This document shows, one piece after another, positions 1-64,000 of a stretch of DNA of 64,000 nucleotides. Below the pieces are notes generated by a model. The model searched no databases and was not told the origin of the DNA. It saw nothing but the letters and a program-made list of their open reading frames with translations. Position 1 is the stretch's first letter. Each line of letters opens with the position of its first letter. The translations under genes and the position numbers were made by a program. This DNA comes from Pseudonocardia sp. KRD291 (GTDB taxonomy: Bacteria > Actinomycetota > Actinomycetes > Mycobacteriales > Pseudonocardiaceae): contig NZ_JADQDD010000003.1 in the NCBI RefSeq assembly GCF_019263595.1, forward strand, positions 1-64,000, in the 5' to 3' direction.

Positions 1-914
1 TACTGCTCGAGGTGCTCGACGACGAAGTCCATCGCGGCGGCGGCCCCCGGGAGGACGTTGACCATGGTGAAGAAGCCGTGCATCTGCCCGTTGAAGCGTT
101 GCGCGTCGACCGGGACGCCGGCCGCGCGGAGCTTCTCGGCGTAGGCCTCGCCCTCGTCGCGCAGCGGGTCGTGCTCGGCGGTGAAGACGATCGCCGGCGG
201 CAGGCCCGAGAGGTCCTCGGTACGCAGCGGTGACGCGTCGGGCCTGCTGCGGTCCGCGACGTCGGGGACGTAGTGGTCCCAGAACCAGATCATCGAGTCC
301 CGGCTGAGCATGAGCTGGTTGGCCGGGTCGGTGTAGCTGGCGTTGTCCACGTCGGCGGCGGTCACGGGATAGGCGAGGACCTGCGCGGCAAGCGCCGGGC
401 CGCCCTCGCTGCGCACGCGCTGGGCGACGACCGCGCTCAGGTTGCCGCCGGCGCTGTCACCCGCGGCAACCAGCGGCACCGTCAGCCCGTGCTGCTGCCG
501 GTAGGTCTCGGCCCACTGCAGGGCGGACCACGCGTCCTCGGCAGCGGTGGGGTAGCGGTACTCGGGAGCGAGCCGGTAGTCGACCAGGAGCACCGTGGCT
601 CCCGTGCGGTCGACCAGCTGTCGGGCGAGGGTCTCGAACTCGTCGAGGGCGCCGATCACCCAGCCGCCGCCGTGGTAGTAGACGATCACGGCCCGCGGTT
701 CGGAGCGCGGCGTGAGGACCCGGACGGTGATGGCGCCGCCGTCGACCGGCACCGACTCGTCGGTCACCTCGCCGATCTCGGGGCCCGGCCCGTACATCTC
801 CCGGAGCGACGTCCCCAGGCCCCGGGCCTGCGTGGGGGTCATCTCGTGCAGTAGCGGCATGCCGCTCTCGCCCATCTGCGCCAGCAGCGCGCTGGTCGCC
901 TCGTCCAGAGCCAT
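1..914 (-). CDS. alpha/beta hydrolase, HSL (family IV) esterase, C-terminus cut by window edge
   Basis: The reading frame starts at an ATG at 914 and runs off the left edge after about 304 codons. It shows the hormone-sensitive-lipase hallmarks: HGGGW oxyanion loop at residues 81-85, GDSAGG nucleophile elbow at 152-157 (Ser154), a late Asp region (HDPLRDE) and an MHGFF histidine near the end of the visible part. All three triad members are therefore present. Such enzymes hydrolyse short-chain carboxylic esters in the cytoplasm. No signal peptide is seen. It lies downstream of, and on the same strand as, the TetR gene at 1037-1654, with a 122-base gap, so it may be co-transcribed or have its own promoter. 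Its natural substrate cannot be told from sequence. Confidence 0.9.
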   Translation of the reverse strand, partial: MALDEATSALLAQMGESGMPLLHEMTPTQARGLGTSLREMYGPGPEIGEVTDESVPVDGGAITVRVLTPRSEPRAVIVYYHGGGWVIGALDEFETLARQLVDRTGATVLLVDYRLAPEYRYPTAAEDAWSALQWAETYRQQHGLTVPLVAAGDSAGGNLSAVVAQRVRSEGGPALAAQVLAYPVTAADVDNASYTDPANQLMLSRDSMIWFWDHYVPDVADRSRPDASPLRTEDLSGLPPAIVFTAEHDPLRDEGEAYAEKLRAAGVPVDAQRFNGQMHGFFTMVNVLPGAAAAMDFVVEHLEQ

Positions 915-1036
915 CGGTCCCACCTCGTCGTCGAGTGAGTGATCATGTGACGTGCGCCACCGACTTTAGGAAGTGCAATCGTGCTCAACGCACCGCCGAA
1001 CGAGTGAATAATGCATTCTGCATCCGTCTTCCGCGG

Positions 1037-1654
1037 TCAGCGTTGCGACGCGGCGACCGCCCGGAAGAGGAAGTCGACGAGCTCCCGGGCGTAGCGCTCG
1101 ACGTTCACCGCGAGCTGGGCCTCGAACTCGGGCGGAGTGGTCACGACGTGGTTCATCGCTCCGCCGACGAGGCAGTCGAGGAGCAGCGTCACCGAGGTGT
1201 CGGCGTCGACGTCGCCCCGGGCGATGCCCCGGCGCACCATCGCCCGGGCCGCGCCCGTCTGGGATCGCGTGAGGGTGTCGAAGTAGGGGGCGAGCTCGGG
1301 GATCGCTCGGGCCTCGTGGCCCAGGCGCATGGCGGCGCGGCCGGCGTCGCCGAGGTATAGCTCCAGCATCTGGCACGCGAGGGCGACCAGGTCCCCGTGC
1401 AGGGTTCCGGTGTCGACGTCGGCGACGCGGCCGAGGTAGCTCTCGAGTGCGGCGATCAGCACGCCCTGCTTGTCGGTCCAGCGCAGGTAGATCGACGCCT
1501 TGCCCACCCCGGCCCGGCGCGCCACTGCGTCGACGGTGAACCCGCGCCATCCCGCCTCGCCGAACACGGCGAGGGCCGCACGGGCCACGCGCTGCTCCAG
1601 GTCGGGATCGCGGGGTCGACCTGAGGGGGTGGAGGTAGTCACCGGACGCATCAT
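1037..1654 (-). CDS. TetR/AcrR family transcriptional regulator
   Basis: The 205-residue protein has an N-terminal TetR helix-turn-helix at about residues 15-62 (AVARRAGVGKASIYLRW is the recognition region) and an all-helical ligand-binding C-terminal domain. The ATG at 1654 is preceded by an AAGGAG sequence. It is transcribed divergently from the acyl-CoA catabolic operon that begins at 1749. A 27-bp inverted repeat at 1704-1730 in the shared intergenic region is the likely operator. By analogy with FadR/KstR-type TetR proteins it probably represses that operon until an acyl-CoA or related ligand binds; the ligand is unknown. Confidence 0.88.
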   Translation of the reverse strand: MMRPVTTSTPSGRPRDPDLEQRVARAALAVFGEAGWRGFTVDAVARRAGVGKASIYLRWTDKQGVLIAALESYLGRVADVDTGTLHGDLVALACQMLELYLGDAGRAAMRLGHEARAIPELAPYFDTLTRSQTGAARAMVRRGIARGDVDADTSVTLLLDCLVGGAMNHVVTTPPEFEAQLAVNVERYARELVDFLFRAVAASQR

Positions 1655-1703
1655 CGCTGAAGGACTCCTTGCTGACGATTGTCGTTCAGTATATCGTCGT
1701 CCT

Positions 1704-1730
1704 CGTTACGGACACATATCGTCCGTAACG
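1704..1730. promoter_or_regulatory. perfect inverted repeat, probable TetR operator
   Basis: The arms CGTTACGGAC (1704-1713) and GTCCGTAACG (1721-1730) are exact reverse complements separated by 7 bases. The element sits in the 94-bp gap between the divergent TetR gene and the operon starting at 1749, just upstream of that operon's GAGGAGG ribosome-binding site. Size and location fit a TetR-family operator controlling both directions. Confidence 0.7.
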
Positions 1731-1748
1731 ACTCGAGGAGGTCCCACG

Positions 1749-2897
1749 GTGAAGACGGCGCTGACGCAGATGCTCGGGATCGAGAATCCGCTGGTCGGGT
1801 TCAACCGCTCGCCGGGCGTCGTGGCGGAGGTGACCAACGCCGGCGGTTTCGGTGTCCTCGCGGCCTCGGCTTACACACCGGCCGAGCTGGACGCCACGCT
1901 GACCTGGATCGAGGGGCAGGTCGGGGGCCGGCCCTACGGGGTCGACGTGCTCGTGCCGGGCAAGACGGCTGCGGGCGACCCGGCGGACCTCATCGCGGGG
2001 CTGCGCGCGCAGATCCCGCAGGCCCACCTCGACTTCGTCGACGACCTGTTGCGGCGGTACGACATTCCGGAGCTGCCCGAGGGCGCGGCGGAGGCCGCCA
2101 CCGACGAGATCGCGGCGTCGTTGACCACCGGCGCCGGGGGTGTCCAGGCGCTGCTGGACGTGGCCTTCTCCCACCGCATCTCGCTGGTGGCGAACGCCCT
2201 GGGCACCCCGCCCCCGGACCTGGTCCGGCGCGGGAAGAGCAACGGGGTCGCGGTGGCGGCCCTGGTCGGGCAGCCCAAGCACGCGGTGCGCCAGCTCGAC
2301 GCCGGCGTCGATGTGCTGATCGCGCAGGGCACCGAGGCGGGCGGGCACACCGGCACCATCGCCACGATGGTCCTGACGCCCGAGATCGTCGACCTCGCCG
2401 GCTCGGTCCCGGTGCTCGCCGCCGGCGGGATCGCCTCGGGCCGACAGATGGCCGCCGCGCTCGCGCTCGGTGCGGCGGGTGTGTGGTGCGGGTCGGTGTG
2501 GCTCTCGAGCACCGAGGACATCACCCCCGAGAGTGTGAAGGCCAAGTACCTGCAGGCGACATCGAGCGACACGCTGCGCTCGCCCACCCGGACCGGGAAG
2601 CCGGCCCGCCAGCTGCGCAGCGTGTGGCGCGACGAGTGGGAGAAGCAGGACAGCCCGGCCCCGCTGCCGATGCCGCTGCAGCCGATGCTGGTCAATGCCG
2701 CCTGGAACCGCATCGACCACGCCGCCGGGGAGGGCAACGCCGCTGCGCAGACCCTCGAATCGTTCTTCATCGGCCAGGTCGTCGGCGGCTTCGCCCGGCT
2801 GCGGCCCACCGCCGAGATCACCCGCGAGCTGATCGAGGACTGCGAGACCCGGCTCCGCGAGCTCACCGCGCTCGCCGACCCGATCACCACTTCCTGA
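1749..2897 (+). CDS. nitronate monooxygenase / 2-nitropropane-dioxygenase-like FMN protein
   Basis: The GTG at 1749 was chosen because GAGGAGG lies 8 bases upstream and homology-like sequence (TQMLGIENPLVGFN) begins there. The 382-residue TIM-barrel protein carries the NMO-family FMN/phosphate-binding segment AQGTEAGGHTG at residues 192-202, followed by VLAAGGIASG and GAAGVWCGS. The family oxidises alkyl nitronates or, in FabK relatives, reduces enoyl thioesters. As first gene of an acyl-CoA catabolic operon, a role in oxidation or reduction of an acyl intermediate is as plausible as nitronate detoxification. The cytoplasmic location follows from the absence of signal or membrane segments. 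Confidence 0.85.
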   Translation: MKTALTQMLGIENPLVGFNRSPGVVAEVTNAGGFGVLAASAYTPAELDATLTWIEGQVGGRPYGVDVLVPGKTAAGDPADLIAGLRAQIPQAHLDFVDDLLRRYDIPELPEGAAEAATDEIAASLTTGAGGVQALLDVAFSHRISLVANALGTPPPDLVRRGKSNGVAVAALVGQPKHAVRQLDAGVDVLIAQGTEAGGHTGTIATMVLTPEIVDLAGSVPVLAAGGIASGRQMAAALALGAAGVWCGSVWLSSTEDITPESVKAKYLQATSSDTLRSPTRTGKPARQLRSVWRDEWEKQDSPAPLPMPLQPMLVNAAWNRIDHAAGEGNAAAQTLESFFIGQVVGGFARLRPTAEITRELIEDCETRLRELTALADPITTS

Positions 2898-2943
2898 CCG
2901 GGCCGCAACGGCGGCCGGTCCTGACGCAGGACAGGAGACAACG

Positions 2944-5064
2944 ATGAGCACGCAGTTGCAGGACGAGGTCGCCGGGTTCGTCGACGCGGCCCGCGGGATC
3001 CTGGCCCGCCACTGGGGCCGACCGAACGAGTCCGCCGCCGGTGACCTGGGCAAGCTGTGGGAGGTCGGCGCCCAGCAGGGCTGGTTCGAGCTGGGCGCGG
3101 CGGGGGCGACGTCGATGGCGTTCGCCCTGGTGCGCGAGCTCGGCCGCGCGGCGTGCCCACTGCCCGTGATCGACGGCTACCTCGCCGCGCGGATGCTGGG
3201 GGAGGACGTCGCCGGAGTCATCGCCGACGGACGCCTCCGGGTCGTGGTCGCCACCGCCGACGCCGTGGTCGACGGGCGCCTACGCCACCTCGACGCGGGC
3301 GACGCCGCCACCCACGTGCTCGTGGTCCCGTCCGGCGGAGGCACCGTGGCACTGCACCCGATCGCCCAGGTGACCGAGCTGCCCGGCATCGCCCGCCCCT
3401 CGTGGTCGATGGTGACCCTCGGCGAGACGGAACGGTCGGTGGAGGTCGGCGCGGAGGACGCCGACCACGCGGTGGCCCTGCTGCGACTGGGTCTGGCGGC
3501 CCGCGCGCTGGCCGCCGCGGAGCGCACCCACGAGATGGCGATCGAGCACGCAACCGTGCGCAAGCAGTTCGGCAAGGTCATCGGCAGCTTCGGGGCCGTC
3601 CAGCAGCGCACTGCCACCTGTGAGATCGACGTGCGCTCGGCGAAGCTCATGCTCGACGGTGCAGTGCAAGCCGTGGAGTCCGACAGCCCCGATTGCGTTC
3701 TCGCCACCGAGGTCGCGGTGGAGCGCATCTCCGCGATTGCGCCCCGCGTCCAGCTCGGCGCCCACCACACCATCGCCGCGACGGGCTACTTCGAGGAGCA
3801 CGACGGGCCGTGGCTGTTCCGCCGCGTGCATGGCGACGTCGCCCGCCTCGCCGGGATGTCCCGGTCGGCCGGATCGGTGGCCGACGTGCTCGTCGAGACC
3901 GGCGCGCGGCTGCCCGCCGCGGACCTGGGCGTGGTGGGCGAGGCCTTCCGTGAGCAGCTCTCCCGGTTCGTCGAGGAGCACCCCGGCGACGAGTCGACGA
4001 TGGGCGACGACCCGGCCGTGGTGTCGGCAATGGCCGAGCAGGGCTGGCTCGGCTTCGGTTGGCCCCGCGAGGCCGGTGGCCGCGAGGCGACTCTGGCCGA
4101 GCAGGTCGTGCTCAACGAGGAGTCGAGCTACCAGCGGTTGCCGGTCACCAGTGCGCTCGGCTCGGTGATGCTGCTCGGAGCGTCGATCCTGCGCCATGGT
4201 TCCCCGGAGCAGAAGGACCACTTCCTGCCCCTGGTCCGCAGCGGAAAGCTGAACTTCTGCCTGGGCTACTCCGAGCCCGAGGCCGGTTCTGACCTCGCCT
4301 CGCTGCGCACCCGCGCCGTGCGCGACGGCGACGACTGGGTGATCAACGGCCAGAAGCTGTGGACCACCAACGGGCACCGCGCCGACTGGGTCTGGCTCGC
4401 GGCCCGCACCGACCCCGACGCCCAGCCGCGCCAGGCCGGCATCACGGTGTTCCTCCTGCCGATGGACACCCCCGGCATCACCGTCCAGCAGCACACCGCG
4501 CTGTCGGGCGGTATCTCCTGCACCGTCTTCTACGACGACGTCCGCATCTCCGACTCCGCCCGCGTCGGCGAGGTCGACGGCGGCTGGAAGGTCATCACCG
4601 ACGCCCTAGCCGGCGAGCGGATCACGATGGGCAACATCGCCGCAGGGCTGCGCCGCCAGCTCGACGACCTCATCGACGCGGTCCGCGCCGACCCCGCCGG
4701 CGTCGAGGCCGCTGTCGGACCCCGCGGCTCTGCAGCGCGCGCTCGACTGGGTGGACTCGCCGCAGGCATCCAGGCGACCCGGGCGCTGGTGACGGCCGCG
4801 ACCGCAGCCGGAGGCGGTGCCCCCCTGGAGGCGGCCATGGCCGGCGTGCTCGGCGGTGAGCTCGCCGAGGACTTCGGCGAGGCCACCCTCGAGATCTTCG
4901 GTCCCGCCGCGGCCCTGTCGTCCGCAGCGATCGGAACCGTCGACGTGCCCGGCGGCGGCTCCTTCGAGTATGGCCTGCGGCTCTCGATCATGTATGTGGT
5001 CGGCGGCGGCACCAACGACATCCAGCGCGGCCTCATCGCCCGCGGCCTCGGCCTGCCGCGATGA
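2944..5064 (+). CDS. double-domain acyl-CoA dehydrogenase (two ACAD domains fused)
   Basis: At 706 residues it is about twice the usual 380. Residues 1 to ~335 form one ACAD unit, with a degenerate N-terminal half and a recognisable C-terminal helical signature (RKQFGKVIGSFGAVQQR). Residues ~340-706 form a second unit with the classical motifs YSEPEAGSDLASL and NGQKLWTTNG and a GGGTNDIQRGLIARGLGLPR-like C-terminus. The second unit is probably the FAD/acyl-CoA active half. Many actinobacterial sterol-type FadE enzymes are alpha2-beta2 heteromers of such pairs; here the two halves are one polypeptide. AGGAGA precedes the ATG. It likely performs alpha,beta-dehydrogenation of a branched or cyclic acyl-CoA made by the neighbouring synthetase. 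Confidence 0.88.
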   Translation: MSTQLQDEVAGFVDAARGILARHWGRPNESAAGDLGKLWEVGAQQGWFELGAAGATSMAFALVRELGRAACPLPVIDGYLAARMLGEDVAGVIADGRLRVVVATADAVVDGRLRHLDAGDAATHVLVVPSGGGTVALHPIAQVTELPGIARPSWSMVTLGETERSVEVGAEDADHAVALLRLGLAARALAAAERTHEMAIEHATVRKQFGKVIGSFGAVQQRTATCEIDVRSAKLMLDGAVQAVESDSPDCVLATEVAVERISAIAPRVQLGAHHTIAATGYFEEHDGPWLFRRVHGDVARLAGMSRSAGSVADVLVETGARLPAADLGVVGEAFREQLSRFVEEHPGDESTMGDDPAVVSAMAEQGWLGFGWPREAGGREATLAEQVVLNEESSYQRLPVTSALGSVMLLGASILRHGSPEQKDHFLPLVRSGKLNFCLGYSEPEAGSDLASLRTRAVRDGDDWVINGQKLWTTNGHRADWVWLAARTDPDAQPRQAGITVFLLPMDTPGITVQQHTALSGGISCTVFYDDVRISDSARVGEVDGGWKVITDALAGERITMGNIAAGLRRQLDDLIDAVRADPAGVEAAVGPRGSAARARLGGLAAGIQATRALVTAATAAGGGAPLEAAMAGVLGGELAEDFGEATLEIFGPAAALSSAAIGTVDVPGGGSFEYGLRLSIMYVVGGGTNDIQRGLIARGLGLPR

Positions 5065-5098
5065 GCACCACCCCCACCATCCACGTCAGGAGGCGTCG

Positions 5099-7246
5099 AT
5101 GACGTCGTCACCGTCCACCGGGTCGCCCTCGGCGGTCACCCCCGAACGGCTCGGCTCGTTGTTCCGTCCGAGCCGAATCGCGCTCGTCGGGGCCAGCGAC
5201 AAGTCGAACTTCTCTCGGAGCGCGTTCACTAACCTCGTCGACTTCGGTTTCGGCGACCGGGTCCACCTGGTCAACCGCCGCGGCGTCGAGGTGCACGGCC
5301 GACCCAGCGTCACATCCTGCGGCGCGATCGGAGAGGAGGTCGACGTCGCGTTCCTCATGGTCCCGCAGGCCGGGACCCTCGACGCCATGTCCGACGCCGC
5401 CGCCGCCGGCATCCGCAACGCCGTCGTGCTCTCCTCCGGCTACGGGGAGGTTGGCGACGCCGGCCGCGCCGCGCAGGACGAACTCGTCGCCCACGCCCGG
5501 CGACTCGACATGGCCCTGCTCGGCCCGAACCACCTCGGGTTCGCCAACCTCGTCCACCAGGTACCGGTCACCCCCATCCCTGGCCTGCCGCGCACGGCGG
5601 GGCCGGTGGCGCTGTTGTCCCAGAGCGGCGCGAGCTCCTCGGCGATGGTCGACTTCGCGACCGCTGCCGGGGTGGGCCTGAGCTATATGGTCACGCTGGG
5701 CAACGAAGCGATGATCACCGCGGGTCATGTGCTCGACTTCCTGGTCGACGACGAGTCCACCCGTGCCGTCGCCATCTTCCTGGAGGCGATCCGCGACCCG
5801 GAGGTGTTCCGACGCGCTGCACGCCGGGCGGCCAAGGCCGGCAAGGCGGTGGTGGTCCTCAAGGCCGGCAGTAGCGAACTGTCGGCCCGCACGGCCGCCG
5901 CCCACACCGGTGCGCTGGTCGGCGACGACCGGGTGATCGACGCCGTCCTGCGCCGCGAGGGCGTGATCCGCGTCGACTCGATCGAGGACATGCTCATCAC
6001 CGCGGGGCTCGCCGCCCACACCGGGCCGATCGACCGCGCCGGCCTCGGCGTTGTGTCGATCTCCGGCGGCGCGTGCGACATCCTCGCCGACCGCGCCGAG
6101 GACCTCGGGCTCCCGCTGCCGGCGTTCGCGCCGGAGACCGAGAAGGCCCTCGACGCCGTGATGCCCGACTACGGGACGGTGCACAACCCGTTGGACGTGA
6201 CCGGCGCGGCCATTATCGACCCGACCCTGTTCACCTCCGCTATCACCACGGTCGCCGACGACCCCGAGATCGGGATCGTAGGCGTCATCAACAGCCTGCC
6301 CGGCGTCGGCGAGGGCTCCTACACGGGCCAGGTCTTCGCCGACGCCATCGGTCGTGGCATCGCCTCGGCGAGCACGCCCGCTGTCTACATCAACCAGGTC
6401 ATGCTGCCGGTCACCGACCACACCCGGGCCGTGATGGACCACGCCGACGTCGCCTACGTCCTGCCGGGTCTGCGGGGAGCGGCCGTCGCGCTGCGCAACC
6501 TCGGCTGGTGGTCGGGAACGATCCGGGAGAACGCCCGGGAACGCGTCGGCGACGACCACGAGGTCGCCGTCCCCGCCCCCGAGCGGCGCCACGGCGCCTG
6601 GTCGGAGCATTCCGCACGGCAAATGCTCGCCGACGCCGGCGTCCCGGTCGTCCCCGCCCACCTGGTCGCCGACGCCGACGCCGCGGTCACCGCGGCGGCC
6701 GAGCTCGGCGGGCCGGTCGCGCTGAAGATCGTGTCACCGGACATCCTGCACAAGAGCGACATCGGCGGGGTCCGGCTCGGTGTGGTGGGCGAGGACGCCG
6801 TCCGCGCCGCTCACGAGGCCGTCACCGCCGTGGCCGCATCCGTGCCCGGCGCCCACGTGGAGGGCGTCCTGGTCTCGCCGATGCGCACCGGCGGGGTCGA
6901 GATTCTCGTCGGTGTTGTCCGCGACCCGCAGTGGGGGCCGATGCTAGCCGTCGCCCTCGGCGGCATCTTCGTGGAGGTGCTGCAGGACTCCGCACTGAGC
7001 CCGGTGCCGGTCACCCCCGACCGAGCCCGGGCCATGATCGACGGTCTGCGGGGATCCGCACTGCTGCGCGGCGCCCGCGGCAGCACCCCCGCCGACCTCG
7101 ACGCGCTCGCAGCCGTCGTCGCCCGTGTCTCCGACCTGGCCGAGGCCCTCGGCGACGATCTCGAGTCTCTCGAGGTCAACCCCCTGCGCGTCGACGGCGC
7201 CACCGTTGAGGCCCTCGATGCCCTCGTCACCTGGAAGACCGCATGA
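5099..7246 (+). CDS. acyl-CoA synthetase, ADP-forming (fused alpha/beta acetate-CoA ligase family)
   Basis: The ATG at 5099 follows an AGGAGG at 5088. The 715-residue protein has an N-terminal Rossmann CoA-binding domain (SRIALVGASDKSNF, ~25-40), a succinyl-CoA-ligase-like middle with the phospho-histidine loop AAAHTGALVG (His269), and a C-terminal ATP-grasp domain from ~500 (GGPVALKIVSPDILHKSDIGG). This matches single-chain ADP-forming acyl-CoA synthetases, which activate a carboxylic acid with ATP and CoA, giving ADP and phosphate. It sits between the dehydrogenase and a crotonase, overlapping the latter by ATGA, so it most likely activates the pathway substrate. Pimeloyl- or feruloyl-type specificity cannot be assigned. 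Confidence 0.9.
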   Translation: MTSSPSTGSPSAVTPERLGSLFRPSRIALVGASDKSNFSRSAFTNLVDFGFGDRVHLVNRRGVEVHGRPSVTSCGAIGEEVDVAFLMVPQAGTLDAMSDAAAAGIRNAVVLSSGYGEVGDAGRAAQDELVAHARRLDMALLGPNHLGFANLVHQVPVTPIPGLPRTAGPVALLSQSGASSSAMVDFATAAGVGLSYMVTLGNEAMITAGHVLDFLVDDESTRAVAIFLEAIRDPEVFRRAARRAAKAGKAVVVLKAGSSELSARTAAAHTGALVGDDRVIDAVLRREGVIRVDSIEDMLITAGLAAHTGPIDRAGLGVVSISGGACDILADRAEDLGLPLPAFAPETEKALDAVMPDYGTVHNPLDVTGAAIIDPTLFTSAITTVADDPEIGIVGVINSLPGVGEGSYTGQVFADAIGRGIASASTPAVYINQVMLPVTDHTRAVMDHADVAYVLPGLRGAAVALRNLGWWSGTIRENARERVGDDHEVAVPAPERRHGAWSEHSARQMLADAGVPVVPAHLVADADAAVTAAAELGGPVALKIVSPDILHKSDIGGVRLGVVGEDAVRAAHEAVTAVAASVPGAHVEGVLVSPMRTGGVEILVGVVRDPQWGPMLAVALGGIFVEVLQDSALSPVPVTPDRARAMIDGLRGSALLRGARGSTPADLDALAAVVARVSDLAEALGDDLESLEVNPLRVDGATVEALDALVTWKTA

Positions 7247-8064
7247 ACGCGGCGCCCGACACCACGACGGCCACGACCGGCGACCCCGCGGTGCTCGTCG
7301 AGCGCGACGACCACGTCCAGATCATCACGCTCAACCGGCCCGAGGCGATGAACGCAGTCAACCGGGAGCTCGCCCAGCTTCTCGGCGAGGCCGTCGAGGA
7401 GGCCGAGCACGACTCCGAGGTGCGCGCCGTGGTCCTCACCGGCGCCGGCGGCCGGGCCTTCTGCGCCGGCGCCGACCTCAAGGCGGTCGCCCGCGGTGAG
7501 GACATCGGCGTGCCCGGCCGGGAGGCCTGGGGCTTCGCGGGCTACGTGACGCACCCGATCAGCAAACCGACCATCGCCGCGGTGACCGGCTTCGCCCTCG
7601 GCGGCGGCACCGAGCTGTCGCTGGCTTCCGACCTCGTGGTGGCCGGGCGGTCGTCGCGGTTCGGACTTCCCGAGGTCCGACGCGGCATCATCGCCGCCGC
7701 CGGCGGGATCGTGCGGCTGCCCGAACAGCTGCCGCGCAAGGTCGCCATGCAGATGGTGCTGACCGGCGACCCGATCGACGCCGACACCGCGCACCGCTGG
7801 GGTCTGGTCAATGACGTCGTCGACGACACCGAGGTACTCGCCACGGCGGTGGCACTCGCCCGGCGGATCGCGGAAAACGCCCCGGTCGCCGTCCAGGCGA
7901 GCAAGCGCGTCGTCGCCGGCATCACCGACGGCACGGTGCCCGCCGAGGCCGACGCCTGGGCCCGCAACAGCGCGGCGATTGCGCGCGTGATGGCCAGCGA
8001 GGACGCCCGTGAGGGCCCCCGCGCGTTCGCCGAGAACCGCCCTCCGCGTTGGCAGGGCCGCTGA
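7243..8064 (+). CDS. enoyl-CoA hydratase/isomerase (crotonase) family protein
   Basis: The ATG overlaps the upstream stop by 4 bases, indicating translational coupling. The 273-residue protein has the crotonase oxyanion-hole segments AFCAGADLKA and ALGGGTELSLASDL and the second acidic site region FGLPEVRRGI. Glutamates are present at both of the positions usually needed for hydration. In the operon it should hydrate the enoyl-CoA made by the double dehydrogenase. Exact substrate unknown. Confidence 0.88.
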   Translation: MNAAPDTTTATTGDPAVLVERDDHVQIITLNRPEAMNAVNRELAQLLGEAVEEAEHDSEVRAVVLTGAGGRAFCAGADLKAVARGEDIGVPGREAWGFAGYVTHPISKPTIAAVTGFALGGGTELSLASDLVVAGRSSRFGLPEVRRGIIAAAGGIVRLPEQLPRKVAMQMVLTGDPIDADTAHRWGLVNDVVDDTEVLATAVALARRIAENAPVAVQASKRVVAGITDGTVPAEADAWARNSAAIARVMASEDAREGPRAFAENRPPRWQGR

Positions 8065-8155
8065 CCGGGCCTTCCTCCACCACCCACGGCTTCCGGGCGG
8101 CGGGCAGCGACGACACTCTCCGCCGGGCCGGGCCCCTCTTCGTCTGGAGCACGAC

Positions 8156-9739
8156 GTGACCACCCCCTCGACTCTTGATCCCCGCACCCCCGTCCTCGTC
8201 GGGGCCGGCCAGGCCAGCGACCTGGTCGACGGTCCCGACTACCAGCGCCTCTCACCGGTCGAGCTGGCTGCCGCGGCGGCCCGCGACGCCCTCGCCGACT
8301 CCGGCGCCGACCCCGCCGCGGTGGCCGCGGCCGTCGACACCGTCGCGGGAGTGCGCCAGTTCGAGATCTCCCTGCCGGGCGCGCCCGCGCCGCTGGGCCG
8401 GTCCGACAACTACCCGCGCTCTGTCGCCGCCCGCCTCGGAGCCGACCCGGCCCGGGCGATCCTCGAGGTCGCGGGCGGGCAGAGTCCCCAGCACCTGGTC
8501 ACCGAACTGGCCGGGACCATCGCCGCCGGCCGCGGCGAGGTGGCACTGGTGTTCGGCTCCGAGGCGATCTCCACCGCGCGTCATCTCGCCCGCGCCGAGG
8601 ACCGCCCCGACTTCACCGAGACCGTCGGCGGCGACCTCGAGGACCGCGGCTACGGCCTCGACGGCCTGATCAGCGATTACACGACCGCCAACGGCCTCAC
8701 CGACGCCCCGAGCCAGTACGCGCTGTTCGACAACGCCCGCCGCGCCCGGCTCAAGCAGAACCGCGCCGAATACGCGCTCGGGATGGGGGAGCTGTTCGCG
8801 CCCTTCACCCGGGTCGCCGCCGCCAACCCCCACGCGGCCTCACCCACGGTGCGCAGCGCAGAGGAGCTGGCCAGCCCGACCGCGACGAACCGGCTGATCG
8901 CCGAGCCCTACCCGCGGTACCTGGTGGCCCGCGACCAGGTCAACCTGGGCGCCGCGGTGCTGATCACCTCCGTCGCCGCCGCGCGTCGCCTCGGTATCCC
9001 CGAGGACCGGTGGGTCTTCCTGCACGGCCACGCCGATCTGCGCGAGCGTGACCTCCTCGACCGTGGCGATCTCTCCACCGGTCCCGCCTCGGTGATGGCC
9101 ACCCGCCACGCCCTCGAGGTCGCCGGCATCGGCGCGGACGATCTGACCACGCTGGACCTCTACAGCTGCTTCCCGATCGCCGTCTCGAACATCGCCGACG
9201 CCCTCGAGCTCCCTGCCGACGATCCCCGCGGGCTCACCCTCACCGGCGGTCTGCCGTTCTTCGGCGGCGCAGGCAACAACTACTCGATGCACGCGATCGC
9301 CGAGACGGTAGCGCGGATGCGGCGAGAGCCCGGCGCGTACGGCTTCGTCGGCGCGAACGGTGGCACCCTGAGCAAATACTCGGCCGGCGTCTACTCGACC
9401 ATCCCCACCTCGTGGCGCGACGACCGCAGCGCGGAGCTGCAGGCTGAGGTCGCTGCCTGGCCCGCACCCGAGGTCGTCGAGACCGCCGAGGGGATGGCGA
9501 CGATCGAGACCTACACAGTCAAGCACGACCGTCACGGCGCCCGGACCGGCATCGTCGTCGGACGCCTCGACGCCACCGGAGCCCGCTTCCTGGCCACGAC
9601 CGTCGACGAGTACACACTCGACCTGCTCAGCTCCGACGAGGAGCCGATCGGCTCCGCCGTGCACGTCACCTCGGCCGACGGGGTCAACACGGTGACGGCG
9701 ACGATCACCGGTCAAGGCGACCGACCCGGAGGTCGATGA
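8156..9739 (+). CDS. thiolase-superfamily protein annotated as acetyl-CoA acetyltransferase, catalytic Cys not evident
   Basis: The GTG at 8156, behind GGAG, fits the N-terminal thiolase strand TPVLVGAGQASDLVDG. The 527-residue length is longer than biosynthetic thiolases (~390) and matches the long actinobacterial acetyl-CoA acetyltransferase/SCP-x-like group, which carries an extra C-terminal domain. The usual active-site segment CASG is replaced by EVAGGQSPQ, and the NEAF motif by YSCFP. The His-containing glycine loop survives as GGLPFFGGAGNN. It closes the operon and could cleave a beta-ketoacyl-CoA or act in an aldol-type step; chemistry is uncertain because the usual nucleophile is absent. 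Confidence 0.78.
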   Translation: MTTPSTLDPRTPVLVGAGQASDLVDGPDYQRLSPVELAAAAARDALADSGADPAAVAAAVDTVAGVRQFEISLPGAPAPLGRSDNYPRSVAARLGADPARAILEVAGGQSPQHLVTELAGTIAAGRGEVALVFGSEAISTARHLARAEDRPDFTETVGGDLEDRGYGLDGLISDYTTANGLTDAPSQYALFDNARRARLKQNRAEYALGMGELFAPFTRVAAANPHAASPTVRSAEELASPTATNRLIAEPYPRYLVARDQVNLGAAVLITSVAAARRLGIPEDRWVFLHGHADLRERDLLDRGDLSTGPASVMATRHALEVAGIGADDLTTLDLYSCFPIAVSNIADALELPADDPRGLTLTGGLPFFGGAGNNYSMHAIAETVARMRREPGAYGFVGANGGTLSKYSAGVYSTIPTSWRDDRSAELQAEVAAWPAPEVVETAEGMATIETYTVKHDRHGARTGIVVGRLDATGARFLATTVDEYTLDLLSSDEEPIGSAVHVTSADGVNTVTATITGQGDRPGGR

Positions 9740-9740
9740 A

Positions 9741-9753
9741 GGCCCGCCGGGCC
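9741..9753 (+). terminator. short GC-rich hairpin after the thiolase-like gene
   Basis: GGCCC and GGGCC arms flank a 3-base loop directly after the stop at 9739. No T-tract follows, so a terminator role is only suggestive. Confidence 0.3.
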
Positions 9754-10504
9754 GGTGCGAGGGCGGGCGGCCACGGGCGACAGCGGTGAGCGCACGGCCG
9801 GTCGTGGGTTCGCGGACCGACCGGGTCGTGGGGGCCACGAAAGACACGGACGGAAGCACCTTCTCGGTGACCACGCACAGTCAGAGGCCAGCGGCGACCG
9901 CTCGGGACGGACCGACCGCCTGGTCTCGATGAGATCTGCGGGCACGGCCTTCGGCGGGTCGCGCTGAACGAGATGGCTTAGAGCGACCGGCAATGGAGGC
10001 GTCCGGCACTCGTCGTCATGGTCAACGGCACCCCGACGCCACGGGTCCACATTCAGCCGCCGTTGACAGCTCAGCGAGTGGGCGAAGGCATCGGGCGCAA
10101 CAGGCGGATGCCGAGCCGCCCGGAGCCGACGACCAGGCAGTAGCAGAGTGACCGCCTCAGCACCCCCCGCCCGAAATCGCTACTGCGCGGGGGCTCGGGA
10201 AAATGCACTGCTCCGCGCTCAGTGTCCTACAGCTGGTCTCCCGGGGCCGTAAGAGTGGAAGCAAGTCGGAGGCCACCTCAGGCCCTCGACGCTCTGGCCA
10301 GTGACGCGACCGGGGCCGCACACGCTCTCGCTCGACCGAGCGGTGACAGGCGCGGTGCCTTTGAGTTCGCACCGGCGCGTTAGGCCGCGTGGCCTCCCGC
10401 GTGGCCTCCAACGCAGGCGCACGGTGGTCTGTGGTGCGCACGTTGTTCCGCGTGACGTGCATGGATGGACTCCGCGTGCTCGGTGCTTACGGTGACGGAG
10501 TACG

Positions 10505-10543
10505 CGTAATGCGTAGGTCTGGGGTTCGACTCCCCAGGGCGGA
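10505..10543 (+). other. tRNA-like 3'-end fragment (T-arm plus acceptor strand), possible att remnant
   Basis: Stem TGGGG (10520-10524), loop TTCGACT (10525-10531) and stem CCCCA (10532-10536) form a canonical T-arm with the conserved TTCGA core. A 7-base acceptor-like strand GGGCGGA follows. Upstream bases do not fold into a proper anticodon or D arm, and no 5' acceptor partner was found within 80 bases, so this is not an intact tRNA. Such 3' ends are typical of attachment sites left by tRNA-targeting integrases, but no integrase is visible. Confidence 0.4.
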
Positions 10544-10787
10544 TCGTTTTCGCAGCTCAGGCGCTGTATCTGATCTTGCTGGGTTGTTTATGTGTCTCGT
10601 GGCCTCTCTGTGAGATGTTTCCGCAGCTCGGGGCCCATTGCGCGTGGCCTCCAGAGAATTGCGTCGCTCAGCTGCACGATGACCTCGACCCGTGCGGCGG
10701 GGACTCGACGTCGCCGAGGCCCTTTGCGCGGCCCACCGGCGGCCAGGCGATGCGAGAGGTGATCGTGAGCCGGAAGGACGACACGCG

Positions 10788-11510
10788 ATGACCGCACCCT
10801 CCAGTATCGACCCCACCCAGTTTCTGCACGAGCAGCTGTCCCAGGCGAGTCCGGACCTGCTGCGCCAGATGTTGACCACGTTCATCGACACGCTCATGTC
10901 CGCTGAGGCCGACGCTGTGTGCGGCGCCGAGTACGGCGAGCGCTCCGAGGCCCGCACGAACACCCGCAACGGCTATCGGCACCGCGACTTCGACACCCGC
11001 GCCGGCACCTTGGACCTGGCGATTCCCAAGCTGCGCAACGGGTCCTACTTCCCGGACTGGCTACTTGAGCGGCGCCGCCGCGCCGAACGCGCACTGACCA
11101 CGGTGGTCGCGACCTGTTACTTGCTCGGGGTCTCCACGCGCCGGATGGAGAAGCTCGTCGAGTCGCTCGGGATCACCAGGTTGTCGAAGTCCCAGGTATC
11201 GGTGATGGCGGCCGAACTCGACTCCCACGTCGCCGAGTTCCGTGCCCGGCCGCTCGACCAGGGCCCGTACACGTTCGTCGCCGCCGACGCGCTCGTGCTC
11301 AAGGTCCGTGAGGACGGCTACGCGGTCACCGACGAAGAACTCGCCCTCGGCATGCGGGCACTGGCCGTACCCGTGGTCAACAGCCGAGGCCGGACCGTCG
11401 CGGCAATGAGCGTCAGCGCCTCGACCGGAAGAGTGTCGATGGACGAGATGCTCACGCGGTTCCGGCCCGTCCTCACTGGGCACGCGCGCCGTCTGTCTCG
11501 CATGCTCTGA
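10788..11510 (+). pseudogene. chimeric ORF: N-terminal half of IS256-family transposase fused in frame to C-terminus of an IclR regulator
   Basis: Residues 1 to ~174 are IS256-type transposase (LMSAEADAVCGAEYGER, TRNGYRHRDFDTRAG, LSKSQVSVMAAELD), ending just after the first catalytic Asp in AADALVLKVRE (Asp167). From codon 175 (11310) to the stop, the sequence becomes the effector-domain end of an IclR protein (DGYAVTDEELALGMRALAVP). It matches the regulator at 19706-20527 over 201 gap-free bases in the same frame, with about 15 mismatches by hand count. The second and third DDE residues are missing, so it cannot transpose; the IclR part lacks its DNA-binding domain. The junction lies in a short stretch (REDG) compatible with both families, suggesting illegitimate recombination. 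Confidence 0.85.
11310..11510 (+). repeat. 201-bp direct repeat, copy 1 (IclR 3' end)
   Basis: It aligns without gaps to 20327-20527 at an offset of exactly 9,017 bases, with about 15 mismatches (~92-93% identity, hand count), and shares the stop codon. Similarity stops at the upstream junction and fades a few bases after the stop. The repeats are in the same orientation and bracket the IS630, exonuclease, IS3 fragment and Rieske operon. Confidence 0.9.
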
Positions 11511-11700
11511 TCCCGATCGGCGCGCCGATGGGGGTGTCGACGACAGGCAGTCGGGCAGCGCCGTCCCGGCCTCAGGGGTCGAGACGGAGTGCGATCGACC
11601 GAGAACCCGGAACCCCTTGCGCAGATGGCGAAGGCAGCTACGGGCGGACGCGTCCGGCCCCGTTCGGAGACTTCGTCAGTCGAGAAATCGCTGCCGTACC

Positions 11701-12778
11701 CTAGTGTCGCGTGTTTGAAGTCCTTTGACGGTTGGCCTTTGCGAGGATGGTGTCGGCGTCCTTGGTCCAGGTGAACGGTTCGCAGCGCTCGTTCCAGCCG
11801 TCGATGAACCGGCGGATGGCGTCGACGAGGTCGCGGACCGACCCGTAGCTGCCGCGGCGGATGGCCTGGCGGGTGATGATCCCGAAGAACACCTCGATGA
11901 GGTTCAGCCATGATCCGGAGGTCGGGGTGAAGTGCAGCGTGATCCGCGGGTTGCGGGCCAGCCAGGCCCGCACCGTCGGGTGCTTGTGGGTGGAGTAGTT
12001 GTCGCACACCACGTGCAGCTTGCGCCGCGGGCAGGTCTTGGCGACTTGTTTGAGGAAGCGCAGGAACTCCTGGTGGCGGTGCCGGTGGAAGCAGGCGTCG
12101 GTGACCGTGCCGGTGGCGACCTCCAGTGCGGCGAACAGCGTGGTCGTGCCGTGGCGGATGTAGTCGTGGGTCTGGCGCTCGGGATCACCGGGCCGGATCG
12201 GCAGCGTCGGCTGGGTCCGGTCCAGGGCCTGCACCTGCGATTTCTCATCGATGCAGAGCACGACGGCGTTCTCTGGTGGGTGCAGGTAGAGCGCGACGAT
12301 GTCGCGGACCTTGGCCTCGAGCTCGGGGTCGGTGGAGAACTTGAACATCTCGGTTCGCCAGGGCTGGATGTTCCAGTCGCGCCAGATCCGGGCCACGGTG
12401 GCGAACGAGGTCCCCAGCTCGGCGGCCAGCAGCCGCGCCGACCAGTGCGTCACCCCGAGCTGCTCGGGCGGCGTCCCGCCATCGGCCAAGGTGGCGGTCA
12501 CGACCTCGATCTCGTCAACCTCCCGCGGCCGGCCAGAGCGGGGCCGATCGTGCAGGGCGGTCACTCCCACCTTCGAGGTATCGGCCTCGCCAGTGCAGCA
12601 CCGTGGGCCGCGAGGCCCCGACCTGCCGGCCGATCTCAGCGTTCGCCATCCCGTCCCCGGCCAACAACACGATCCGAGCTCGCTGCGCCAGACCCGCCGG
12701 GATCGAGGTCGATCGCAGCCAGCGCTGCAGCACCTTCCTGTCCTTGCTGCGCACCTCGAGTCGCGCCGCCGTCGACAT
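11701..12778 (-). pseudogene. IS630-family transposase, frameshifted near 12566
   Basis: The true N-terminus begins at an ATG at 12778 (STAARLEVRSKDRKVLQRWL, then AEIGRQVGASRPTVLHWRGRYLEGG). The rest lies in another frame (VTALHDRPRSGRPREVDEIE and the catalytic DDE domain: VLCIDEKSQVQALDRTQP, VVCDNYSTHKHP, SGSWLNLIEVFF). One extra C on the plus strand at 12566-12568 (GGG instead of GG in the coding strand) explains the shift. The G-run is short and no slippery heptamer is obvious, so a mutation is more likely than programmed frameshifting. The TAG stop is formed by the end of the inverted repeat and the duplicated target TA. Confidence 0.85.
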
Positions 12779-12830
12779 CCGCCCATGTTCTGACCGACAC
12801 GAGCGTCAAACAACTTACGACACGCGACAC
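11704..12830 (-). mobile_element. IS630-family insertion sequence with terminal inverted repeats and TA target duplication
   Basis: Both ends read CTAGTGTCGCGTGT inward: 11701-11714 on the plus strand and 12833-12820 on the minus strand. TA at 11702-11703 and at 12831-12832 is the expected IS630/Tc1-mariner target duplication. The element encodes one transposase (11701-12778, frameshifted). Its 12833 side landed in an acyl-CoA ligase fragment. The 11701 side does not continue that ligase, so further deletion occurred around the insertion. Confidence 0.85.
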
Positions 12831-12832
12831 TA

Positions 12833-13005
12833 GATCTCGGCCGGGTAGGTGCTCGTGCCGCCGACGATGAACATGTCCTTGAGTCGGCCGGTGTCAGGTT
12901 GCCGTCGGCACGCTTGCGGCCCAGATCGCCGGTACGGAACCAGCCGTCGGGGCGGAACGCGTCCGGGTCGTCGATCCGGTGGGTAGCCGGGTGTGAGCCG
13001 ATGGT
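12833..13005 (-). pseudogene. acyl-CoA ligase (AMP-binding, FadD-type) C-terminal fragment
   Basis: On the minus strand one frame reads THRIDDPDAFRPDGWFRTGDLG. After a frameshift near 12890 another reads GRLKDMFIVGGTSTYPAEI. These are the A8 hinge and GxxKDMFIxGGxNxYPxEIE signatures of fatty-acyl-CoA ligases. Both ends are missing and the IS630 cuts it right after YPAEI. It is non-functional debris of an earlier catabolic gene. Confidence 0.75.
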
Positions 13006-13087
13006 CGTTTACCTCGACTCCTTCCATTCGACGGCGCCGATACCCTGGCGGCGCGTCTGCCCTACGACTTACTCCGTTGGGGCAACG

Positions 13088-13915
13088 TTAAGGGTCCTCT
13101 CCGAGGTCAGGATAGCGATGCTCGTCGAGAATGCGCTGGTCGGCTCTCCACTCGCGGCGGATCTCCTCGTACGCTGCTTGCAGCGCGGCCCTGTGGAATG
13201 CGAGCCCGCGCGGAGGGCCTTGCGGTGCTGGGACGCGGTCGATCCAGCCGCCCTTTGTCGTCTGATAGCGGTCCGGCTCGACCGTTCGCTCCTGCCAGCC
13301 GGTGCGGGTCGCGAGTTCGGCCAAGTCCGCCGCTCCGACTTGCTGCGCAGCCGTGAGGACGACGTGTGCCACGGCCTCTGCGTCCTCGACCGGATCATGC
13401 CCGCCGCCCAGTAACCGGCCGCCGTCGAATAGACCTGCTTCGGGAAATCGGCGGCTCGCCAGGTGGAGCAATGCGTGCTCGCCTCCTGCCTGCCATGGAT
13501 AGGAGCGGCTCGTCGTGCTCCGCGGCCAAACTCGCCGGGCCAGCTGAAGTGTGCATGCGTACCGCAGCCGCGGCCACGACGTCCCGTGCGCATCGAAGCC
13601 GGCCCGCAGGCGTGCCATATCCAGCCCGGCTGAATGCAGCACGAGTAGTCGCCCAGCAACAAGTTCGTCGACGGAAGGCCAAGCGTCGACCAGGAACGGA
13701 GCTCCTTCGTAGGCTTCCTGGTCCAGCGCTGGGCCGCGTTTCAACCCTGTGCTCTGGTGAGAGATCCCTACCCACGGCCAGGGGTGACCGACGACGCGAA
13801 ACCACAGCATATGACGCGCAGAGACGACCCCCGCTCTCACCTCGACAAGGCCAAGCTGCAAAGGCAGCATGCGCTGGCCTGAGTACTCGAGGTCCGCAGC
13901 CACGAAGTCCATCAT
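13088..13915 (-). CDS. DEDDh-type 3'-5' exonuclease (DNA pol III epsilon / RNase T-like)
   Basis: The protein starts at ATG 13915 (tandem ATG), although a GTG at 14023 would add 36 weakly convincing residues. Exo motifs are visible: Exo I in FVAADLEYSGQ (Asp and Glu), Exo II in VLHSAGLDMARL (HxAxxD) and Exo III in HDPVEDAEAVAHVVL (H and D). Length is about 275 residues. G+C is lower than the neighbours. It could trim nucleic acids in repair. Isolated exonucleases of this type often accompany mobile DNA, and here it stands between an IS630 and an IS3 remnant without an obvious operon partner. Confidence 0.7.
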   Translation of the reverse strand: MMDFVAADLEYSGQRMLPLQLGLVEVRAGVVSARHMLWFRVVGHPWPWVGISHQSTGLKRGPALDQEAYEGAPFLVDAWPSVDELVAGRLLVLHSAGLDMARLRAGFDAHGTSWPRLRYACTLQLARRVWPRSTTSRSYPWQAGGEHALLHLASRRFPEAGLFDGGRLLGGGHDPVEDAEAVAHVVLTAAQQVGAADLAELATRTGWQERTVEPDRYQTTKGGWIDRVPAPQGPPRGLAFHRAALQAAYEEIRREWRADQRILDEHRYPDLGEDP

Positions 13916-14047
13916 GTCGTCGATTCTGTTGAGTTCCGGTGTTATCGCAATGGAGCCGCCAACTCCCGTCGCCGCCACACCAGCGTCGCCTATCGGTCCC
14001 CAGCCGAGTTCGAACACCTTCACAGAACCGTCGCTACCGCGGCATGA

Positions 14048-14245
14048 TCAACCGACCCAAACGTGATGTTGAGTCCGTTTCACGGACTTGTGGATGAGGA
14101 GATCAGGTCCGACGGGGCGGTCGATGGTTTCGAACTGTACGGGGCACATCCAGACGAGCGCGGAGTGTCGACGGCGGCGGTTGTAGAAGCCTTCGATGTA
14201 CTCGAAGATCGCGTTGGCCAGCTCCACGCGGGTGCGCCAGCGTGA
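14048..14245 (-). pseudogene. IS3-family transposase (OrfB) C-terminal fragment
   Basis: The frame reads WRTRVELANAIFEYIEGFYN then RRRRHSALVWMCPVQFE, the conserved C-terminus of IS3-family DDE transposases (rve_3 region). Everything upstream, including the catalytic D,D(35)E core, is missing. A 7-3-7 palindrome (AGTCCGT-TTC-ACGGACT, 14072-14088) lies near the 3' end and may belong to the element's terminus. Confidence 0.8.
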
Positions 14246-14351
14246 TGCATGGTCGTGGCGGACCCGCCCTGGTGCCACAGCTACAACGGCGCTCGGCTTG
14301 GATTTGGGTCTCGGGGTAGCGATCTCCGATCGGCGCCGCGGGCTGCCGGAA

Positions 14352-15350
14352 CTACAGCGAGGGCCCGACCGGAAGGAACGCGTCGGCGTGAAACCGGTCC
14401 TCGGGCAGACCTGCCTTCCGTGTGAGCGTCGAGAACGCGGAGTCGGTCATGGCCTGGCTGCCGCAGGCGTAGACCTCGTGTCCGGTCAGGTCCGGGTTCT
14501 CGGCCAGGGCAACGTCCTGCACCCATCCGGTGGCACCGGTCCAGCCGGCCGTCGGGCGGGACAGTACGGGCGTCACGGTGAGCCAGTTGTGGCGCTGCGC
14601 CCACCGGCGGGCCCGGTCGAGTAAGTAGAGGTCCTGTTCGGTCTGCCCACCCCAGTACAGGTGGATCGGTCGGGTGCCCCGTCTCGCGATCTGGTCGCGA
14701 ACCAGCGAGGCGACCGGTGCGAACCCGGTGCCGGTGGCCAGCAGGACCAGCGGGTCGGGGGACCGGTCGACCGTGACGTCACCGAACGGGGTCTCGACGG
14801 TGAGCAGGTCGCCCGGGCGTAGCGCGCCCACGAGTCGCTCGGAGAACCGGCCTCCGGGCTCGGTGCGCACGTGTAGCTCGGCCAGGTCGTTGTCCCGTGG
14901 CGGGTTGGCCATCGAGTAGGGACGGGTGTCGCCGTCGGGCAGGTGCACCATCAGGTACTGGCCCGCCCGGAACGGTGTTCGCCGTCCGATCGGGAAGCGC
15001 AGCTCCAGCACTGTGATCCGGGGAGCGGGCATGTGGGCGCGGTAGATCTTGGTGGTCAGTGTCCGGCGGGCCGGAGGTGTGCTGTCGGCGATGCGACGCG
15101 GTCGGATCTCCACCGGTCCCCGTGGCACGGCTTGGCAGAGCAGGACGTCCGGGGTCGGTCCGTGCACGGTGCCGGTGGTCCGGAGGTCGACCTGGCCACG
15201 CTCGAGGTCGCCGAGGCAGCTGTGGCAGGCGCCCTTGCGGCAGGAGTACGGGATCGCCCAGCCGGCGTCCTCGGCGGCTTCGAGGATTGTCGCGCCCTGC
15301 GGGCAGTCGAACGTGATGTCGGTGCCGGTCACGGTGATCGTCGGGTTCAT
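14352..15350 (-). CDS. aromatic ring-hydroxylating dioxygenase reductase ([2Fe-2S] ferredoxin plus FAD/NAD(P)H domains), TphA1-like
   Basis: The ATG at 15350 overlaps the upstream PdxA-like stop by ATGA. The N-terminal plant-type ferredoxin domain has Cys37, Cys42, Cys45 and Cys72 (CRKGACHSC...C). A ferredoxin-NADP+ reductase domain follows, with RPYSMAN for FAD binding, LLATGTGFAPV for NAD(P) binding and a YACGSQAM motif. At 332 residues it has the size and domain order of terephthalate dioxygenase reductase (ferredoxin first). It passes electrons from NAD(P)H to the Rieske oxygenase encoded upstream. Confidence 0.9.
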   Translation of the reverse strand: MNPTITVTGTDITFDCPQGATILEAAEDAGWAIPYSCRKGACHSCLGDLERGQVDLRTTGTVHGPTPDVLLCQAVPRGPVEIRPRRIADSTPPARRTLTTKIYRAHMPAPRITVLELRFPIGRRTPFRAGQYLMVHLPDGDTRPYSMANPPRDNDLAELHVRTEPGGRFSERLVGALRPGDLLTVETPFGDVTVDRSPDPLVLLATGTGFAPVASLVRDQIARRGTRPIHLYWGGQTEQDLYLLDRARRWAQRHNWLTVTPVLSRPTAGWTGATGWVQDVALAENPDLTGHEVYACGSQAMTDSAFSTLTRKAGLPEDRFHADAFLPVGPSL

Positions 15351-16363
15351 CGGGGTGCGGCCTCCGGTACCTGCTCGGGCTGCGTGGGGTCGAGTACGTG
15401 CAGGGCGCGGACGACGGCGGTCGGGTCGGCCCGACCGGTCCCGGCGATATCGAATGCGGTGCCGTGTCCGACGCTGCAGAACGGCACCCCGGCGCCCACG
15501 GTCATCGCGACGGCACTCCGGCCGGCGAGCAGCTTGACCGGGATGTGGCCCTGGTCGTGGTAGATGGCGACGTAGCCGGCGTGCTCGCCGCCGCCGAGCA
15601 GCACGTCGGCCCCGACCGGCCCGTCGACCGGTAGACCCTCGGCCCGCAGGGTGGCCACGGCCGGGATGGTGACCCGCTCGTCGTCGGCCCCGAACAGGCC
15701 ACCCTCGCCGGCGTGGGGGTTGATGCCGAACACGCCGATCCGCGCCGTGTCGGTGCCCCCGAGTGCCTCGTGGAGGACTCGCGCCGCGTCGGCGACGAGC
15801 TCGGGGGTCAGGCGCCCCAGCGCGTCGGCCAGCCGCTCGTGCAGCGTGGCGTGCACGATCCGCAGCCCGCCCCCGGCCAGTAGGAGGAACACCCGCTCGG
15901 GTGGGGCCCCGGTCAGCTGCGCGACCAGTGGCGGGTAGCCGCGGAAGGCGATCCCCGCTGCGTGTACGGCGGTCTCCGAGTGCGGGCAGGCGACGACGGC
16001 GCGGTAGCCGCCGCGCTGTGCCTCGCGTACGGCGGCGGTGACGTAGGCGATGGTGGCCGCGCCCGCCGCGGCGCTGATCTCGCCCGGTCGATGTGCTCCG
16101 GCCGGCAGCGCCCCGACGTCGAGGAGGTCGACGAGGTCGCCCCCGCCTACGGTTCCGGGCACGTGGTCGCGGACGGTGAGTCGGGCTCTGGTGCTGTCGA
16201 TCGCGGTCTCGACCACCGCTCGGTCCCCGACCAGGACCGGCGCGGCGGCCGGGTCCCCGATCCAGGACCGCGCCGCGGCGACGGCGATCTCCGGGCCGAT
16301 GCCGTTCGGGTCGCCGATGCTCAGCAGTGTCCGGGCACCGGACACGGTCGCGGTGGCGGTCAC
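15347..16363 (-). CDS. PdxA-family dehydrogenase, probable cis-dihydrodiol (TphB-like) dehydrogenase
   Basis: The 338-residue protein begins ATVSGARTLLSIGDPNGIGPEI and contains VACPHSETAVHAAG and the metal-binding YHDQGHIPVKLL, all typical of the 4-hydroxythreonine-4-phosphate dehydrogenase fold. In aromatic dicarboxylate operons this family (TphB) oxidatively decarboxylates the dihydrodiol made by the Rieske dioxygenase, yielding protocatechuate. Context (between dioxygenase beta and reductase genes, coupled by ATGA overlaps on both sides) strongly favours that role over pyridoxal biosynthesis. Confidence 0.82.
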   Translation of the reverse strand: MTATATVSGARTLLSIGDPNGIGPEIAVAAARSWIGDPAAAPVLVGDRAVVETAIDSTRARLTVRDHVPGTVGGGDLVDLLDVGALPAGAHRPGEISAAAGAATIAYVTAAVREAQRGGYRAVVACPHSETAVHAAGIAFRGYPPLVAQLTGAPPERVFLLLAGGGLRIVHATLHERLADALGRLTPELVADAARVLHEALGGTDTARIGVFGINPHAGEGGLFGADDERVTIPAVATLRAEGLPVDGPVGADVLLGGGEHAGYVAIYHDQGHIPVKLLAGRSAVAMTVGAGVPFCSVGHGTAFDIAGTGRADPTAVVRALHVLDPTQPEQVPEAAPR

Positions 16364-16887
16364 AGGGGGAGCGCCAGCAGCGTGTCGGTTTCCGAACTGT
16401 CGCAGACGACCACCCGACTGCGCAGCAACGCCGTCGGGCCGTCGATGAGATAACGGTCCAGGTAGCGGCCACTGGCGAACAGGTCCATCGGGCCATCGCC
16501 GGTGATCCGTACGACCAGGAACGGCGTCTCGCTTTCGACCTCGATACCGCCCCCGGTGGGGGACTCGGTGTCGGACTCACGAAGGATCGCGGGCTGGCCG
16601 ATGATGTGCCGGTAGCTCTGCCGTTCGTAGATGTTGGCCTCGCGCAGTGCCGACACCCGGTCGGTCAGCATCCCCCGGGTGTCGGCCCACATCAGGCCGG
16701 CGGGGAGCCCGCGGCGGTGGTTGTCCGCGGTGGTGATCCGGTAGTGGCAGGTCTCGGTGAAGAAGTCCGGCCACTCCTCGAGGCGGTCGTCGTCGATGCA
16801 GCGGACGTAGTGGGCCTGGGCCCGGCCGATCGCCACCGTGACGTCCGTCCCGGTGCGTGTTGCCGGCCGCGTTCCGGTCTCTGTCAC
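16360..16887 (-). CDS. aromatic ring-hydroxylating dioxygenase beta (small) subunit
   Basis: The 175-residue NTF2-like protein shows the family pattern [19 protein letters not shown], then [16 protein letters not shown], and an [10 protein letters not shown] strand region. Beta subunits are structural partners in alpha3-beta3 Rieske oxygenases. It overlaps the alpha stop and the dehydrogenase start by 4 bases each, which implies tight translational coupling and stoichiometric synthesis. Confidence 0.9.
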
Positions 16888-18155
16888 TGGTCCTCCAGGG
16901 TGAACCCCATGCCGTCGCGGTAGGCCTTCCAGAAGCCGCGTACGGACGCCTCGGTGACCCGGCTCTCGCTGGAGACGGCTTGGTCGCCGCCCATCTGCAG
17001 CGTCGCGAACTCGTGCCCGGCGCCGGCGATCCCGCGTTGGACGAAGCCGCCGATGCAGCCGTCCTCCATCGAGACGTAGCCGGCCGGGCCGACCAGGTTG
17101 GACTGCTTGAGCCGGGTCAGGCGCTGCGCCTCGGTGTCACTGTCGAAGCCGAGGTAGGTCCAGTTCAGTGTCGTCGAGTCCACCGCGCGGGGCAGGATCT
17201 GCCGGACGGCGACCGAGTTCTGGATCTGCTGGAGCACGAAGCCGGGGAACACCGAGAGAATCTGCAGCGTCACGTCGTCGCCGACCTCACTGAACCCGTC
17301 GAGCATGCTCGGGTCGACCAGCGAGTACTCGCTCTCCGAGCGGATGTTCTGCTGGCTGTAGTCGGCGTCGGTGTCCGCGGTCCGGTCGATCGCGGAGTAG
17401 CTCACATGGTGCCCGCCGGACTCGTCGACGATGATCCCGCCGCGCTGGGAGAGCTTGTTGATCCCGAATGTGGTGAAGAACAGGTGCAGGATGCTCGCGT
17501 GGTAGGAGTCCTTGACGTTCTCCACGTAGAGCTTCCAGTTGTTGGGCAGCTTCTGGGTGAAGCGGCCGAGCACCACCGGGGTGCGTCCGCCGAGAACCCG
17601 GTCGATCTTCTCCAGGACCTGCTCGCCGAGGTACTCCTCGATTCCCGGGACGTCGTTGGACAGGCTGCCGAACACGAGCCCGTTCACCGTCGCCAGTCGC
17701 AGCTTGCGTGGCCCGTGCGCGGACAGGCAGAACTCCGGCGGCATCCCGCCCTTGCCCCCGATGCCGTCCTGGAACGCGACCGCGGTGAGGTCGCCCTGCA
17801 GGTTGTAGGTCCAGGCGTGGTAGACGCAGGTGAAGTCCTTGGCGTGGCCGTGATCGGCCATCGCGATCAGGGCGCCGCGGTGCGCGCACCGGTTCTCGAA
17901 CGCATACACCTCGCCGTCGACGTCGCGGGTCACCAGTACCGGCTGTTCACCGATAAAGGTGGTGCAGTAGTCACCGGGCTGCGCCAGCTCGGCCTCGAGG
18001 CACAGGTAGCTCCAGTACGGCCCGTGGAACAGGCGGTCGTGTTCGGCGCGCAGAACGTCCTCGTCCTGGAACGCCCAGTACGGGACCTGGCTCAAGGACG
18101 TCGGCCACAGTCGATCGGCCAATGGTGGTGCGGTGGGCCCGTTGAGGCGGTCCAT
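16884..18155 (-). CDS. Rieske non-heme iron aromatic dioxygenase alpha subunit (TphA2-like)
   Basis: The ATG at 18155 has CGGAGG 5 bases upstream. The 423-residue protein carries the Rieske [2Fe-2S] ligands Cys90, His92, Cys110 and His113 and the mononuclear iron set Asp216, His219, His224 in [12 protein letters not shown]. With the small subunit, the PdxA-like dehydrogenase and the reductase in this order, it most resembles terephthalate 1,2-dioxygenase. Benzoate-like or other para-carboxylated substrates remain possible. An 80-bp gap separates it from the transporter gene and contains a GTTCGT half-site like that of the IclR palindrome. Confidence 0.9.
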
Positions 18156-18235
18156 TGGTCCTCCGTTCGTTCGGATAGCAATCTTGGATAAGGCGCGGCC
18201 CGTGTGGTGCGCGGCGGCCTGGGATCGACGCGGGC

Positions 18236-19612
18236 CTAGCTCTCGCCGGACCCCGGTTGCTGGCTGACGGACGTCCCGGGCTCCGCGTCGGCGCCCCGAC
18301 CGCGGAGCGCGAAGACCGCGACGGCTGCCAGCAGCATCGGTACGGCGAGGGCGAGGAACAGGGCGCTGTAGGCCCACTGGGCCGCGATGGCGAGCCCCAC
18401 CACGATCGGGCCGAGAATGCCGCCGATTCGGCCGATGCCCAACGCCCAGCCCACACCGGTGGAGCGCATGTGCGCCGGATAGAAGACCGATGCGAAGGCG
18501 ATGACGCTCTTCTGACCGCCGGACACGCAGCATCCGGCGAGGAAGTTCGCAGTCAGGAGCACCCAGAGCGGCGCGGACAGCGCCAGCCCCATCGCGCCGA
18601 CGAAGACGAACCCGACGAGGTAGAGCACGGTGAGCGTGCGCGCCGCCCCGAGCCGGTCCATCGCCGGGCCGGTGATCAACGCGGCGGCGATCCCGCCCAC
18701 GGTGGTCAGTGTCGTCGCTGCGACCACGGCGCTGGTCGGGTAGCGCAGGTCCTCCAGGATGGTCGGCAGCCAGCTCTGCAGGGCGTAGAACTCCGCGAGG
18801 TTGATCACGAACACCACCCAGAGCAGCAGCGTCCCGAGGAACCAGCGCCGCGTGAACAGGCTCGAGACCGGCGAGCGTCGCGTCTGGCCGTCGGCCGGGA
18901 ACGTGTTCTCGACCGTGATGCCGGACCGCAGGGCCGGGTCGAGTCGAGTCAGCGTCGGTTCCACCGACCGTCCCCGTCGTAGATCGAACGCGAGCGACTC
19001 GGGAAGGAAACGCAGCAGCAGGGGCACGAGTACCAGCGGAACCAACCCGCCGACCAGGAACAACGAGCGCCAGCCGTACGCGGGAATCAGCGTGCCCGCC
19101 GCGAGGCCGGCCACCACGAACCCGAGTGAGAACCCGCAGTAGATGACCAAGACGAACGTGGCGCGCAGCCGCTTGGGGGCGAACTCGCTGGCCAGCGCGA
19201 TCGCGCTCGGTGCGGTGGCTCCGAGTCCGACTCCGGTGAGAAAGCGCAGCACCAGCAGCGGGCCCACCGAGTCCACGGCCATCGACGCCAGCGTGAACAC
19301 GCTGAACATGGCGGTGGACACAACGACAACCCGCTTGTGCCCGAAGCGATCCGACAGCGGAGAAAGCGCCAGATATCCGACCATGAGCCCGACCAGAGCG
19401 GAGGAGAACACGGGTCCGAGCGCTGCGGAGGACAGTCCCCATTCACGCGCGATCGCCGGTGCCATGTAGCTGATCGCCTGGGTGTCGAAACCGTCGATGA
19501 ACATGATCAGCCCACAGAGGGCGAGCACGCCGTACTGGAACCGGCCGACGGGCCGGTCGTCGATGAAGCCCGGTAGCCGGACCGTGGTGCTGGGGCTGCT
19601 GTCCAGCGACAT
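18236..19612 (-). CDS. MFS aromatic acid:H+ symporter (AAHS family)
   Basis: The 458-residue protein is predicted to have 12 membrane segments. The TM1 motif [19 protein letters not shown] contains the DGxD signature of PcaK/BenK-type carriers, and loop 2-3 has SDRFGHKRV. It is first in the Rieske operon and should import the aromatic carboxylate substrate. The start at 19612 leaves a 93-bp divergent promoter region shared with the IclR gene. Confidence 0.87.
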
Positions 19613-19670
19613 GATCTACCTCGATGTATTCGATGCCGGGAGGCGGTCCGGACGCAGGTCCACGTCTGGG

Positions 19671-19703
19671 TTGACACGGCCTCGGTCTGTTCGTATAACG
19701 AAC
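19671..19703 (+). promoter_or_regulatory. sigma70-type promoter with overlapping palindromic operator; leaderless start of the IclR gene
   Basis: TTGACA (19671-19676) and TATAAC (19694-19699) are spaced by 17 bases. The ATG at 19706 begins 7 bases after the -10 box, so transcription should start at or beside the start codon, giving a leaderless mRNA. The perfect 6-3-6 palindrome GTTCGT-ATA-ACGAAC (19689-19703) covers the -10 box, well placed for autorepression by the encoded IclR protein. Confidence 0.7.
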
Positions 19704-19705
19704 AT

Positions 19706-20527
19706 ATGGCCGCAACGCGAACAGAAGAACCCAGTGACGACGACGCTGTCAAGAACGCTCCGGCCGGGCGCGGTCCGGAGGGGATGGCCGGGCTGGCCAA
19801 AGGTCTGGCGGTCATGGAGGCCTTCGGCCGGACGTCATCGCAGCTCACGGTGTCCGAAGCCGCCGACGCGACGGGCACCACGCGCGCCGCCGCACGGCGC
19901 TGCCTGCTGACCCTCGTCGAACTCGGCTACCTGACCCACGACGGGAAGCACTTCCGCCCGACACCACGGATGCTCCGCCTCGGAGCGTCCTATCTCGACG
20001 CCGACCCGCTGCCGGCCCTGGCGCAGCCGCACCTGGTCGCGGCGCGCGACGAGCTCGACGAGTCGGCGTCACTGGCGGTGTGGGAGGACGGCTGGGCGGT
20101 GTTCGTCGCCCGCGCCGAGACCCAGCACATCGTCTCCACCGGCGTTCGGCTCGGGGCCAGACTGCCGGGCTACTGCTCGGCGACCGGGAGGGTGCTGCTC
20201 GCCGCCGAGACCGACGAGACGGTCGCCGAGCATCTGCAGATCCTCGCGCGGCCCGCGCGGCCCGCGCGGACCCCGCACACCGTCACCGCCCCTGCCGAGC
20301 TCGCCGCCGTGGTCTCCCGCGCGCGGGAGGACGGCTACGCGGTCACCGACGAGGAACTTGCCCTCGGCATGCGGGCGCTGGCCGTACCCGTGATCAACAG
20401 CCGAGGCCGGACCGTCGCGGCGATGAGCGTCAGCGCCTCGACCGGACGAGTGTCGATGGAGGAGATGCTCGCGCGGTTTCGGCCCGTGCTCGTTGGGCAC
20501 GCGCGGCGTCTGTCCCGCAAGCTCTGA
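19706..20527 (+). CDS. IclR family transcriptional regulator (PcaR/PobR/TphR type)
   Basis: The 273-residue protein has an N-terminal winged helix (LAVMEAFGRTSSQLTVSEAA then ARRCLLTLVELGYLTH, residues ~32-82) and an IclR effector domain. It is divergent from the Rieske operon and is the obvious local regulator, probably responding to the aromatic substrate or protocatechuate. Its last 201 bases are duplicated at 11310-11510 in a transposase chimera. No ribosome-binding site lies in front of the ATG, in agreement with leaderless expression. Confidence 0.9.
   Translation: MAATRTEEPSDDDAVKNAPAGRGPEGMAGLAKGLAVMEAFGRTSSQLTVSEAADATGTTRAAARRCLLTLVELGYLTHDGKHFRPTPRMLRLGASYLDADPLPALAQPHLVAARDELDESASLAVWEDGWAVFVARAETQHIVSTGVRLGARLPGYCSATGRVLLAAETDETVAEHLQILARPARPARTPHTVTAPAELAAVVSRAREDGYAVTDEELALGMRALAVPVINSRGRTVAAMSVSASTGRVSMEEMLARFRPVLVGHARRLSRKL
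20327..20527 (+). repeat. 201-bp direct repeat, copy 2 (3' end of the intact IclR gene)
   Basis: This is the partner of 11310-11510, same orientation, 9,017 bases away. About 186 of 201 positions match by hand count, and most mismatches fall at third codon positions. That implies the copies come from homologous genes that had already diverged, not from a very recent duplication. Confidence 0.9.
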
Positions 20528-20864
20528 CCCCGGTCAGCTGCCTCAGCGGTCGGTACGCCGACGGCAGGGGAGTCGGGCGACACCGCGGAAGACGTCGAGG
20601 GTACGAGTCGGCCAGCTCGGGAGGTGAGGGCCGAGAGGGTCTGTTGATCATTGAGGACGGCATACCCGTGACGCGTCGGCGTCGGTCCGGCTTCGCCGCC
20701 GGTACTTCAGCGGTGCCTCCGATTCCGCCCGGAGCGCCCGCAACCGGCTCGATCATGCGACGAGGTGGGCCGACCGGGTCTACCCGGGGATCGCCACGGC
20801 GTTGCTCCCCCTTGATCGAAGGCGCAGCGTCCCGGCTCTGCTCGTCCGGACCGGAGCCCCGGGG

Positions 20865-21140
20865 TCAGCCGCGCGTGTCGCGCTCGGTCCGTTCTCGACG
20901 GAGCCGATCGAGGTCGTCGCCGGCGAGCGCGGTCCAGAACCTCAGTGCGGCGTGTTCCATCTCCAGGCCCAGCTCGAGAGTGATCATGCGGGTCTCTGCC
21001 CACTCTTCGCAGCCGCGCCGGGTGAGCATGTCCTCGTAGTCGGCGATCCGTTCCTCGTGTTGGCGAACCTGCTCTCCGGCGAGCTTGCCGACATCGCATG
21101 GGGAACCGGTCTCGTTGGCGCGGCCGGTGTGCAGCTGCGG
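20865..21140 (-). pseudogene. possible PadR-type regulator C-terminal remnant
   Basis: A 92-codon open frame with no good start reads CDVGKLAGEQVRQHEERIAD, then ETRMITLELGLEMEHAALRF and WTALAGDDLDRL. Its acidic coiled helices and the late Leu-Glu-Leu-Gly pattern resemble the C-terminal dimerisation domain of PadR/Vir regulators. An in-frame stop at 21141-21143 separates it from a further helical piece (AEDIERTKEEAV). No winged helix is found upstream. Family assignment is tentative. Confidence 0.35.
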
Positions 21141-21354
21141 TCAGACCGCCTCCTCTTTCGTCCTCTCGATGTCCTCGGCCCCCGTACGCCCGGAAGTTCA
21201 CAGGTCAGGTGATCTGCGAGAACGGGATCGTGATTGGTCGCCGTACATCCTCCGGGCGCGTCGCCGGCGCCATTCGCCCGTGCGATCCGCCTCCCGGCTC
21301 CGGGCGGGCGGCCGGGCGCTCGGAGCCGAGGGGGCGGGGCTTGCTTCTCATACA

Positions 21355-21381
21355 ATACGAAACGTATGGTCTGAAACAGAC
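21355..21381. promoter_or_regulatory. two tandem 13-bp palindromes with AAA centres upstream of the CoA-ligase operon
   Basis: ATACG-AAA-CGTAT (21355-21367) and GTCTG-AAA-CAGAC (21369-21381) are each perfect 5-3-5 inverted repeats, with centres 14 bases apart. The start codon at 21399 follows 17 bases later. They probably form an operator for a regulator of the operon. No regulator gene is adjacent downstream; the IclR protein upstream is one candidate, though its own palindrome differs. Confidence 0.55.
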
Positions 21382-21398
21382 TACGACGAGGGGGTCCG

Positions 21399-22910
21399 AT
21401 GGACCTGGTGACGACACTGCGGTGGGCAGCTGAGCGCCACCCCGACCGCCCCGCGGTCAGGGGTACCGGAAGGCACCTCTCCTACCGCGAGTGGGACGCG
21501 CGGACCGACCGGCTGGCGGGCGCCCTACGCAGCTTGGGTGTGGGGCCGGGGGAGCGCGTGGGCCTGGTGATGCACGGGGGCGAGCAGCTCGCGAGCCTGC
21601 ACCTGGCCGTGCAGAAGCTTCGTGCGGTCTCGGTGCCCCTCTCGACCCGCTTCGGGGCCGAGGAGCTCGGGTACTGCCTGGGCGACGCCGACGCCCGCCT
21701 GGTGATCGCCGATCCTGCGCACGCCGAGCGCGTCGCCGCTGCGGGCATGAGCGAGGTGCTGCACGAGGTGGCAGCCGTCGACGAGCTGGCGGCCCGCCTG
21801 GACGACCCGGTCTGCGTCGTCCCGGACGACACGGATCTCAGCGTCATGCTCTACACCTCCGGTACGACGGGGAAGCCGAAGGGAGTTCCGCGCACGCACC
21901 GTGCCGAGCACCGCTCCGCTGTCGCGCACGTGATGCAGACCAGGCAACGTCAGGGGGTCGCGGCCCTCGGTGTGATGCCGCTGTTCCACACGATGGGCCT
22001 GCGCACCCTGCTCGCCTCCATCATCGTCGGCGGCACGTGGGTGGGGCAGCCCGCGTTCGACGCCGAGGAGTCGATGCAGCTGGTCCTCGACGAGAACGTC
22101 GGCTCCCTCTACCTGGTGCCGACGATCTACTGGTCGCTGCTGCGCACCGGCCGGCTCGGAGAGGCCCGGGCGCTCGACAACCTGGCCTACGCCGGTGCCG
22201 CCATGACCCCGTCGCTCGCCGAGAAGCTGGTCGAGCAGGTCGCACCGGCCTCGTTCGTCAACCACTTCGGCTCGACCGAGATCTACACCTTCACCATCGG
22301 ACCCGACGTCGCCGCCAAGCCGGGTTGCGCGGGCCGCGCGGGGATGTTCTCCCGGGTGCGGCTGATCGCCCCCGACGCCGGCGCCCCCGTCGACGAGGAG
22401 GTCGAGCGCGGAAAACAGGGCCAGGTGATCGTTTCGATGGCCTCGCCCGAGGCGTTCGGCGGCTACTGGCAGCGGCCGGACGCGAACACCAAGGCCATCC
22501 GGGACGGTTGGTACCACACCGGTGACCTGGCCATCGCCGACGAGGACGGCGACCTCTGGGTCTCCGGCCGCACCGACGACATGATCAATTCTGGCGGCGA
22601 GAACATCTACCCGGACGAGATCGAGTCCGTCCTGGCGCGCTGCCCCGGGATCGACGACGTCTGCGTGGTCGGGCTCCCCGACGAGCGCTGGGGGCACGCG
22701 GTGACCGCGTTCGTGGTGCCCGTCCGCGGCGCCGACCCGCTGGCCACGGCCGACCAGGCGCTGGCCTACGCGCGCCAGCACCTGCCCTCGCTGAAGCGGC
22801 CGAAGCGGGTGATCGCCGTGGACTCGGTCCCGCGATCCGGCGTCGGGAAGACGCTGCGCCGCACGCTCGTCGCCGGCGAGTACGACCCGAAGGGAGAAGC
22901 GCGTGCCTGA
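21399..22910 (+). CDS. AMP-forming acyl/aryl-CoA ligase
   Basis: The 503-residue ANL-superfamily protein has the P-loop YTSGTTGKPKGVPRTH (~150-165), HFGSTEIYTF, the hinge DGWYHTGDLAIAD, GRTDDMINSGGENIYPDEIE and the C-terminal catalytic-lysine region SGVGKTLRR. It resembles 4-chlorobenzoate/4-hydroxybenzoate-CoA ligases. As first gene of an operon with a molybdenum hydroxylase, a crotonase and a benzoate-type transporter, it likely activates an imported aromatic or heteroaromatic acid with ATP and CoA. An 8-base overlap couples it to the next gene. Confidence 0.87.
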   Translation: MDLVTTLRWAAERHPDRPAVRGTGRHLSYREWDARTDRLAGALRSLGVGPGERVGLVMHGGEQLASLHLAVQKLRAVSVPLSTRFGAEELGYCLGDADARLVIADPAHAERVAAAGMSEVLHEVAAVDELAARLDDPVCVVPDDTDLSVMLYTSGTTGKPKGVPRTHRAEHRSAVAHVMQTRQRQGVAALGVMPLFHTMGLRTLLASIIVGGTWVGQPAFDAEESMQLVLDENVGSLYLVPTIYWSLLRTGRLGEARALDNLAYAGAAMTPSLAEKLVEQVAPASFVNHFGSTEIYTFTIGPDVAAKPGCAGRAGMFSRVRLIAPDAGAPVDEEVERGKQGQVIVSMASPEAFGGYWQRPDANTKAIRDGWYHTGDLAIADEDGDLWVSGRTDDMINSGGENIYPDEIESVLARCPGIDDVCVVGLPDERWGHAVTAFVVPVRGADPLATADQALAYARQHLPSLKRPKRVIAVDSVPRSGVGKTLRRTLVAGEYDPKGEARA

Positions 22911-25314
22911 CGGCGCCGAGAACTGGGTCCCGAGCCGGGACGAGGACGCCGCGCTGGTCACCGGCCGCGGTGCGTTCCTGGACGACCTCGATCCGCTGCC
23001 CGGCACGCTGGTCGCCGCCGTCGTGCGATCCACCCGCCCGCATGCCCGGTTGCGGTCGGTCGATCTGTCCCGGGCCCGTGCCCACCCGGGGGTGGCAGCG
23101 GTGATCGGCCCGGAGGAGGTGCGCGCCGCGCTGCGACCGTTTCCGCTGTCCACCGGCGCGGTCATGCCGTACCTGCCGACCGGTGTCGACAAGGTGCGCT
23201 TCGTCGGTGAGCCGATCGCCGTCGTCGTCGCGTCCGACCGGTACGTCGCCGAGGACGCCGCCGAGCTGGTCGCCGTGGAGTACGACGAGCTGGGCGCCGT
23301 CACCGAGGCGCGTGCGGCGCTGGAGCCGGACGCACCGCTGCTGCACGAGGATGCCGGGTCCAACGTCGCCACCGACCGCACCTTCTCGTTCGGCCCGGTG
23401 GAGGAACGGTTCCGCGATGCCGCGCACGTGGTGACCGGCAGGTACGACTTCCCGCGCTACTCGTCGGTGCCGATGGAGTGTTACTCGGTCATCGCGCACT
23501 GGACCGAGGGCAACGACGGGCCGTACGTCGAGTCCTGGGCGAACTTCCACGGGCCGTTCTCCATGGTGCCGGTGATGGCCGGCGCGCTCGGGATACCGAC
23601 GTCACGGGTGCGGTTGCACGTGCCCGCCGACATCGGCGGCAGCTTCGGGATCAAGGCCGGGATCTACCCCTACGTGGTGCTGATGGCGCTCGCGTCGAAG
23701 CACGCCGGGACCCCGGTCCGATGGACCGAGGACCGCGTCGAGCACCTGATGGCCAGCTCCACCGGCGCCGACCGGGCGATGACCTTCGCCGCGGCCGTCG
23801 ACGCGGACGGCACCGTCACGGCCCTGCGTACCGACCTGATCGACAACGTCGGCGCCTACCTGCGCCCGCCGGAGCCCTCCACGCTCTACCGCTGCTACGG
23901 CAACATGACCGGGCCGTACCGGATCGACGCGGTCGAGATCCGGGCCCGCGCGGCGGTCACGAACACGATGCCGACCGGGCTGAACCGCGGCTTCGGCGGC
24001 CAGCAGCTCTACTTCGGACTGGAGCGGTTGATGGACGCGGTCGCCGCGGCGACCGGCCTGGACGTCGTCGAGGTGCGTCGGCGGAACCTGATCACGTCGT
24101 TCCCGCACGAGACCCCGACCGGTGGGGTGTACGACTCCGGCGACTACGCCGCGGCGTTGGACCTCGTCGTGAAGAACGCCGACCTGCCCGAGCTGGAGCG
24201 CCGGCGCGAGGAGGCCCGGACCGAGGGCGCCTTCTACGGCATCGGCACCGCGCTCGTCGTCGACCCGTCCGGTACCAACATCGGCTACGTCGGCCTGGCC
24301 ACCCCCTCCGAGGACCGCAAGCCGGGGCGGGACAAGTCCGGCTCGACCGAGCACGTCCGGATGTCGGTGGACCTGCAGGGGATCGTGACCGTGATGCTGG
24401 GGTCGGTCCCGCAGGGCCAGGGGCACGCCACGGTGGCGCGGAAGGTTGCGGCGCAACGGCTCGGGCTCCCGCTCGCGCAGGTCCGGACGGTCGTCGACAT
24501 GGACACCGCGACGACCCCGTGGACGGTCACCTCCGGGTCGTACTCCTCACGCTTCGCGCCGCTCGTCACGAGCGCGGTCGTCGCCGCGGCGGACACCATC
24601 GCCGCCACCGTGAAGGCGGCAGGGGCGACGCTGCTGGAACAGGCCGACCCTGCCGAGCTCACCCTCGCCGACGGGAAGGTCGTCCACCCGGACGGCCGCT
24701 CGGTCGCCTTCCGGCACGCGGCGGGGGTCGTGCACTGGGACCCGGCGTCGCTGCCCGACGGCGTTCCTGCGCGCCTGTATGCGGAGGCCGAGTTCTCCCC
24801 GCGGGAGACCCGGGCCGCCACCGCGGACGACCGGATCAACTCCTCGCTCTGCTACGGCTTCGTGGCCGAGATCGTCGCGGTGCGGATCGACCCGGACACC
24901 CTCGAGATCGCTGTCGACCGGGTGTCCTCGGTCCACGATGCCGGCACCATCCTCGACCAGACCCTGCTCGACGGGCAGGTGTACGGCGCCCTCGTGCACG
25001 GTCTCGGCGGTGCCGCCTACGAGGAGTTCACGCACGCAGAGTCCGGTCAGCCGACCTCGGCGACCTTCCTCGACTACCTGTGCCCGACCAGCGCCGAGGC
25101 CGGGTTCGACCTGCGTACCGACCACGTGGTGACTCCGTCGCCGCTGACTCCGCTCGGCGCCAAGGGCTGCGGCGAGGGGTCGGCCATGAGTTTCCCGGTG
25201 GCCTACGCCAACGCCGTCGCCGACGCGCTGGCGCCGCTCGGGATCGCTATCACCCGCCTGCCGCTGCACGGCGAGGTACTCCACCAGATGCTCACCGAGA
25301 AGGAGAACTCCTGA
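22903..25314 (+). CDS. xanthine dehydrogenase/aldehyde oxidase family molybdopterin-binding (large) subunit
   Basis: The GTG start overlaps the ligase stop. The 803-residue protein has the Mo-cofactor motifs GGSFGIK (~245), LNRGFGGQQ and the C-terminal GAKGCGEGSAMSFPV, with the catalytic glutamate at position 758. It pairs with the FAD (26095-26961) and iron-sulfur (26958-28202) subunits as a heterotrimeric Mo hydroxylase, which hydroxylates an aromatic or heteroaromatic ring carbon using water. A CoA-thioester substrate is suggested by the neighbouring ligase and crotonase. Confidence 0.9.
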   Translation: MPDGAENWVPSRDEDAALVTGRGAFLDDLDPLPGTLVAAVVRSTRPHARLRSVDLSRARAHPGVAAVIGPEEVRAALRPFPLSTGAVMPYLPTGVDKVRFVGEPIAVVVASDRYVAEDAAELVAVEYDELGAVTEARAALEPDAPLLHEDAGSNVATDRTFSFGPVEERFRDAAHVVTGRYDFPRYSSVPMECYSVIAHWTEGNDGPYVESWANFHGPFSMVPVMAGALGIPTSRVRLHVPADIGGSFGIKAGIYPYVVLMALASKHAGTPVRWTEDRVEHLMASSTGADRAMTFAAAVDADGTVTALRTDLIDNVGAYLRPPEPSTLYRCYGNMTGPYRIDAVEIRARAAVTNTMPTGLNRGFGGQQLYFGLERLMDAVAAATGLDVVEVRRRNLITSFPHETPTGGVYDSGDYAAALDLVVKNADLPELERRREEARTEGAFYGIGTALVVDPSGTNIGYVGLATPSEDRKPGRDKSGSTEHVRMSVDLQGIVTVMLGSVPQGQGHATVARKVAAQRLGLPLAQVRTVVDMDTATTPWTVTSGSYSSRFAPLVTSAVVAAADTIAATVKAAGATLLEQADPAELTLADGKVVHPDGRSVAFRHAAGVVHWDPASLPDGVPARLYAEAEFSPRETRAATADDRINSSLCYGFVAEIVAVRIDPDTLEIAVDRVSSVHDAGTILDQTLLDGQVYGALVHGLGGAAYEEFTHAESGQPTSATFLDYLCPTSAEAGFDLRTDHVVTPSPLTPLGAKGCGEGSAMSFPVAYANAVADALAPLGIAITRLPLHGEVLHQMLTEKENS

Positions 25315-25315
25315 C

Positions 25316-26095
25316 ATGGCACTCACCGGCGGCGACGTCGTCCTCGAGCGCGGGCACGACGGGCGGGTCGCCTACCTGACCCTGTCCCACGGGAAGTACA
25401 CGGTCGTCACGATGGGCATGCGCCGGCTGGTCGCCGAGCGGTTCGCCGAGATCGACCGGGACCCGCAGATCCGGGTCGTGGTGGTCCGCTCGGACGGCGA
25501 GCACTTCACCTCCGGCGGCGACATCGCCGGGTTCATGGAGGTCGACCCGATCGACCTCACCGACCTCGGTCACGACGTCACCGCTGCGGCCCGCAGCACC
25601 AAGCCGGTGATCGCCGCGATCGACGGCTACTGCTTCGGCGTCGGGCTGGAGATGGTGCTGTCCTGCGACATCCGTCTCGGCACCCCCCGTACCCAGCTCG
25701 CGCTGCCCGAGATGAACCTCGGCATGATCCCCGGCTCCGGCGGTACCCAGCGTCTGGCCCGGCTGATCGGGCTGTCCCGGGCGAAGTTCCACATCATGAC
25801 CGCGACGCGGATCAAAGCCGAGCAGGCGTTGGACTGGGGCCTGCTGGCCGGCCTGTCCGACGACCGCGACGCGCTGTACTCGGACGTCGACGCTCTGGCG
25901 CAGAAGATGGCCGGCTTCTCCCCGGCCGCGCTGCGCACGGCCAAGGAGGTGCTCGACCGCGGAGTCGACGGGCCCCTCTACACCGGCATCGAGCTGGAGC
26001 GGAAGGCGTACTCGATGCTGCGGGCGACCGAGGACTTCGCCGAGGGCGTCAAGGCGTTCGGGGAGAAGCGTGCGCCGAACTTCACGGGCCGCTGA
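25316..26095 (+). CDS. enoyl-CoA hydratase/isomerase (crotonase) family protein
   Basis: The 259-residue protein has crotonase motifs HFTSGGDIAGFMEVD, DGYCFGVGLEMVLSCDI and LPEMNLGMIPGSGGTQRLARLIG. Glutamates are retained in both active-site segments. It lies inside the Mo-hydroxylase operon, between the large and FAD subunits; its stop and the next start overlap as TGATG. It probably hydrates or hydrolyses a ring-derived enoyl-CoA; exact reaction unknown. Confidence 0.86.
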   Translation: MALTGGDVVLERGHDGRVAYLTLSHGKYTVVTMGMRRLVAERFAEIDRDPQIRVVVVRSDGEHFTSGGDIAGFMEVDPIDLTDLGHDVTAAARSTKPVIAAIDGYCFGVGLEMVLSCDIRLGTPRTQLALPEMNLGMIPGSGGTQRLARLIGLSRAKFHIMTATRIKAEQALDWGLLAGLSDDRDALYSDVDALAQKMAGFSPAALRTAKEVLDRGVDGPLYTGIELERKAYSMLRATEDFAEGVKAFGEKRAPNFTGR

Positions 26096-26961
26096 TGAAG
26101 GCCGCACCGTTCGCCTACGTCCGCCCCGGCCGGCTCGAGGACGTGCTCGACGAGCTGGCCGGCGGGGACGGCAAGGTACTGGCCGGTGGCCAGTCGTTGG
26201 TGCCGGTCCTCGCGATGCGGCTGGGCCGCCCGGACACCCTGGTCGACATCACGGCCGTGCCCGAACTGGCCTCCTCCACATCTGACGAGGACGGCTACCG
26301 GGTCGGCGCGGCGGTGCGGCAGCGCGCGGTCGAGCACGACCGTGCCTCCCGCGCGGTCCCGCTGATCGGGATGGCCATGCCGTTCGTCGGGCACCGGGAG
26401 CTGCGGAGCCGCGGCACGGTGTGCGGCAGCCTCGCGCACGCCGACCCGGCCGCCGAGCTACCCGCCATCGCGTGTTGCCTCGAGGCGACGGTCGAGCTGG
26501 CCGGCCCGGCCGGACGGCGGAGGATGCCGGCCGAGGAGTTCGTGACCGGTGCGATGAGCACCGCGGCCGGCCCGGAGGACGTCGTCGTCTCGGTGACGTT
26601 CCCCCTCGCCCGTCCCGGCGAGGGGTTCGGGTTCGCCGAGCTCGCCCGGCGGCACGGCGACTTCGCGCTCGCCGGCGTGGCCACCCGGGTCCGGGTCGGC
26701 GGCGACGGCGCCGTGACCGACGCCCGGCTGACCGGGTTCGGGATCTCCGACCGGGCCGTGACCCGGAACGTCACGTCGCTGCTGACCGAGCACGAGGGCG
26801 ATCTGCGCCCGGCCACCGCGGCGCTCGCCGACGCGGTCGTCGACACCGGAGGGGACACGCACGGCTCCACCGGCTATCGACGCCGGCTGTTCGGCGTGCT
26901 CGCCGCCCGCGAGCTGTCCCGCGCGCTGCACCGCGCGCGAAACCGGAAAGAGGGTTCATGA
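26095..26961 (+). CDS. Mo-hydroxylase FAD-binding (medium) subunit, CoxM/CutM type
   Basis: The 288-residue protein contains VLAGGQSLVPVLAMRLGRPDTLVDI (FAD pyrophosphate loop, ~32-56) and SRGTVCGSLAHADPAAELPA, characteristic of CO-dehydrogenase-type FAD subunits. It lacks the extra 4Fe-4S insertion of 4-hydroxybenzoyl-CoA reductase HcrB, arguing for a hydroxylase rather than a dearomatising or dehydroxylating reductase. Coupled by overlap to both neighbours. Confidence 0.88.
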   Translation: MKAAPFAYVRPGRLEDVLDELAGGDGKVLAGGQSLVPVLAMRLGRPDTLVDITAVPELASSTSDEDGYRVGAAVRQRAVEHDRASRAVPLIGMAMPFVGHRELRSRGTVCGSLAHADPAAELPAIACCLEATVELAGPAGRRRMPAEEFVTGAMSTAAGPEDVVVSVTFPLARPGEGFGFAELARRHGDFALAGVATRVRVGGDGAVTDARLTGFGISDRAVTRNVTSLLTEHEGDLRPATAALADAVVDTGGDTHGSTGYRRRLFGVLAARELSRALHRARNRKEGS

Positions 26962-28202
26962 CCACGGTCGAGCCGAAGCGGACGAGTCCCGCGGAGCCAC
27001 GGGCCCGGGTGGCCGCCGACGAGACCGCCGGGATCACGATGACGGTGAACGGCACCGAGACCACGGTCACCGTGCCGCCCCGGGCGCACCTCGGTGACGT
27101 GCTGCGTGAGCAGCTCGGTCTCACCGGCACCCACCTCGGCTGCGAGCACGGCGTCTGCGGCATGTGCACCGTCCTCGTCGACGGCGAGGCAGCCCGGGCC
27201 TGCCTGATGTTCGCGGTGCAGTGCGAGGGCTCGGAGATCGTGACCGTCGAGGGCCTGGGCACGCCCGACGACCAGCACCCGCTGCAGCAGGCGTTCTCCG
27301 CACATCACGGGCTGCAGTGCGGGTTCTGCACTCCCGGGATGCTCATGAGCAGCTACGACCTGCTCGCGAACACCCCGGACCTCGAGAGCGACGACCTCCC
27401 CGAGCACATGTCCGGCGTGCTCTGCCGGTGCACCGGTTACCGCGGCATCCTCGCGGCCGTCGACGACGTGCGGCAGACCTACCCGGACGGTGTCCCCGAG
27501 CCACGGGCGTGCGGCGCGCACACCCTGGTCGGGCGGGCCTCGGCGGGCGGGACCGGAACCGCCGCGGCCGAGGCGGACGTCCCGGAGGCGGCGCTCCCGC
27601 AGGAGGTGCGGCTCCCGTCCGGGCCACCGTCGGCGGTCGTCGACGTGACCAGCCGGCTCCACTCGCCCGTCGAACGGGTGTGGGCGGTGCTCGACGACTT
27701 CGACCTGCTCGCTCGCTGCCTGCCCGGGGCCCGGCTGATCGAGGTGCTCGACGGTGACCGGTACCGCGGGCGCGCCGTCGTCGCGCTCGGCCCGGTGAAG
27801 CTGTCCTTCGACGGCCTCGCGCAGGTCGTCGAGCGCGACCCGCGGGAGCACCGGCTGCGGTTCCACGCCCAGGGCGCCGACGCCGGCGGCAGCGCCACCC
27901 AGGCCGACGTCGTGCTGGGTGTGCAGGCCGAGCCGGGCGGCGGCACGACGGTTCTGACCGCACACGCCGACGTCCATCTCACCGGCCGGGTCGCGCAGTT
28001 CGGCCGGGCGTTGGCCGGGGACGTGTCACGCCGCATGTTCGAGCAGTTCGCGGCCGGCGTCGACGAGGCCGCGGAGACCGGCTCGGTCACCGAACCCGGC
28101 CGGGGTGCGCAGCTCCGCCTGGTGCTGGGGACCGTCCGGGACACCGTCCGCGCGCTCACCCGCCGTGGGCTCGCCGGCGCCCGCACGCTGTGGCGCCGGT
28201 AG
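26958..28202 (+). CDS. Mo-hydroxylase [2Fe-2S] small subunit fused to a CoxG-like SRPBCC domain
   Basis: The ATG at 26958 overlaps the previous stop. Residues ~25-190 are the iron-sulfur subunit: the ferredoxin cluster uses Cys62, Cys67, Cys70, Cys82, and the second cluster Cys121, Cys124, Cys156, Cys158 (CGFCTPGM, CRCTGYRG). After a linker, residues ~225-370 (SRLHSPVERVWAVLDDFDLL, RCLPGARLIEVLDG) are a CoxG-type START/SRPBCC domain, normally a separate protein that helps anchor or assemble CO dehydrogenase-type enzymes at the membrane. The basic amphipathic C-terminus (RALTRRGLAGARTLWRR) could contact membrane. Total 414 residues against ~160 for a normal small subunit. Confidence 0.9.
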   Translation: MTTVEPKRTSPAEPRARVAADETAGITMTVNGTETTVTVPPRAHLGDVLREQLGLTGTHLGCEHGVCGMCTVLVDGEAARACLMFAVQCEGSEIVTVEGLGTPDDQHPLQQAFSAHHGLQCGFCTPGMLMSSYDLLANTPDLESDDLPEHMSGVLCRCTGYRGILAAVDDVRQTYPDGVPEPRACGAHTLVGRASAGGTGTAAAEADVPEAALPQEVRLPSGPPSAVVDVTSRLHSPVERVWAVLDDFDLLARCLPGARLIEVLDGDRYRGRAVVALGPVKLSFDGLAQVVERDPREHRLRFHAQGADAGGSATQADVVLGVQAEPGGGTTVLTAHADVHLTGRVAQFGRALAGDVSRRMFEQFAAGVDEAAETGSVTEPGRGAQLRLVLGTVRDTVRALTRRGLAGARTLWRR

Positions 28203-28248
28203 TCGCCCCGCTCCCCAGTCCGGTAAGTGATCGCGAGGAGGCGACACG

Positions 28249-29559
28249 ATGACCGCACCCACCGACGAGCCCGCCGAGGGCCTGGCCCCCGTCGAGTACA
28301 TCGCCGGCCCGGAACCGCGGCCGCCCCGCCGGATCGAGCCGGGCCCCGGGATCCGGTCGGGGCTGCGCGACCTGCCCCGGCGGCTGAACCCCGCGACGAT
28401 CGGCGCCGGGGTGGTCGCGGCCGTGTTCGGCTGCACCGGCCCTGCGCTGATCGTGATCGACGGCGCCGCCGCGAACGGACTGGCCGGCGAGGTGATCTCG
28501 TCGTGGATCTTCGGGATCTACGTGTTCGGGGGATTGATCTCTCTGATCCTCGCGCTGCGCTACCGGATGCCGGTCGTCGGCGCGTACTCGATCCCGGGTG
28601 CGGTCCTCGTGGTCGGGGCGCTGGCGACGTTCCCGTTCTCCGCCGTTGTCGGGGCGTTTCTCGTCGCGGGACTCATCGTGCTCGTACTCGGGTTGTCCGG
28701 GCTGATCGGCACGGTGTCCCGGTGGCTGCCGCAACCGATCGTGATGGCGATGATCGCCGGGGCACTGATCCGGTTCGGTACCGGGGTGGTGACGGCGGCC
28801 GAATCCGCGCCGTGGATCGTCGGGGCCGCGGTGGCCGGGTTCCTGCTGCTGTCGCGGTTCGTCCCGGCAGTACCCGGGGCGCTGGGCGCACTGCTGGCAG
28901 GGTTGGTCGCCGCCGTGGTGACGGGTGGGTTCGCCGCGCAGGCCACCGCCGTGGACGGCTGGACGGCGCCGATTCTCGTGGCCCCGACATTCGACGTCGG
29001 CGCGATCCTGGCCGTCGGGATCCCGCTCGCGGTTCTCGTGATCGCCGCGGAGAACGCCCAGGCCTACGGCGTGCTGCTCAGCCAGGGCTACCGGCCACCG
29101 ATCAACGCGATGACGGTCGCCAGCGGCGTCGGCGGGCTGCTGGCTCCGCTGACGGGCGGCCACAACGCCAACGTCGCCGGCCCCATGACAGCGATCTGCT
29201 CGGGCCCGCAGGCCGGACCGGACCCCGACGCCCGGTACGCCGCGAGCGTCGTGAACGGACTGCTGTTCGTCGCGTTCGGCGTGCTCGCCGGGTTCGCCGT
29301 CACCGCGGTCACGGCGCTGCCGACCGAGCTGGTGTCGGTGGTCGCGGGGCTCGCGATGATCGGTGTGCTGGTCTCGTCGTTCCGTGGCGCGTTCGGCGAC
29401 GGACGCTTCCGGACCGGCGCGCTGACGGCGCTGGTGGTGGCGATGAGCGGGGTCGCGCCGCTGGGGGTCTCCAGCCCGTTCTGGGCGCTCGTCGCCGGCG
29501 TCGCGATGTCGGCGGTGCTCGAGCCGGGCGACTTCCGGACCGGGGCCGAGGCCGTGTGA
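28249..29559 (+). CDS. benE: BenE-type benzoate/H+ symporter
   Basis: An ATG behind GAGGAGG opens a 436-residue protein with about 12 hydrophobic segments. The N-terminal LNPATIGAGVVAAVFGCTGPAL and the middle GGLLAPLTGGHNANVAGPMTAI are diagnostic of the benzoate membrane transport (BenE) family. It completes the CoA-ligase and Mo-hydroxylase operon and implies an aromatic carboxylate as the imported substrate. Confidence 0.9.
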   Translation: MTAPTDEPAEGLAPVEYIAGPEPRPPRRIEPGPGIRSGLRDLPRRLNPATIGAGVVAAVFGCTGPALIVIDGAAANGLAGEVISSWIFGIYVFGGLISLILALRYRMPVVGAYSIPGAVLVVGALATFPFSAVVGAFLVAGLIVLVLGLSGLIGTVSRWLPQPIVMAMIAGALIRFGTGVVTAAESAPWIVGAAVAGFLLLSRFVPAVPGALGALLAGLVAAVVTGGFAAQATAVDGWTAPILVAPTFDVGAILAVGIPLAVLVIAAENAQAYGVLLSQGYRPPINAMTVASGVGGLLAPLTGGHNANVAGPMTAICSGPQAGPDPDARYAASVVNGLLFVAFGVLAGFAVTAVTALPTELVSVVAGLAMIGVLVSSFRGAFGDGRFRTGALTALVVAMSGVAPLGVSSPFWALVAGVAMSAVLEPGDFRTGAEAV

Positions 29560-29648
29560 GCGTTCGGTCCTGCACTACGCCGGGTGGGCTCGGATCGGGT
29601 CCGGGCGAGCGGGCCTCGAATGCCGGCCGGACGGCCACGGCTGCGTGC

Positions 29649-30050
29649 TCACGGGGAAAACGCGAACAGGGCGCGGGCGGTATCGATGTACTCTCTTGCC
29701 CGAACGACCTTGCCGTCCTTGAATTCGAACGCGAAATGATAGACCTGATTGAGGGTCTTTCCGTTGGCGAGGAGAGCGTTCGATGTTGCCTCCACGGAGG
29801 CGTTGGCGTCATCTGCAATGACGCTGGTCACTGCCACATGTATTCCATGTGGAAGTGAGTCGTGGAATCTCCTCATATGTTCGATGAATGCGGGCTTTGC
29901 CATGTCACCGGAGACCGGGAAGGTGTCGGCGTCCGCCATGACGGTCCATACTGCGTCCTCGTGGAGAACGTCAAACGCGCTAGAGCTGCCGTTCGTTCCT
30001 AGCCCCTCGACCAGCTGCCTGACGGAAGCTCTGTTCTGATCGGTTATCAT
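29649..30050 (-). CDS. SnoaL/NTF2-like (nuclear transport factor 2 family) protein
   Basis: The ATG at 30050 is preceded by GGAG at 7-8 bases. The 133-residue alpha+beta cone protein has VLHEDAVWTVMADADTFPV and FAFEFKDGKVVRAREYIDT, typical of limonene-epoxide-hydrolase/ketosteroid-isomerase-like folds. Its G+C is about 56% by hand count against about 70% around it, so recent horizontal acquisition is likely. It is convergent with benE and has no clear functional partner. Function unknown. Confidence 0.75.
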   Translation of the reverse strand: MITDQNRASVRQLVEGLGTNGSSSAFDVLHEDAVWTVMADADTFPVSGDMAKPAFIEHMRRFHDSLPHGIHVAVTSVIADDANASVEATSNALLANGKTLNQVYHFAFEFKDGKVVRAREYIDTARALFAFSP

Positions 30051-30353
30051 CTTTTTCTCCGGTATCTGGCAGGTCTGGTACGAGAGTGCCTGTCTACGCG
30101 CCGTCAGTCTACTGTCGAGGCTCACGCGCTGATTCGTGAGCCGTTGGTCGACTGGGGAGCCACCCACGAAACGGGTCGATTGTTTTCGTAACCGGCCATC
30201 GCGGTCGGCGCCCGCTGTTGAAGGCCGGACTCGCGGGCCTTCTTCTGCGGCGCCCGGACCGGTAGGACTGCCTTCTCGCTCGGCTGCCCCGGCGCCGACC
30301 ACACCGATCAAGACCCACCCAACGACACCGAGATCACGTCGGTGGTTTCGGGC
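30051..30353. other. intergenic stretch with one hairpin
   Basis: No gene is recognised in these 303 bases; the only notable structure is the inverted repeat at 30220-30242. Confidence 0.5.
30220..30242 (-). terminator. inverted repeat downstream of the permease gene
   Basis: GAAGGCC (30220-30226) and GGCCTTC (30236-30242) pair across a 9-base loop. It lies about 110 bases after the permease stop and may end that transcript; no long T-run follows on the minus strand. Confidence 0.35.
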
Positions 30354-31700
30354 TCAGCGGTCACTCGGCGCGACGACCGCCTCGGGACGAAACTCCGGCG
30401 GTGCCTGCCGCAGCCCCCTGGTGATCACGCACAGGTACACGACGCCCAGCACCAGCCAGCTCGATCCCAGCACGATTGCGGTGCTGCTGAGCCTGGTCAT
30501 CAGGTAGATGTCGACCGCCGCCCCGGCCACAGGCAGTGCGACCCAACGCCAGGCCGGCATCGGCCGGTCGCCGTGCCGGTAGCGGACCCAGGCGGCGATC
30601 ACGCAGATGTTGACCACGGTGAAGGCGAGGAAGGCACCGAAGTTGATGAACGACGTGGCGGTTTCCAGCGACAACCACATCGCGAGCATGCCCGCCGCGC
30701 CGATCAGCAACAGGTTGAACAGCGGGGTTCGGAACCGGGGGTGCAGGTAGCCGAACGCCTTGCGCGGGAGCACGCCATCGCGGCCCATCACGAACATCAG
30801 CCGGCTGGTGCTCGCCTGGATCGCGACGCAGGATGCGAAGCCTCCGATCAGCGTCATCACGTTGACGACGTCTGCGAACCATTGGCCGCCCACGGCTTGG
30901 GCGACCGCATACCCCGCCGTCGACTCGTCCGCGAACACACCTCCCGGGTGCACCCACTGCATGAGCAGTGAGATCACGAAGAAGATGCCGCCGCCCACGA
31001 GGACCGTCAGGATGATGCCCCGTGGCACGGTGCGCTCGGCATCGTGCACCTCCTCGCTCAGCGTGCTCACGGCGTCGAATCCGAGGAACGAGTACGCCGC
31101 GATCGCCGCGGCGGCGGTCACCGCACCGATCGACGTCGCCGGATTCCACAGCGCGGCGGCTCCGTGGGCGGCGGGTGTGCTGCCGATCTGGTGCACGCAC
31201 ACGACGACCAGGACGAGGAGTGCCGCCGCCGTGACCGCGAGCAGCACCTTGTTCACCCGGTCGGCGATGACGATCCCGAGTGCGTTGACCAGGGTGGTGA
31301 TCGCGATGTTCACGATCAACCAGCCCCACACGGGCAGTATCGGGAATTGCACGTTCATGTACAGCGACTGGATCAGCCACGCGACCATGGGTAGGAAGAA
31401 GTAGTCCAGGAGGATCGCCCAGCCCGCCAGGAAGCCGATCCGGGAGTCGAGGAGCTTGCGGGCGTAGGTGTAGACCGAGCCGGAGGCCGGGAACGCGCGG
31501 GCAAGCTTGGCGTAGCTCAGCGCGGTGAGGGCCATGGCCAGGGTGGCGAACAGGTAGGCGGAGGGGGCGGCGCCGTACGAGGTCGCCGCGATGACCCCGA
31601 AGGTCGACACGACGATGGCCGGTGCCATGTAGGCCAGGCCGAACACGACGACCGAGGCGAGGTTCAGCTTGGGGACGAGCTGGCCGCTGGGCTCGGACAT
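30354..31700 (-). CDS. APC-superfamily amino acid/amine permease
   Basis: The ATG at 31700 lies two bases from the upstream amidase stop, behind GGAAGTGAG. The 448-residue protein has ~12 membrane segments and the APC N-terminal signature VFGLAYMAPAIVVSTFGVIAATSYGA. SGSVYTYARKLL and the TM6 stretch YSFLGFDAVSTLSEEV are also present. It is co-transcribed with a nitrilase-family amidase, so it probably imports an amino acid, amine or amide that the partner hydrolyses. Confidence 0.87.
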   Translation of the reverse strand: MSEPSGQLVPKLNLASVVVFGLAYMAPAIVVSTFGVIAATSYGAAPSAYLFATLAMALTALSYAKLARAFPASGSVYTYARKLLDSRIGFLAGWAILLDYFFLPMVAWLIQSLYMNVQFPILPVWGWLIVNIAITTLVNALGIVIADRVNKVLLAVTAAALLVLVVVCVHQIGSTPAAHGAAALWNPATSIGAVTAAAAIAAYSFLGFDAVSTLSEEVHDAERTVPRGIILTVLVGGGIFFVISLLMQWVHPGGVFADESTAGYAVAQAVGGQWFADVVNVMTLIGGFASCVAIQASTSRLMFVMGRDGVLPRKAFGYLHPRFRTPLFNLLLIGAAGMLAMWLSLETATSFINFGAFLAFTVVNICVIAAWVRYRHGDRPMPAWRWVALPVAGAAVDIYLMTRLSSTAIVLGSSWLVLGVVYLCVITRGLRQAPPEFRPEAVVAPSDR

Positions 31701-31702
31701 GC

Positions 31703-32614
31703 TCACTTCCGTCCTTCGATGTGGCGGGCGGCGCCGCGGCCGGCACCCCACGAGCCGGGGTCGATCCTCCCGGCGTAGAGGGGGAGGTCGAGGGGAACGT
31801 CGTCGGGGCGGAACTGCTGCCAGAGACGGTTGAGGCCGGCCGTCCCGTAGCGACGCACACGGTCCGCCTCGTCGAGATCCAGAACGTCGGTCAGCACGCA
31901 TGATTCGGCGCTGGGCGCCTCCACCCGGACCCGTCCCTCGGGATCGACCAGCAGGCTGCGGCCCAGCGCCGTGGGCGCCGCTGCGTTGACGCTGGCGACG
32001 AACACCTGGTTGGTGATGGCGGTCGCGCGGGCGAGGACGAGCTCTTGGTCCCGGTCGATCGTGTCCGTCTGTACGACGTTGATGATCATGTCGGCGCCGA
32101 GCCAGGCGAGATGGCGAGCGACCTCGGGGAACCACGCGTCATAGCAGATCGACAGGCCGACCCGGCCGTGGTCGCCGAGGTCCGCGACCACGAACTCCCC
32201 TCCCGGGGTGCAGGTCTCGTAGGGCCGCCAGGGGAAGATCTTGCGGTAGGCGGCCACCCGGCCCTCCGCCGGCGAGTACACCACGGCCGTGTTGTGCACG
32301 CGGCCGTCGTCTCCGCGCTCGTAGACGCTGCCGGGGACCAGCCAGATGCCGAGCTCGGCGGCGAGTTCGGCGAGGGCGTCGTTCCGGGGGCCCTCGAGTG
32401 GCTCGGCGAGTTCGTCAGGGGTCGTCAGGGGGTCCGTGGTCGGCCGGGCGCCCGCCGTCGTCGTCGGTCCGCACAGGTGTAGCTCAGGGAGCACGACGAG
32501 GCGGACGGCTGGGCGGGCCCGGGCGAGACGCCGGATCGAGTCGAGGAAGCCCTCGAGGTCATCGGCGGGTCGCGCTGGTGCCTGGACCAACGCGAGAGGC
32601 AGGGGTACGGCCAT
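31703..32614 (-). CDS. carbon-nitrogen hydrolase (nitrilase superfamily amidase)
   Basis: The 303-residue protein has the complete Glu-Lys-Cys triad: Glu44 in LPELHLCG, Lys125 in YRKIFPW and Cys157 in SICYDAWFPE. The C-E-K layout and the ICYDAWFPE elbow resemble aliphatic amidases and formamidase-like enzymes. It is the first gene of an operon with the permease and is divergent from a TetR gene. It releases ammonia or an amine from an amide substrate in the cytoplasm. Confidence 0.88.
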   Translation of the reverse strand: MAVPLPLALVQAPARPADDLEGFLDSIRRLARARPAVRLVVLPELHLCGPTTTAGARPTTDPLTTPDELAEPLEGPRNDALAELAAELGIWLVPGSVYERGDDGRVHNTAVVYSPAEGRVAAYRKIFPWRPYETCTPGGEFVVADLGDHGRVGLSICYDAWFPEVARHLAWLGADMIINVVQTDTIDRDQELVLARATAITNQVFVASVNAAAPTALGRSLLVDPEGRVRVEAPSAESCVLTDVLDLDEADRVRRYGTAGLNRLWQQFRPDDVPLDLPLYAGRIDPGSWGAGRGAARHIEGRK

Positions 32615-32637
32615 GGCAGCGGCCCTTCGTGTGTGAC

Positions 32638-32662
32638 ATTAATTAAACAAACTTTAGATAAT
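32638..32662. promoter_or_regulatory. AT-rich divergent promoter/operator region
   Basis: A 25-base run that is about 85% A+T stands out in the 95-bp gap between the amidase (minus) and TetR (plus) starts. It includes TAAA-CAAAC-TTTA, a small inverted repeat, and is the likely site of divergent promoters and TetR binding. Confidence 0.45.
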
Positions 32663-32709
32663 GCACGGTGCGACGTCAACGCCCTCCGAACCTGTGACAG
32701 GATCGGGCC

Positions 32710-33318
32710 ATGGCCCGACCGCGTGACCAGGCGGCGAGGCGCGCCCAGCTGGTGGAGGCGGCCGCGCAGGCTGTCCTGGAGCGTGGCGCCACGAACGCCC
32801 GCCTTCGGGACATCGCCGAGCACGCCGGGGTCACGCCCGCCTCGGTCCTGTACTACTACCCCGATGTCGGCGAACTCCTCGCCGCGGTCTTCGAGCAGGG
32901 CACACGTGTCTACATCCTCCGACGCAGGACGGCGACCGACGCCGCAACCGGAGCCCGGGCCAAGCTCGCGGCGTGCATCCATGCCGGTGTCCCGTTTCCC
33001 GGCGAGGCGGAGTCGGCGAGCCGACTGCTCTACGAACTGCTGCCGGTGACCTTCCGCAACGAGGCCGCCAGCAGTCAGCAGCAGGATTTCGTCGCTGCGC
33101 AGCAGCGGCTCTACGAGCAGGTACTTGTCGCGGGCCAGGACGACGGTACGTTCCGGCTGACCTCCTCGGCGGGATTCGTCGCGCGCAGTCTCGTCGCCCT
33201 CGAGGACGGCTACGGCATCGACGTCCTGTCGGGAGCAGCCACTGCTCACGAGGTCGAGCGGCGGTTGCTGCACCATGCAACCCTGATGACCGGTCTGAAG
33301 AGCGACACTCTCCGATAA
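32710..33318 (+). CDS. TetR/AcrR family transcriptional regulator
   Basis: The 202-residue protein has a TetR helix-turn-helix (RLRDIAEHAGVTPASVLYYYPD, ~31-52) and a helical C-terminal domain. It is divergent from the amidase-permease operon and probably represses it. Confidence 0.87.
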   Translation: MARPRDQAARRAQLVEAAAQAVLERGATNARLRDIAEHAGVTPASVLYYYPDVGELLAAVFEQGTRVYILRRRTATDAATGARAKLAACIHAGVPFPGEAESASRLLYELLPVTFRNEAASSQQQDFVAAQQRLYEQVLVAGQDDGTFRLTSSAGFVARSLVALEDGYGIDVLSGAATAHEVERRLLHHATLMTGLKSDTLR

Positions 33319-33504
33319 TTGACGTCCACAGGACGTCAGCACAGCCCACAGTTCAGCACGGAACTCGACGGTCTGCCGCGGCCGGAAGTCGTCCTGGCTG
33401 ACGTCGGGCCCGCATAGCTGGTGTCAGGGTAGGGGCCAGGTGCAGGTCGACGGGGACACCCGCGATTTCGGAAACGGCCCGATCGACCTCGCCAGGGCGC
33501 GGGC

Positions 33505-33651
33505 TCAGGTTCCGCTGATGCCCGCAGTCGCCGCGTCGAGGACGTCCCGCAACTGAGAGCGCGCAGTGATCCCGAGCTTGGGAAACGCCCGGTACAGATG
33601 CGAGCTCACGGTGCGGGGAAAGAGGAAGAGGTTCTCGCGATCTCCCTGTGA
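33505..33651 (-). pseudogene. LuxR-family regulator C-terminal (HTH) fragment
   Basis: The minus-strand frame reads LFLFPRTVSSHLYRAFPKLG then ITARSQLRDVL and ends at a stop. This is helices 2-4 of the LuxR/GerE DNA-binding domain. The rest of the protein, including any ATPase or response domain, is absent, and the fragment ends abruptly against a metallo-beta-lactamase fragment on the other strand. Confidence 0.65.
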
Positions 33652-33654
33652 TCA

Positions 33655-34146
33655 TCCTGATCGACAGCGGTGTTATCTCATGCCGCAGCGCGACTTCGAG
33701 TACTGGAAGCCGGAGAACCTCCCTAACACGGTGTTCGGCCGGGGCAACCAGAACGTCTACGAGGACAGCATCGACCCGGTGATCGAGGCGGGACTCGTCG
33801 AGACGTGGGACGAGTCCCGCACCATCGACTCCAATCTCCGCCTGGAGCTCGCACCCGGGCACACCCCGGGCGACTCGATCGTCCACCTGGAGTTCGCCGG
33901 CGATCGCGCGATCTTCGCGGGCGATCTCCTGCACGGTGCCATCCAGATTAACGAGCCGCACATCAACAGCTGCTTCGAGGAGGACGAGGACGGCGCCCGC
34001 GCAGCCGGGCACGGATGTTCGCGCCCGCCGCCGAGCACAACGCGCTCGTGCTCCCTGCGCACCTGCCCGGACACGGCGCGTTCGAACTGCGCCGCGCCGG
34101 AGCCGGCTACGAGATCGCCGCCTGGGCGCCGTTCTCCCGCACCTGA
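33655..34146 (+). pseudogene. metallo-beta-lactamase-fold hydrolase, N-terminally truncated and frameshifted
   Basis: One frame contains FEYWKPENLPNTVFG, LAPGHTPGDSIVHLEFAG and AIFAGDLLHGAIQI, the second half of an MBL-fold protein (metal ligands of the PGHTPG and GD segments). Near 34000 the frame shifts, and the C-terminus continues elsewhere as ALVLPAHLPGHGAFELRRAG. The essential HxHxDH metal motif lies in the missing N-terminus, so it is inactive debris. Confidence 0.7.
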
Positions 34147-34187
34147 CCGGGCACGCATCGGCCCGCCTGCGCAACGAGAGGAACCAC

Positions 34188-34445
34188 ATGACCACCGAGC
34201 CCGGCTCCGAGTTCACCTACACCGTGCTCGGCTCCGTGCCCGTCCCGATCGTCCGGTTGCACTGGACGTTCAGCTCCTACGGCTCCGGGACTCTGGTGGC
34301 ACAGACCTGGCAGCTGATCGCCGCTGATCCGGTACCGGGCAGCACCGACCGCGACCTCGACGACCTGCGGTACGCCACGATCGCCAGTGTCGAGGCGACC
34401 CTCGTCTCCCTGGCGAGCTGGATCGCCGACCGCCCGGCAGGCTGA
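34188..34445 (+). CDS. small hypothetical protein (85 aa)
   Basis: An ATG behind GAGAGG opens an 85-residue frame with alternating hydrophobic strands (TYTVLGSVPVPIVRLHWTF) and a C-terminal helix. No family is recognised. Ribosome-binding site and codon usage support translation, but it sits in a region of gene debris, so it could be a fragment. Confidence 0.45.
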   Translation: MTTEPGSEFTYTVLGSVPVPIVRLHWTFSSYGSGTLVAQTWQLIAADPVPGSTDRDLDDLRYATIASVEATLVSLASWIADRPAG

Positions 34446-34541
34446 CCTCGAGCCGCGGCCGCGACGTTGGTCTCCGTGCCGGTCACACGGCGCGAGGCTC
34501 GCAGGATCGCTCGGACGGATGGGGGTGACGGCGAGCCCGCG

Positions 34542-35873
34542 TCATCGCAGGATGTCGGCGACGGCGGCGGCGAAGTCCTCGGCCTTGCGGGCGGTGACCC
34601 GGGACGTGGTCGCGCGGATGCCGTGCCGCCCGTCGCCGGTGCGGGTGTGGAACGAGGAGCCGTCCCGGACCGACCACCCCGCGTCGCGCAGGGCCGCGAC
34701 GACCGGTAGTGGCTCGTGCGGGACGGGGACCCAGACGTTGAGTCCGTCGGTGGGGAACGGGGTGTCGATCCCGACCGCGGCGAGCGAGGCACGCAGCAGG
34801 TCGCTGCGGTGGGAGTAGGCGTCCCGGGCCCGTCGGAACAGCGCGGGCGTGTCCGGGGCGGTCAGCAGCTCGGCCGCGACCCGCTGGAGCAGGTGGCTGA
34901 CCCACGTCGCGCCGGGCCGTAACCGGGTGCCGAGCAGCTCGGCGGTGACGAGGTCGGAGCCGACGGCGGCCACCCGGATGTCCGGGCCCAGGAACTTGGC
35001 GACCGAGCGAACCAGTGCCCAGTGCCGTGTCGTCGGCGGGGTGATGCGGTGGAACGGGCGGCGGGAGACGGCCGAGAAGTGGTCGTCCTCGATGACCAGC
35101 ACGTGCGGGTAGCCGGCGAGCAGGTCGCGTAGCTCGGCGGCGCGCTCGGCAGTGAGACTGACCCCGGTCGGGTTGTGCGCGCGGGGGGTGACGATGACGG
35201 CGCGGGCACCGGCGTCGAGTGCGGTGCGCAGGGAGTCGGTGCGCATCCCGGCGGTGTCGAGGTCGACCGGGGCGGCGCGGAACCCGTTGACGCGCACGGT
35301 GCCCTCGCTGGCGTAGAAGCACGGGTCCTCGAGTGCGACGAGGTCACCGCGGGTGAGGTGGGCGCCGAGTAGCCGGTCGACGGCGTCGACGGCGCCGTGG
35401 GTGACCGAGATCGACGGCGGCCGGCCCGCAGTCGAGGGCATCGTCTCGAGCGCCCACTCGGCGAGGCGCGGGTTCACGGTCGGGCTGCCGTAGAGCGCGG
35501 TGCGGTAGTCCAGGCGTGCCACGACCGCAGCGATGTCGGGGAGCAGTACCGGATCGGGGTTCCCGCCGGCAAGGTCGACGAGTTCGGGACCGGGGGAGTG
35601 CTCGTCGCCCGGCTGGTGCGGCGACGGGTCCGCGTCGAAACGGGGCAGGGCGCGGATGTGGGTGCCGCCGCGGCCGCGGGTCTCGGCCAGGCCGGCGCCG
35701 ACGAGTGTGCGGTACGCCATGGCGACGGTGTTGCGGTGCACACCGAGCTGCCGGGCCAGGTCTCGGATCGGCGGCACCGGGTCACCGGGCCGCAGGTCAC
35801 CCGCACCGACGAGGTCGCGGATGCTGTCCGCGATCTCGGCGGCGGTGCCCCCGCCGATGCGCACTCCGGTCAT
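34542..35873 (-). CDS. MocR/PdxR-type regulator (GntR winged helix fused to class I aminotransferase)
   Basis: The start at ATG 35873 (an in-frame ATG at 35885 is possible) gives 443 residues. Residues ~5-70 are a GntR winged helix (IRDLARQLGVHRNTVAMAYRTLVGAGL). The remainder is a fold-type I aminotransferase domain with VTHGAVDAVDRLLGA, IVTPRAHNPTGVSL, an Asp in VIEDDHFS and the PLP lysine region SVAKFLGPDIRVA. MocR proteins are PLP-sensing transcription factors. It is divergent from a DHDPS-like lyase and an MFS gene, which it should control through the repeats at 35885-35936. Confidence 0.88.
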   Translation of the reverse strand: MTGVRIGGGTAAEIADSIRDLVGAGDLRPGDPVPPIRDLARQLGVHRNTVAMAYRTLVGAGLAETRGRGGTHIRALPRFDADPSPHQPGDEHSPGPELVDLAGGNPDPVLLPDIAAVVARLDYRTALYGSPTVNPRLAEWALETMPSTAGRPPSISVTHGAVDAVDRLLGAHLTRGDLVALEDPCFYASEGTVRVNGFRAAPVDLDTAGMRTDSLRTALDAGARAVIVTPRAHNPTGVSLTAERAAELRDLLAGYPHVLVIEDDHFSAVSRRPFHRITPPTTRHWALVRSVAKFLGPDIRVAAVGSDLVTAELLGTRLRPGATWVSHLLQRVAAELLTAPDTPALFRRARDAYSHRSDLLRASLAAVGIDTPFPTDGLNVWVPVPHEPLPVVAALRDAGWSVRDGSSFHTRTGDGRHGIRATTSRVTARKAEDFAAAVADILR

Positions 35874-35884
35874 GCGTCCCAGCA

Positions 35885-35936
35885 TATGTCATGTGACAAA
35901 ACTTGGGTGACGTCCTAACGTCTACGTCACGTGACA
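35885..35936. promoter_or_regulatory. direct-repeated palindromic operator for the MocR regulator
   Basis: TATGTCATGTGACA (35885-35898) and TACGTCACGTGACA (35923-35936) are 14-base direct repeats offset by 38 bases. Each has a GTCAYGTGAC core, and the second core is a perfect 10-bp palindrome. They lie between the divergent MocR and lyase genes. Paired direct repeats are usual for MocR dimers. Confidence 0.65.
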
Positions 35937-35968
35937 TACGGCGTCGTGGAGGAAAGGAGCCCGCAGAG

Positions 35969-36871
35969 GTGTTCACTGGGTTGAGTGCGTTCCCGTTGAC
36001 CCCGGTCAGCGAGGCGGATGTCGACGAGGCGGCGTTCTCCGAGATCGTGGCGCGGTTGGGCCGGGCCGGGGTCGACTCGATCGGGGCGCTGGGGTCGACC
36101 GGGAGCTACGCCTATCTGACGCGCGAGCAGCGGCGCCGCCTGGCCGAGGTGGCGGTCCGCGCAGCGGGACGTACCCCGGTCCTGGTCGGGGTCGGCGGGC
36201 TGCGCACCGTGGACGTCCTGCGTCACACCGAGGACGCCCAGGCGGCCGGGGCGAGTGCGGTGCTGCTGGCGCCGATGTCGTACCAGCCGCTGACCGACGA
36301 CGAGGTCTACGGCCTCTACGCCGACGTGACGGCGGCGCTGTCGGTCCCGCTGGTGGTCTACGACAACCCGGGCACCACGCACTTCACGTTCAGCGACGAC
36401 CTGCACGGCCGCATCGCCGCGCTGCCCCGCGTCGCGTCGGTCAAGATCCCGGCCACCCCCGCGGACCCGCAGGCGGCCCGGGAGCGCGTCGGGCGGCTGC
36501 GCGCCCGCATCCCCTCCGACGTGACGATCGGGGTCAGCGGAGACCCGGCCGCGGCCGGCGGGCTGCTCGCCGGCTGCGACGCCTGGTACAGCGTGCTGGG
36601 TGGGCTGTGGCCGCAGGTGTGCCTCGCACTGACCCGCGCCGCACAGCGCGACGACCCGGACACCGCATCGTCGGTCTCGGACGACCTCGCTCCGCTGTGG
36701 GAGCTGTTCGGCGAGTACGGGAGCCTGCGGGTGGTCTCGGCGATCGCCGAGCAGATGGGCCTCGTGGGTGCGCCCAACCTGCCCAGGCCGCTGCAGGGGC
36801 TTCCAGGAGACGCCCGGCGTCGCGTCGAGCAGGTCGTGGCGCGGCTCGCGCCGGTCCTGGCGCGTGTCTGA
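35969..36871 (+). CDS. dihydrodipicolinate synthase/N-acetylneuraminate lyase family protein
   Basis: The GTG at 35969 fits the family N-terminus (FTGLSAFPLTPVSEADVD). The 300-residue TIM barrel contains IGALGSTGSYAYLTREQR, VVYDNPGTTHF (catalytic Tyr) and the Schiff-base lysine in VASVKIPATPAD. The family performs pyruvate-dependent aldol additions or cleavages. Next to a PLP-sensing regulator and an MFS transporter, it probably handles a keto- or amino-acid derivative rather than lysine biosynthesis. Confidence 0.85.
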   Translation: MFTGLSAFPLTPVSEADVDEAAFSEIVARLGRAGVDSIGALGSTGSYAYLTREQRRRLAEVAVRAAGRTPVLVGVGGLRTVDVLRHTEDAQAAGASAVLLAPMSYQPLTDDEVYGLYADVTAALSVPLVVYDNPGTTHFTFSDDLHGRIAALPRVASVKIPATPADPQAARERVGRLRARIPSDVTIGVSGDPAAAGGLLAGCDAWYSVLGGLWPQVCLALTRAAQRDDPDTASSVSDDLAPLWELFGEYGSLRVVSAIAEQMGLVGAPNLPRPLQGLPGDARRRVEQVVARLAPVLARV

Positions 36872-38144
36872 CCGGCCGGTGTCCCGCTCCGCGCCGTCCA
36901 CTGCCGAGCGCGATGCGCCGGCCGGCGGGCTGGCGCGCTACGTCGTCGCCGCGGCACTGGCCCGGTGCGGTGACGCGGGAGCGGTCGTCGGCATCGTCCT
37001 GCTCGTCACCTCCACCGGCGGTTCCGGCCTGCTGGCCGGCGCGCTCGGCGCCTGCATCACCGCCCCGCACCTGCTCGGTCCGTTCGTGGGTCGCCGCGTC
37101 GACACCGCCGCCGACGGACGCCGGGTCATCGCCGCCGCCTGCGTGCTCTACGCGGTCACACTCGCCACGGCCGTACTGACCTGGCAGACGGTGCCGGCCC
37201 TGGTGACCGGGGTGCTCGTCGCCGCGGCCGGTCTGTGCGGGCCACTGCTGACCGGCGGGATCAGCAGCCGGCTCCCGGCCATCGTCGGGCCGGATCAGCA
37301 CACCCAGCGCCGGGCCCAGGGCTGGGACGTCGCCACCTACGGCATCGGTGGGACGGTCGGCCCGTCGGTCGTCGCGGCGCTGTCCGGGTGGCTGTCCCCG
37401 GCGGCCGCGCTGCTGGCTCTCGCGGTGGCCGTGCTGGTCGCGTCGGTGTGTGTGCTGGGGCTGCCGTTCCGCCCGCCCACGCACGGGGGCGACACCGACG
37501 CCGTCCCCCGCCCGTGGCCGACGCTGGCGCTGATGGCGCGCTGCGGTCACCTGCGCCGGACCGGCTACATGACGATGCTCGTCGCGCTGAGCATGGCATC
37601 GTTGCCGGTGACCGCTGTCCACCTGACCACGGTGTTCGGCGTCGGTGCCGCCGCGGCCGGCGTGCTCACCGCCGCCTATGGCGTCGGGAACCTCGCCGGG
37701 TCGGTCGTGGTGATGGTGCGTCCGCTGCGCGGTGACCCGGATCGGTTGATGCGGGTACTCGCCGCCGCCGTCGTACTCGGGCTGGTCGCGGTCGTGCTCA
37801 GCCCGGAGTTCGGGGTTGCGATCGTCGCCTACGGGATCGCCGGCGCGCTGAACGCCGGGTTCTTCGCCGCCACCCTGGCCGCACGCACCGAGTACGCACC
37901 GCGGCACGCACGCGGCCAGGTGTTCATCTGGGTCGCCGCACTGAAGATCACGTCAGGGTCCGCGGGCACCGCTCTGGCCGGCGCGCTCACCGGGTTCGAC
38001 GCTCGGGTCCCGGTCGTCGTGGGTGCACTGCTCATCCTGGCCGCCGTGCTGGCGTCGCTGATCGAGTACAGCGTTGCCGGGAGCAGGGCTCGGCGACCTG
38101 CATCAGAGCGAGGTGCCGTCCGCCCCGGAGCCGACGAGCGCTAG
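36864..38144 (+). CDS. MFS transporter (12 TM, exporter type)
   Basis: The GTG at 36864 overlaps the lyase gene by 8 bases. The 426-residue protein shows regularly spaced hydrophobic segments and an MFS motif A-like loop after TM2 (FVGRRVDTAADGRRV). Overall it resembles EntS/tetracycline-type exporters. Its stop overlaps the convergent IclR stop within CTAG. It is likely regulated with the lyase by MocR. Confidence 0.85.
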   Translation: MSDRPVSRSAPSTAERDAPAGGLARYVVAAALARCGDAGAVVGIVLLVTSTGGSGLLAGALGACITAPHLLGPFVGRRVDTAADGRRVIAAACVLYAVTLATAVLTWQTVPALVTGVLVAAAGLCGPLLTGGISSRLPAIVGPDQHTQRRAQGWDVATYGIGGTVGPSVVAALSGWLSPAAALLALAVAVLVASVCVLGLPFRPPTHGGDTDAVPRPWPTLALMARCGHLRRTGYMTMLVALSMASLPVTAVHLTTVFGVGAAAAGVLTAAYGVGNLAGSVVVMVRPLRGDPDRLMRVLAAAVVLGLVAVVLSPEFGVAIVAYGIAGALNAGFFAATLAARTEYAPRHARGQVFIWVAALKITSGSAGTALAGALTGFDARVPVVVGALLILAAVLASLIEYSVAGSRARRPASERGAVRPGADER

Positions 38145-38974
38145 AAGAACCCCTCGTGGGCGTTCACCGTGGAGGCGCTCGTGCGGGCTTGCTCGCGGTA
38201 GCCGAGGTCGGCGCTTATCTGGCCGGCGATGGTGAGCAGACGTGGGACGACGTCGGCTTCGAGGGCTGCAGGGGTGGATCGACCGGTGGAACTCGACGAG
38301 GCCAGCGCGGCGATCACGGTGCCGCTCGGGTCGCGCACCGGGGCCGAGGCAGAGATCAGGCCGAGTTCGAGCTCTTCGGACACGACGGACCAACCTTGCT
38401 CACGCACCCTCCGGAGGCCGGAGCGCAAGGCCGAGGAGTCGGTGACGGTGTGTGGGGTCAGGGACGGCAACCCGGTCGTCTCGATCACCCGTTGGATCGT
38501 CTCGGGGGGCGCCCAGGCGAGCAGAGCCCGTCCCATCGACGTGGCGTGGGCGGGCACGCGGGTGCCGACCGCGATATTGATGCTCATGATGCGCCGCACC
38601 GGCACACGGGCGATGTAGACGACCTCGGTGCCGTCCAACGCGGCCAACGAGGCTGATTCGCCGGTCTGTTCTGCCAGACGCAGAAGGTGTGGCTGGGCGG
38701 TCTCGATGACCGCATTGGAGACCGAGTAGTGCTGGCCGATGCTGAGCACCCGTGGCGTGAGCCGCCACCGGCTGCCGCTGTTCTCGATATAGCCCAGGTC
38801 CTGCAGCGTCAGCAGGATCCGCCGCACGGTCGGGCGAGCGAGAGCAGTGGCCGCGGCGAGTTCGGCGACGGTCGCGCTCGGGCGCTCGGCGTCGAACGTC
38901 CGCAGTACGGCCAAGCCTCGTTCGAGGCTCTGCAGGCGGTCGCGGCCGGTGCCCGGCGTGATCATCGCGCTCAT
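38141..38974 (-). CDS. IclR family transcriptional regulator
   Basis: The 277-residue protein has a winged helix (ATVAELAAATALARPTVRRI, then LLTLQDLGYIENSG) and an IclR effector domain (GRALLAWAPPE, VVSEELELGLISASAPV). It is divergent from the flavin-dependent monooxygenase operon at 39135 and is the likely regulator through the palindromes at 39080-39115. An alternative ATG lies at 38965. Confidence 0.88.
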   Translation of the reverse strand: MSAMITPGTGRDRLQSLERGLAVLRTFDAERPSATVAELAAATALARPTVRRILLTLQDLGYIENSGSRWRLTPRVLSIGQHYSVSNAVIETAQPHLLRLAEQTGESASLAALDGTEVVYIARVPVRRIMSINIAVGTRVPAHATSMGRALLAWAPPETIQRVIETTGLPSLTPHTVTDSSALRSGLRRVREQGWSVVSEELELGLISASAPVRDPSGTVIAALASSSSTGRSTPAALEADVVPRLLTIAGQISADLGYREQARTSASTVNAHEGFF

Positions 38975-39079
38975 TGTGACGCTGGACCTCCATAAGCAGG
39001 CCGTATTCGGTCTCGGGATCTGCCCTTTTGACGGATCAGGCCCTTTACGCCGGACACGTTACGCGCCACTGTCGTCGTG

Positions 39080-39115
39080 TGACCGGATTCCGGTCAGAAC
39101 GTACGCAGAGCGTAC
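39080..39115. promoter_or_regulatory. two perfect palindromes in the IclR / monooxygenase divergent promoter
   Basis: TGACCGG-ATT-CCGGTCA (39080-39096) and GTACGC-AGA-GCGTAC (39101-39115) are exact inverted repeats with 3-base centres, 20 bases centre to centre. The second has the same 6-3-6 layout as the palindrome before the other IclR gene (19689-19703). They end 19 bases before the flavin reductase start and are the likely IclR operator. Confidence 0.65.
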
Positions 39116-39134
39116 ATCGAGGAGGCGACGGTCG

Positions 39135-39683
39135 ATGGCGATCGATCCACGCGAGCTGCGGCAGTGCTTGGGGCATTTCGCGACAGGGGTCACGGTGATC
39201 ACCTGCCGTGGGGACGACGACGCAGCGCACGGGGCGACGGTGAACGCGTTCACTGCCGTCTCGCTGGAGCCGCCACTGGTGCTCGTGTCGCTCGATCGGC
39301 GGTCGAAGGTGTGCTCGCTGATCGAGTCGCGCCCGTTCACGGTGAACGTGCTCGAGGCGGCGCAGAAGGACCTGGCTTTGCATTTCGCGGGCAAACCCAA
39401 CCAGGACGTGGCCTGGGACGCCGACAGCGACTGCGGAGCACCACGGCTCGGCGGGGCGCTCGCACACGTCTCGTGCACGCCCTGGCAGCACTACGACGGC
39501 GGCGATCACGTGCTCTACCTGGGCGAGGTCCAGGAGTTCCGGATCCATGACGGAGCCCCGCTGCTGTTCCACACCGGCAAGTTCCACCACCTGGGCGGCG
39601 ACCACGACCCGCTGTTCTGGGACGACTCGGCCGACGGGCCGGGCGGCATCTCCTGGTTCTCCGGCGCCGCGATCACGCAGTAG
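39135..39683 (+). CDS. flavin reductase (HpaC-like, FMN/FAD:NAD(P)H)
   Basis: The ATG at 39135 follows GAGGAGG. The 182-residue split-barrel protein has [20 protein letters not shown] then [22 protein letters not shown], the flavin-binding signature of HpaC/HsaB-type reductases, and [10 protein letters not shown] near the end. It supplies reduced flavin to the HpaB-like oxygenase encoded 68 bases downstream. Confidence 0.9.
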
Positions 39684-39751
39684 CCCGGCGACAGCAGCCC
39701 GGCGACGAGATCTTTCCGAAGCAGTACCGCACCACGACAAAGGAGTCAGTG

Positions 39752-41344
39752 ATGACCCTGCAGCAGGATTCCGTCTCCACCCCGCTCGCCGAGGACGGTC
39801 GCGCGACGCGGCCGATGACCGGTGACGAGTACATCGAGAGCCTGCGCGATGGCCGAGAGGTGTTCCTCTACGGCGAGAAGGTCGGCGACGTCACCACCCA
39901 CCCCGCGTTCCGCAACGCGGTGCGGATGACCGCCCGGCTCTACGACTCGCTGCACGACCCGGCCAAGGCCGACGTGCTGACCACCCCCACCGACACCGGC
40001 AGCAGCGGCGTCACGCACCCGTTCTTCCGCACCCCGCACTCGGTCGAGGACCTGAAGAAGGACCGGGACGCGATCGCCGAGTGGGCGCGGATGACCTACG
40101 GGTTCATGGGCCGGTCCCCCGACTACAAGGCCGCGTTCCTCGGGACGCTGGGCGCCAACTCCGAGTTCTACGACCCCTACGCCGCCAATGCGCGGCGCTG
40201 GTACCAGGAGTCGCAGGAGAAGGTCCTCTACTGGAACCACGCGATCATCAACCCGCCGGTGGACCGGCACCGCCCGCCGGACGAGGTGTCCGACGTGTTC
40301 ATGCACGTCGAGGAGGAGAACGACAACGGCGTCGTCGTGTCCGGGGCGAAGGTCGTCGCGACCGGGTCGGCGATCACCCACTACAACTTCCTCGCCCACT
40401 ACGGGCTGCCGATCAAGAAGCGCGAGTACTCGCTGGTCTGCACCGTCCCGATGGGCGCGCCCGGCATGAAGCTGATCTGCCGGCCCTCGTATGCCCAGCA
40501 GGCCAACACCATGGGGAGCCCGTTCGACTACCCGCTCTCGTCGCGGATGGACGAGAACGACACGATCTTCGTGCTGGACAAGGTCCTGATCCCGTGGGAG
40601 AACGTGTTCATCTACGGCGACGCCGAGAAGGCCTCGACGTTCTTCCCCGGCTCCGGGTTCCTGCACCGCTTCACCTTCCACGGCACGACCCGCCTCGCGG
40701 TCAAGCTCGACTTCATCGCCGGGCTGCTGATGAAGGGCCTCGAGGTCACCGGCACCAAGGACTTCCGCGGCGTGCAGACCCGCGTCGGCGAGGTCATCGC
40801 GTGGCGCAACATGTTCTGGGCCCTCTCGGACGCGATGTGCGCCAACCCCGACGAGTGGGTGGGCGGCGCGAAGCTGCCCAAGCTCGACTACGGGCTGGCC
40901 TACCGCTGGTTCATGACGATCGGCTACCCGCGGGTCCGCGAGATCATCATGCAGGACCTCGGCGCGTCGCTGATCTACCTGCCCAGCCACAGCGCCGACT
41001 TCCTCTCTCCCGAGGTCCGCCCCTACCTGGACAAGTACGTGCGCGGCTCCAACGGCTACGACGCCGTGGACCGGGTCAAGCTGATGAAACTGATCTGGGA
41101 CTCGATCGGCTCCGAGTTCGGCGGCCGCCACGAGCTCTACGAGCGCAACTACTCCGGCAACCACGAGGGCGTGCGTGCGGAGCTGCTCTTCGCCGCCGAG
41201 CAGTCCGGCACCGCCGCGGCGATGAAGGGCTTCGCCGAGACCTGCATGTCCGAGTACGACCTCAACGGCTGGACCGTCCCGGACCTGATCAACCCGGGCG
41301 ATTCCCAGGTCGTCGGGCTGCTCAACGGCAACGGCAAGCGCTGA
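39752..41344 (+). CDS. 4-hydroxyphenylacetate 3-hydroxylase (HpaB) family FAD-dependent monooxygenase
   Basis: The ATG at 39752 is 6 bases after AGGAG. The 530-residue protein has the HpaB N-terminal domain ([22 protein letters not shown]), the acyl-CoA-dehydrogenase-like middle and [30 protein letters not shown] in the flavin site. The family ortho-hydroxylates phenols, pyrroles and related rings with FADH2. The reductase upstream and the FAD-synthetase-like gene downstream support a two-component FADH2 system. Substrate is not predictable. Confidence 0.9.
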
Positions 41345-41403
41345 ACGACCGCCCCACCGCGGGCGAGTACGACGTCGTCCTCGAACTCGCCCGAGAAAGC
41401 CCC

Positions 41404-41440
41404 GGGTCCGGTCCGCGCTGTCCAGGCGCGGACCGGACCC
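41404..41440 (+). terminator. strong 15-bp-stem hairpin between the monooxygenase and FAD-synthetase-like genes
   Basis: GGGTCCGGTCCGCGC (41404-41418) and its exact reverse complement (41426-41440) flank a 7-base loop. The stem is perfect and GC-rich, but no clear T-tract follows, so it could be a terminator, attenuator or processing site that lowers expression of the downstream gene relative to the oxygenase. Confidence 0.6.
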
Positions 41441-41542
41441 GCCAGCCTTCCTCCGCGACGAGTGCGGAGCGCCGAACCCCCGGTACAGCTCGCGACGTCA
41501 CAACGGCGAACCCGCCGACTCGTCAGATCTGGAGAACCAGTC

Positions 41543-42397
41543 GTGACCGCCGTCTTGACCCACTCCGCCGGCTCGCCGCCGACCACTGTGTCGGCGAGGA
41601 CGAGCGACTCCCGGTGTGTGCAGCTCTGGTACGACCTCGGCGAGATACCCGCCGGTTGGGGGCCGAGCGTGGTCACCGTCGGTGTGTTCGACGGAGTGCA
41701 CCGCGGTCACCGTCATCTCATCGGCCGCGCTGTGCGCGAGGGACGCAGGCGTGGGCTGCCGACCGTCCTGGTCACCTTCGACCCGCATCCCGCCCGCGTT
41801 CTCGGCGTCGACCGTGACACCGCCGCCCTGAGTTCCGTCGAACACCGCGCCGAACTCGCCGCCGGTCTCGGCGTCGACGCCGTCTGCGTTCTGCGGTTCA
41901 CCCGCGAGCTGGCCGCTCTGAGCCCGACCCGCTTCGCCGCCCACGTCCTCGCCGGCACCCTGCACGCTCGTGCGGTGGTCGTCGGGACGAACTTCACGTT
42001 CGGCGCCAGGGGTGCCGGGACCCGCGACACCCTCGTCGAGCTCGGCGAGCGGTACGGGTTCACCGTGCACGGCGTCGGGCTGCTTCCGGTGGCCGACGAC
42101 ACGGCCTGCTCCTCGACCTATACGCGCCGCTGCCTTCGAGACGGTGACCTACGCGAGACCACCCGTGCACTCGGGCGCCCACACCGCGTCGACGGTCGAC
42201 TGCACTGCGGCGTGGTCACCGTCGCCGAGAACACCGCCCTCCCACCTGCCGGGCACTACACGGGCGCCGTCGACGGCCGGCCGGCTGTCGTCGAGGTCAC
42301 CGATCAGCGCACTCTGCACCTGTATGCGTCCGGTAGCGCCGACGAGCAGGTCCGCGCGGTCGCCGTGACGTTCCACGACCGCATCGGGTTCCTGTAG
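41543..42397 (+). CDS. RibF-like FMN adenylyltransferase (FAD synthetase) lacking a recognisable riboflavin kinase domain
   Basis: The GTG at 41543 has GGAG 8 bases upstream. The 284-residue protein has the FAD-synthetase nucleotidyltransferase motif GVFDGVHRGHRHL (His53, His56), FDPHPARVL, VVGTNFTFGARGAG and SSTYTRRCLRDGDL. Housekeeping RibF continues into a riboflavin kinase domain with a GxPTAN motif. Here the C-terminus (HRVDGRLHCGVVTVAENTAL onward) retains only a degenerate barrel-like piece. It probably makes FAD for the adjacent FAD-dependent oxygenase rather than serving general flavin metabolism. Confidence 0.82.
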   Translation: MTAVLTHSAGSPPTTVSARTSDSRCVQLWYDLGEIPAGWGPSVVTVGVFDGVHRGHRHLIGRAVREGRRRGLPTVLVTFDPHPARVLGVDRDTAALSSVEHRAELAAGLGVDAVCVLRFTRELAALSPTRFAAHVLAGTLHARAVVVGTNFTFGARGAGTRDTLVELGERYGFTVHGVGLLPVADDTACSSTYTRRCLRDGDLRETTRALGRPHRVDGRLHCGVVTVAENTALPPAGHYTGAVDGRPAVVEVTDQRTLHLYASGSADEQVRAVAVTFHDRIGFL

Positions 42398-42602
42398 GTG
42401 AGGGGCGAGCGGCTTGCGAGCCTCCAGCTCGTGACGATGGACTGACGGGGGACCGGGTGACGGACGTCCGGATGGTGCTCAACCCCGGAGAAGCTGACTC
42501 TCTGGAACTGAGCCTCACGAGACCACCATCCCGGCCGTGGAGCGGCTACCGCGGTCCTGAGTGGGTGCCGGTACCGCGATCTGCTGAGCACGCGCCCGGT
42601 GG

Positions 42603-43646
42603 TCAACGGGTGGTGGTGATCTTCGACAGCCCGCCCGGGTGGTCGATGTCGACACCCCGGGTGACCGCGAGTTGCCAGGCCAGGGCCTGCGCCGGTACGG
42701 CGCAGACCAGGGGGCTGAGCCATCCGGGCACCTCGGCCGGGACCGGGAGATCGGCGCCGGGCCCGAGGACGACCACCGGTGCGCCTCGCTCGCGCAGTGC
42801 CGGGACCAGGTCGCGGACCGACGCCGATGCCGGCTCGTCCGGGGCCACCAGCAGCACCGGGGTGTCCGGGCCGACGGCCGCGATCGGTCCGTGCCGCAGG
42901 TCGGCGGGGGAGTAGGGGATGACCAGGGCCCGGGTCAGTTCCGTGATCTTCAACGCGGCCTCGTGCGCGGTGCACAGGTTGAGCCCGCGTCCCACGGCCA
43001 CCGCCCGGGTGAGGCCGGAGAGCCGCTGCGCCACCGCGGCGGCGTCCGCGGGCCGGATCGCCTCGGCGATCCGCGACGGCAGCGCCGCGAGCTCGCGCAG
43101 GGCCTCCGGCTCGTCGTCCGGTGCGCCCATGGCCAGCGCGAGCAGCGCCACCCCGAGCAGGGAGGCGGTGTAGGTCTTCGTGGCGGCCACCGACCGTTCC
43201 GGCCCGGTCGCCATGTCCAGCACGTGATCGGCCTGCGCGGCCAGCGCGGAGCCCGGGTCGTTGGTGATCGCGACCGTGGGGCAGCCCTGGGCGCGGGCGT
43301 CGGCGAGCACGGCCACGACGTCCGGGGAGGCCCCGGACTGGGAGATCGCCACCACCGTGGCGCCGCGGACGTCGGGGGCCCGGCCGTAGACGGTGGACAG
43401 GCTGGGCGCGGCCAGCCCCACCGGGAGCCCGGTGCGCAGCGGCAGCAGGTACTGCGCGTAGCGCGCGGCGTTGTCCGAGCTCCCCCGGGCCGCGACGACG
43501 ACGCCCGCGGTGCCGGAGGTGAGCCGCCGCAGGGTCCGGACCTCGTCCGGGGCCCGGTCGACCAGACGCGCGATCACCTCCGGCTGCTCGCGCAGCTCGG
43601 CTTCGAGCAGGGTGCCGGGAGCACCGTCGCGGGGCGGGGGTGTCAT
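42603..43646 (-). CDS. double-SIS-domain sugar isomerase/deaminase (AgaS / NagB-II-like)
   Basis: The start at 43646 overlaps the nanE stop (ATGA). The 347-residue protein has two SIS domains: VVAARGSSDNAARYAQYLLP and VVAISQSGASPDVVAVL in the first, AVAVGRGLNLCTAHEAALKI and SPADLRHGPIAAV in the second. It resembles the isomerase half of GlmS without the glutaminase part, as in NagB-II glucosamine-6-phosphate deaminases. As last gene of the sialic-acid operon it should convert glucosamine-6-phosphate to fructose-6-phosphate. Confidence 0.85.
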   Translation of the reverse strand: MTPPPRDGAPGTLLEAELREQPEVIARLVDRAPDEVRTLRRLTSGTAGVVVAARGSSDNAARYAQYLLPLRTGLPVGLAAPSLSTVYGRAPDVRGATVVAISQSGASPDVVAVLADARAQGCPTVAITNDPGSALAAQADHVLDMATGPERSVAATKTYTASLLGVALLALAMGAPDDEPEALRELAALPSRIAEAIRPADAAAVAQRLSGLTRAVAVGRGLNLCTAHEAALKITELTRALVIPYSPADLRHGPIAAVGPDTPVLLVAPDEPASASVRDLVPALRERGAPVVVLGPGADLPVPAEVPGWLSPLVCAVPAQALAWQLAVTRGVDIDHPGGLSKITTTR

Positions 43647-44377
43647 GGCTGTCCTCGCAGGTCGATGGGGTGTGTCGGGCCCGGGCCCGCCTGCGTCACC
43701 GCGTGGGCGAACGACCGGGTGATCCAGGTCGGGTCGGTGATGGCGGTCCCCACCACGACGGCGGTCGCGCCGGCCCGGATCGCGGCGGCGGCGACGTCGG
43801 GCGAGTGGTAGCGGCCCTCGGCCACCACGGGGAGGTCCGGGGCACCGTTGCACAGCGCGGTGACCAGCGCGAGGTCGGCACCGGTGAGCCCCGCCGTCTC
43901 GGCGGTGTAGCCGGACAGGGTGGTGGCCAGCAGGTCGGCGCCCGCGGCGGCGGCCCGGAGCCCGTCCTGCACCGTGGCCACGTCGGCCATCACCAGCGCG
44001 CCCAGCTCGTGCACGGCGTCGATGCTGGCCGCGAGCGGGGCACCGTCCGGGCGGGGCCGGACCGTGCCGTCCAGGGCCACCACGTCGGCGCCGCAGCGGG
44101 CCACCGCCCGCGCCGCGTCCACGGTGGGGGTGATGAACACCGGGTCCCGGCCCTGCTTGGTCAGCCCGATCATCGGGACGTCGACGGCCGCGCGCACGGC
44201 GGCCACGTCGTCGAGGCCCCCGACCCCTCCGCAGCGCACGGCCACCGCACCGCCGTCGGCGGCCGCGCGGGCCAGCCGGGCGATGGTCGCGGTGTCCCGC
44301 AGCGCGTGTCCGGTCCCGGCCTGACAGGACACGATCAGCCCTCCGCCGATCCGGTCCAGCAGCTCGGCGCGGTTCAC
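43643..44377 (-). CDS. nanE: N-acetylmannosamine-6-phosphate 2-epimerase
   Basis: The 244-residue TIM barrel has GGLIVSCQAGTGHALRD, PMIGLTKQGRDPVFITPTVD and VVAEGRYHSPDVAAAAIRAGATAVVVGTAI in pieces matching NanE, including the catalytic Lys in LTKQ. It converts ManNAc-6-P to GlcNAc-6-P. It overlaps the nanK stop and the SIS gene start by 4 bases each. Confidence 0.92.
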   Translation of the reverse strand: MNRAELLDRIGGGLIVSCQAGTGHALRDTATIARLARAAADGGAVAVRCGGVGGLDDVAAVRAAVDVPMIGLTKQGRDPVFITPTVDAARAVARCGADVVALDGTVRPRPDGAPLAASIDAVHELGALVMADVATVQDGLRAAAAGADLLATTLSGYTAETAGLTGADLALVTALCNGAPDLPVVAEGRYHSPDVAAAAIRAGATAVVVGTAITDPTWITRSFAHAVTQAGPGPTHPIDLRGQP

Positions 44378-45324
44378 CGGAGCTCTCCGGCGAGCCGGCG
44401 GGCGGCCAGGAGCGCCGGGCCGAGGATCGGCGCGTCCCCGGTACCGGGCCTCAGCACCGGAGTGGCGCGGCCGGGCGGGCGGGACTCCGCGTCCAGCGCC
44501 CGGGTCAGTGGGTCGAGCAGCGGGGCCCCGAGCTCGGTGACCCCGCCGGCCACGACGAGCGCGTCCAGATCGAGCGCGGTGACCAGACCGGACAGGGTCC
44601 GGCCGAGCAGGGTGCCGGCACGGGCCACCACCTCACGGGCCAGCGGGTCGCCCGCCCGCATCCGGGCGGCCACCGTGACCAGGTCCGCCCCGGTCCCCCC
44701 GGCGCCGGCGCGCGTGTCGTAGGCGGCGGCGATCGCCGGGCCGGCCGCGACGGCTTCGAGGTGGTCGAGCCGCCCGCAGCCGCACGGGAGGTCGCCGGGT
44801 TCGGGGACCAGCAGGTGCGCGATCTCGCCCGCGGTCCCGCCGTCTCCGCGCAGGACGCTCCCGGCACAGGTCAGGGCCCCACCGACCCCGGTTCCGAGCG
44901 ACACGTGCAGCACCCGGCGACAGCCGTGGACCGCGGGGTCGCGGGCCTGGGCCAGTGCCGCGGCACGGACGTCGTTGTCCACCGCGACGGGCAGCCCGAC
45001 CCGGCCGGAGAGCAGGTCGGCGACCGGGGTGCCGAGCCAGCCCGGGACGATGTCGGTGCAGGAGCTCACGACGCCGGTGGCCGCGTCGATGACGCCGGGA
45101 GCGCCCACGCCCACCGCGGCCACCGGATCCGGCGCCTCCCGCAGCAGCTGATCGACCAGGTCCGCCGCCCGCGCGACGATCGCCCGCCCGCCGGTCCTCG
45201 GGGTCGGGCAGGACAGCCGTGCGCTCACGCGCCCACCGTCCGCGACGAGACCTGCGGCGATCTTGGTTCCACCGATGTCCACCCCGATCAGCCCGGCGTG
45301 GCCGGCGGCGGGGGAGGCGGTCAC
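44374..45324 (-). CDS. nanK: ROK family kinase, probable N-acetylmannosamine kinase
   Basis: The 316-residue protein begins IGVDIGGTKIAAGLV (ATP phosphate loop) and contains AVDNDVRAAALAQ and HVSLGTGVGGALTCAG. The ROK zinc motif CxCGxxGCxE is altered to CGCGRLDHLE, with His in place of the third Cys, which might still bind metal. Operon position between nanA and nanE, with overlaps at both ends, supports phosphorylation of ManNAc. Confidence 0.87.
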   Translation of the reverse strand: MTASPAAGHAGLIGVDIGGTKIAAGLVADGGRVSARLSCPTPRTGGRAIVARAADLVDQLLREAPDPVAAVGVGAPGVIDAATGVVSSCTDIVPGWLGTPVADLLSGRVGLPVAVDNDVRAAALAQARDPAVHGCRRVLHVSLGTGVGGALTCAGSVLRGDGGTAGEIAHLLVPEPGDLPCGCGRLDHLEAVAAGPAIAAAYDTRAGAGGTGADLVTVAARMRAGDPLAREVVARAGTLLGRTLSGLVTALDLDALVVAGGVTELGAPLLDPLTRALDAESRPPGRATPVLRPGTGDAPILGPALLAARRLAGELR

Positions 45325-46250
45325 CGCAGTCCCGCGGTCTCGAGGTGCCGACGGATCCCGTCCACCTCGGTGTCGAGCAGCGGGAGCTGGGGTGTCATCG
45401 TGGCCGGGCAGTCGATGATGCCGCGCAGGTGCAGCGCGGCCTTGAAGGCGCCGAGCGCCGAGGAGCTGGGGCCGATCCGGGCTGGGTCTCCCGCCTCGAC
45501 GATCCCGAACAGCTGCAGCAGCCGGTCCTGCTCGTCGGCCGCGGCCTTGTGGTCGCCGGCCCGCACGTGCCCGGCCAGGGCGACGTAGCCGTGCGGGTCG
45601 ACGTTGCCCAGGCCGGGGACCGCGCCGTCGGCTCCCGCGAACAGCGCGCTGTCCACGGTCAGCTCGGAGCCGGTGAGCACGCCGAACCCGTCCGGGCCGC
45701 TCCGGGCCCGACGACCCAGGAGCCGGCGCAGGCCCCCGTCGTCGCCGCTGGAGTCCTTCACCCCGGCGAGCACGCCGTCGGCCGCGAGCGCGAGAAGCAT
45801 CTCCGGGCGGAGCTTCACCTGCACCGACACCGGCAGGTCGTAGGCGTAGAGCGGCAGGTCGACACCGGCGGCGACGGCCCGGAAGTGCTGCTCGATCTCG
45901 GCCGGGTGGGTACGGGTGTAGAACGGCGCGGTTGCGACGACGGCGTCTGCTCCCGACTGCTGCACCGTGCGGGCGTGGTCGAGCACCCGCGGCGACGTCA
46001 TGTCGATCGCGCCGCCGAGAACGGGCACCTGACCGGCCACGACCGAGACGGCCACCTCCAGTACCCGCGCCCGGTGCCGGTCCGGGAGGTAGGCGGTCTC
46101 ACCGCTGGATCCGAGCAGGAACACCGCGTCCACGCCGGCGTCCAGCAGGAACGTGAGCAGGCGCTCCAGGGACCGGTCGTCGACCTCGAGGTCGGGGGTG
46201 AGCGGGGTGCAGACCGGGGGGACGATTCCGGTGATCGGGCCTGGGGCCAT
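45321..46250 (-). CDS. nanA: N-acetylneuraminate lyase (DHDPS/NAL family)
   Basis: The 309-residue TIM barrel has FLLGSSGETAYLPDRHR (GSSGE, carboxylate binding), the Tyr of LPLYAYDLPVSVQ and the Schiff-base lysine in LAGVKDSSGDDG. The GSSGE motif and operon with nanK and nanE favour cleavage of sialic acid to ManNAc and pyruvate. AGAGG precedes the ATG. A closely related DHDPS-family gene exists at 35969 but shares no operon logic. Confidence 0.85.
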   Translation of the reverse strand: MAPGPITGIVPPVCTPLTPDLEVDDRSLERLLTFLLDAGVDAVFLLGSSGETAYLPDRHRARVLEVAVSVVAGQVPVLGGAIDMTSPRVLDHARTVQQSGADAVVATAPFYTRTHPAEIEQHFRAVAAGVDLPLYAYDLPVSVQVKLRPEMLLALAADGVLAGVKDSSGDDGGLRRLLGRRARSGPDGFGVLTGSELTVDSALFAGADGAVPGLGNVDPHGYVALAGHVRAGDHKAAADEQDRLLQLFGIVEAGDPARIGPSSSALGAFKAALHLRGIIDCPATMTPQLPLLDTEVDGIRRHLETAGLR

Positions 46251-46331
46251 CTCATGTCCTCTGTTCGGGTCGGGCGACGGTCGTGGTCGGTGGGATCGGG
46301 GCAGGGCCGGGTGCGGGACCGCGCGAGGCCG

Positions 46332-47486
46332 TCACCGGGACACCCCGCCCAGCGGAGAGCCGTCGATCGCGTCCACATCGGTCGCGGCGTCCGGGCGCGG
46401 CAGTCGTTGCAGCCGGGTCGGGGCGTCGATGCCGATCAGGACCAGCACCACGAGCGTCAACGAGAACGACAGCACGGCCAGCGCCGTACCCAGGCTCATC
46501 GTGGCGCCCAGGCTGGCCCCGAGTGCCGGCGCGACCGCTCCGCCGAGCGCCCCGACGTTGTAGGTGAACCCGAGCGCGGCGGCCCGCTGGCGCACGTCGA
46601 AGTAGCCGCCGATCCACTTCGGCAACAGCCCGGAGATGCCCTGGCCGAAGACCTGCTGGACGAACAGCAGCACACCCAGCAACAGCAGGCTCGACCCACC
46701 GACGGCGAACACCGGGAAGATCACCACCTGGGAGATCAGCAGGCTGACCCAGTACGCCCTGCGGGTGCCCCACCGGTCACCGGTGAACCCGGCGACCCAG
46801 CAGCCGACCGCCGCTCCGAGACCGGCGAAGAACAGCACCTGGCTCGCTTCGGTGGGGCTGTAGCCCAGGTCGGTCTTGAGGTAGGTGGGGAGCAGCGACT
46901 GGATCGGCCAGGAGTAGAGGAACGCCGCGAAGACGATCACCATCACGGCCAGCCCGGTGGGCCAGCGCGGGCCGGCGAACTGGACCACGTAGGACACGAA
47001 GACCGCGGCCGCGAGCACCCCGAGTCCGGCCACCGCCCAGGCGGACCCGACCGACTGCGTGAAGATCAGCACCAGGGCGGCGGTCGCGACCGCTCCGGAC
47101 ACGACGTTGGGCAGTGCACGCCGGCCCCCGAACAGCGTCTGCGCGACCGGCACGCTGTGCGGCGCATCGCCGGAGGTCGGTTCGCGGCTCCAGTCCTGTG
47201 ACTCCGGCAGCCTGCGGCGAAGCCAGATCGCGAGCACGATCGGCGCGAGCCCGATGTAGAACAGTGCCCGCCAGCCGAACGCCGGTACCACTACGGCGTA
47301 GATCCCGGCCGCCAGCACGGTTCCGATCGAGTAGCCGGAGATCAGGAAACCGCTGGCCTTGTTCCGCAGCCCGACCGGCCACGACTCGATGACGTAGGTC
47401 GAGCTCGCCCCGTACTCGCCGGCCATCCCCAGACCGATCACCAGGCGGGCCGCGAACAGCACGGCGAACGACGGCGCCAGCCCGCA
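46332..47486 (-). pseudogene. nanT: MFS sialic-acid transporter (NanT-like), 5'-truncated
   Basis: Recognisable sequence begins at about TM3 ([20 protein letters not shown], then [17 protein letters not shown]) and runs to the end of a sialate:H+ symporter. The first two membrane segments and the start region are missing. Reading leftward the homology ends at 47486, exactly where a GntR effector gene begins on the other strand. Upstream residues in the open frame ([10 protein letters not shown]) are the antisense of that gene. The protein is almost certainly non-functional. Confidence 0.8.
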
Positions 47487-48010
47487 TCGTGGACACCCGG
47501 CACGGGCACGGCTCGATCGTCGGCGAGCCCTCACTGCACGTGCTCTCCCCGTCGCTCACGTTCGGCGCCGTGAGCACCACCACCCGCAGCGGCCTGCGCA
47601 ACCTGGTCGAGATCCGAGAGCTGATCGAGGTCGGGGTCGTCGGCAAGCTCGCCGGGGCCCTCACCGACCAGGCTCTGGACCGTCTCGCCGAGCTGTGCGA
47701 CGAGATGACGCACTCCGGGCTCGATCCCGACGCCGACCGCGAGTTCCATCGGGTCCTCTACGCCGGAGCCGACAACCCCCTGATCGGCCAGCTGGTCGAC
47801 GTCTTCTGGGACGCCTACCGGGCGGCACAGGCGGTGCTCGACCCTCCTGGCCGGGGCGACACGGCGGAGACCGTGGCCCGCCACCGCCTCATCGTCGACG
47901 CACTGCGGGCCGGTGACGCCGACGTGGCCCGCACCGCGATGCACGACCACTTCGCGGAGATCAAGAAGAGGCTCGACGACAGCTCCCCCGACGACCGGCG
48001 GCGCCGCTGA
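47483..48010 (+). pseudogene. GntR/FadR-type regulator (FCD domain only), 5'-truncated
   Basis: The frame starts within the end of the winged helix ([14 protein letters not shown]) and continues through a complete FCD effector domain (EIRELIEVGVVGKLAGALT, DREFHRVLYAGADNPLIG, ARTAMHDHFAEIKKRL). The DNA-binding helix-turn-helix is missing. It abuts the truncated nanT head to head, so both lost their 5' ends and the shared promoter in a single deletion. Confidence 0.8.
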
Positions 48011-48050
48011 GCAGGCGCCCGGGCTCGACATCGGCGCCCCGCCCTGGCGA

Positions 48051-48701
48051 TCAGTGGCCGGGCCCGTGCCCGACCAGCATCATCAGGGTGTCGGCGAGTT
48101 GCTCGATCGCCCGGTCCCGTGCCGCGGCATCGAGACCCGAGCACCACAACGGCGCCTGCGACATCGAGGCGTGCATGCACTGCATCGCCGAGTCGACGTG
48201 GGGCACTCGGAACTCGCCCGTGCTGACGCCCTCCTCGACGACCCGCCGGAACAGGCGGTCGTGGCGGCGACGGAGCTCCTTGATGCGGGCGTGCTGGTCC
48301 TCGGGCCAGTCACCGGGCACCAGGAACAGCCCGAGCGCGGCCGGGTACTCGCACACCGCGATCGCGATGTGCTCACGCAGCAGGCTGCGCAGCTTCTCCC
48401 CGGGGGAGCCCTCGTGTGCTGCGAGGAGGTTCTCGAGTCGTGAGGTCCATTCGTTGCCCAGCGTCTCGATGGCCGCGGTGCCGAGCTCGTCCTTGCTGGG
48501 GAAGTAGTAGTACAGCGATCCCTTGGTGACATCGAGACGTTCGGCCACGTCCTCCAGGCTGACCGCGGCGTAGCCGCGCTCGCCGAACATCTCGGCGGCC
48601 GTGGTCAGGATCTCCTGGATCCGGCGTCCCCGCTTGCGTTCGACCCGGCTCGACGGTGGTCGGGGCCCGCTCCCGTCGACGGTCTGGTGCTGCGTCGTCA
48701 T
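48051..48701 (-). CDS. TetR/AcrR family transcriptional regulator
   Basis: The start is taken at ATG 48701 (MTTQHQTVD), since residues before it lack family sequence. The 216-residue protein has a TetR HTH (SLEDVAERLDVTKGSLYYYFPSKDEL) and a helical sensor domain of the AcrR_C type. It is divergent from the cyclohexanecarboxylate-like operon at 48882, occupying the position that BadR/AliR-like regulators hold in other species. It probably represses the operon until an alicyclic acyl-CoA binds. Confidence 0.86.
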   Translation of the reverse strand: MTTQHQTVDGSGPRPPSSRVERKRGRRIQEILTTAAEMFGERGYAAVSLEDVAERLDVTKGSLYYYFPSKDELGTAAIETLGNEWTSRLENLLAAHEGSPGEKLRSLLREHIAIAVCEYPAALGLFLVPGDWPEDQHARIKELRRRHDRLFRRVVEEGVSTGEFRVPHVDSAMQCMHASMSQAPLWCSGLDAAARDRAIEQLADTLMMLVGHGPGH

Positions 48702-48881
48702 CGGCCCCCTCGTCCTCTCCTGGCGCACTCTGCGTACTGAAGGGTACTACTTCTCCCGGCCGGTCATCTATTGACTCATAGTTCAAACTTCTGCAACCTG
48801 GTCAACGTCCGGTGGCGAGGGTGTCCGGGAGGACACCGCCGCGGGGCGTGTTCGGTACGGACCAGGACGAAGGAGCCAGAA

Positions 48882-49682
48882 GTGGCGCAGGACTTCGAGG
48901 ACATCACCTACGAGATCGACGGCCCGGCCGCGGTGATCACGATGAACCGGCCGCAGCGCTACAACGCCTTCCGCGGGAAGACCGTCGAGGAAATGATCAA
49001 GGCGTTCCGCGCCGCGCAGGCCGACCACCAGGTGCAGGCGATCATCCTGACGGGGGCGGGGGACAAGGCGTTCTGTACCGGCGGCGACGTCAAGCAGCGT
49101 GCGGAGACCGGCGACTACGGGCCCACCGAGAGCGGGATGTTCGAGATCGGCAACCTGCACAAGCTGATCCGCGACATCCCCAAGCCGGTGATCGCGGCCG
49201 TGAACGGTCTCGCGATCGGCGGCGGGCACGTGTTGCACGTGCTCTGCGACGTCACGATCGCCGCGGACACCGCCCGGTTCGGCCAGTCCGGCCCGAAGGT
49301 CGGTTCGTTCGACGCCGGGTTCGGCTCGGCCTACCTCGCCCGCGTCGTCGGGGAGAAGCGGGCGCGCGAGATCTGGTTCTGGTGCCGCCAGTACGACGCG
49401 CAGGAGGCCAGGACGATGGGGCTGGTGAACGCCGTCGTGCCGGCCGACGAGCTGCAGGCCGAGGCACGTCGCTGGGCCTACGACGTGGCGGAGAAGAGCC
49501 CCACGGCGATCCGCTTCCTCAAGCAGTCGTTCAACGCCGACACCGACCACCAGGCCGGGCTGTCCAACATGGCGATGTCCGCGCTGAACCTGTTCACCGA
49601 GTCCCCCGAGGGCCGGGAAGGCGCGGCGGCGTTCGCCGAGAAGCGGGCTCCCGAGTTCGCCAAGCACGTCACGGGTCACTGA
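48882..49682 (+). CDS. badI: BadI-like 2-ketocyclohexanecarboxyl-CoA hydrolase (crotonase superfamily)
   Basis: The GTG at 48882 is 6 bases after AGGAG. The 266-residue crotonase carries the BadI/MenB-type signatures NRPQRYNAFRGKTVEE, KAFCTGGDVKQR, GLAIGGGHVLHVLCDVTIAA, FGQSGPKVGSFDAGFGSAYL and EIWFWCRQYDAQEA. This close match to the BadI pattern (ring-opening hydrolase giving pimelyl-CoA) is reinforced by downstream AliB-, BadH- and AliA-like genes. MenB (naphthoate synthase) is the main alternative but does not fit the operon. Confidence 0.85.
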   Translation: MAQDFEDITYEIDGPAAVITMNRPQRYNAFRGKTVEEMIKAFRAAQADHQVQAIILTGAGDKAFCTGGDVKQRAETGDYGPTESGMFEIGNLHKLIRDIPKPVIAAVNGLAIGGGHVLHVLCDVTIAADTARFGQSGPKVGSFDAGFGSAYLARVVGEKRAREIWFWCRQYDAQEARTMGLVNAVVPADELQAEARRWAYDVAEKSPTAIRFLKQSFNADTDHQAGLSNMAMSALNLFTESPEGREGAAAFAEKRAPEFAKHVTGH

Positions 49683-49690
49683 GGACCACC

Positions 49691-50839
49691 GTGGATTTCG
49701 ACGTCACGGACCGGCAGGCCGAGTACTGCGGGCGCGCGCGGGCGATCAGCGAGACGCGGCTGCTCCCTGGCTACCGGGCACGCGAACGCGACGGTCACAT
49801 CGGGGCCGACCTGCGCGAGGAGATCGGCCGGGCCGGGTTGATCGCCCCCGAGACCCCCACCGAGCTCGGCGGGCAGGGGCTCGACCGGCTCACCACCGGA
49901 ATGATCACCGAGGAGATCGGCCGCGGTGACGTCAACGTCGCCTACCTGCAGGTCGTCGGATCGCTGGTCGCACAGATCCTCGCCGGCAACGCCGACCCGG
50001 AGCTCGCGCACCACTGGGTGCCGAAGATCTGCAGCGGCGAGGAGATCGTCGGCATCGGCCTCACCGAGCCGCACGCCGGCTCGGACGCCGGGATGCCGCG
50101 CCTGACCGCCCGCCGCGACGGCGGCGACTGGGTGCTCGACGGGGTGAAGTCGCTGTCGTTCGCCACCGACGCGGCGGCGGTGGTGGTCTTCGCCCGTACC
50201 GGGCCCTCGCGGGACCGGGGCAAGGACATCAGCGCCTTCCTGGTGCCACTCGACCTCGACGGGGTCTCGCGCGAGCCGTACTCCGACATGGGCACCAGGG
50301 CCGTCGGTCGCGGCGCGGCCCACCTGAGCGGCGTGCGGGTCCCGTCCGGTCACCTGCTCGGCGCCGAAGGGCGCGGGTTCACCCAGGTCATGGCGGGCTT
50401 CGACTTCAGCCGCGCGCTGATCGGTCTGCAGTGCCTCGGTGCCGCACAGCAGACCCTGGACGAGACGTGGCGCTACGTCGGCGAGCGCGAGGCGTTCGAC
50501 CAGCCACTGAGCCGTCATCAGGGAGTGGCGTTCCCGCTGGCCGAGGCCGAGACGCTGGTCTGCGCGGCGCGCCTGCTCTGCCACCAGACGCTGTGGCTCA
50601 AGGACGCGGGCAGGCCGCACACCTCCCAGGCCGCGATGTGCAAGTGGTGGGCCCCCAAGACCGCCTACGACGTCATCAACCAGTGCCTGCTCCTGCACGG
50701 CCAGTACGGCTACCGCACCGAGCTTCCGATCGAGCAGCGGATGCGCGACGTCCTCGGCCTGCAGATCGGCGACGGGACGGCCCAGATCATGAAGCTCGTG
50801 ATCTCCCGGCAGCGGCTGGGCCGCCGGCTCGCTCCCTGA
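49691..50839 (+). CDS. aliB: acyl-CoA dehydrogenase, probable cyclohexanecarboxyl-CoA dehydrogenase (AliB-like)
   Basis: The GTG start lies 8 bases after the badI stop. The 382-residue protein has GIGLTEPHAGSDAGMPRLTA (FAD/substrate loop) and LHGQYGYRTELPIEQRMRDV. At the site where most acyl-CoA dehydrogenases have the catalytic Glu (YEGT) it has GDGT, with Asp361. This substitution suggests a specialised alicyclic dehydrogenase. In the operon it should introduce the 1,2 double bond into cyclohexanecarboxyl-CoA. Confidence 0.82.
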   Translation: MDFDVTDRQAEYCGRARAISETRLLPGYRARERDGHIGADLREEIGRAGLIAPETPTELGGQGLDRLTTGMITEEIGRGDVNVAYLQVVGSLVAQILAGNADPELAHHWVPKICSGEEIVGIGLTEPHAGSDAGMPRLTARRDGGDWVLDGVKSLSFATDAAAVVVFARTGPSRDRGKDISAFLVPLDLDGVSREPYSDMGTRAVGRGAAHLSGVRVPSGHLLGAEGRGFTQVMAGFDFSRALIGLQCLGAAQQTLDETWRYVGEREAFDQPLSRHQGVAFPLAEAETLVCAARLLCHQTLWLKDAGRPHTSQAAMCKWWAPKTAYDVINQCLLLHGQYGYRTELPIEQRMRDVLGLQIGDGTAQIMKLVISRQRLGRRLAP

Positions 50840-50871
50840 CGAGCCGGCATTCGACGAGGAGGGCATCACCC

Positions 50872-51618
50872 ATGGGAAATCTGGACAGCAGGATCGCCAT
50901 CGTGACCGGCGCCGGCCAGGGCATCGGGCGCGCCATCGCGGAGAAGCTGGCCGCGGAGGGTGCGACCGTGGTGGTCGGCGACATCAACGACACCACGGCG
51001 AAGGAGACCGCCGCAGCACTCGGTGGCGGCGCCGTCGGCGTCCGCGCCGACGTCACCGACGCGGAGTCGGTGAACGCGATGGTGGAGCAGGTCCGTTCGC
51101 AGTTCGGTCGGATCGACATCCTGGTCAACAACGCCGGCTGGGACAAGGCGAGCCCGTTCGTCGACTCCGACCCCGCGGACTGGGACCGGGTCATCGCGAT
51201 CAACCTCTACGGCGTCCTGCACACCTGCAAGGCGGTACTACCGATCATGGCCGAGCAGGGTCACGGATCGGTGGTGAACCTGGCTTCCGACGCCGGCCGC
51301 GTCGGGTCCTCGGGCGAGGCCGTCTACTCCGCGGCCAAGGGCGGGGTCATCGCGTTCACCAAGACCATCGCCCGGGAGATGGCCCGCCACGAGATCAACG
51401 CCAACGTGGTCTGCCCCGGCCCGACCGACACCGCGCTGTTCGCCTCCATGGGGGGCGACGACCCGAAGCTGCGCGACGGCCTGACCCGCTCGATCCCGTT
51501 CCGGCGCCTGGCCCAGCCCGCCGACCTCGCCGGTGCGGTCGCGTTCTTCGCCTCGCCCGACGCCTCCTACATCACCGGCCAGACCGTCAGCGTCAGCGGC
51601 GGGCTGACGATGAGCTGA
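50872..51618 (+). CDS. badH: SDR, probable 2-hydroxycyclohexanecarboxyl-CoA dehydrogenase (BadH-like)
   Basis: An ATG behind GAGGAGGGC opens a 248-residue classical SDR: TGAGQGIG cofactor loop (~12-19), NNAGWD, a catalytic Ser in ASDAGRVGSSG and YSAAKGG. The stretches ASDAGRVGSSGEAVY and NVVCPGPTDTALF and the C-terminal ITGQTVSVSGGLTMS follow the BadH pattern closely. It would oxidise the 2-hydroxy-CoA ester to the 2-keto substrate of BadI. Confidence 0.85.
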   Translation: MGNLDSRIAIVTGAGQGIGRAIAEKLAAEGATVVVGDINDTTAKETAAALGGGAVGVRADVTDAESVNAMVEQVRSQFGRIDILVNNAGWDKASPFVDSDPADWDRVIAINLYGVLHTCKAVLPIMAEQGHGSVVNLASDAGRVGSSGEAVYSAAKGGVIAFTKTIAREMARHEINANVVCPGPTDTALFASMGGDDPKLRDGLTRSIPFRRLAQPADLAGAVAFFASPDASYITGQTVSVSGGLTMS

Positions 51619-51633
51619 TCCGTCCGCCCCTCA

Positions 51634-51672
51634 CCTGCGACGACATCTCCTGCGACGACATCTCCTGCGACA
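51634..51672 (+). repeat. 15-bp tandem repeat (about 2.6 copies) between badH and aliA
   Basis: CCTGCGACGACATCT occurs at 51634-51648 and 51649-51663, with a partial third copy from 51664. It lies directly upstream of the aliA ribosome-binding region and probably arose by slippage. It lengthens the spacer but leaves the AAGGA before the ATG intact. Confidence 0.8.
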
Positions 51673-51683
51673 AGGACGTTGCC

Positions 51684-53318
51684 ATGGCCTTCGACACGAC
51701 CCTGACCACCGATCTGATCCGGCGCTACACCGACCAGGGTTACTGGCGGGACCGCGTGATCACCGATTGCCTCGACGAGGCCGCCACGGCCACACCGGAC
51801 AAGGTCGCCTTCGTCGACCCCCGGCGTCGGGTGACCTATGCCGAGCTGCGCCATGAGGTCGACCGGTGCGCGCTCGGCCTGATCGAGCTCGGTGTGCGTC
51901 CTGGTGACGTGGTCTCGTTCCAGCTGCCGAACTGGATCGAATGGATCGTCGTGCACTACGCGGCCTCCCGGATCGGAGCGGTGAGCAACCCGCTCATCCC
52001 GATCTACCGCGAGCGGGAGCTGGGCTTCATGGTCGGCCTCGCCAAGTCCAAGGTCGTCGTGGTGCCCCGCACGTTCCGCGGGTTCGACCACGCGGCGATG
52101 ATCACCAAGCTGCGCGGCGACTGGCCCGCGCTGGAGCACGTCCTGGTCGTGGACGGTGACGGCGCAGAAGGCACCTCGTCCTGGGAGGAGTTCGCCGCCA
52201 CCCCGTGGGAGCAGCGCCGGGACCCCGGCGAGTTGGCGGAGCTGCGCCCGGACCCGAACGACGTCACACTGCTGATCTTCACCTCGGGCACCACCGGGGA
52301 GCCCAAGGGCGTGATGCACACCCACAACACCGCGGTCGCGGCGAACGACCCGCTGCCGCAGCGGCTCGGCATCAGCGCCGACACCGTGTTCCACATGGCC
52401 TCGACGCTCGCCCACCTCACCGGCTTCCTGTACGGGGCCCGGCTGTCGGTGCAGAACGGCGCGACGACGGTGCTGCAGGACGTGTGGGACCCCGCCCGGT
52501 TCGTCGAGCTCGTGGCCGAGCACGAGATCACCTACACCTCGGCGGCGACCCCGTTCCTGCACGACACGCTCGCCGCGCCGAACCTGGCCGAGCACGACAT
52601 GTCGTCGCTGGTCCGGTTCTGCTGCATGGGCGCCCCGATCCCGCGCGCGATCGTGCGTGCGGCCCGGGAGAAGCTGCCCGAGCTCGTGGTCCTCGGCGGC
52701 TGGGGGCAGAGCGAGGACGCCCTGGTGACGCTCGGGATCCCCGGAGACCCCGACGACAAGCTGATCGACACCGACGGGTACCCGTGGCCGGGGATGCGGA
52801 TCCGTGCGGTCGACGGGGCGGGGAAGGAGGTCGCGCCCGGTCAGGAGGGGCTCCTGCAGGTCACCGGGCCGTTCCTGTTCGTCGGCTACGCCGAGCGGCT
52901 GGAGATGACCCGCGACGGCTTCGACGGCGAGTGGTTCGACACCGGGGACCTGGCCACGATCGACGCCGAGGGCTACCTGAGCATCACCGGGCGCAGCAAG
53001 GACGTGATCATTCGCGGAGGGGAGAACATCCCCGTCGCCTACGTGGAGAACGTGCTCTACGAGCACCCCGACCTCGCCGAGGTCGCGGTCGTCGGGCTGC
53101 CCGACCCGCGACTGCAGGAACGGGCGTGTGCCTGCGTGGTCCTCGCCGCCGGCGCACCCGGGTTCACCGTCGACGACATGCGGGCCCACCTGAGCGAGAA
53201 GGGGGTGGCCAGGCATTACTGGCCCGAGCGTCTGGAAGTGCTCGCCGCGCTTCCGCGCACGGCCAGCGGGAAGATCCGGAAGTTCAGGCTGCGCGCCGAC
53301 TTCGGGGTGACGCCGTGA
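51684..53318 (+). CDS. aliA: AMP-forming CoA ligase, probable cyclohexanecarboxylate-CoA ligase (AliA-like)
   Basis: The 544-residue ANL ligase has FTSGTTGEPKGVMHTHNTAV (~195-215), GGWGQSEDALVT, WFDTGDLATIDAEGYL, GRSKDVIIRGGENIPVAYVE and the C-terminal lysine in RTASGKIRKFRLR. Operon position with AliB-, BadH- and BadI-like genes supports activation of cyclohexanecarboxylate or a related alicyclic acid. Its 3' end overlaps the convergent glycosyltransferase gene by 35 bases. Confidence 0.85.
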   Translation: MAFDTTLTTDLIRRYTDQGYWRDRVITDCLDEAATATPDKVAFVDPRRRVTYAELRHEVDRCALGLIELGVRPGDVVSFQLPNWIEWIVVHYAASRIGAVSNPLIPIYRERELGFMVGLAKSKVVVVPRTFRGFDHAAMITKLRGDWPALEHVLVVDGDGAEGTSSWEEFAATPWEQRRDPGELAELRPDPNDVTLLIFTSGTTGEPKGVMHTHNTAVAANDPLPQRLGISADTVFHMASTLAHLTGFLYGARLSVQNGATTVLQDVWDPARFVELVAEHEITYTSAATPFLHDTLAAPNLAEHDMSSLVRFCCMGAPIPRAIVRAAREKLPELVVLGGWGQSEDALVTLGIPGDPDDKLIDTDGYPWPGMRIRAVDGAGKEVAPGQEGLLQVTGPFLFVGYAERLEMTRDGFDGEWFDTGDLATIDAEGYLSITGRSKDVIIRGGENIPVAYVENVLYEHPDLAEVAVVGLPDPRLQERACACVVLAAGAPGFTVDDMRAHLSEKGVARHYWPERLEVLAALPRTASGKIRKFRLRADFGVTP

Positions 53319-54156
53319 GCACCGCCGCCCGTCCCCGGCGACGGTGTTCGGCGAACAGGGTGCGCAGCACGCGGGTGCCGTCGGCGAACGTGCGCAGGTT
53401 GGTGCCACCGAACATCCGCCGACGCTCGACCGACGGCACTTCGGTGATCGTGAGGCTCGCCGCGGCGATCCGGCAGTTGAGCACCGTCTCGATCTCGAAC
53501 CCGTCACCCCAGAGCATGCCTTCGGACGGTGCCGGAGCGTCGACCGGTGGCAGTTCCAGCAGGGGCAGCACGTCGGCCCAGAAAGCGTTGTAGCCGTAGC
53601 AGAGATCGGTGTACGACGTGCCGAACAGCGCATTCGCGACGCGGTTGAGGCCGAAGTTGCCGCCCTTGCGCAGCAGCGTGATGTCGTCGCTGCCGCCGCC
53701 GAGGGCGAACCGGCTGCCCTTGGCGAAGTCGGCGCCTTCCAGGAGTGCGGCGACGAAGGCGGGGATCTCCGCGGGATCGGCGGAGCCGTCCGCGTCGAAC
53801 ATGACCACCACGTCACCGGTGACCTCGGCGAAGCCGCAGGCCATGGCGTTGCCCTTGCCCCCGCGGGTCTGGGTCACGGTGCGCACGGAGGGCAGCACGC
53901 GACGGGCGACCTCGAGCGAGCCGTCCGTCGAGTGGCCGTCGACGAGGATGATCTCGTGGACCGCCGGCCGCACCGCGGCGATCGCGGGCAGGACGATCTC
54001 GAGGTTCTTCGCCTCGTTGCGCGTGGGAACCACGACGCTGACGGCCGGGTGGACAGTGGGAGGTGGGTCGACCGGCACCGCTTCCCGGGTGCACAGGGTC
54101 TGCCCGCCCAGGTCGGTCGGCGCCGGGCTGTTCGCGTGGAGGGTCCCGTCGGTCAT
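53284..54156 (-). CDS. glycosyltransferase family 2 (polyprenyl-phosphate sugar transferase-like)
   Basis: The 290-residue GT-A fold protein has VSVVVPTRNEAKNLEIVLPA, IILVDGHSTDGSLEVARRV, GKGNAMACGFAEV and the DxD metal site VVMFDADGSADP. It resembles dolichol/polyprenyl-phosphate glycosyltransferases but has no membrane segments of its own. It is isolated between two catabolic clusters and its acceptor is unknown. Confidence 0.82.
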   Translation of the reverse strand: MTDGTLHANSPAPTDLGGQTLCTREAVPVDPPPTVHPAVSVVVPTRNEAKNLEIVLPAIAAVRPAVHEIILVDGHSTDGSLEVARRVLPSVRTVTQTRGGKGNAMACGFAEVTGDVVVMFDADGSADPAEIPAFVAALLEGADFAKGSRFALGGGSDDITLLRKGGNFGLNRVANALFGTSYTDLCYGYNAFWADVLPLLELPPVDAPAPSEGMLWGDGFEIETVLNCRIAAASLTITEVPSVERRRMFGGTNLRTFADGTRVLRTLFAEHRRRGRAAVLTASPRSRRAA

Positions 54157-54480
54157 GTCATTCCGTTCTGCAGGGGTTGGGTTCCTTCAGTAACGGGCGT
54201 GCCGCCGCGGCACACTCAACCTTGTGTGACGCCGTTCACCCGGACTCGAGCTGTCGACGGGACGGCTGTACCGCCGCCGCACGATCGCCGGGTCACTGCC
54301 CGATCACGGTGCGGGGTGTGGGCTCTCAGGCGGCGAGGGCTTGCGGGGCGGCTTGATCGAGTCTGGTGCGCAGGAAGGCGACCTGGGTGACGGTCTGCTC
54401 TCGGCAGACGGAGGCGGTAGCGAGAGCGTCGGTGTCGCGGGTGGCCTGGTACCCGCGAGTGCGGGGGCCGCCAGCCGGAG
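54157..54480. other. intergenic stretch with an unidentified minus-strand tail
   Basis: In 324 bases no confident gene is seen. The minus-strand frame ending at 54326 (ATASVCREQTVTQVAFLRTR, then LDQAAPQALAA and a stop) reads like the C-terminal tail of a protein but has no start and no family match that I recognise. It may be a fragment. Confidence 0.4.
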
Positions 54481-55293
54481 TCAGAGCACGTGTGAAAGGG
54501 CCAGTGCGCCGCCGTCGATGGGGTAGATCCCGCCCGTCATGTAGCTGGAGGCGTCCGAGGCGAGTAGCAGGGCGAGGCCCTTGAGCTCGTCGGTGTGCCC
54601 GATCCGTCCCAGGGGCACCGTCTGCTTCCAGACTTCCTCGCCCGGATCGAAGCCGGATCCGATGTTGGTCCGGAACGGGCCCGGGGCGATCGTGTTGACC
54701 GTGACGCCCGACCCGGCGAGGTCGAGTGCTGCCTGCCGGCCGAGGCTCACGACCGCCGCCTTCGTCGCGACGTAGGAGTACGCGACCATCGGGTCGGTCC
54801 GCAGGCCGGCCGTCGACGCCGTGAGCACGATCTTGCCGCGTCCCTGTGGGCGCATCAGGCCGGCGGCCGAGCGCAGCGTGGCCAGGACACCGTCGAGGTT
54901 GACCGCGGCCACGCGCTGCCAGCTGTCCATCGGGAACTCCTCGATCCGCCACGCCGGGTCGGTGTAGCTCGAACCGATCGAGATGCCGGCGTTGACGAAG
55001 ACCCCGTCGAGCCGGCCGTCCTCGTCGAACGTGGCGCACAGCGCGGCGTCGACCGCGCCGGGCTCGGTCACGTCGACCACCTGCCCCCGGACCGGCCGGC
55101 CGTCGGCACGCAGCCTTGCGGTCTCGCGCTCCACCCGCTCGGCGCTGTGGTCGAGCACCGTCACGGTCGCGCCCTCGTCCAGCAGGATCTCGGCGACGGC
55201 CAGACCGAGGCCGCTGCCCCCGCCCGTCACGGCGAAGGCGCGGCCGCTCACGTCGAACAGTGCCCCGGCTCGGGGGCGGGACGGATCGCTCAC
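54481..55293 (-). CDS. SDR family oxidoreductase
   Basis: The GTG at 55293 overlaps the upstream ADH stop by 4 bases. The 270-residue SDR has TGGGSGLG, VFVNAGIS (NAG), a Ser in VLTASTAGL and YSYVATKAAVV (YxxxK), and ends with GGIYPIDGGAL. It is co-transcribed with a zinc alcohol dehydrogenase and divergent from an AraC regulator, suggesting sequential oxidation of a sugar alcohol or hydroxylated aromatic side chain. Confidence 0.87.
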   Translation of the reverse strand: MSDPSRPRAGALFDVSGRAFAVTGGGSGLGLAVAEILLDEGATVTVLDHSAERVERETARLRADGRPVRGQVVDVTEPGAVDAALCATFDEDGRLDGVFVNAGISIGSSYTDPAWRIEEFPMDSWQRVAAVNLDGVLATLRSAAGLMRPQGRGKIVLTASTAGLRTDPMVAYSYVATKAAVVSLGRQAALDLAGSGVTVNTIAPGPFRTNIGSGFDPGEEVWKQTVPLGRIGHTDELKGLALLLASDASSYMTGGIYPIDGGALALSHVL

Positions 55294-56354
55294 ACGGACT
55301 CCTCGGGTCGGGGCTCGACTGTGGACGGGACGGCGACATCGACGAGGACCTTGACCACGTCCGGAGCGTGGTGAGCTGTAGCCAGTGCGCCGCCGGAGCC
55401 CTCGAGGGGGTGACGCAGGACGGGAAGACGGTCGAGCTCCGTGGCCCAGCGGCCGGCCATCTCCGCGGCCAGCGCGAACTCCTCGCCGGTGCAGCAGCTC
55501 GAACCGAGGATGCGCAGCTCCTTGGCCGCGATGGTGCCCGGGTGCACCGGTCCGGACGCCGAACCCAGCCCCACGACCACGACGGTCCCGCCGACGCGGA
55601 CGACGTCCAGCGCGGTGTCGAGGACTGCGGGTATGCCGGTTGCCTCCAGGACGGCGTCGGCGCCTCGGCCGTCGGTCCGGTCCAGGACCCGTTCGCGAAG
55701 CCGCTCGCGGTCGGTATCGGTCGTGGTCGAGGCCCCCCACAGCGCGCCGGCCTCGGCCCGTGCCCGGGCCGGATCGACCAGCAGGACGTCTGCCCCGCGG
55801 TCGGCCAGCGCGAGGCAGATGCCCTGCCCGACGGCGCCGCCGCCGAACACGACGGCCCGGTCGCCCTCGCCGACACCGGAGCGCGCGACGGCATGCACCC
55901 CGACCGAGAGAGGCTCGACGAGGGCCGCGACAACGTCGCTCACGGCGCCCAACCGGACCACCTGCGAGCCCGGCACCATGATCTGCTCGGCGAGGCCGCC
56001 GTCGCGGTGCACCCCGATGATCGAAAGCTCCAGGCATGCGTTGACCGCCCCGGCAGCGCACATGTGACACGAGCCGCAGGACAGCAGCGGCCACACCGCG
56101 ACCCGCTCACCGACGGCGAGCCGCCCGCTCGGGTCGTGCATCACCTCTGCGCCGATCTCGTGGCCCTGAACCCGGGGCAGCCCGCGCGCGGACCCCGACA
56201 GTGCCGCGTCGTCGCCGTCATAGAGATGGACGTCGGACCCGCAGATCCCGACCGCCAGTGGTCGCAGCAGGACCTCTCCGGGCCTTGGCGCCCCTGGCGG
56301 CTCCAGGTCGCGGACGGCGACCTCACGAGAAGCCGTGGTGATGGCGGCGCGCAT
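55290..56354 (-). CDS. zinc-dependent alcohol dehydrogenase (MDR superfamily)
   Basis: An ATG after AAGGAG opens a 354-residue protein with the catalytic-zinc site GICGSDVHLYDG and QGHEIGAEV, structural-zinc cysteines (CGSCHMCAAGAVNAC) and a Rossmann AVVFGGGAVGQGICLALA. It is similar to sorbitol/L-threonine/butanediol dehydrogenases. First gene of a two-gene unit with the SDR. Confidence 0.87.
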   Translation of the reverse strand: MRAAITTASREVAVRDLEPPGAPRPGEVLLRPLAVGICGSDVHLYDGDDAALSGSARGLPRVQGHEIGAEVMHDPSGRLAVGERVAVWPLLSCGSCHMCAAGAVNACLELSIIGVHRDGGLAEQIMVPGSQVVRLGAVSDVVAALVEPLSVGVHAVARSGVGEGDRAVVFGGGAVGQGICLALADRGADVLLVDPARARAEAGALWGASTTTDTDRERLRERVLDRTDGRGADAVLEATGIPAVLDTALDVVRVGGTVVVVGLGSASGPVHPGTIAAKELRILGSSCCTGEEFALAAEMAGRWATELDRLPVLRHPLEGSGGALATAHHAPDVVKVLVDVAVPSTVEPRPEESV

Positions 56355-56409
56355 GATTCTCCTTCGCTCGAACCGGCTGAGGCGTGCGTAACGTAATGTG
56401 TGTCACCGA

Positions 56410-56426
56410 CTCGACTCATGATCGAG
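56410..56426. promoter_or_regulatory. inverted repeat in the ADH / AraC divergent promoter
   Basis: CTCGA (56410-56414) and TCGAG (56422-56426) flank 7 bases in the 141-bp gap between the divergent ADH and AraC genes. It is short, so an operator role is only a suggestion. Confidence 0.3.
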
Positions 56427-56495
56427 CGCGCAGATGCCCGTGCAATTCGCGCATCCACGCCGCTCGCGCTCGAGCCGACGAGGAGGTCTTCGACG

Positions 56496-57452
56496 ATGAA
56501 GATGAGTACCGCGGACGTCGCCCGGCCGGGCCGCGCCCGCCACTGGCAGTCGGTCATCAGCGACGTGTACGTCCCGCTGGAGTTCCGGCCGCGGACCGGC
56601 GGCGCCGGGTTCGAAGCCGAGCTCGAGGTAAATGCCCTGGACGGCGTCGAGTTCTCCCGGCTCCGGGCCGATCCGCACGCGGTCGTCCGCTCTGCCGGCG
56701 CGATCGACCGCGGCGCGGGAGCCTTCGTGTTTGTGATGCTGCCCCGTGCCGGGGAGCTCGTCGTGGAGCAGGACGGGCGGACCGCGCGACTGCGACCGGG
56801 GGACCTGGCTTCCTACGACACCTCCCGACCCTGCCGGATCGAGTCGGGGGAGCCGTTCGACCTCACGATCGCCAAACTGGCGGTCGGCGCCTTCCGCACC
56901 GCCGGTTTCCCGGCGCCGCCGACCTCGTGCACCGCTGTGCGGGTCGACCGGGACTCGGCCATCGGATCCCTGGCTTCGAGCTACCTGGTGCAGCTCAGCG
57001 AGCTGAGCCGCCGCCGCAATGACCTCGGAGTCGGCGCGACCACGGTGAGCCTGCTGTCCACCACGTTCGCCGACCTCGGCGGGACCCTCGAGCGGCGAGA
57101 GGCCCTGCGCCGGCGGGCCGAAGGGATCGTCAGCGACCGGCTCGGGGACCCGGCGCTGGACCCGGGCCGTCTCGCGGCCGCCCTCCACGTGTCGCTGCGC
57201 ACGCTGCAGCTCGCATTCTCCGAGGTCGGCCAGTCGCCGGCGCGCTTCATCCTGGATATGCGGCTGGGCCGGGCCGCGACGCTGCTCGCCGACCGAGGTC
57301 AGGCCGGACGTTCGGTCACCGAGATCGCCTTCACCGCGGGGTTCGGCGACTCCTCGCAGTTCTCCCGGGCGTTCAAGGCACGGCTCGGCTGTTCACCGCG
57401 CGAGTATCGGTTGCGCGAATACACAAATCCGGGTGCGCTCAGGGACAGGTGA
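56496..57452 (+). CDS. AraC family transcriptional regulator
   Basis: The ATG at 56496 has GAGGAGG 9 bases upstream and was preferred over an in-frame upstream start. The 318-residue protein has an AraC-binding-2 cupin sensor (FVFVMLPRAGELVVEQDG) and two C-terminal HTH motifs (LAAALHVSLRTLQLAFSEVG and SVTEIAFTAGFGDSSQFSRAFKARLGCSPREYR in pieces). It lies between the ADH/SDR pair and the cupin dioxygenase-MFS pair and probably activates one or both. Confidence 0.88.
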   Translation: MKMSTADVARPGRARHWQSVISDVYVPLEFRPRTGGAGFEAELEVNALDGVEFSRLRADPHAVVRSAGAIDRGAGAFVFVMLPRAGELVVEQDGRTARLRPGDLASYDTSRPCRIESGEPFDLTIAKLAVGAFRTAGFPAPPTSCTAVRVDRDSAIGSLASSYLVQLSELSRRRNDLGVGATTVSLLSTTFADLGGTLERREALRRRAEGIVSDRLGDPALDPGRLAAALHVSLRTLQLAFSEVGQSPARFILDMRLGRAATLLADRGQAGRSVTEIAFTAGFGDSSQFSRAFKARLGCSPREYRLREYTNPGALRDR

Positions 57453-57530
57453 CCGCCGACACGTCCGACTTACTGTCGGTTCGCTCCGCAGCCCACCGGC
57501 TGCCGCGAGACCGATCCACCAGGAGTCGAC

Positions 57531-58067
57531 GTGACCGAGCTTGCCGAATCCCCCACCACCGATCGGCCCCGGGTCGATCCGTACAGCGCCTCCCGACTCG
57601 CGATCACCCGCGAGTTCGAGGTCCCGGACATTCACATCCCCGCCGACGAAACCTCGTCGCCCTGGGTGCCGTGGGGCGACAACGCCGCCATCCGCCACCT
57701 CGCCTTCGACGTACGCAACAACAAGTTCACCAACATCCTGTGGGTCAAGGGCGGCGGCCACCTGGGCGTGCACCGGCACAGCGGCGCCGTCCGCGGATTC
57801 TGCCTGGAGGGCACCTGGCGTTACCTGGAATACGACTGGGTCGCCACCCCCGGTGGATACGTACACGAGAACCCCGGTGTGCGGCACACCCTGGTCTGCG
57901 ACAACCCGTCGGGGATGAAGACACTGTTCTGGATGGAAGGCACCCTGGAGTTCTACGACGACGCTGGCGAACTCGACGAGATGATGGACGTGTTCTGGTT
58001 CATCGAGCACTACGTCACCTACTGCCGGGCGAACGCCATTCCCGTCAATCCCGCGCTGTTCGTCTGA
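57531..58067 (+). CDS. cupin dioxygenase of the 2,4'-dihydroxyacetophenone dioxygenase family
   Basis: A GTG preceded by AGGAG opens a 178-residue single-domain cupin. Metal-ligand candidates are His81 and His83 (VHRHSG), Glu93 (CLEGTWRYLEYDW) and His119 (VRHTL). The pattern HRHSGAVRGFCLEGTWRYLE is typical of the 2,4'-dihydroxyacetophenone dioxygenase/acetylacetone-cleaving group, which cleaves a C-C bond beside a carbonyl with O2. Paired with an MFS importer 18 bases downstream. Substrate is inferred only as a keto or acetophenone-like compound. Confidence 0.8.
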   Translation: MTELAESPTTDRPRVDPYSASRLAITREFEVPDIHIPADETSSPWVPWGDNAAIRHLAFDVRNNKFTNILWVKGGGHLGVHRHSGAVRGFCLEGTWRYLEYDWVATPGGYVHENPGVRHTLVCDNPSGMKTLFWMEGTLEFYDDAGELDEMMDVFWFIEHYVTYCRANAIPVNPALFV

Positions 58068-58085
58068 ACCGGACCGGACGCCATC

Positions 58086-59507
58086 ATGACCGCCGGTCTT
58101 CCCATCCGTTCCGAACAGGACGTCATCGAGGCTATCGAGGCCTCGACAGGCACACGTACCCGCATGCGCTGGGTCTGGGCGCTGGCTCTGGGCGGAATCT
58201 TCTTCGAGGCCTACTCGAGCACCGCCCTCGGTTCGGCGCTCGAAGCGTTGCAGCGCCAGCTCGCATTGTCGGCCTTTCAGGTCTCCGTCGTCACCAGCAC
58301 GTCGATGCTGGTGGCACTGCTGCTCTGCCCAGTAGCCGGACGGTTGTCGGACCGCTACGGCCGGCTGCCGATGATCCTTCTCGCCAAGGTGCTGGCCGTC
58401 GTATCGACGCTGGTGGCAATCGTCCTGCCGACATTCGAGCTCTTGGTGTTCAGCCGGGTGCTCGCGGGTGCGTCCTGGGCGCTGGACTTCGCCGTCGTCA
58501 TGGCCTACATCGCCGAGTTCCTGCCGCGACGCCACCAGGGACGACTCAACCGCTGGCAGGGAATGTGGTACATCGCGACCACGGGCAACCTGTTGCTCAC
58601 CGCGGGCGTGTACCTACTCGGGGTGGGCGACGACATCTGGCGGTGGTCACTGGGCAGCGCGGGGGTGGTCGCCCTGCTGCTGGGCATAGCCCAGTGGTTC
58701 ACACTTCCCGAGTCGCCGCGGTGGCTCGCTTCTCAGGGGCGGGTGCGGGAGGCGACGCGGGCGATGCGACTGATCTATCGGGTCGAGGTCGAGATGCCGG
58801 CGGCGGACGTCGCGCCGGCACGGTCCGGGCAGGACGGTGGGGGCGCGGCCGGGCTGGCCGAGATGTTCCGCGGACGCTATCGACGGCGCACCGTGCTCGC
58901 CGGAGTCACGTTCATGATGCAGGGCCTGGAGTACTACGCGATCGGCTGGTACCTGCCGATCATCGCGCTGCAGCTGTTCGGTGCCGGCTTCCTCCCCGCG
59001 ACGCTCGGCGTCGTGGCCTTCAACCTGTTCGGCATCGTCGGTGGCTTCGGGTCGACCTCCGTCGCGGCACGGCTCGGCATCCGCCGCTCGATGCAGCTCG
59101 GGTTCGCAGGAGTCGCCGTGTTGGTCCTGGCGCTGGGTGTGTTCTTCGACAGCTTGCCGGTGTGGGCGGCGGTGGCGCTTCCGGCCGCGTTCCTCCTCCT
59201 GCACTCGGCCGGACCCGCGCCCGGCGGAGCCAGCCTCGCAGCCCTCGCCTACCCCAGCCACCTGCGCGCACTCGGCTCGGGCCTCACGAACACCGCCGGG
59301 AGCGCAGGGGCGGCGATCGGCCTGTTCGTGTTCCCATTACTACTGGCCGAGCTCGGACCGCGCGGCGCAATCACCGTGACGGCGGCCGCCCCCGCGATCG
59401 GCTTCCTGGTCTCGACGCTCGTCCGCTGGGACCCGGAACGGGAACCCGAAACAAGTGACACAAGTGACACGAGTGAATCGGCTCGGACGGCGGCCGGAAA
59501 GTTCTAG
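58086..59507 (+). CDS. MFS transporter (sugar/aromatic acid porter type)
   Basis: The 473-residue protein has 12 predicted membrane segments, LSDRYGRLPMILLAK after TM2 and LPESPRWLASQGR after TM6, typical of SP/AAHS-like importers. The TM1 acidic motif is FFEAYSS rather than DGxD. The C-terminal tail contains a 9-base repeat encoding TSDTSDTSE. It should import the substrate of the neighbouring cupin dioxygenase. Confidence 0.86.
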   Translation: MTAGLPIRSEQDVIEAIEASTGTRTRMRWVWALALGGIFFEAYSSTALGSALEALQRQLALSAFQVSVVTSTSMLVALLLCPVAGRLSDRYGRLPMILLAKVLAVVSTLVAIVLPTFELLVFSRVLAGASWALDFAVVMAYIAEFLPRRHQGRLNRWQGMWYIATTGNLLLTAGVYLLGVGDDIWRWSLGSAGVVALLLGIAQWFTLPESPRWLASQGRVREATRAMRLIYRVEVEMPAADVAPARSGQDGGGAAGLAEMFRGRYRRRTVLAGVTFMMQGLEYYAIGWYLPIIALQLFGAGFLPATLGVVAFNLFGIVGGFGSTSVAARLGIRRSMQLGFAGVAVLVLALGVFFDSLPVWAAVALPAAFLLLHSAGPAPGGASLAALAYPSHLRALGSGLTNTAGSAGAAIGLFVFPLLLAELGPRGAITVTAAAPAIGFLVSTLVRWDPEREPETSDTSDTSESARTAAGKF

Positions 59508-59764
59508 TGGCGACTCTGCGCTTACCGGGCGGACGCATCATCGGCCGGTGCGGGCCATGTCCGGGGGTCGCTGCCCTTGCGTAGCTCAGCCAGGGTCGCG
59601 AACGGTACGGCGGCAACGGTAACGCAAGGAGGCCGCCCGGGTCCGTAGACCGATCCGCTCACGAGTCGGTAGTTCAGGGTGTCGGCTCGAAGGGGCCTGG
59701 CGTGCCCCCGCGGCGACGTGTCTACTCGACGAGGCACGCACACCTCGACGGGGAGGAGCCGGTC

Positions 59765-60619
59765 ATGGGACGGCTGGACGGCAAGGTCGCACTGATCACG
59801 GGGGCCGCGCGCGGCCAGGGCCGTGCGCACGCGCTCACCCTCGCCCGCGAGGGCGCGGACATCATCGGCGTGGACGTGCTGCAGGACATCGAGACAGTCC
59901 CTTACGGACTGTCCACCCGCGACGAGCTGGAGGAGACGGCCCGCGGTGTCGAGGACCTCGACCGGCGCGCTCTGTTCCTGCAGGCCGACGTCCGCCAGCA
60001 GGGCCAGCTCGACGAGGCCGTGTCCCGCGGGCTGTCCGAGTTCGGGCAGATCGACATCCTGAGCGCCAACGCCGGCATCTACTCCCAGGCGAACTTCTGG
60101 GAGCTGACCGAGCAGATGTGGCAGGACATGATCGATGTCAACCTCTCCGGGGTGTGGCGCACCTGCAAGGCGGTGGCCCCGCACATGATCTCCCGGCGCA
60201 GCGGGGCGATCGTGCTGACCGCGTCGGTGAACGGGTTCAGCCCCGGCTACCAGCTCTCGCACTACGTGGCGGCCAAGCACGGCGTGCTCGGGTTGATGCG
60301 CAACTACGCCGTCGAGCTGGCGCCCTACGACATCCGGGTCAACGCCGTCTGCCCCGGCGTGATCGACACGAAGATGGTGAACAACCCGCCGCTCTACGAA
60401 CGTATGGCGGGCAAGGCGGACAGCACCCGTGAGGAGGCGTTGGAGGCCGTCCGGCACTTCCACCTGCTGCACGGCCGGTCGATGATGCCGCCGGAGACGG
60501 TCAGCAACGCGATCCTCTGGCTGGTCAGCGACGAGGCACGCCACATCACCGGCGTCGCGTTGCCGGTCGATGCCGGGCACAACGTGCTGGACGGCTACAA
60601 CCCGGTTCCGACGAAGTAG
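59765..60619 (+). CDS. mycofactocin-coupled type SDR family oxidoreductase
   Basis: The ATG at 59765 follows GGAGGAGCC. The 284-residue SDR has GKVALITGAARGQGRAHALTLA and NAGIYSQ, catalytic Ser in TASVNGF and YVAAKHG. It also has the extended loop between strand 2 and helix 3 (ETVPYGLSTRDELEETARGV) that marks the mycofactocin-coupled subfamily, whose NAD is held tightly and recycled by the redox peptide cofactor. Mycofactocin biosynthesis genes are not in this window. Probably oxidises an alcohol from the adjacent pathway. Confidence 0.85.
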   Translation: MGRLDGKVALITGAARGQGRAHALTLAREGADIIGVDVLQDIETVPYGLSTRDELEETARGVEDLDRRALFLQADVRQQGQLDEAVSRGLSEFGQIDILSANAGIYSQANFWELTEQMWQDMIDVNLSGVWRTCKAVAPHMISRRSGAIVLTASVNGFSPGYQLSHYVAAKHGVLGLMRNYAVELAPYDIRVNAVCPGVIDTKMVNNPPLYERMAGKADSTREEALEAVRHFHLLHGRSMMPPETVSNAILWLVSDEARHITGVALPVDAGHNVLDGYNPVPTK

Positions 60620-60622
60620 CGT

Positions 60623-61312
60623 CTACGCCGGGTACTCGTCGCGCTTGCGGGGCCACCCGGAGAAGTCCTCGCCGCGGCCGTGCGGCGTCCGGTCCAGCAG
60701 CTGCCAGGTCGGGTTCAGGGCCTCGGTTCCGCGGTCGTAGGTCGAGTACGTGTGGTGCACGACGCCGTCGCGCAGCGCGAAGCAGCTCAGCGCCATGAGC
60801 TCCATGACGTCGAGCATGCTTCCGCTGCCCGACCCGTAGTCCCGGCGCGCCGTCGGGACGTGCATGTAGTCGAAGAAGTCGGCGTCGAAGCCGCTGTCTC
60901 CGGAGGAGACCCACTCGACGTCCCATCCCATCCGCTGCCGGTACCGCGTCAGCACCGGCAGCGGGGAGCGCGAGGCCAGCAGGAATGTCACGTCCCGGCG
61001 CGCCAGGTGCGGTGCGGCGCCCACCAGGCCGTCCGTCTCGAACGTGCAGCCCGGGCAGCCGTCGGGCGTGTTCGGGCCGTGCATGAAGTGCCGCACGACC
61101 AGCTGGGAGCGTCCGTCGAACAGCTCGGCGAGTGTGCGTGGCCCGGATGTGGTGTCGAAGACGTACTCCTTCTCGACCGGTACCCACGGCAGCTCCCGCC
61201 GTCTGCGGGCGAGCTCGGTGGACCGCCGGGTCAGCTCCTTCTCCTCGGCCAGCAGGCTCTCGTAGTCGGCCCGCCACTGCTCGCGCGTCCCGGTCGCATG
61301 CGCTGTCGTCAT
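60623..61312 (-). CDS. DUF899 family thioredoxin-like protein
   Basis: An ATG after GGGAGGG opens a 229-residue DUF899 protein with the N-terminal helix EQWRADYESLLAEEKELTRR, EKEYVFDTTSGPRTLAELFD and the thioredoxin-fold CPGC motif in PDGCPGCTFETDG. Such proteins are thought to be AhpC/TSA-like or dithiol redox proteins of unknown role. It is convergent with the mycofactocin-type SDR and divergent from the Ntn hydrolase. Confidence 0.82.
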   Translation of the reverse strand: MTTAHATGTREQWRADYESLLAEEKELTRRSTELARRRRELPWVPVEKEYVFDTTSGPRTLAELFDGRSQLVVRHFMHGPNTPDGCPGCTFETDGLVGAAPHLARRDVTFLLASRSPLPVLTRYRQRMGWDVEWVSSGDSGFDADFFDYMHVPTARRDYGSGSGSMLDVMELMALSCFALRDGVVHHTYSTYDRGTEALNPTWQLLDRTPHGRGEDFSGWPRKRDEYPA

Positions 61313-61393
61313 CGTGTCCCTCCCAGGGTGTCCTACGGTTCTGTGAGGACAGACCGGAGTCGGTTCCGGAACTCATCTGTGAGGGTCGGTGGT

Positions 61394-61434
61394 TGCGACA
61401 GCTGTCGCACGCTCGTGCCGTTCCCTGCAACGGC
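61394..61434. promoter_or_regulatory. 16-bp perfect palindrome and a second inverted repeat upstream of the Ntn-hydrolase operon
   Basis: TGCGACAGCTGTCGCA (61394-61409) is a perfect palindrome. GCCGTT (61417-61422) and AACGGC (61429-61434) form a second repeat. Both lie between the divergent DUF899 gene and the GGT-like gene. No regulator gene adjoins, so the cognate factor is probably encoded elsewhere or beyond the window. Confidence 0.55.
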
Positions 61435-61476
61435 TGCTACTGGCTCGCGCACCGCTCCGGCGTGCACCGTGACGGC

Positions 61477-63126
61477 ATGGTCAGCAGGGGAGAGGGTCGT
61501 GTCGGTCCGAAGTCGCCGATCACCGGTGCGCATGCGGTCGCGTCCAGCCAGCATCCGGTCGTCACCGACGTGATGCTGGAGACCATGCGGGGTGGTGGCA
61601 ACGCCGTCGACGCGGCGATCGCCGGGTGCATGGTCCAGGCCGTCGTCCAGCAGGACATGACCAATCATGCGGGGACGGTCACCGCCCTGGTCCACGACGC
61701 GGCCGGCGGCCGGACGTTCGAGCTCAACAGCGGCGGGACGATCGTGCCGGGTCTGGCGCGGTTCGCGCCGGTGCCGATGGGCAAGGGTCTCTACGCCCCG
61801 GCGCCCGGTGTGCCGATGGCGGTGATCCCGGGGTTCATGCCGGGGATGAAGGCGCTCCACGAGCGGTTCGCCACGCGGCCGTGGGCGCAGCTGTGCGAGC
61901 CGGCCGTGGAGTGGGCCGAGCAGGGCCACGAGGTGACCTCGTTCGAGCACCTGGTGCTGGCCCAGACGGTCGACCTCTTCCTCTACACCGAGTCCGGACG
62001 CCGTCACTTCACGCCGGACGGGCACCTGCCCCAGGTCGGGGACCGCTGGGCATCGGCCGAGCTCGCCGCCACGATGCGCAAGGTCGCCGTCGAGGGCCCC
62101 GACCACTTCATCACCGGCGAGTGGGCCGAGCAGTTCGTCGCCCGGGGCAACGCGCTCGGCTGGGCGGTCAGGGCCGAGCACATGAGCGAGATCCCGCCGC
62201 GCTGGTCGGATCCCTACACCTGGACGCACGACGGCCACACCGTGGTGCAGCAGTCGCCGCCGGAGCGCCAGGGCGTGTTCTGCCAGATCGTGCTCGGCAT
62301 GCTCGCCGAGCTCGACGTCACCTCGCTCGGACACTGGTCGGAGTCGGCGGAGTCCCTCTACTACCTGGCCCATGCGCTGCGCCGGGCCGGCCTGGAGACC
62401 GGCCTGCTCAACGACCCGACCGTGTTCGGTGACGCCAGTGCCGCCATGGCGACGCCCGAGATGATCGCCGGTTTCGCCCGGATCCTGCGCGACGCGCGCT
62501 CGCACACCGACCTGACCCAGCACGTCGCGCTCACCCGCGGGCTGCCGGCGGTGGCGGCATCCGGTGCCTCCACGCAGCCGGCCGGGAGCTGCGAGCTGTC
62601 CATCGTGGACCAGCACGGCAACTGGGTGCAGATGATGAACACGCTGCAGGGCAGTGGGATCCCGGGTGAGGTGGTCGGCGGCGTCCCGATGGTCGGCAGC
62701 CACGCCATGAACGGCCTCACCTCGGGGATCGAGGGCTGGCACGTCGGCGGTGGCCGCGTCCGGTCGATCCTGTCGAACACGATGGTGCTGCGCGACGGCG
62801 TCCCGCGGCTCGCGCTGGGCTCGCCGGGCAACGTGCACTGCACCGTGCCGCAGGTGCTGTCCAACATCCTGGACTTCGGGATGGACCCCTACGACGCCGA
62901 TGACGCGCCGCGCTGCCTGCCCTACGCCGACGACCACACGATCTCGATCGAGTCCCGGGTGTCGCCGGAGGTGCCCGACGGGCTCGCCCGGATGGGCGTG
63001 CTGCTCAACCCGTTGCCCGCCTACGACTATCACATGGGCACCTATCAGATGAGCTGGCGCTCCGACGACGGTGTCCTGCACGGCTGTACCGGACCGCGCC
63101 GCGAGGGCGTGGCGGCCGGGTTCTGA
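61477..63126 (+). CDS. gamma-glutamyltranspeptidase-like Ntn hydrolase with Ser at the nucleophile site
   Basis: The ATG at 61477 gives 549 residues; a GTG at 61462 is possible and no clear ribosome-binding site is seen. The GGT fold is shown by VASSQHPVVTDVMLETMRGG and GNAVDAAIAGCMVQAVV, IPGFMPGMKALHERF, and LSIVDQHGNWVQMMNTLQGSG, with SILSNTMVLRDG near the end. The autoprocessing Thr-Thr-His of E. coli-type GGT aligns with Ser371-Cys372-Glu373 here. No signal peptide is seen, whereas bacterial GGTs are normally periplasmic or secreted. It likely hydrolyses an amide inside the cell together with the next gene. Confidence 0.82.
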   Translation: MVSRGEGRVGPKSPITGAHAVASSQHPVVTDVMLETMRGGGNAVDAAIAGCMVQAVVQQDMTNHAGTVTALVHDAAGGRTFELNSGGTIVPGLARFAPVPMGKGLYAPAPGVPMAVIPGFMPGMKALHERFATRPWAQLCEPAVEWAEQGHEVTSFEHLVLAQTVDLFLYTESGRRHFTPDGHLPQVGDRWASAELAATMRKVAVEGPDHFITGEWAEQFVARGNALGWAVRAEHMSEIPPRWSDPYTWTHDGHTVVQQSPPERQGVFCQIVLGMLAELDVTSLGHWSESAESLYYLAHALRRAGLETGLLNDPTVFGDASAAMATPEMIAGFARILRDARSHTDLTQHVALTRGLPAVAASGASTQPAGSCELSIVDQHGNWVQMMNTLQGSGIPGEVVGGVPMVGSHAMNGLTSGIEGWHVGGGRVRSILSNTMVLRDGVPRLALGSPGNVHCTVPQVLSNILDFGMDPYDADDAPRCLPYADDHTISIESRVSPEVPDGLARMGVLLNPLPAYDYHMGTYQMSWRSDDGVLHGCTGPRREGVAAGF

Positions 63127-63144
63127 GACAGAAGGAGAGCTCAC

Positions 63145-64000
63145 ATGTGGTTGATCGGTGCCACCGTCGTCGACGGCACGGGCAGTGACCCGCAGACCGG
63201 CCGGGCCGTGCTCGTCGAGGACGGCCGGATCGCGGCCGTCGGCGACGCCCCGCCGTCCGGGGCCGACGTCGTCGACTGTGCCGGGTTGACGCTGACCCCG
63301 GGCCTGATCGACGCCCACGTCCATTTCGGATTGTCCAGTCCGATCGATGCCGGCGTCACGCACGGGGTGTCGGTCGCGGAGCTGGCCGCGGACATGTTCG
63401 AGAACTGCCGCCGGACACTCGCCTGCGGGTTCACCACGGTGCGCGACACCGGGGGCATCGACGCGGGTCTGGCAGGGGTCGTCGCCGCCGGGAAGGTCGC
63501 CGGGCCGCGGATCCTGTGCGCCGGCCCGCTGTTGTGCCAGTCCGGCGGGCACGGGCACATGGCCCCGGAGTGGGAGCCCACCGCCGACTGGTCCGACCAC
63601 GACATCCCCGGGCTGCGCTCGCTGTCGCTGCTCTGTGACGGGCCGGACGAGATGCGCAAGGGAGCCCGGGAGGCGTTCCGCCGCGGCGCGGACTTCCTCA
63701 AGCTCTGTGTCACCGGCGGGGTGGTCTCCCGCCACGACAAGCTCACCGACACCCAGTTCGGCGTCGACGAGATCGCGGCCGCGGTCACGGAGGCGAGCGC
63801 GCGCGGCACCTACGTCACCGTGCACGCGCACAACAACGACGGCATCCGCAATGCGATCGCCGCGGGCGTCCGCTGCGTCGAGCACGGCTCGCAGATCGAC
63901 GACGAGACCGCCGCCCTGATGGCCGAGCACGACGTCGCCCACGTGCCCACGCTCGCCGTCGTGGAGGCGCTGCTCGAGGACTCGACCGATGCCGGCCTGC
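63145..64000 (+). CDS. metal-dependent amidohydrolase (imidazolonepropionase-like), 3' end beyond window
   Basis: An ATG after AAGGAG opens a frame that runs off the right edge after 285 codons. Motifs: DAHVHFG (metal His pair, ~57-60), the lysine to be carboxylated in FLKLCVTGG, VTVHAHNNDG and VEHGSQIDDE. These are typical of the subtype of amidohydrolases that includes Xaa-Pro dipeptidases and cytosolic carboxypeptidase-like enzymes. It is 18 bases behind the GGT-like gene, implying sequential hydrolysis of a peptide- or lactam-type substrate. Confidence 0.85.
   Translation, partial: MWLIGATVVDGTGSDPQTGRAVLVEDGRIAAVGDAPPSGADVVDCAGLTLTPGLIDAHVHFGLSSPIDAGVTHGVSVAELAADMFENCRRTLACGFTTVRDTGGIDAGLAGVVAAGKVAGPRILCAGPLLCQSGGHGHMAPEWEPTADWSDHDIPGLRSLSLLCDGPDEMRKGAREAFRRGADFLKLCVTGGVVSRHDKLTDTQFGVDEIAAAVTEASARGTYVTVHAHNNDGIRNAIAAGVRCVEHGSQIDDETAALMAEHDVAHVPTLAVVEALLEDSTDAGL

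Follow-up and report, generated by a model that had tools for sequence, protein, structure and literature searches.

Gene content and family assignments

The window, a 64,000-nucleotide stretch of Pseudonocardia sp. KRD291 DNA, contains a four-gene cluster at 48882–53318, and a check of open reading frames across this interval and its upstream flank recovered all four genes together with a divergent gene for a TetR-family regulator (Table 1). The genes for the hydrolase, AliB, BadH and AliA are separated by 8, 32 and 65 nt, and the Pfam domains are as expected for these families. In an NCBIfam profile search a cyclohexanecarboxylate family is the top match for each of AliB (TIGR03207, 487.8 bits against a cut-off of 575.35), BadH (TIGR03206, 310.6 against 431.2) and AliA (TIGR03208, 561 against 792.3), although none of the four operon genes exceeds its equivalog cut-off. 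Judged from sequence, the family assignments are right in kind for these three, whereas that of the crotonase-type hydrolase is ambiguous.

Table 1 Features of the cluster and its upstream flank
Feature	Position	Strand	Start	Basis
TetR-family regulator, probable local repressor	48051..48728	-		Pfam PF00440 and PF17932; orthologues in related loci
Palindrome TTGACTCATAGTTCAA, probable TetR operator	48771..48786	.		Conservation ahead of first gene
BadI-like crotonase hydrolase	48882..49682	+	GTG	NCBIfam, trees, residue table, model/PDB comparison
AliB-type cyclohexanecarboxyl-CoA dehydrogenase	49691..50839	+	GTG	TIGR03207 top match (below cut-off), residue signature, tree
BadH-type SDR, probable 2-hydroxycyclohexanecarboxyl-CoA dehydrogenase	50872..51618	+	ATG	TIGR03206 top match (below cut-off), motifs, tree
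AliA-type CoA ligase, probable cyclohexanecarboxylate-CoA ligase	51684..53318	+	ATG	TIGR03208 top match (below cut-off), motifs, tree

AliB has Asp361 at the catalytic position, where Glu is usual, preceded by Gly360, with a small pocket. According to PMC11659651, the catalytic glutamate usually follows a Tyr, with a smaller residue replacing this Tyr where the substrate is alpha-substituted, for example cyclohexane-1-carbonyl-CoA. The same signature, Asp for Glu and Gly or Ala for the preceding Tyr, is shared by 25 of 25 AliB-like rows, chosen for an identity of at least 39% with the AliB of the window and including annotated AliB, whereas six of six other acyl-CoA dehydrogenases compared have Glu or Gly following Tyr. 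AliB also groups with annotated AliB in the tree. The SDR carries TGAGQGIG, NNAG and YSAAK and the ligase TSGTTGEPKG, TGDL and PRTASGK, which we take to be motifs of their respective families; the SDR thus combines BadH as its top family with SDR motifs, if at a score below cut-off. A grouping of the gene at 51684 with unrelated ligases, named in the original prediction as telling against it, was not found: the ligase forks with annotated AliA, at only 87% SH-aLRT and drawn open, and of 21 plasmid records those nearest to it include annotated aliA.

AliA, AliB, BadH and a BadI-type hydrolase are encoded together at 48882–53318, as in bad-ali loci. The predicted cyclohexanecarboxylate-type cluster stands as regards its genes, their order and the kind of set they form, and gene content supports a bad-ali type complement that would activate, dehydrogenate and oxidise an alicyclic acid and open its ring. 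A plain BadI identity for the hydrolase is not supported.

The regulator, related loci and the hydratase

A divergent TetR gene in place of the MarR-type BadR had been predicted and is indeed present. Among ten named loci whose hydrolase shares 74% identity or more with the window's, seven have a TetR orthologue (65–76% identity), divergent in every case, and six have AliB-, BadH- and AliA-like genes all present, which argues that the arrangement is more than chance. Five more loci of the Pseudonocardia genus have TetR, AliB and BadH and lack a close BadI, so the gene set is not fixed. Annotated badI/aliB/aliA loci of Haematobacter, Paraburkholderia and Salipiger hold the same four-gene set, at identities of 54–58% for BadI, 52–54% for AliB, 51–55% for BadH and 43–45% for AliA.

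The palindrome TTGAC-N6-GTCAA lies ahead of the first gene, with at most one mismatch, in 15 of 16 loci with an orthologous TetR (12 exact; L031 was omitted from the count as a near copy of L032). The window's copy is one mismatch from the half-sites TTGAC/GTCAA and taken by itself is not significant, with two matches in the window against 0.60 expected. Its conservation makes it a probable TetR operator, perhaps overlapping a -35 element. A wider TetR regulon was rejected, since the degenerate palindrome occurs at 13 palindromic places genome-wide against 14 in a reversed control; besides the window's site, none of these lies clearly ahead of a catabolic gene as judged with crude open reading frames.

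In four related loci (L113, L114, L130 and L131) the cluster runs on into genes for a thiolase, a hydratase and acyl-CoA dehydrogenases. The L130 thiolase scores 634.3 with the 3-oxoadipyl-CoA thiolase profile, above its cut-off of 597, which fits beta-oxidation of a dicarboxyl-CoA. In the window's genome this thiolase has no match at E <= 1e-80, in a search that is uninformative for want of a positive control, and relatives of the L130 ACADx reach just 37–44%; the lower pathway is thus not located there.

The cluster itself has no gene for the hydratase BadK, as predicted, and PMC9795900 describes badK as often lying outside the cluster in known bad-ali cases. The further proposal that the crotonases at 7243 or 25316 supply this activity is unsupported, as two other crotonases of the genome, C46 and C45, match the sister-cluster hydratases better. 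Against the hydratase of the L113 cluster, C46 (46%) and C45 (42%) are the sole matches in the genome at E <= 1e-50. In a comparison of C45, 7243 and 25316 with five reference hydratases, 7243 falls below C45 by bit score against four; against the fifth, the proteobacterial L069, the two score 140 and 139 bits respectively. Both 7243 and 25316 score lower than C45 against sister-cluster hydratases. A clear BadK orthologue was not found in the window's genome, and none of the candidates above resembles one.

A hydrolase clade beside MenB and BadI

The hydrolase scores higher with the MenB profile PRK07396 (361.4 bits, cut-off 380) than with badI TIGR03210 (343.9, cut-off 467.6), the latter cut-off being exceeded by no protein in 298 genomes of the same order. 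A 67-row tree was built from the distinct sequences among 89 matches with at least 40% identity and at least 220 aligned residues. In a 50-row tree, without eight divergent or long-branched rows and with the window's clade thinned from 42 to 32, the hydrolase clade (100/99), BadI (99/98) and MenB (100/100) are all separate; the BadI fork is weaker in the 67-row tree (88/54).

In E. coli MenB numbering, the catalytic Ser161 and Asp163 and the oxyanion-hole Gly86 and Gly133 are conserved in all 42 rows of the hydrolase clade. Position 258, by contrast, is Thr in the window's hydrolase and Tyr in none of the 42, whereas Tyr258 is present in nine of nine MenB rows (five annotated menB and four others) and nine of nine BadI-type rows (five annotated badI and four others). 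Loss of Tyr258 is not unique to the clade, as it is also missing from seven of the eight rows left out of the 50-row tree, L040 retaining it. The hydrolase keeps Arg91 of MenB, and an Asp aligns with Tyr97, although this position is ambiguous because a Tyr sits one residue further on. Relative to proteobacterial BadI, residues differ at positions 89–109 and 258. The structure model (pLDDT 83.9) resembles MenB; confidence is lower in its C-terminal region (block means 57–74), and residue 258 was not placed from it.

A straightforward BadI identity, as originally predicted, is thus not borne out by score, by clade or by the Ser161/Asp163/Tyr258 set, from which Ser and Asp are present. Equally, a position with MenB, which had been named as an outcome that would speak against the prediction, is not seen in the trees. 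That the crotonase is the MenB of the menaquinone pathway, placed beside acyl-CoA genes by accident, is very improbable: its higher PRK07396 score, its 58% identity to an Anoxybacillus MenB and the best 50 among the Foldseek matches listed, all of them MenB, have to be set against its place outside the MenB clade, the retention of Arg91 alone among Arg91, Tyr97 and Tyr258 (with the ambiguity at position 97) and a bona fide MenB at C502 of the same genome (561.8 against a cut-off of 378). We rejected the MenB assignment on tree, residues and this second gene. By tree and residues the hydrolase is neither MenB nor canonical BadI and belongs to a third clade of its own.

A predicted alicyclic acid pathway and its relation to known systems

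The locus probably serves the breakdown of cyclohexanecarboxylate, or of a closely similar alicyclic acid, as an operon under TetR control that works along bad-ali lines. We infer its substrate, the order of its reactions, the ring opening and the repression and release by TetR as follows. AliA would convert the alicyclic acid to its CoA thioester, AliB would remove two hydrogens from ring C1–C2, a hydratase encoded elsewhere in the genome would add water and BadH would turn the hydroxyl group into a 2-ketone. Ring opening with water, in a retro-Dieckmann reaction, may then fall to the BadI-like hydrolase and yield a pimeloyl-CoA-type dicarboxyl-CoA that would enter beta-oxidation. TetR would occupy the palindrome, which lies between the divergent genes, and be released on binding a pathway intermediate.

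The same chemistry may instead serve another alicyclic acid, either cyclopentanecarboxylate or a ring acid that bears substituents and comes from terpenes or naphthenic acids, a reading that we consider rather unlikely. It would suit the separation of the hydrolase clade from proteobacterial BadI, with its differing residues at 89–109 and 258, and the presence in that clade of an Azoarcus KH32C cluster in which neither aliA nor aliB is annotated. Transcripts of the Rhodococcus chcpca cluster are described in PMC5906575 as rising more on cyclopentanecarboxylate (180–800-fold) than on cyclohexanecarboxylate (70–290-fold), and badKHI clusters are suggested for monoterpenes in PMC9795900. However, AliA and AliB are nearest annotated cyclohexanecarboxylate enzymes in the trees, and the 3-oxoadipyl-CoA-type thiolase of the sister cluster suits an unbranched dicarboxyl-CoA. 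Much less probable is an operon for alpha-branched fatty acids, with 2-methyl-branched chains as the substrates of dehydrogenase, SDR and ligase and with the crotonase serving as hydratase. While the small residue ahead of the AliB catalytic position suits any alpha-substituted acyl-CoA, and the SDR and ligase score below cut-off, the grouping with annotated AliB and the conserved Ser161 and Asp163 of a crotonase from the MenB/BadI family argue against this reading.

A pathway of this kind is already known from bad-ali and from Rhodococcus chcpca; the additions here are the third-clade hydrolase without Tyr258 and the conserved palindrome before the first gene. As in the bad-ali clusters of Rhodopseudomonas palustris and Aromatoleum sp. 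CIB, AliA, AliB, BadH and a BadI-like hydrolase occur together with the same deduced chemistry. In contrast to bad-ali, the window's genes are all below equivalog cut-offs, the hydrolase is in its own clade, and a divergent TetR gene with a palindrome stands where bad-ali has the MarR-type BadR, with no badK. The bad-ali-like clusters of Gram-positive bacteria (Rhodococcus, Corynebacterium) share TetR and the frequent absence of badK; their TetR gene is described in PMC9795900 as usually co-directional, whereas the window's is divergent and has the conserved palindrome.

In 12 of 18 genomes of a Rhodococcus-like genus (one a partial match) the BadI-like protein is 78–81% identical to the window's hydrolase, is of the same clade and is encoded in an arrangement like chcpca of Rhodococcus aetherivorans BCP1, a label based on gene order and on one genome of the genus, which matches a named R. 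aetherivorans plasmid protein at 98.5%. BadH of these loci is about 50% identical to the window's and TetR genes again lie nearby. However, the chcpca ligase is of another family (about 28% identical to the window's AliA), the AliB Asp is missing from the acyl-CoA dehydrogenases of chcpca, and AliA and AliB of the window stand closer to their proteobacterial counterparts. The order badI-aliB-badH-aliA also differs from badI-badH-ligase-GCDH-acyl-CoA dehydrogenase, and the window's cluster is thus not of the chcpca type. With MenB the hydrolase shares fold, Ser161, Asp163 and oxyanion-hole glycines, but it lies outside any men locus.

These results extend the range of bad-ali-like clusters to Pseudonocardia, Amycolatopsis and Prauserella and provide a means of distinguishing them from chcpca clusters. 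If the hydrolase opens rings, Tyr258 would be dispensable for retro-Dieckmann ring opening, and overlooked 'enoyl-CoA hydratase-related' proteins could be named by annotators. The palindrome is a candidate operator for a naphthenic-acid biosensor. We further suggest, tentatively and at somewhat less than an even chance, that actinobacterial 'BadI', that of chcpca-like loci included, constitutes a third MenB/BadI family opening 2-ketoacyl-CoA rings without the subunit-crossing Tyr258, the ring ketone or nascent carboxylate being held differently. Several operons would then have taken up this family, each pairing it with exchangeable ligases and dehydrogenases, and the rings opened may extend beyond cyclohexane. 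Within the window's genome, further homologues of the hydrolase occur at C162 (65%, truncated at the contig end), at C491 (44%, with Ala at 163) and at C124, where a 168-codon open reading frame covers residues 3–73 and 206–264 only.

The operon and its hydrolase

On contig C223 (genome of 6.57 Mb, 525 contigs), four co-oriented plus-strand genes occupy 48882-53318 with intergenic gaps of 8, 32 and 65 nt; the operon has its 3' boundary at 53318, facing a convergent glycosyltransferase gene. Top NCBIfam matches are TIGR03207 (AliB, 487.8 bits) for the dehydrogenase, TIGR03206 (BadH, 310.6 bits) for the SDR and TIGR03208 (AliA, 561 bits) for the ligase. For the crotonase, MenB ranks ahead of badI (361.4 vs 343.9 bits), and none of the four genes reaches an equivalog cut-off in this profile comparison. 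Such bad-ali clusters for cyclohexanecarboxylate degradation, and chcpca clusters like that of Rhodococcus aetherivorans BCP1, are known from Rhodococcus, Corynebacterium and proteobacteria (PMC4591350, PMC5906575, PMC9795900); our literature search found no publication on one in Pseudonocardia or Amycolatopsis. The pathway is ordinary and the hydrolase slightly unusual.

Features of the window in and around the operon
Feature	Position	Remarks
TetR gene	48051-48728	opposite direction to the operon
Palindrome TTGACTCATAGTTCAA	48771-48786	between TetR gene and first operon gene
Perfect inverted repeat, 7-bp stem (GGTGTCC/GGACACC)	48820-48837	leader of hydrolase gene
Short tandem repeat, ~15 bp (CTGCGACGACATCTC)	about 51634-51673	within BadH/AliA gap
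Sialic-acid-type gene set	43643-48010	adjoins the cluster
MFS transporter	within 43643-48010	sialate:H+ symport family top match, below cut-off
DapA/NanA-family lyase; ROK kinase	within 43643-48010	
NanE-like gene; GntR-like regulator	within 43643-48010	by sequence inspection only
Consecutive CoA ligase, molybdenum hydroxylase large subunit, crotonase, BenE-type benzoate transporter	21399-29559	likely an aromatic-acid catabolic set

A 50-row tree separates the hydrolase's clade (100/99) from the BadI-type (99/98) and MenB (100/100) groups. With 67 rows the window's clade (95/99) and MenB (98/98) stand, and the BadI-type group is weak (88/54), two of its rows falling outside. Gly86, Gly133, Ser161 and Asp163 (E. 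coli MenB numbering) are retained in all 42 rows of the window's clade, where position 258 is Thr, Gly, Val, Ala, Ser or Leu and never the Tyr present in 9/9 MenB and 9/9 BadI-type rows; this Tyr is also missing in 7 of 8 more distant rows excluded from the clade comparison. At position 97 the alignment of the window's hydrolase is ambiguous by one residue. Among the best 50 rows, the solved folds closest to its predicted model (pLDDT 83.9) are MenB structures, and the 14 PDB sequences at E <= 1e-40 are all named MenB or EchA8. The genome's own MenB lies elsewhere, on C502 (561.8 vs a cut-off of 378). On C491 a divergent MenB/BadI homologue stands opposite a BadH-like SDR (51%) (L010, 6300-7097 and 7214-7984); its Asp163 is replaced by Ala, and it probably catalyses a different reaction.

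All 25 AliB-like rows carry Asp at the catalytic position (Asp361 of the window's AliB), directly after Gly in 23 rows and after Ala in 2; in the other acyl-CoA dehydrogenases compared, including those of chcpca-like loci, Glu or Gly follows Tyr (6/6). PMC11659651 describes the preceding residue as usually Tyr and smaller for alpha-substituted substrates such as cyclohexane-1-carbonyl-CoA. Because the AliB rows place Asp after a small residue, there is good evidence that the substrate would be a ring or otherwise alpha-branched.

Conservation and exchange of parts

The nearest named relatives by hydrolase are Pseudonocardia, Amycolatopsis and Prauserella. Our named-genome scan gave 51 related loci, 10 with a hydrolase at least 74% identical; AliB-, BadH- and AliA-like genes are all present in 6 of these and the divergent TetR in 7. 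Exceptions are L017, without BadH, and L031 and L032, which show no AliA; L020, a short contig, carries a different BadH. The AliB slot in Amycolatopsis and Prauserella holds a second type, ~45% identical to the window's, which retains the AliB signature. Within the window's own genus, 21 of the 62 genomes have an AliB match at E <= 1e-110, which reaches at least 70% identity in 19 of them. The badI model matches at E <= 1e-90 in 19 of 298 order-level genomes, none above cut-off, at a threshold that is not specific, since MenB also triggers it in 3/14 control genomes.

In a Rhodococcus-like genus, one of whose genomes encodes a protein with 98.5% identity to a protein of a named R. aetherivorans plasmid, the hydrolase recurs at 78-81% identity in 12 of 18 genomes (one match partial). 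In the six such loci examined in more detail, the hydrolase gene is followed by BadH (49-52%), a different ligase and then an acyl-CoA dehydrogenase. Outside that genus, L125 has hydrolase, BadH, ligase, GCDH-like and acyl-CoA dehydrogenase genes in the chcpca order given in PMC5906575, which also reports induction by cyclohexane- and cyclopentanecarboxylate. An induced alicyclic-acid cluster thus contains relatives of the window's hydrolase, whereas the closer counterparts of the window's ligase and dehydrogenase are those of proteobacterial bad-ali. In five Pseudonocardia-genus loci, TetR, AliB and BadH occur together and a close hydrolase is missing; four of these loci have a chcpca-type ligase. 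The operons exchange their parts. On a Mycobacterium dioxanotrophicus plasmid (L065, 3407-9537) there is a hydrolase with 79% identity to that of the window; its neighbours are GroEL, an NDMA-dependent alcohol dehydrogenase, an aldehyde dehydrogenase and a BadH-like SDR. This grouping hints that a cyclic alcohol may feed into the same route.

Regulation

TTGAC-N6-GTCAA occurs in the 16 loci with an orthologous TetR, exactly in 12, with one mismatch in 3 (including the window) and with two in 1; these loci are related, so the count measures conservation rather than 16 independent events. Among 8 loci where no orthologous TetR was found, L015 has it exactly and the other 7 with two to four mismatches. 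The palindrome is not significant within the window alone, nor in excess in the genome (13 places vs 14 for the control). The simplest reading is a putative local operator. The leader repeat at the hydrolase gene is absent from the best three inverted repeats of each of 15 other upstream regions.

Lower pathway and a second cluster

In L113, L114, L130 and L131 the cluster extends into thiolase, hydratase and acyl-CoA dehydrogenase genes, a set that fits a ring-opened dicarboxyl-CoA. The L130 thiolase exceeds the 3-oxoadipyl-CoA thiolase cut-off (634.3 vs 597); the downstream dehydrogenases attain no specific NCBIfam cut-off, and 'GCDH-like' is only a working name for such enzymes. A search of the window's genome for relatives of the L130 thiolase and the dehydrogenases did not locate the lower pathway. 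A second, partly degenerate-looking cluster lies on C124 (L012, 3516-9963). It comprises an AliB-type dehydrogenase whose top match, TIGR03207, stays below cut-off at 349.5 bits, together with a ligase, a further acyl-CoA dehydrogenase and a hydrolase-like ORF without its middle third.
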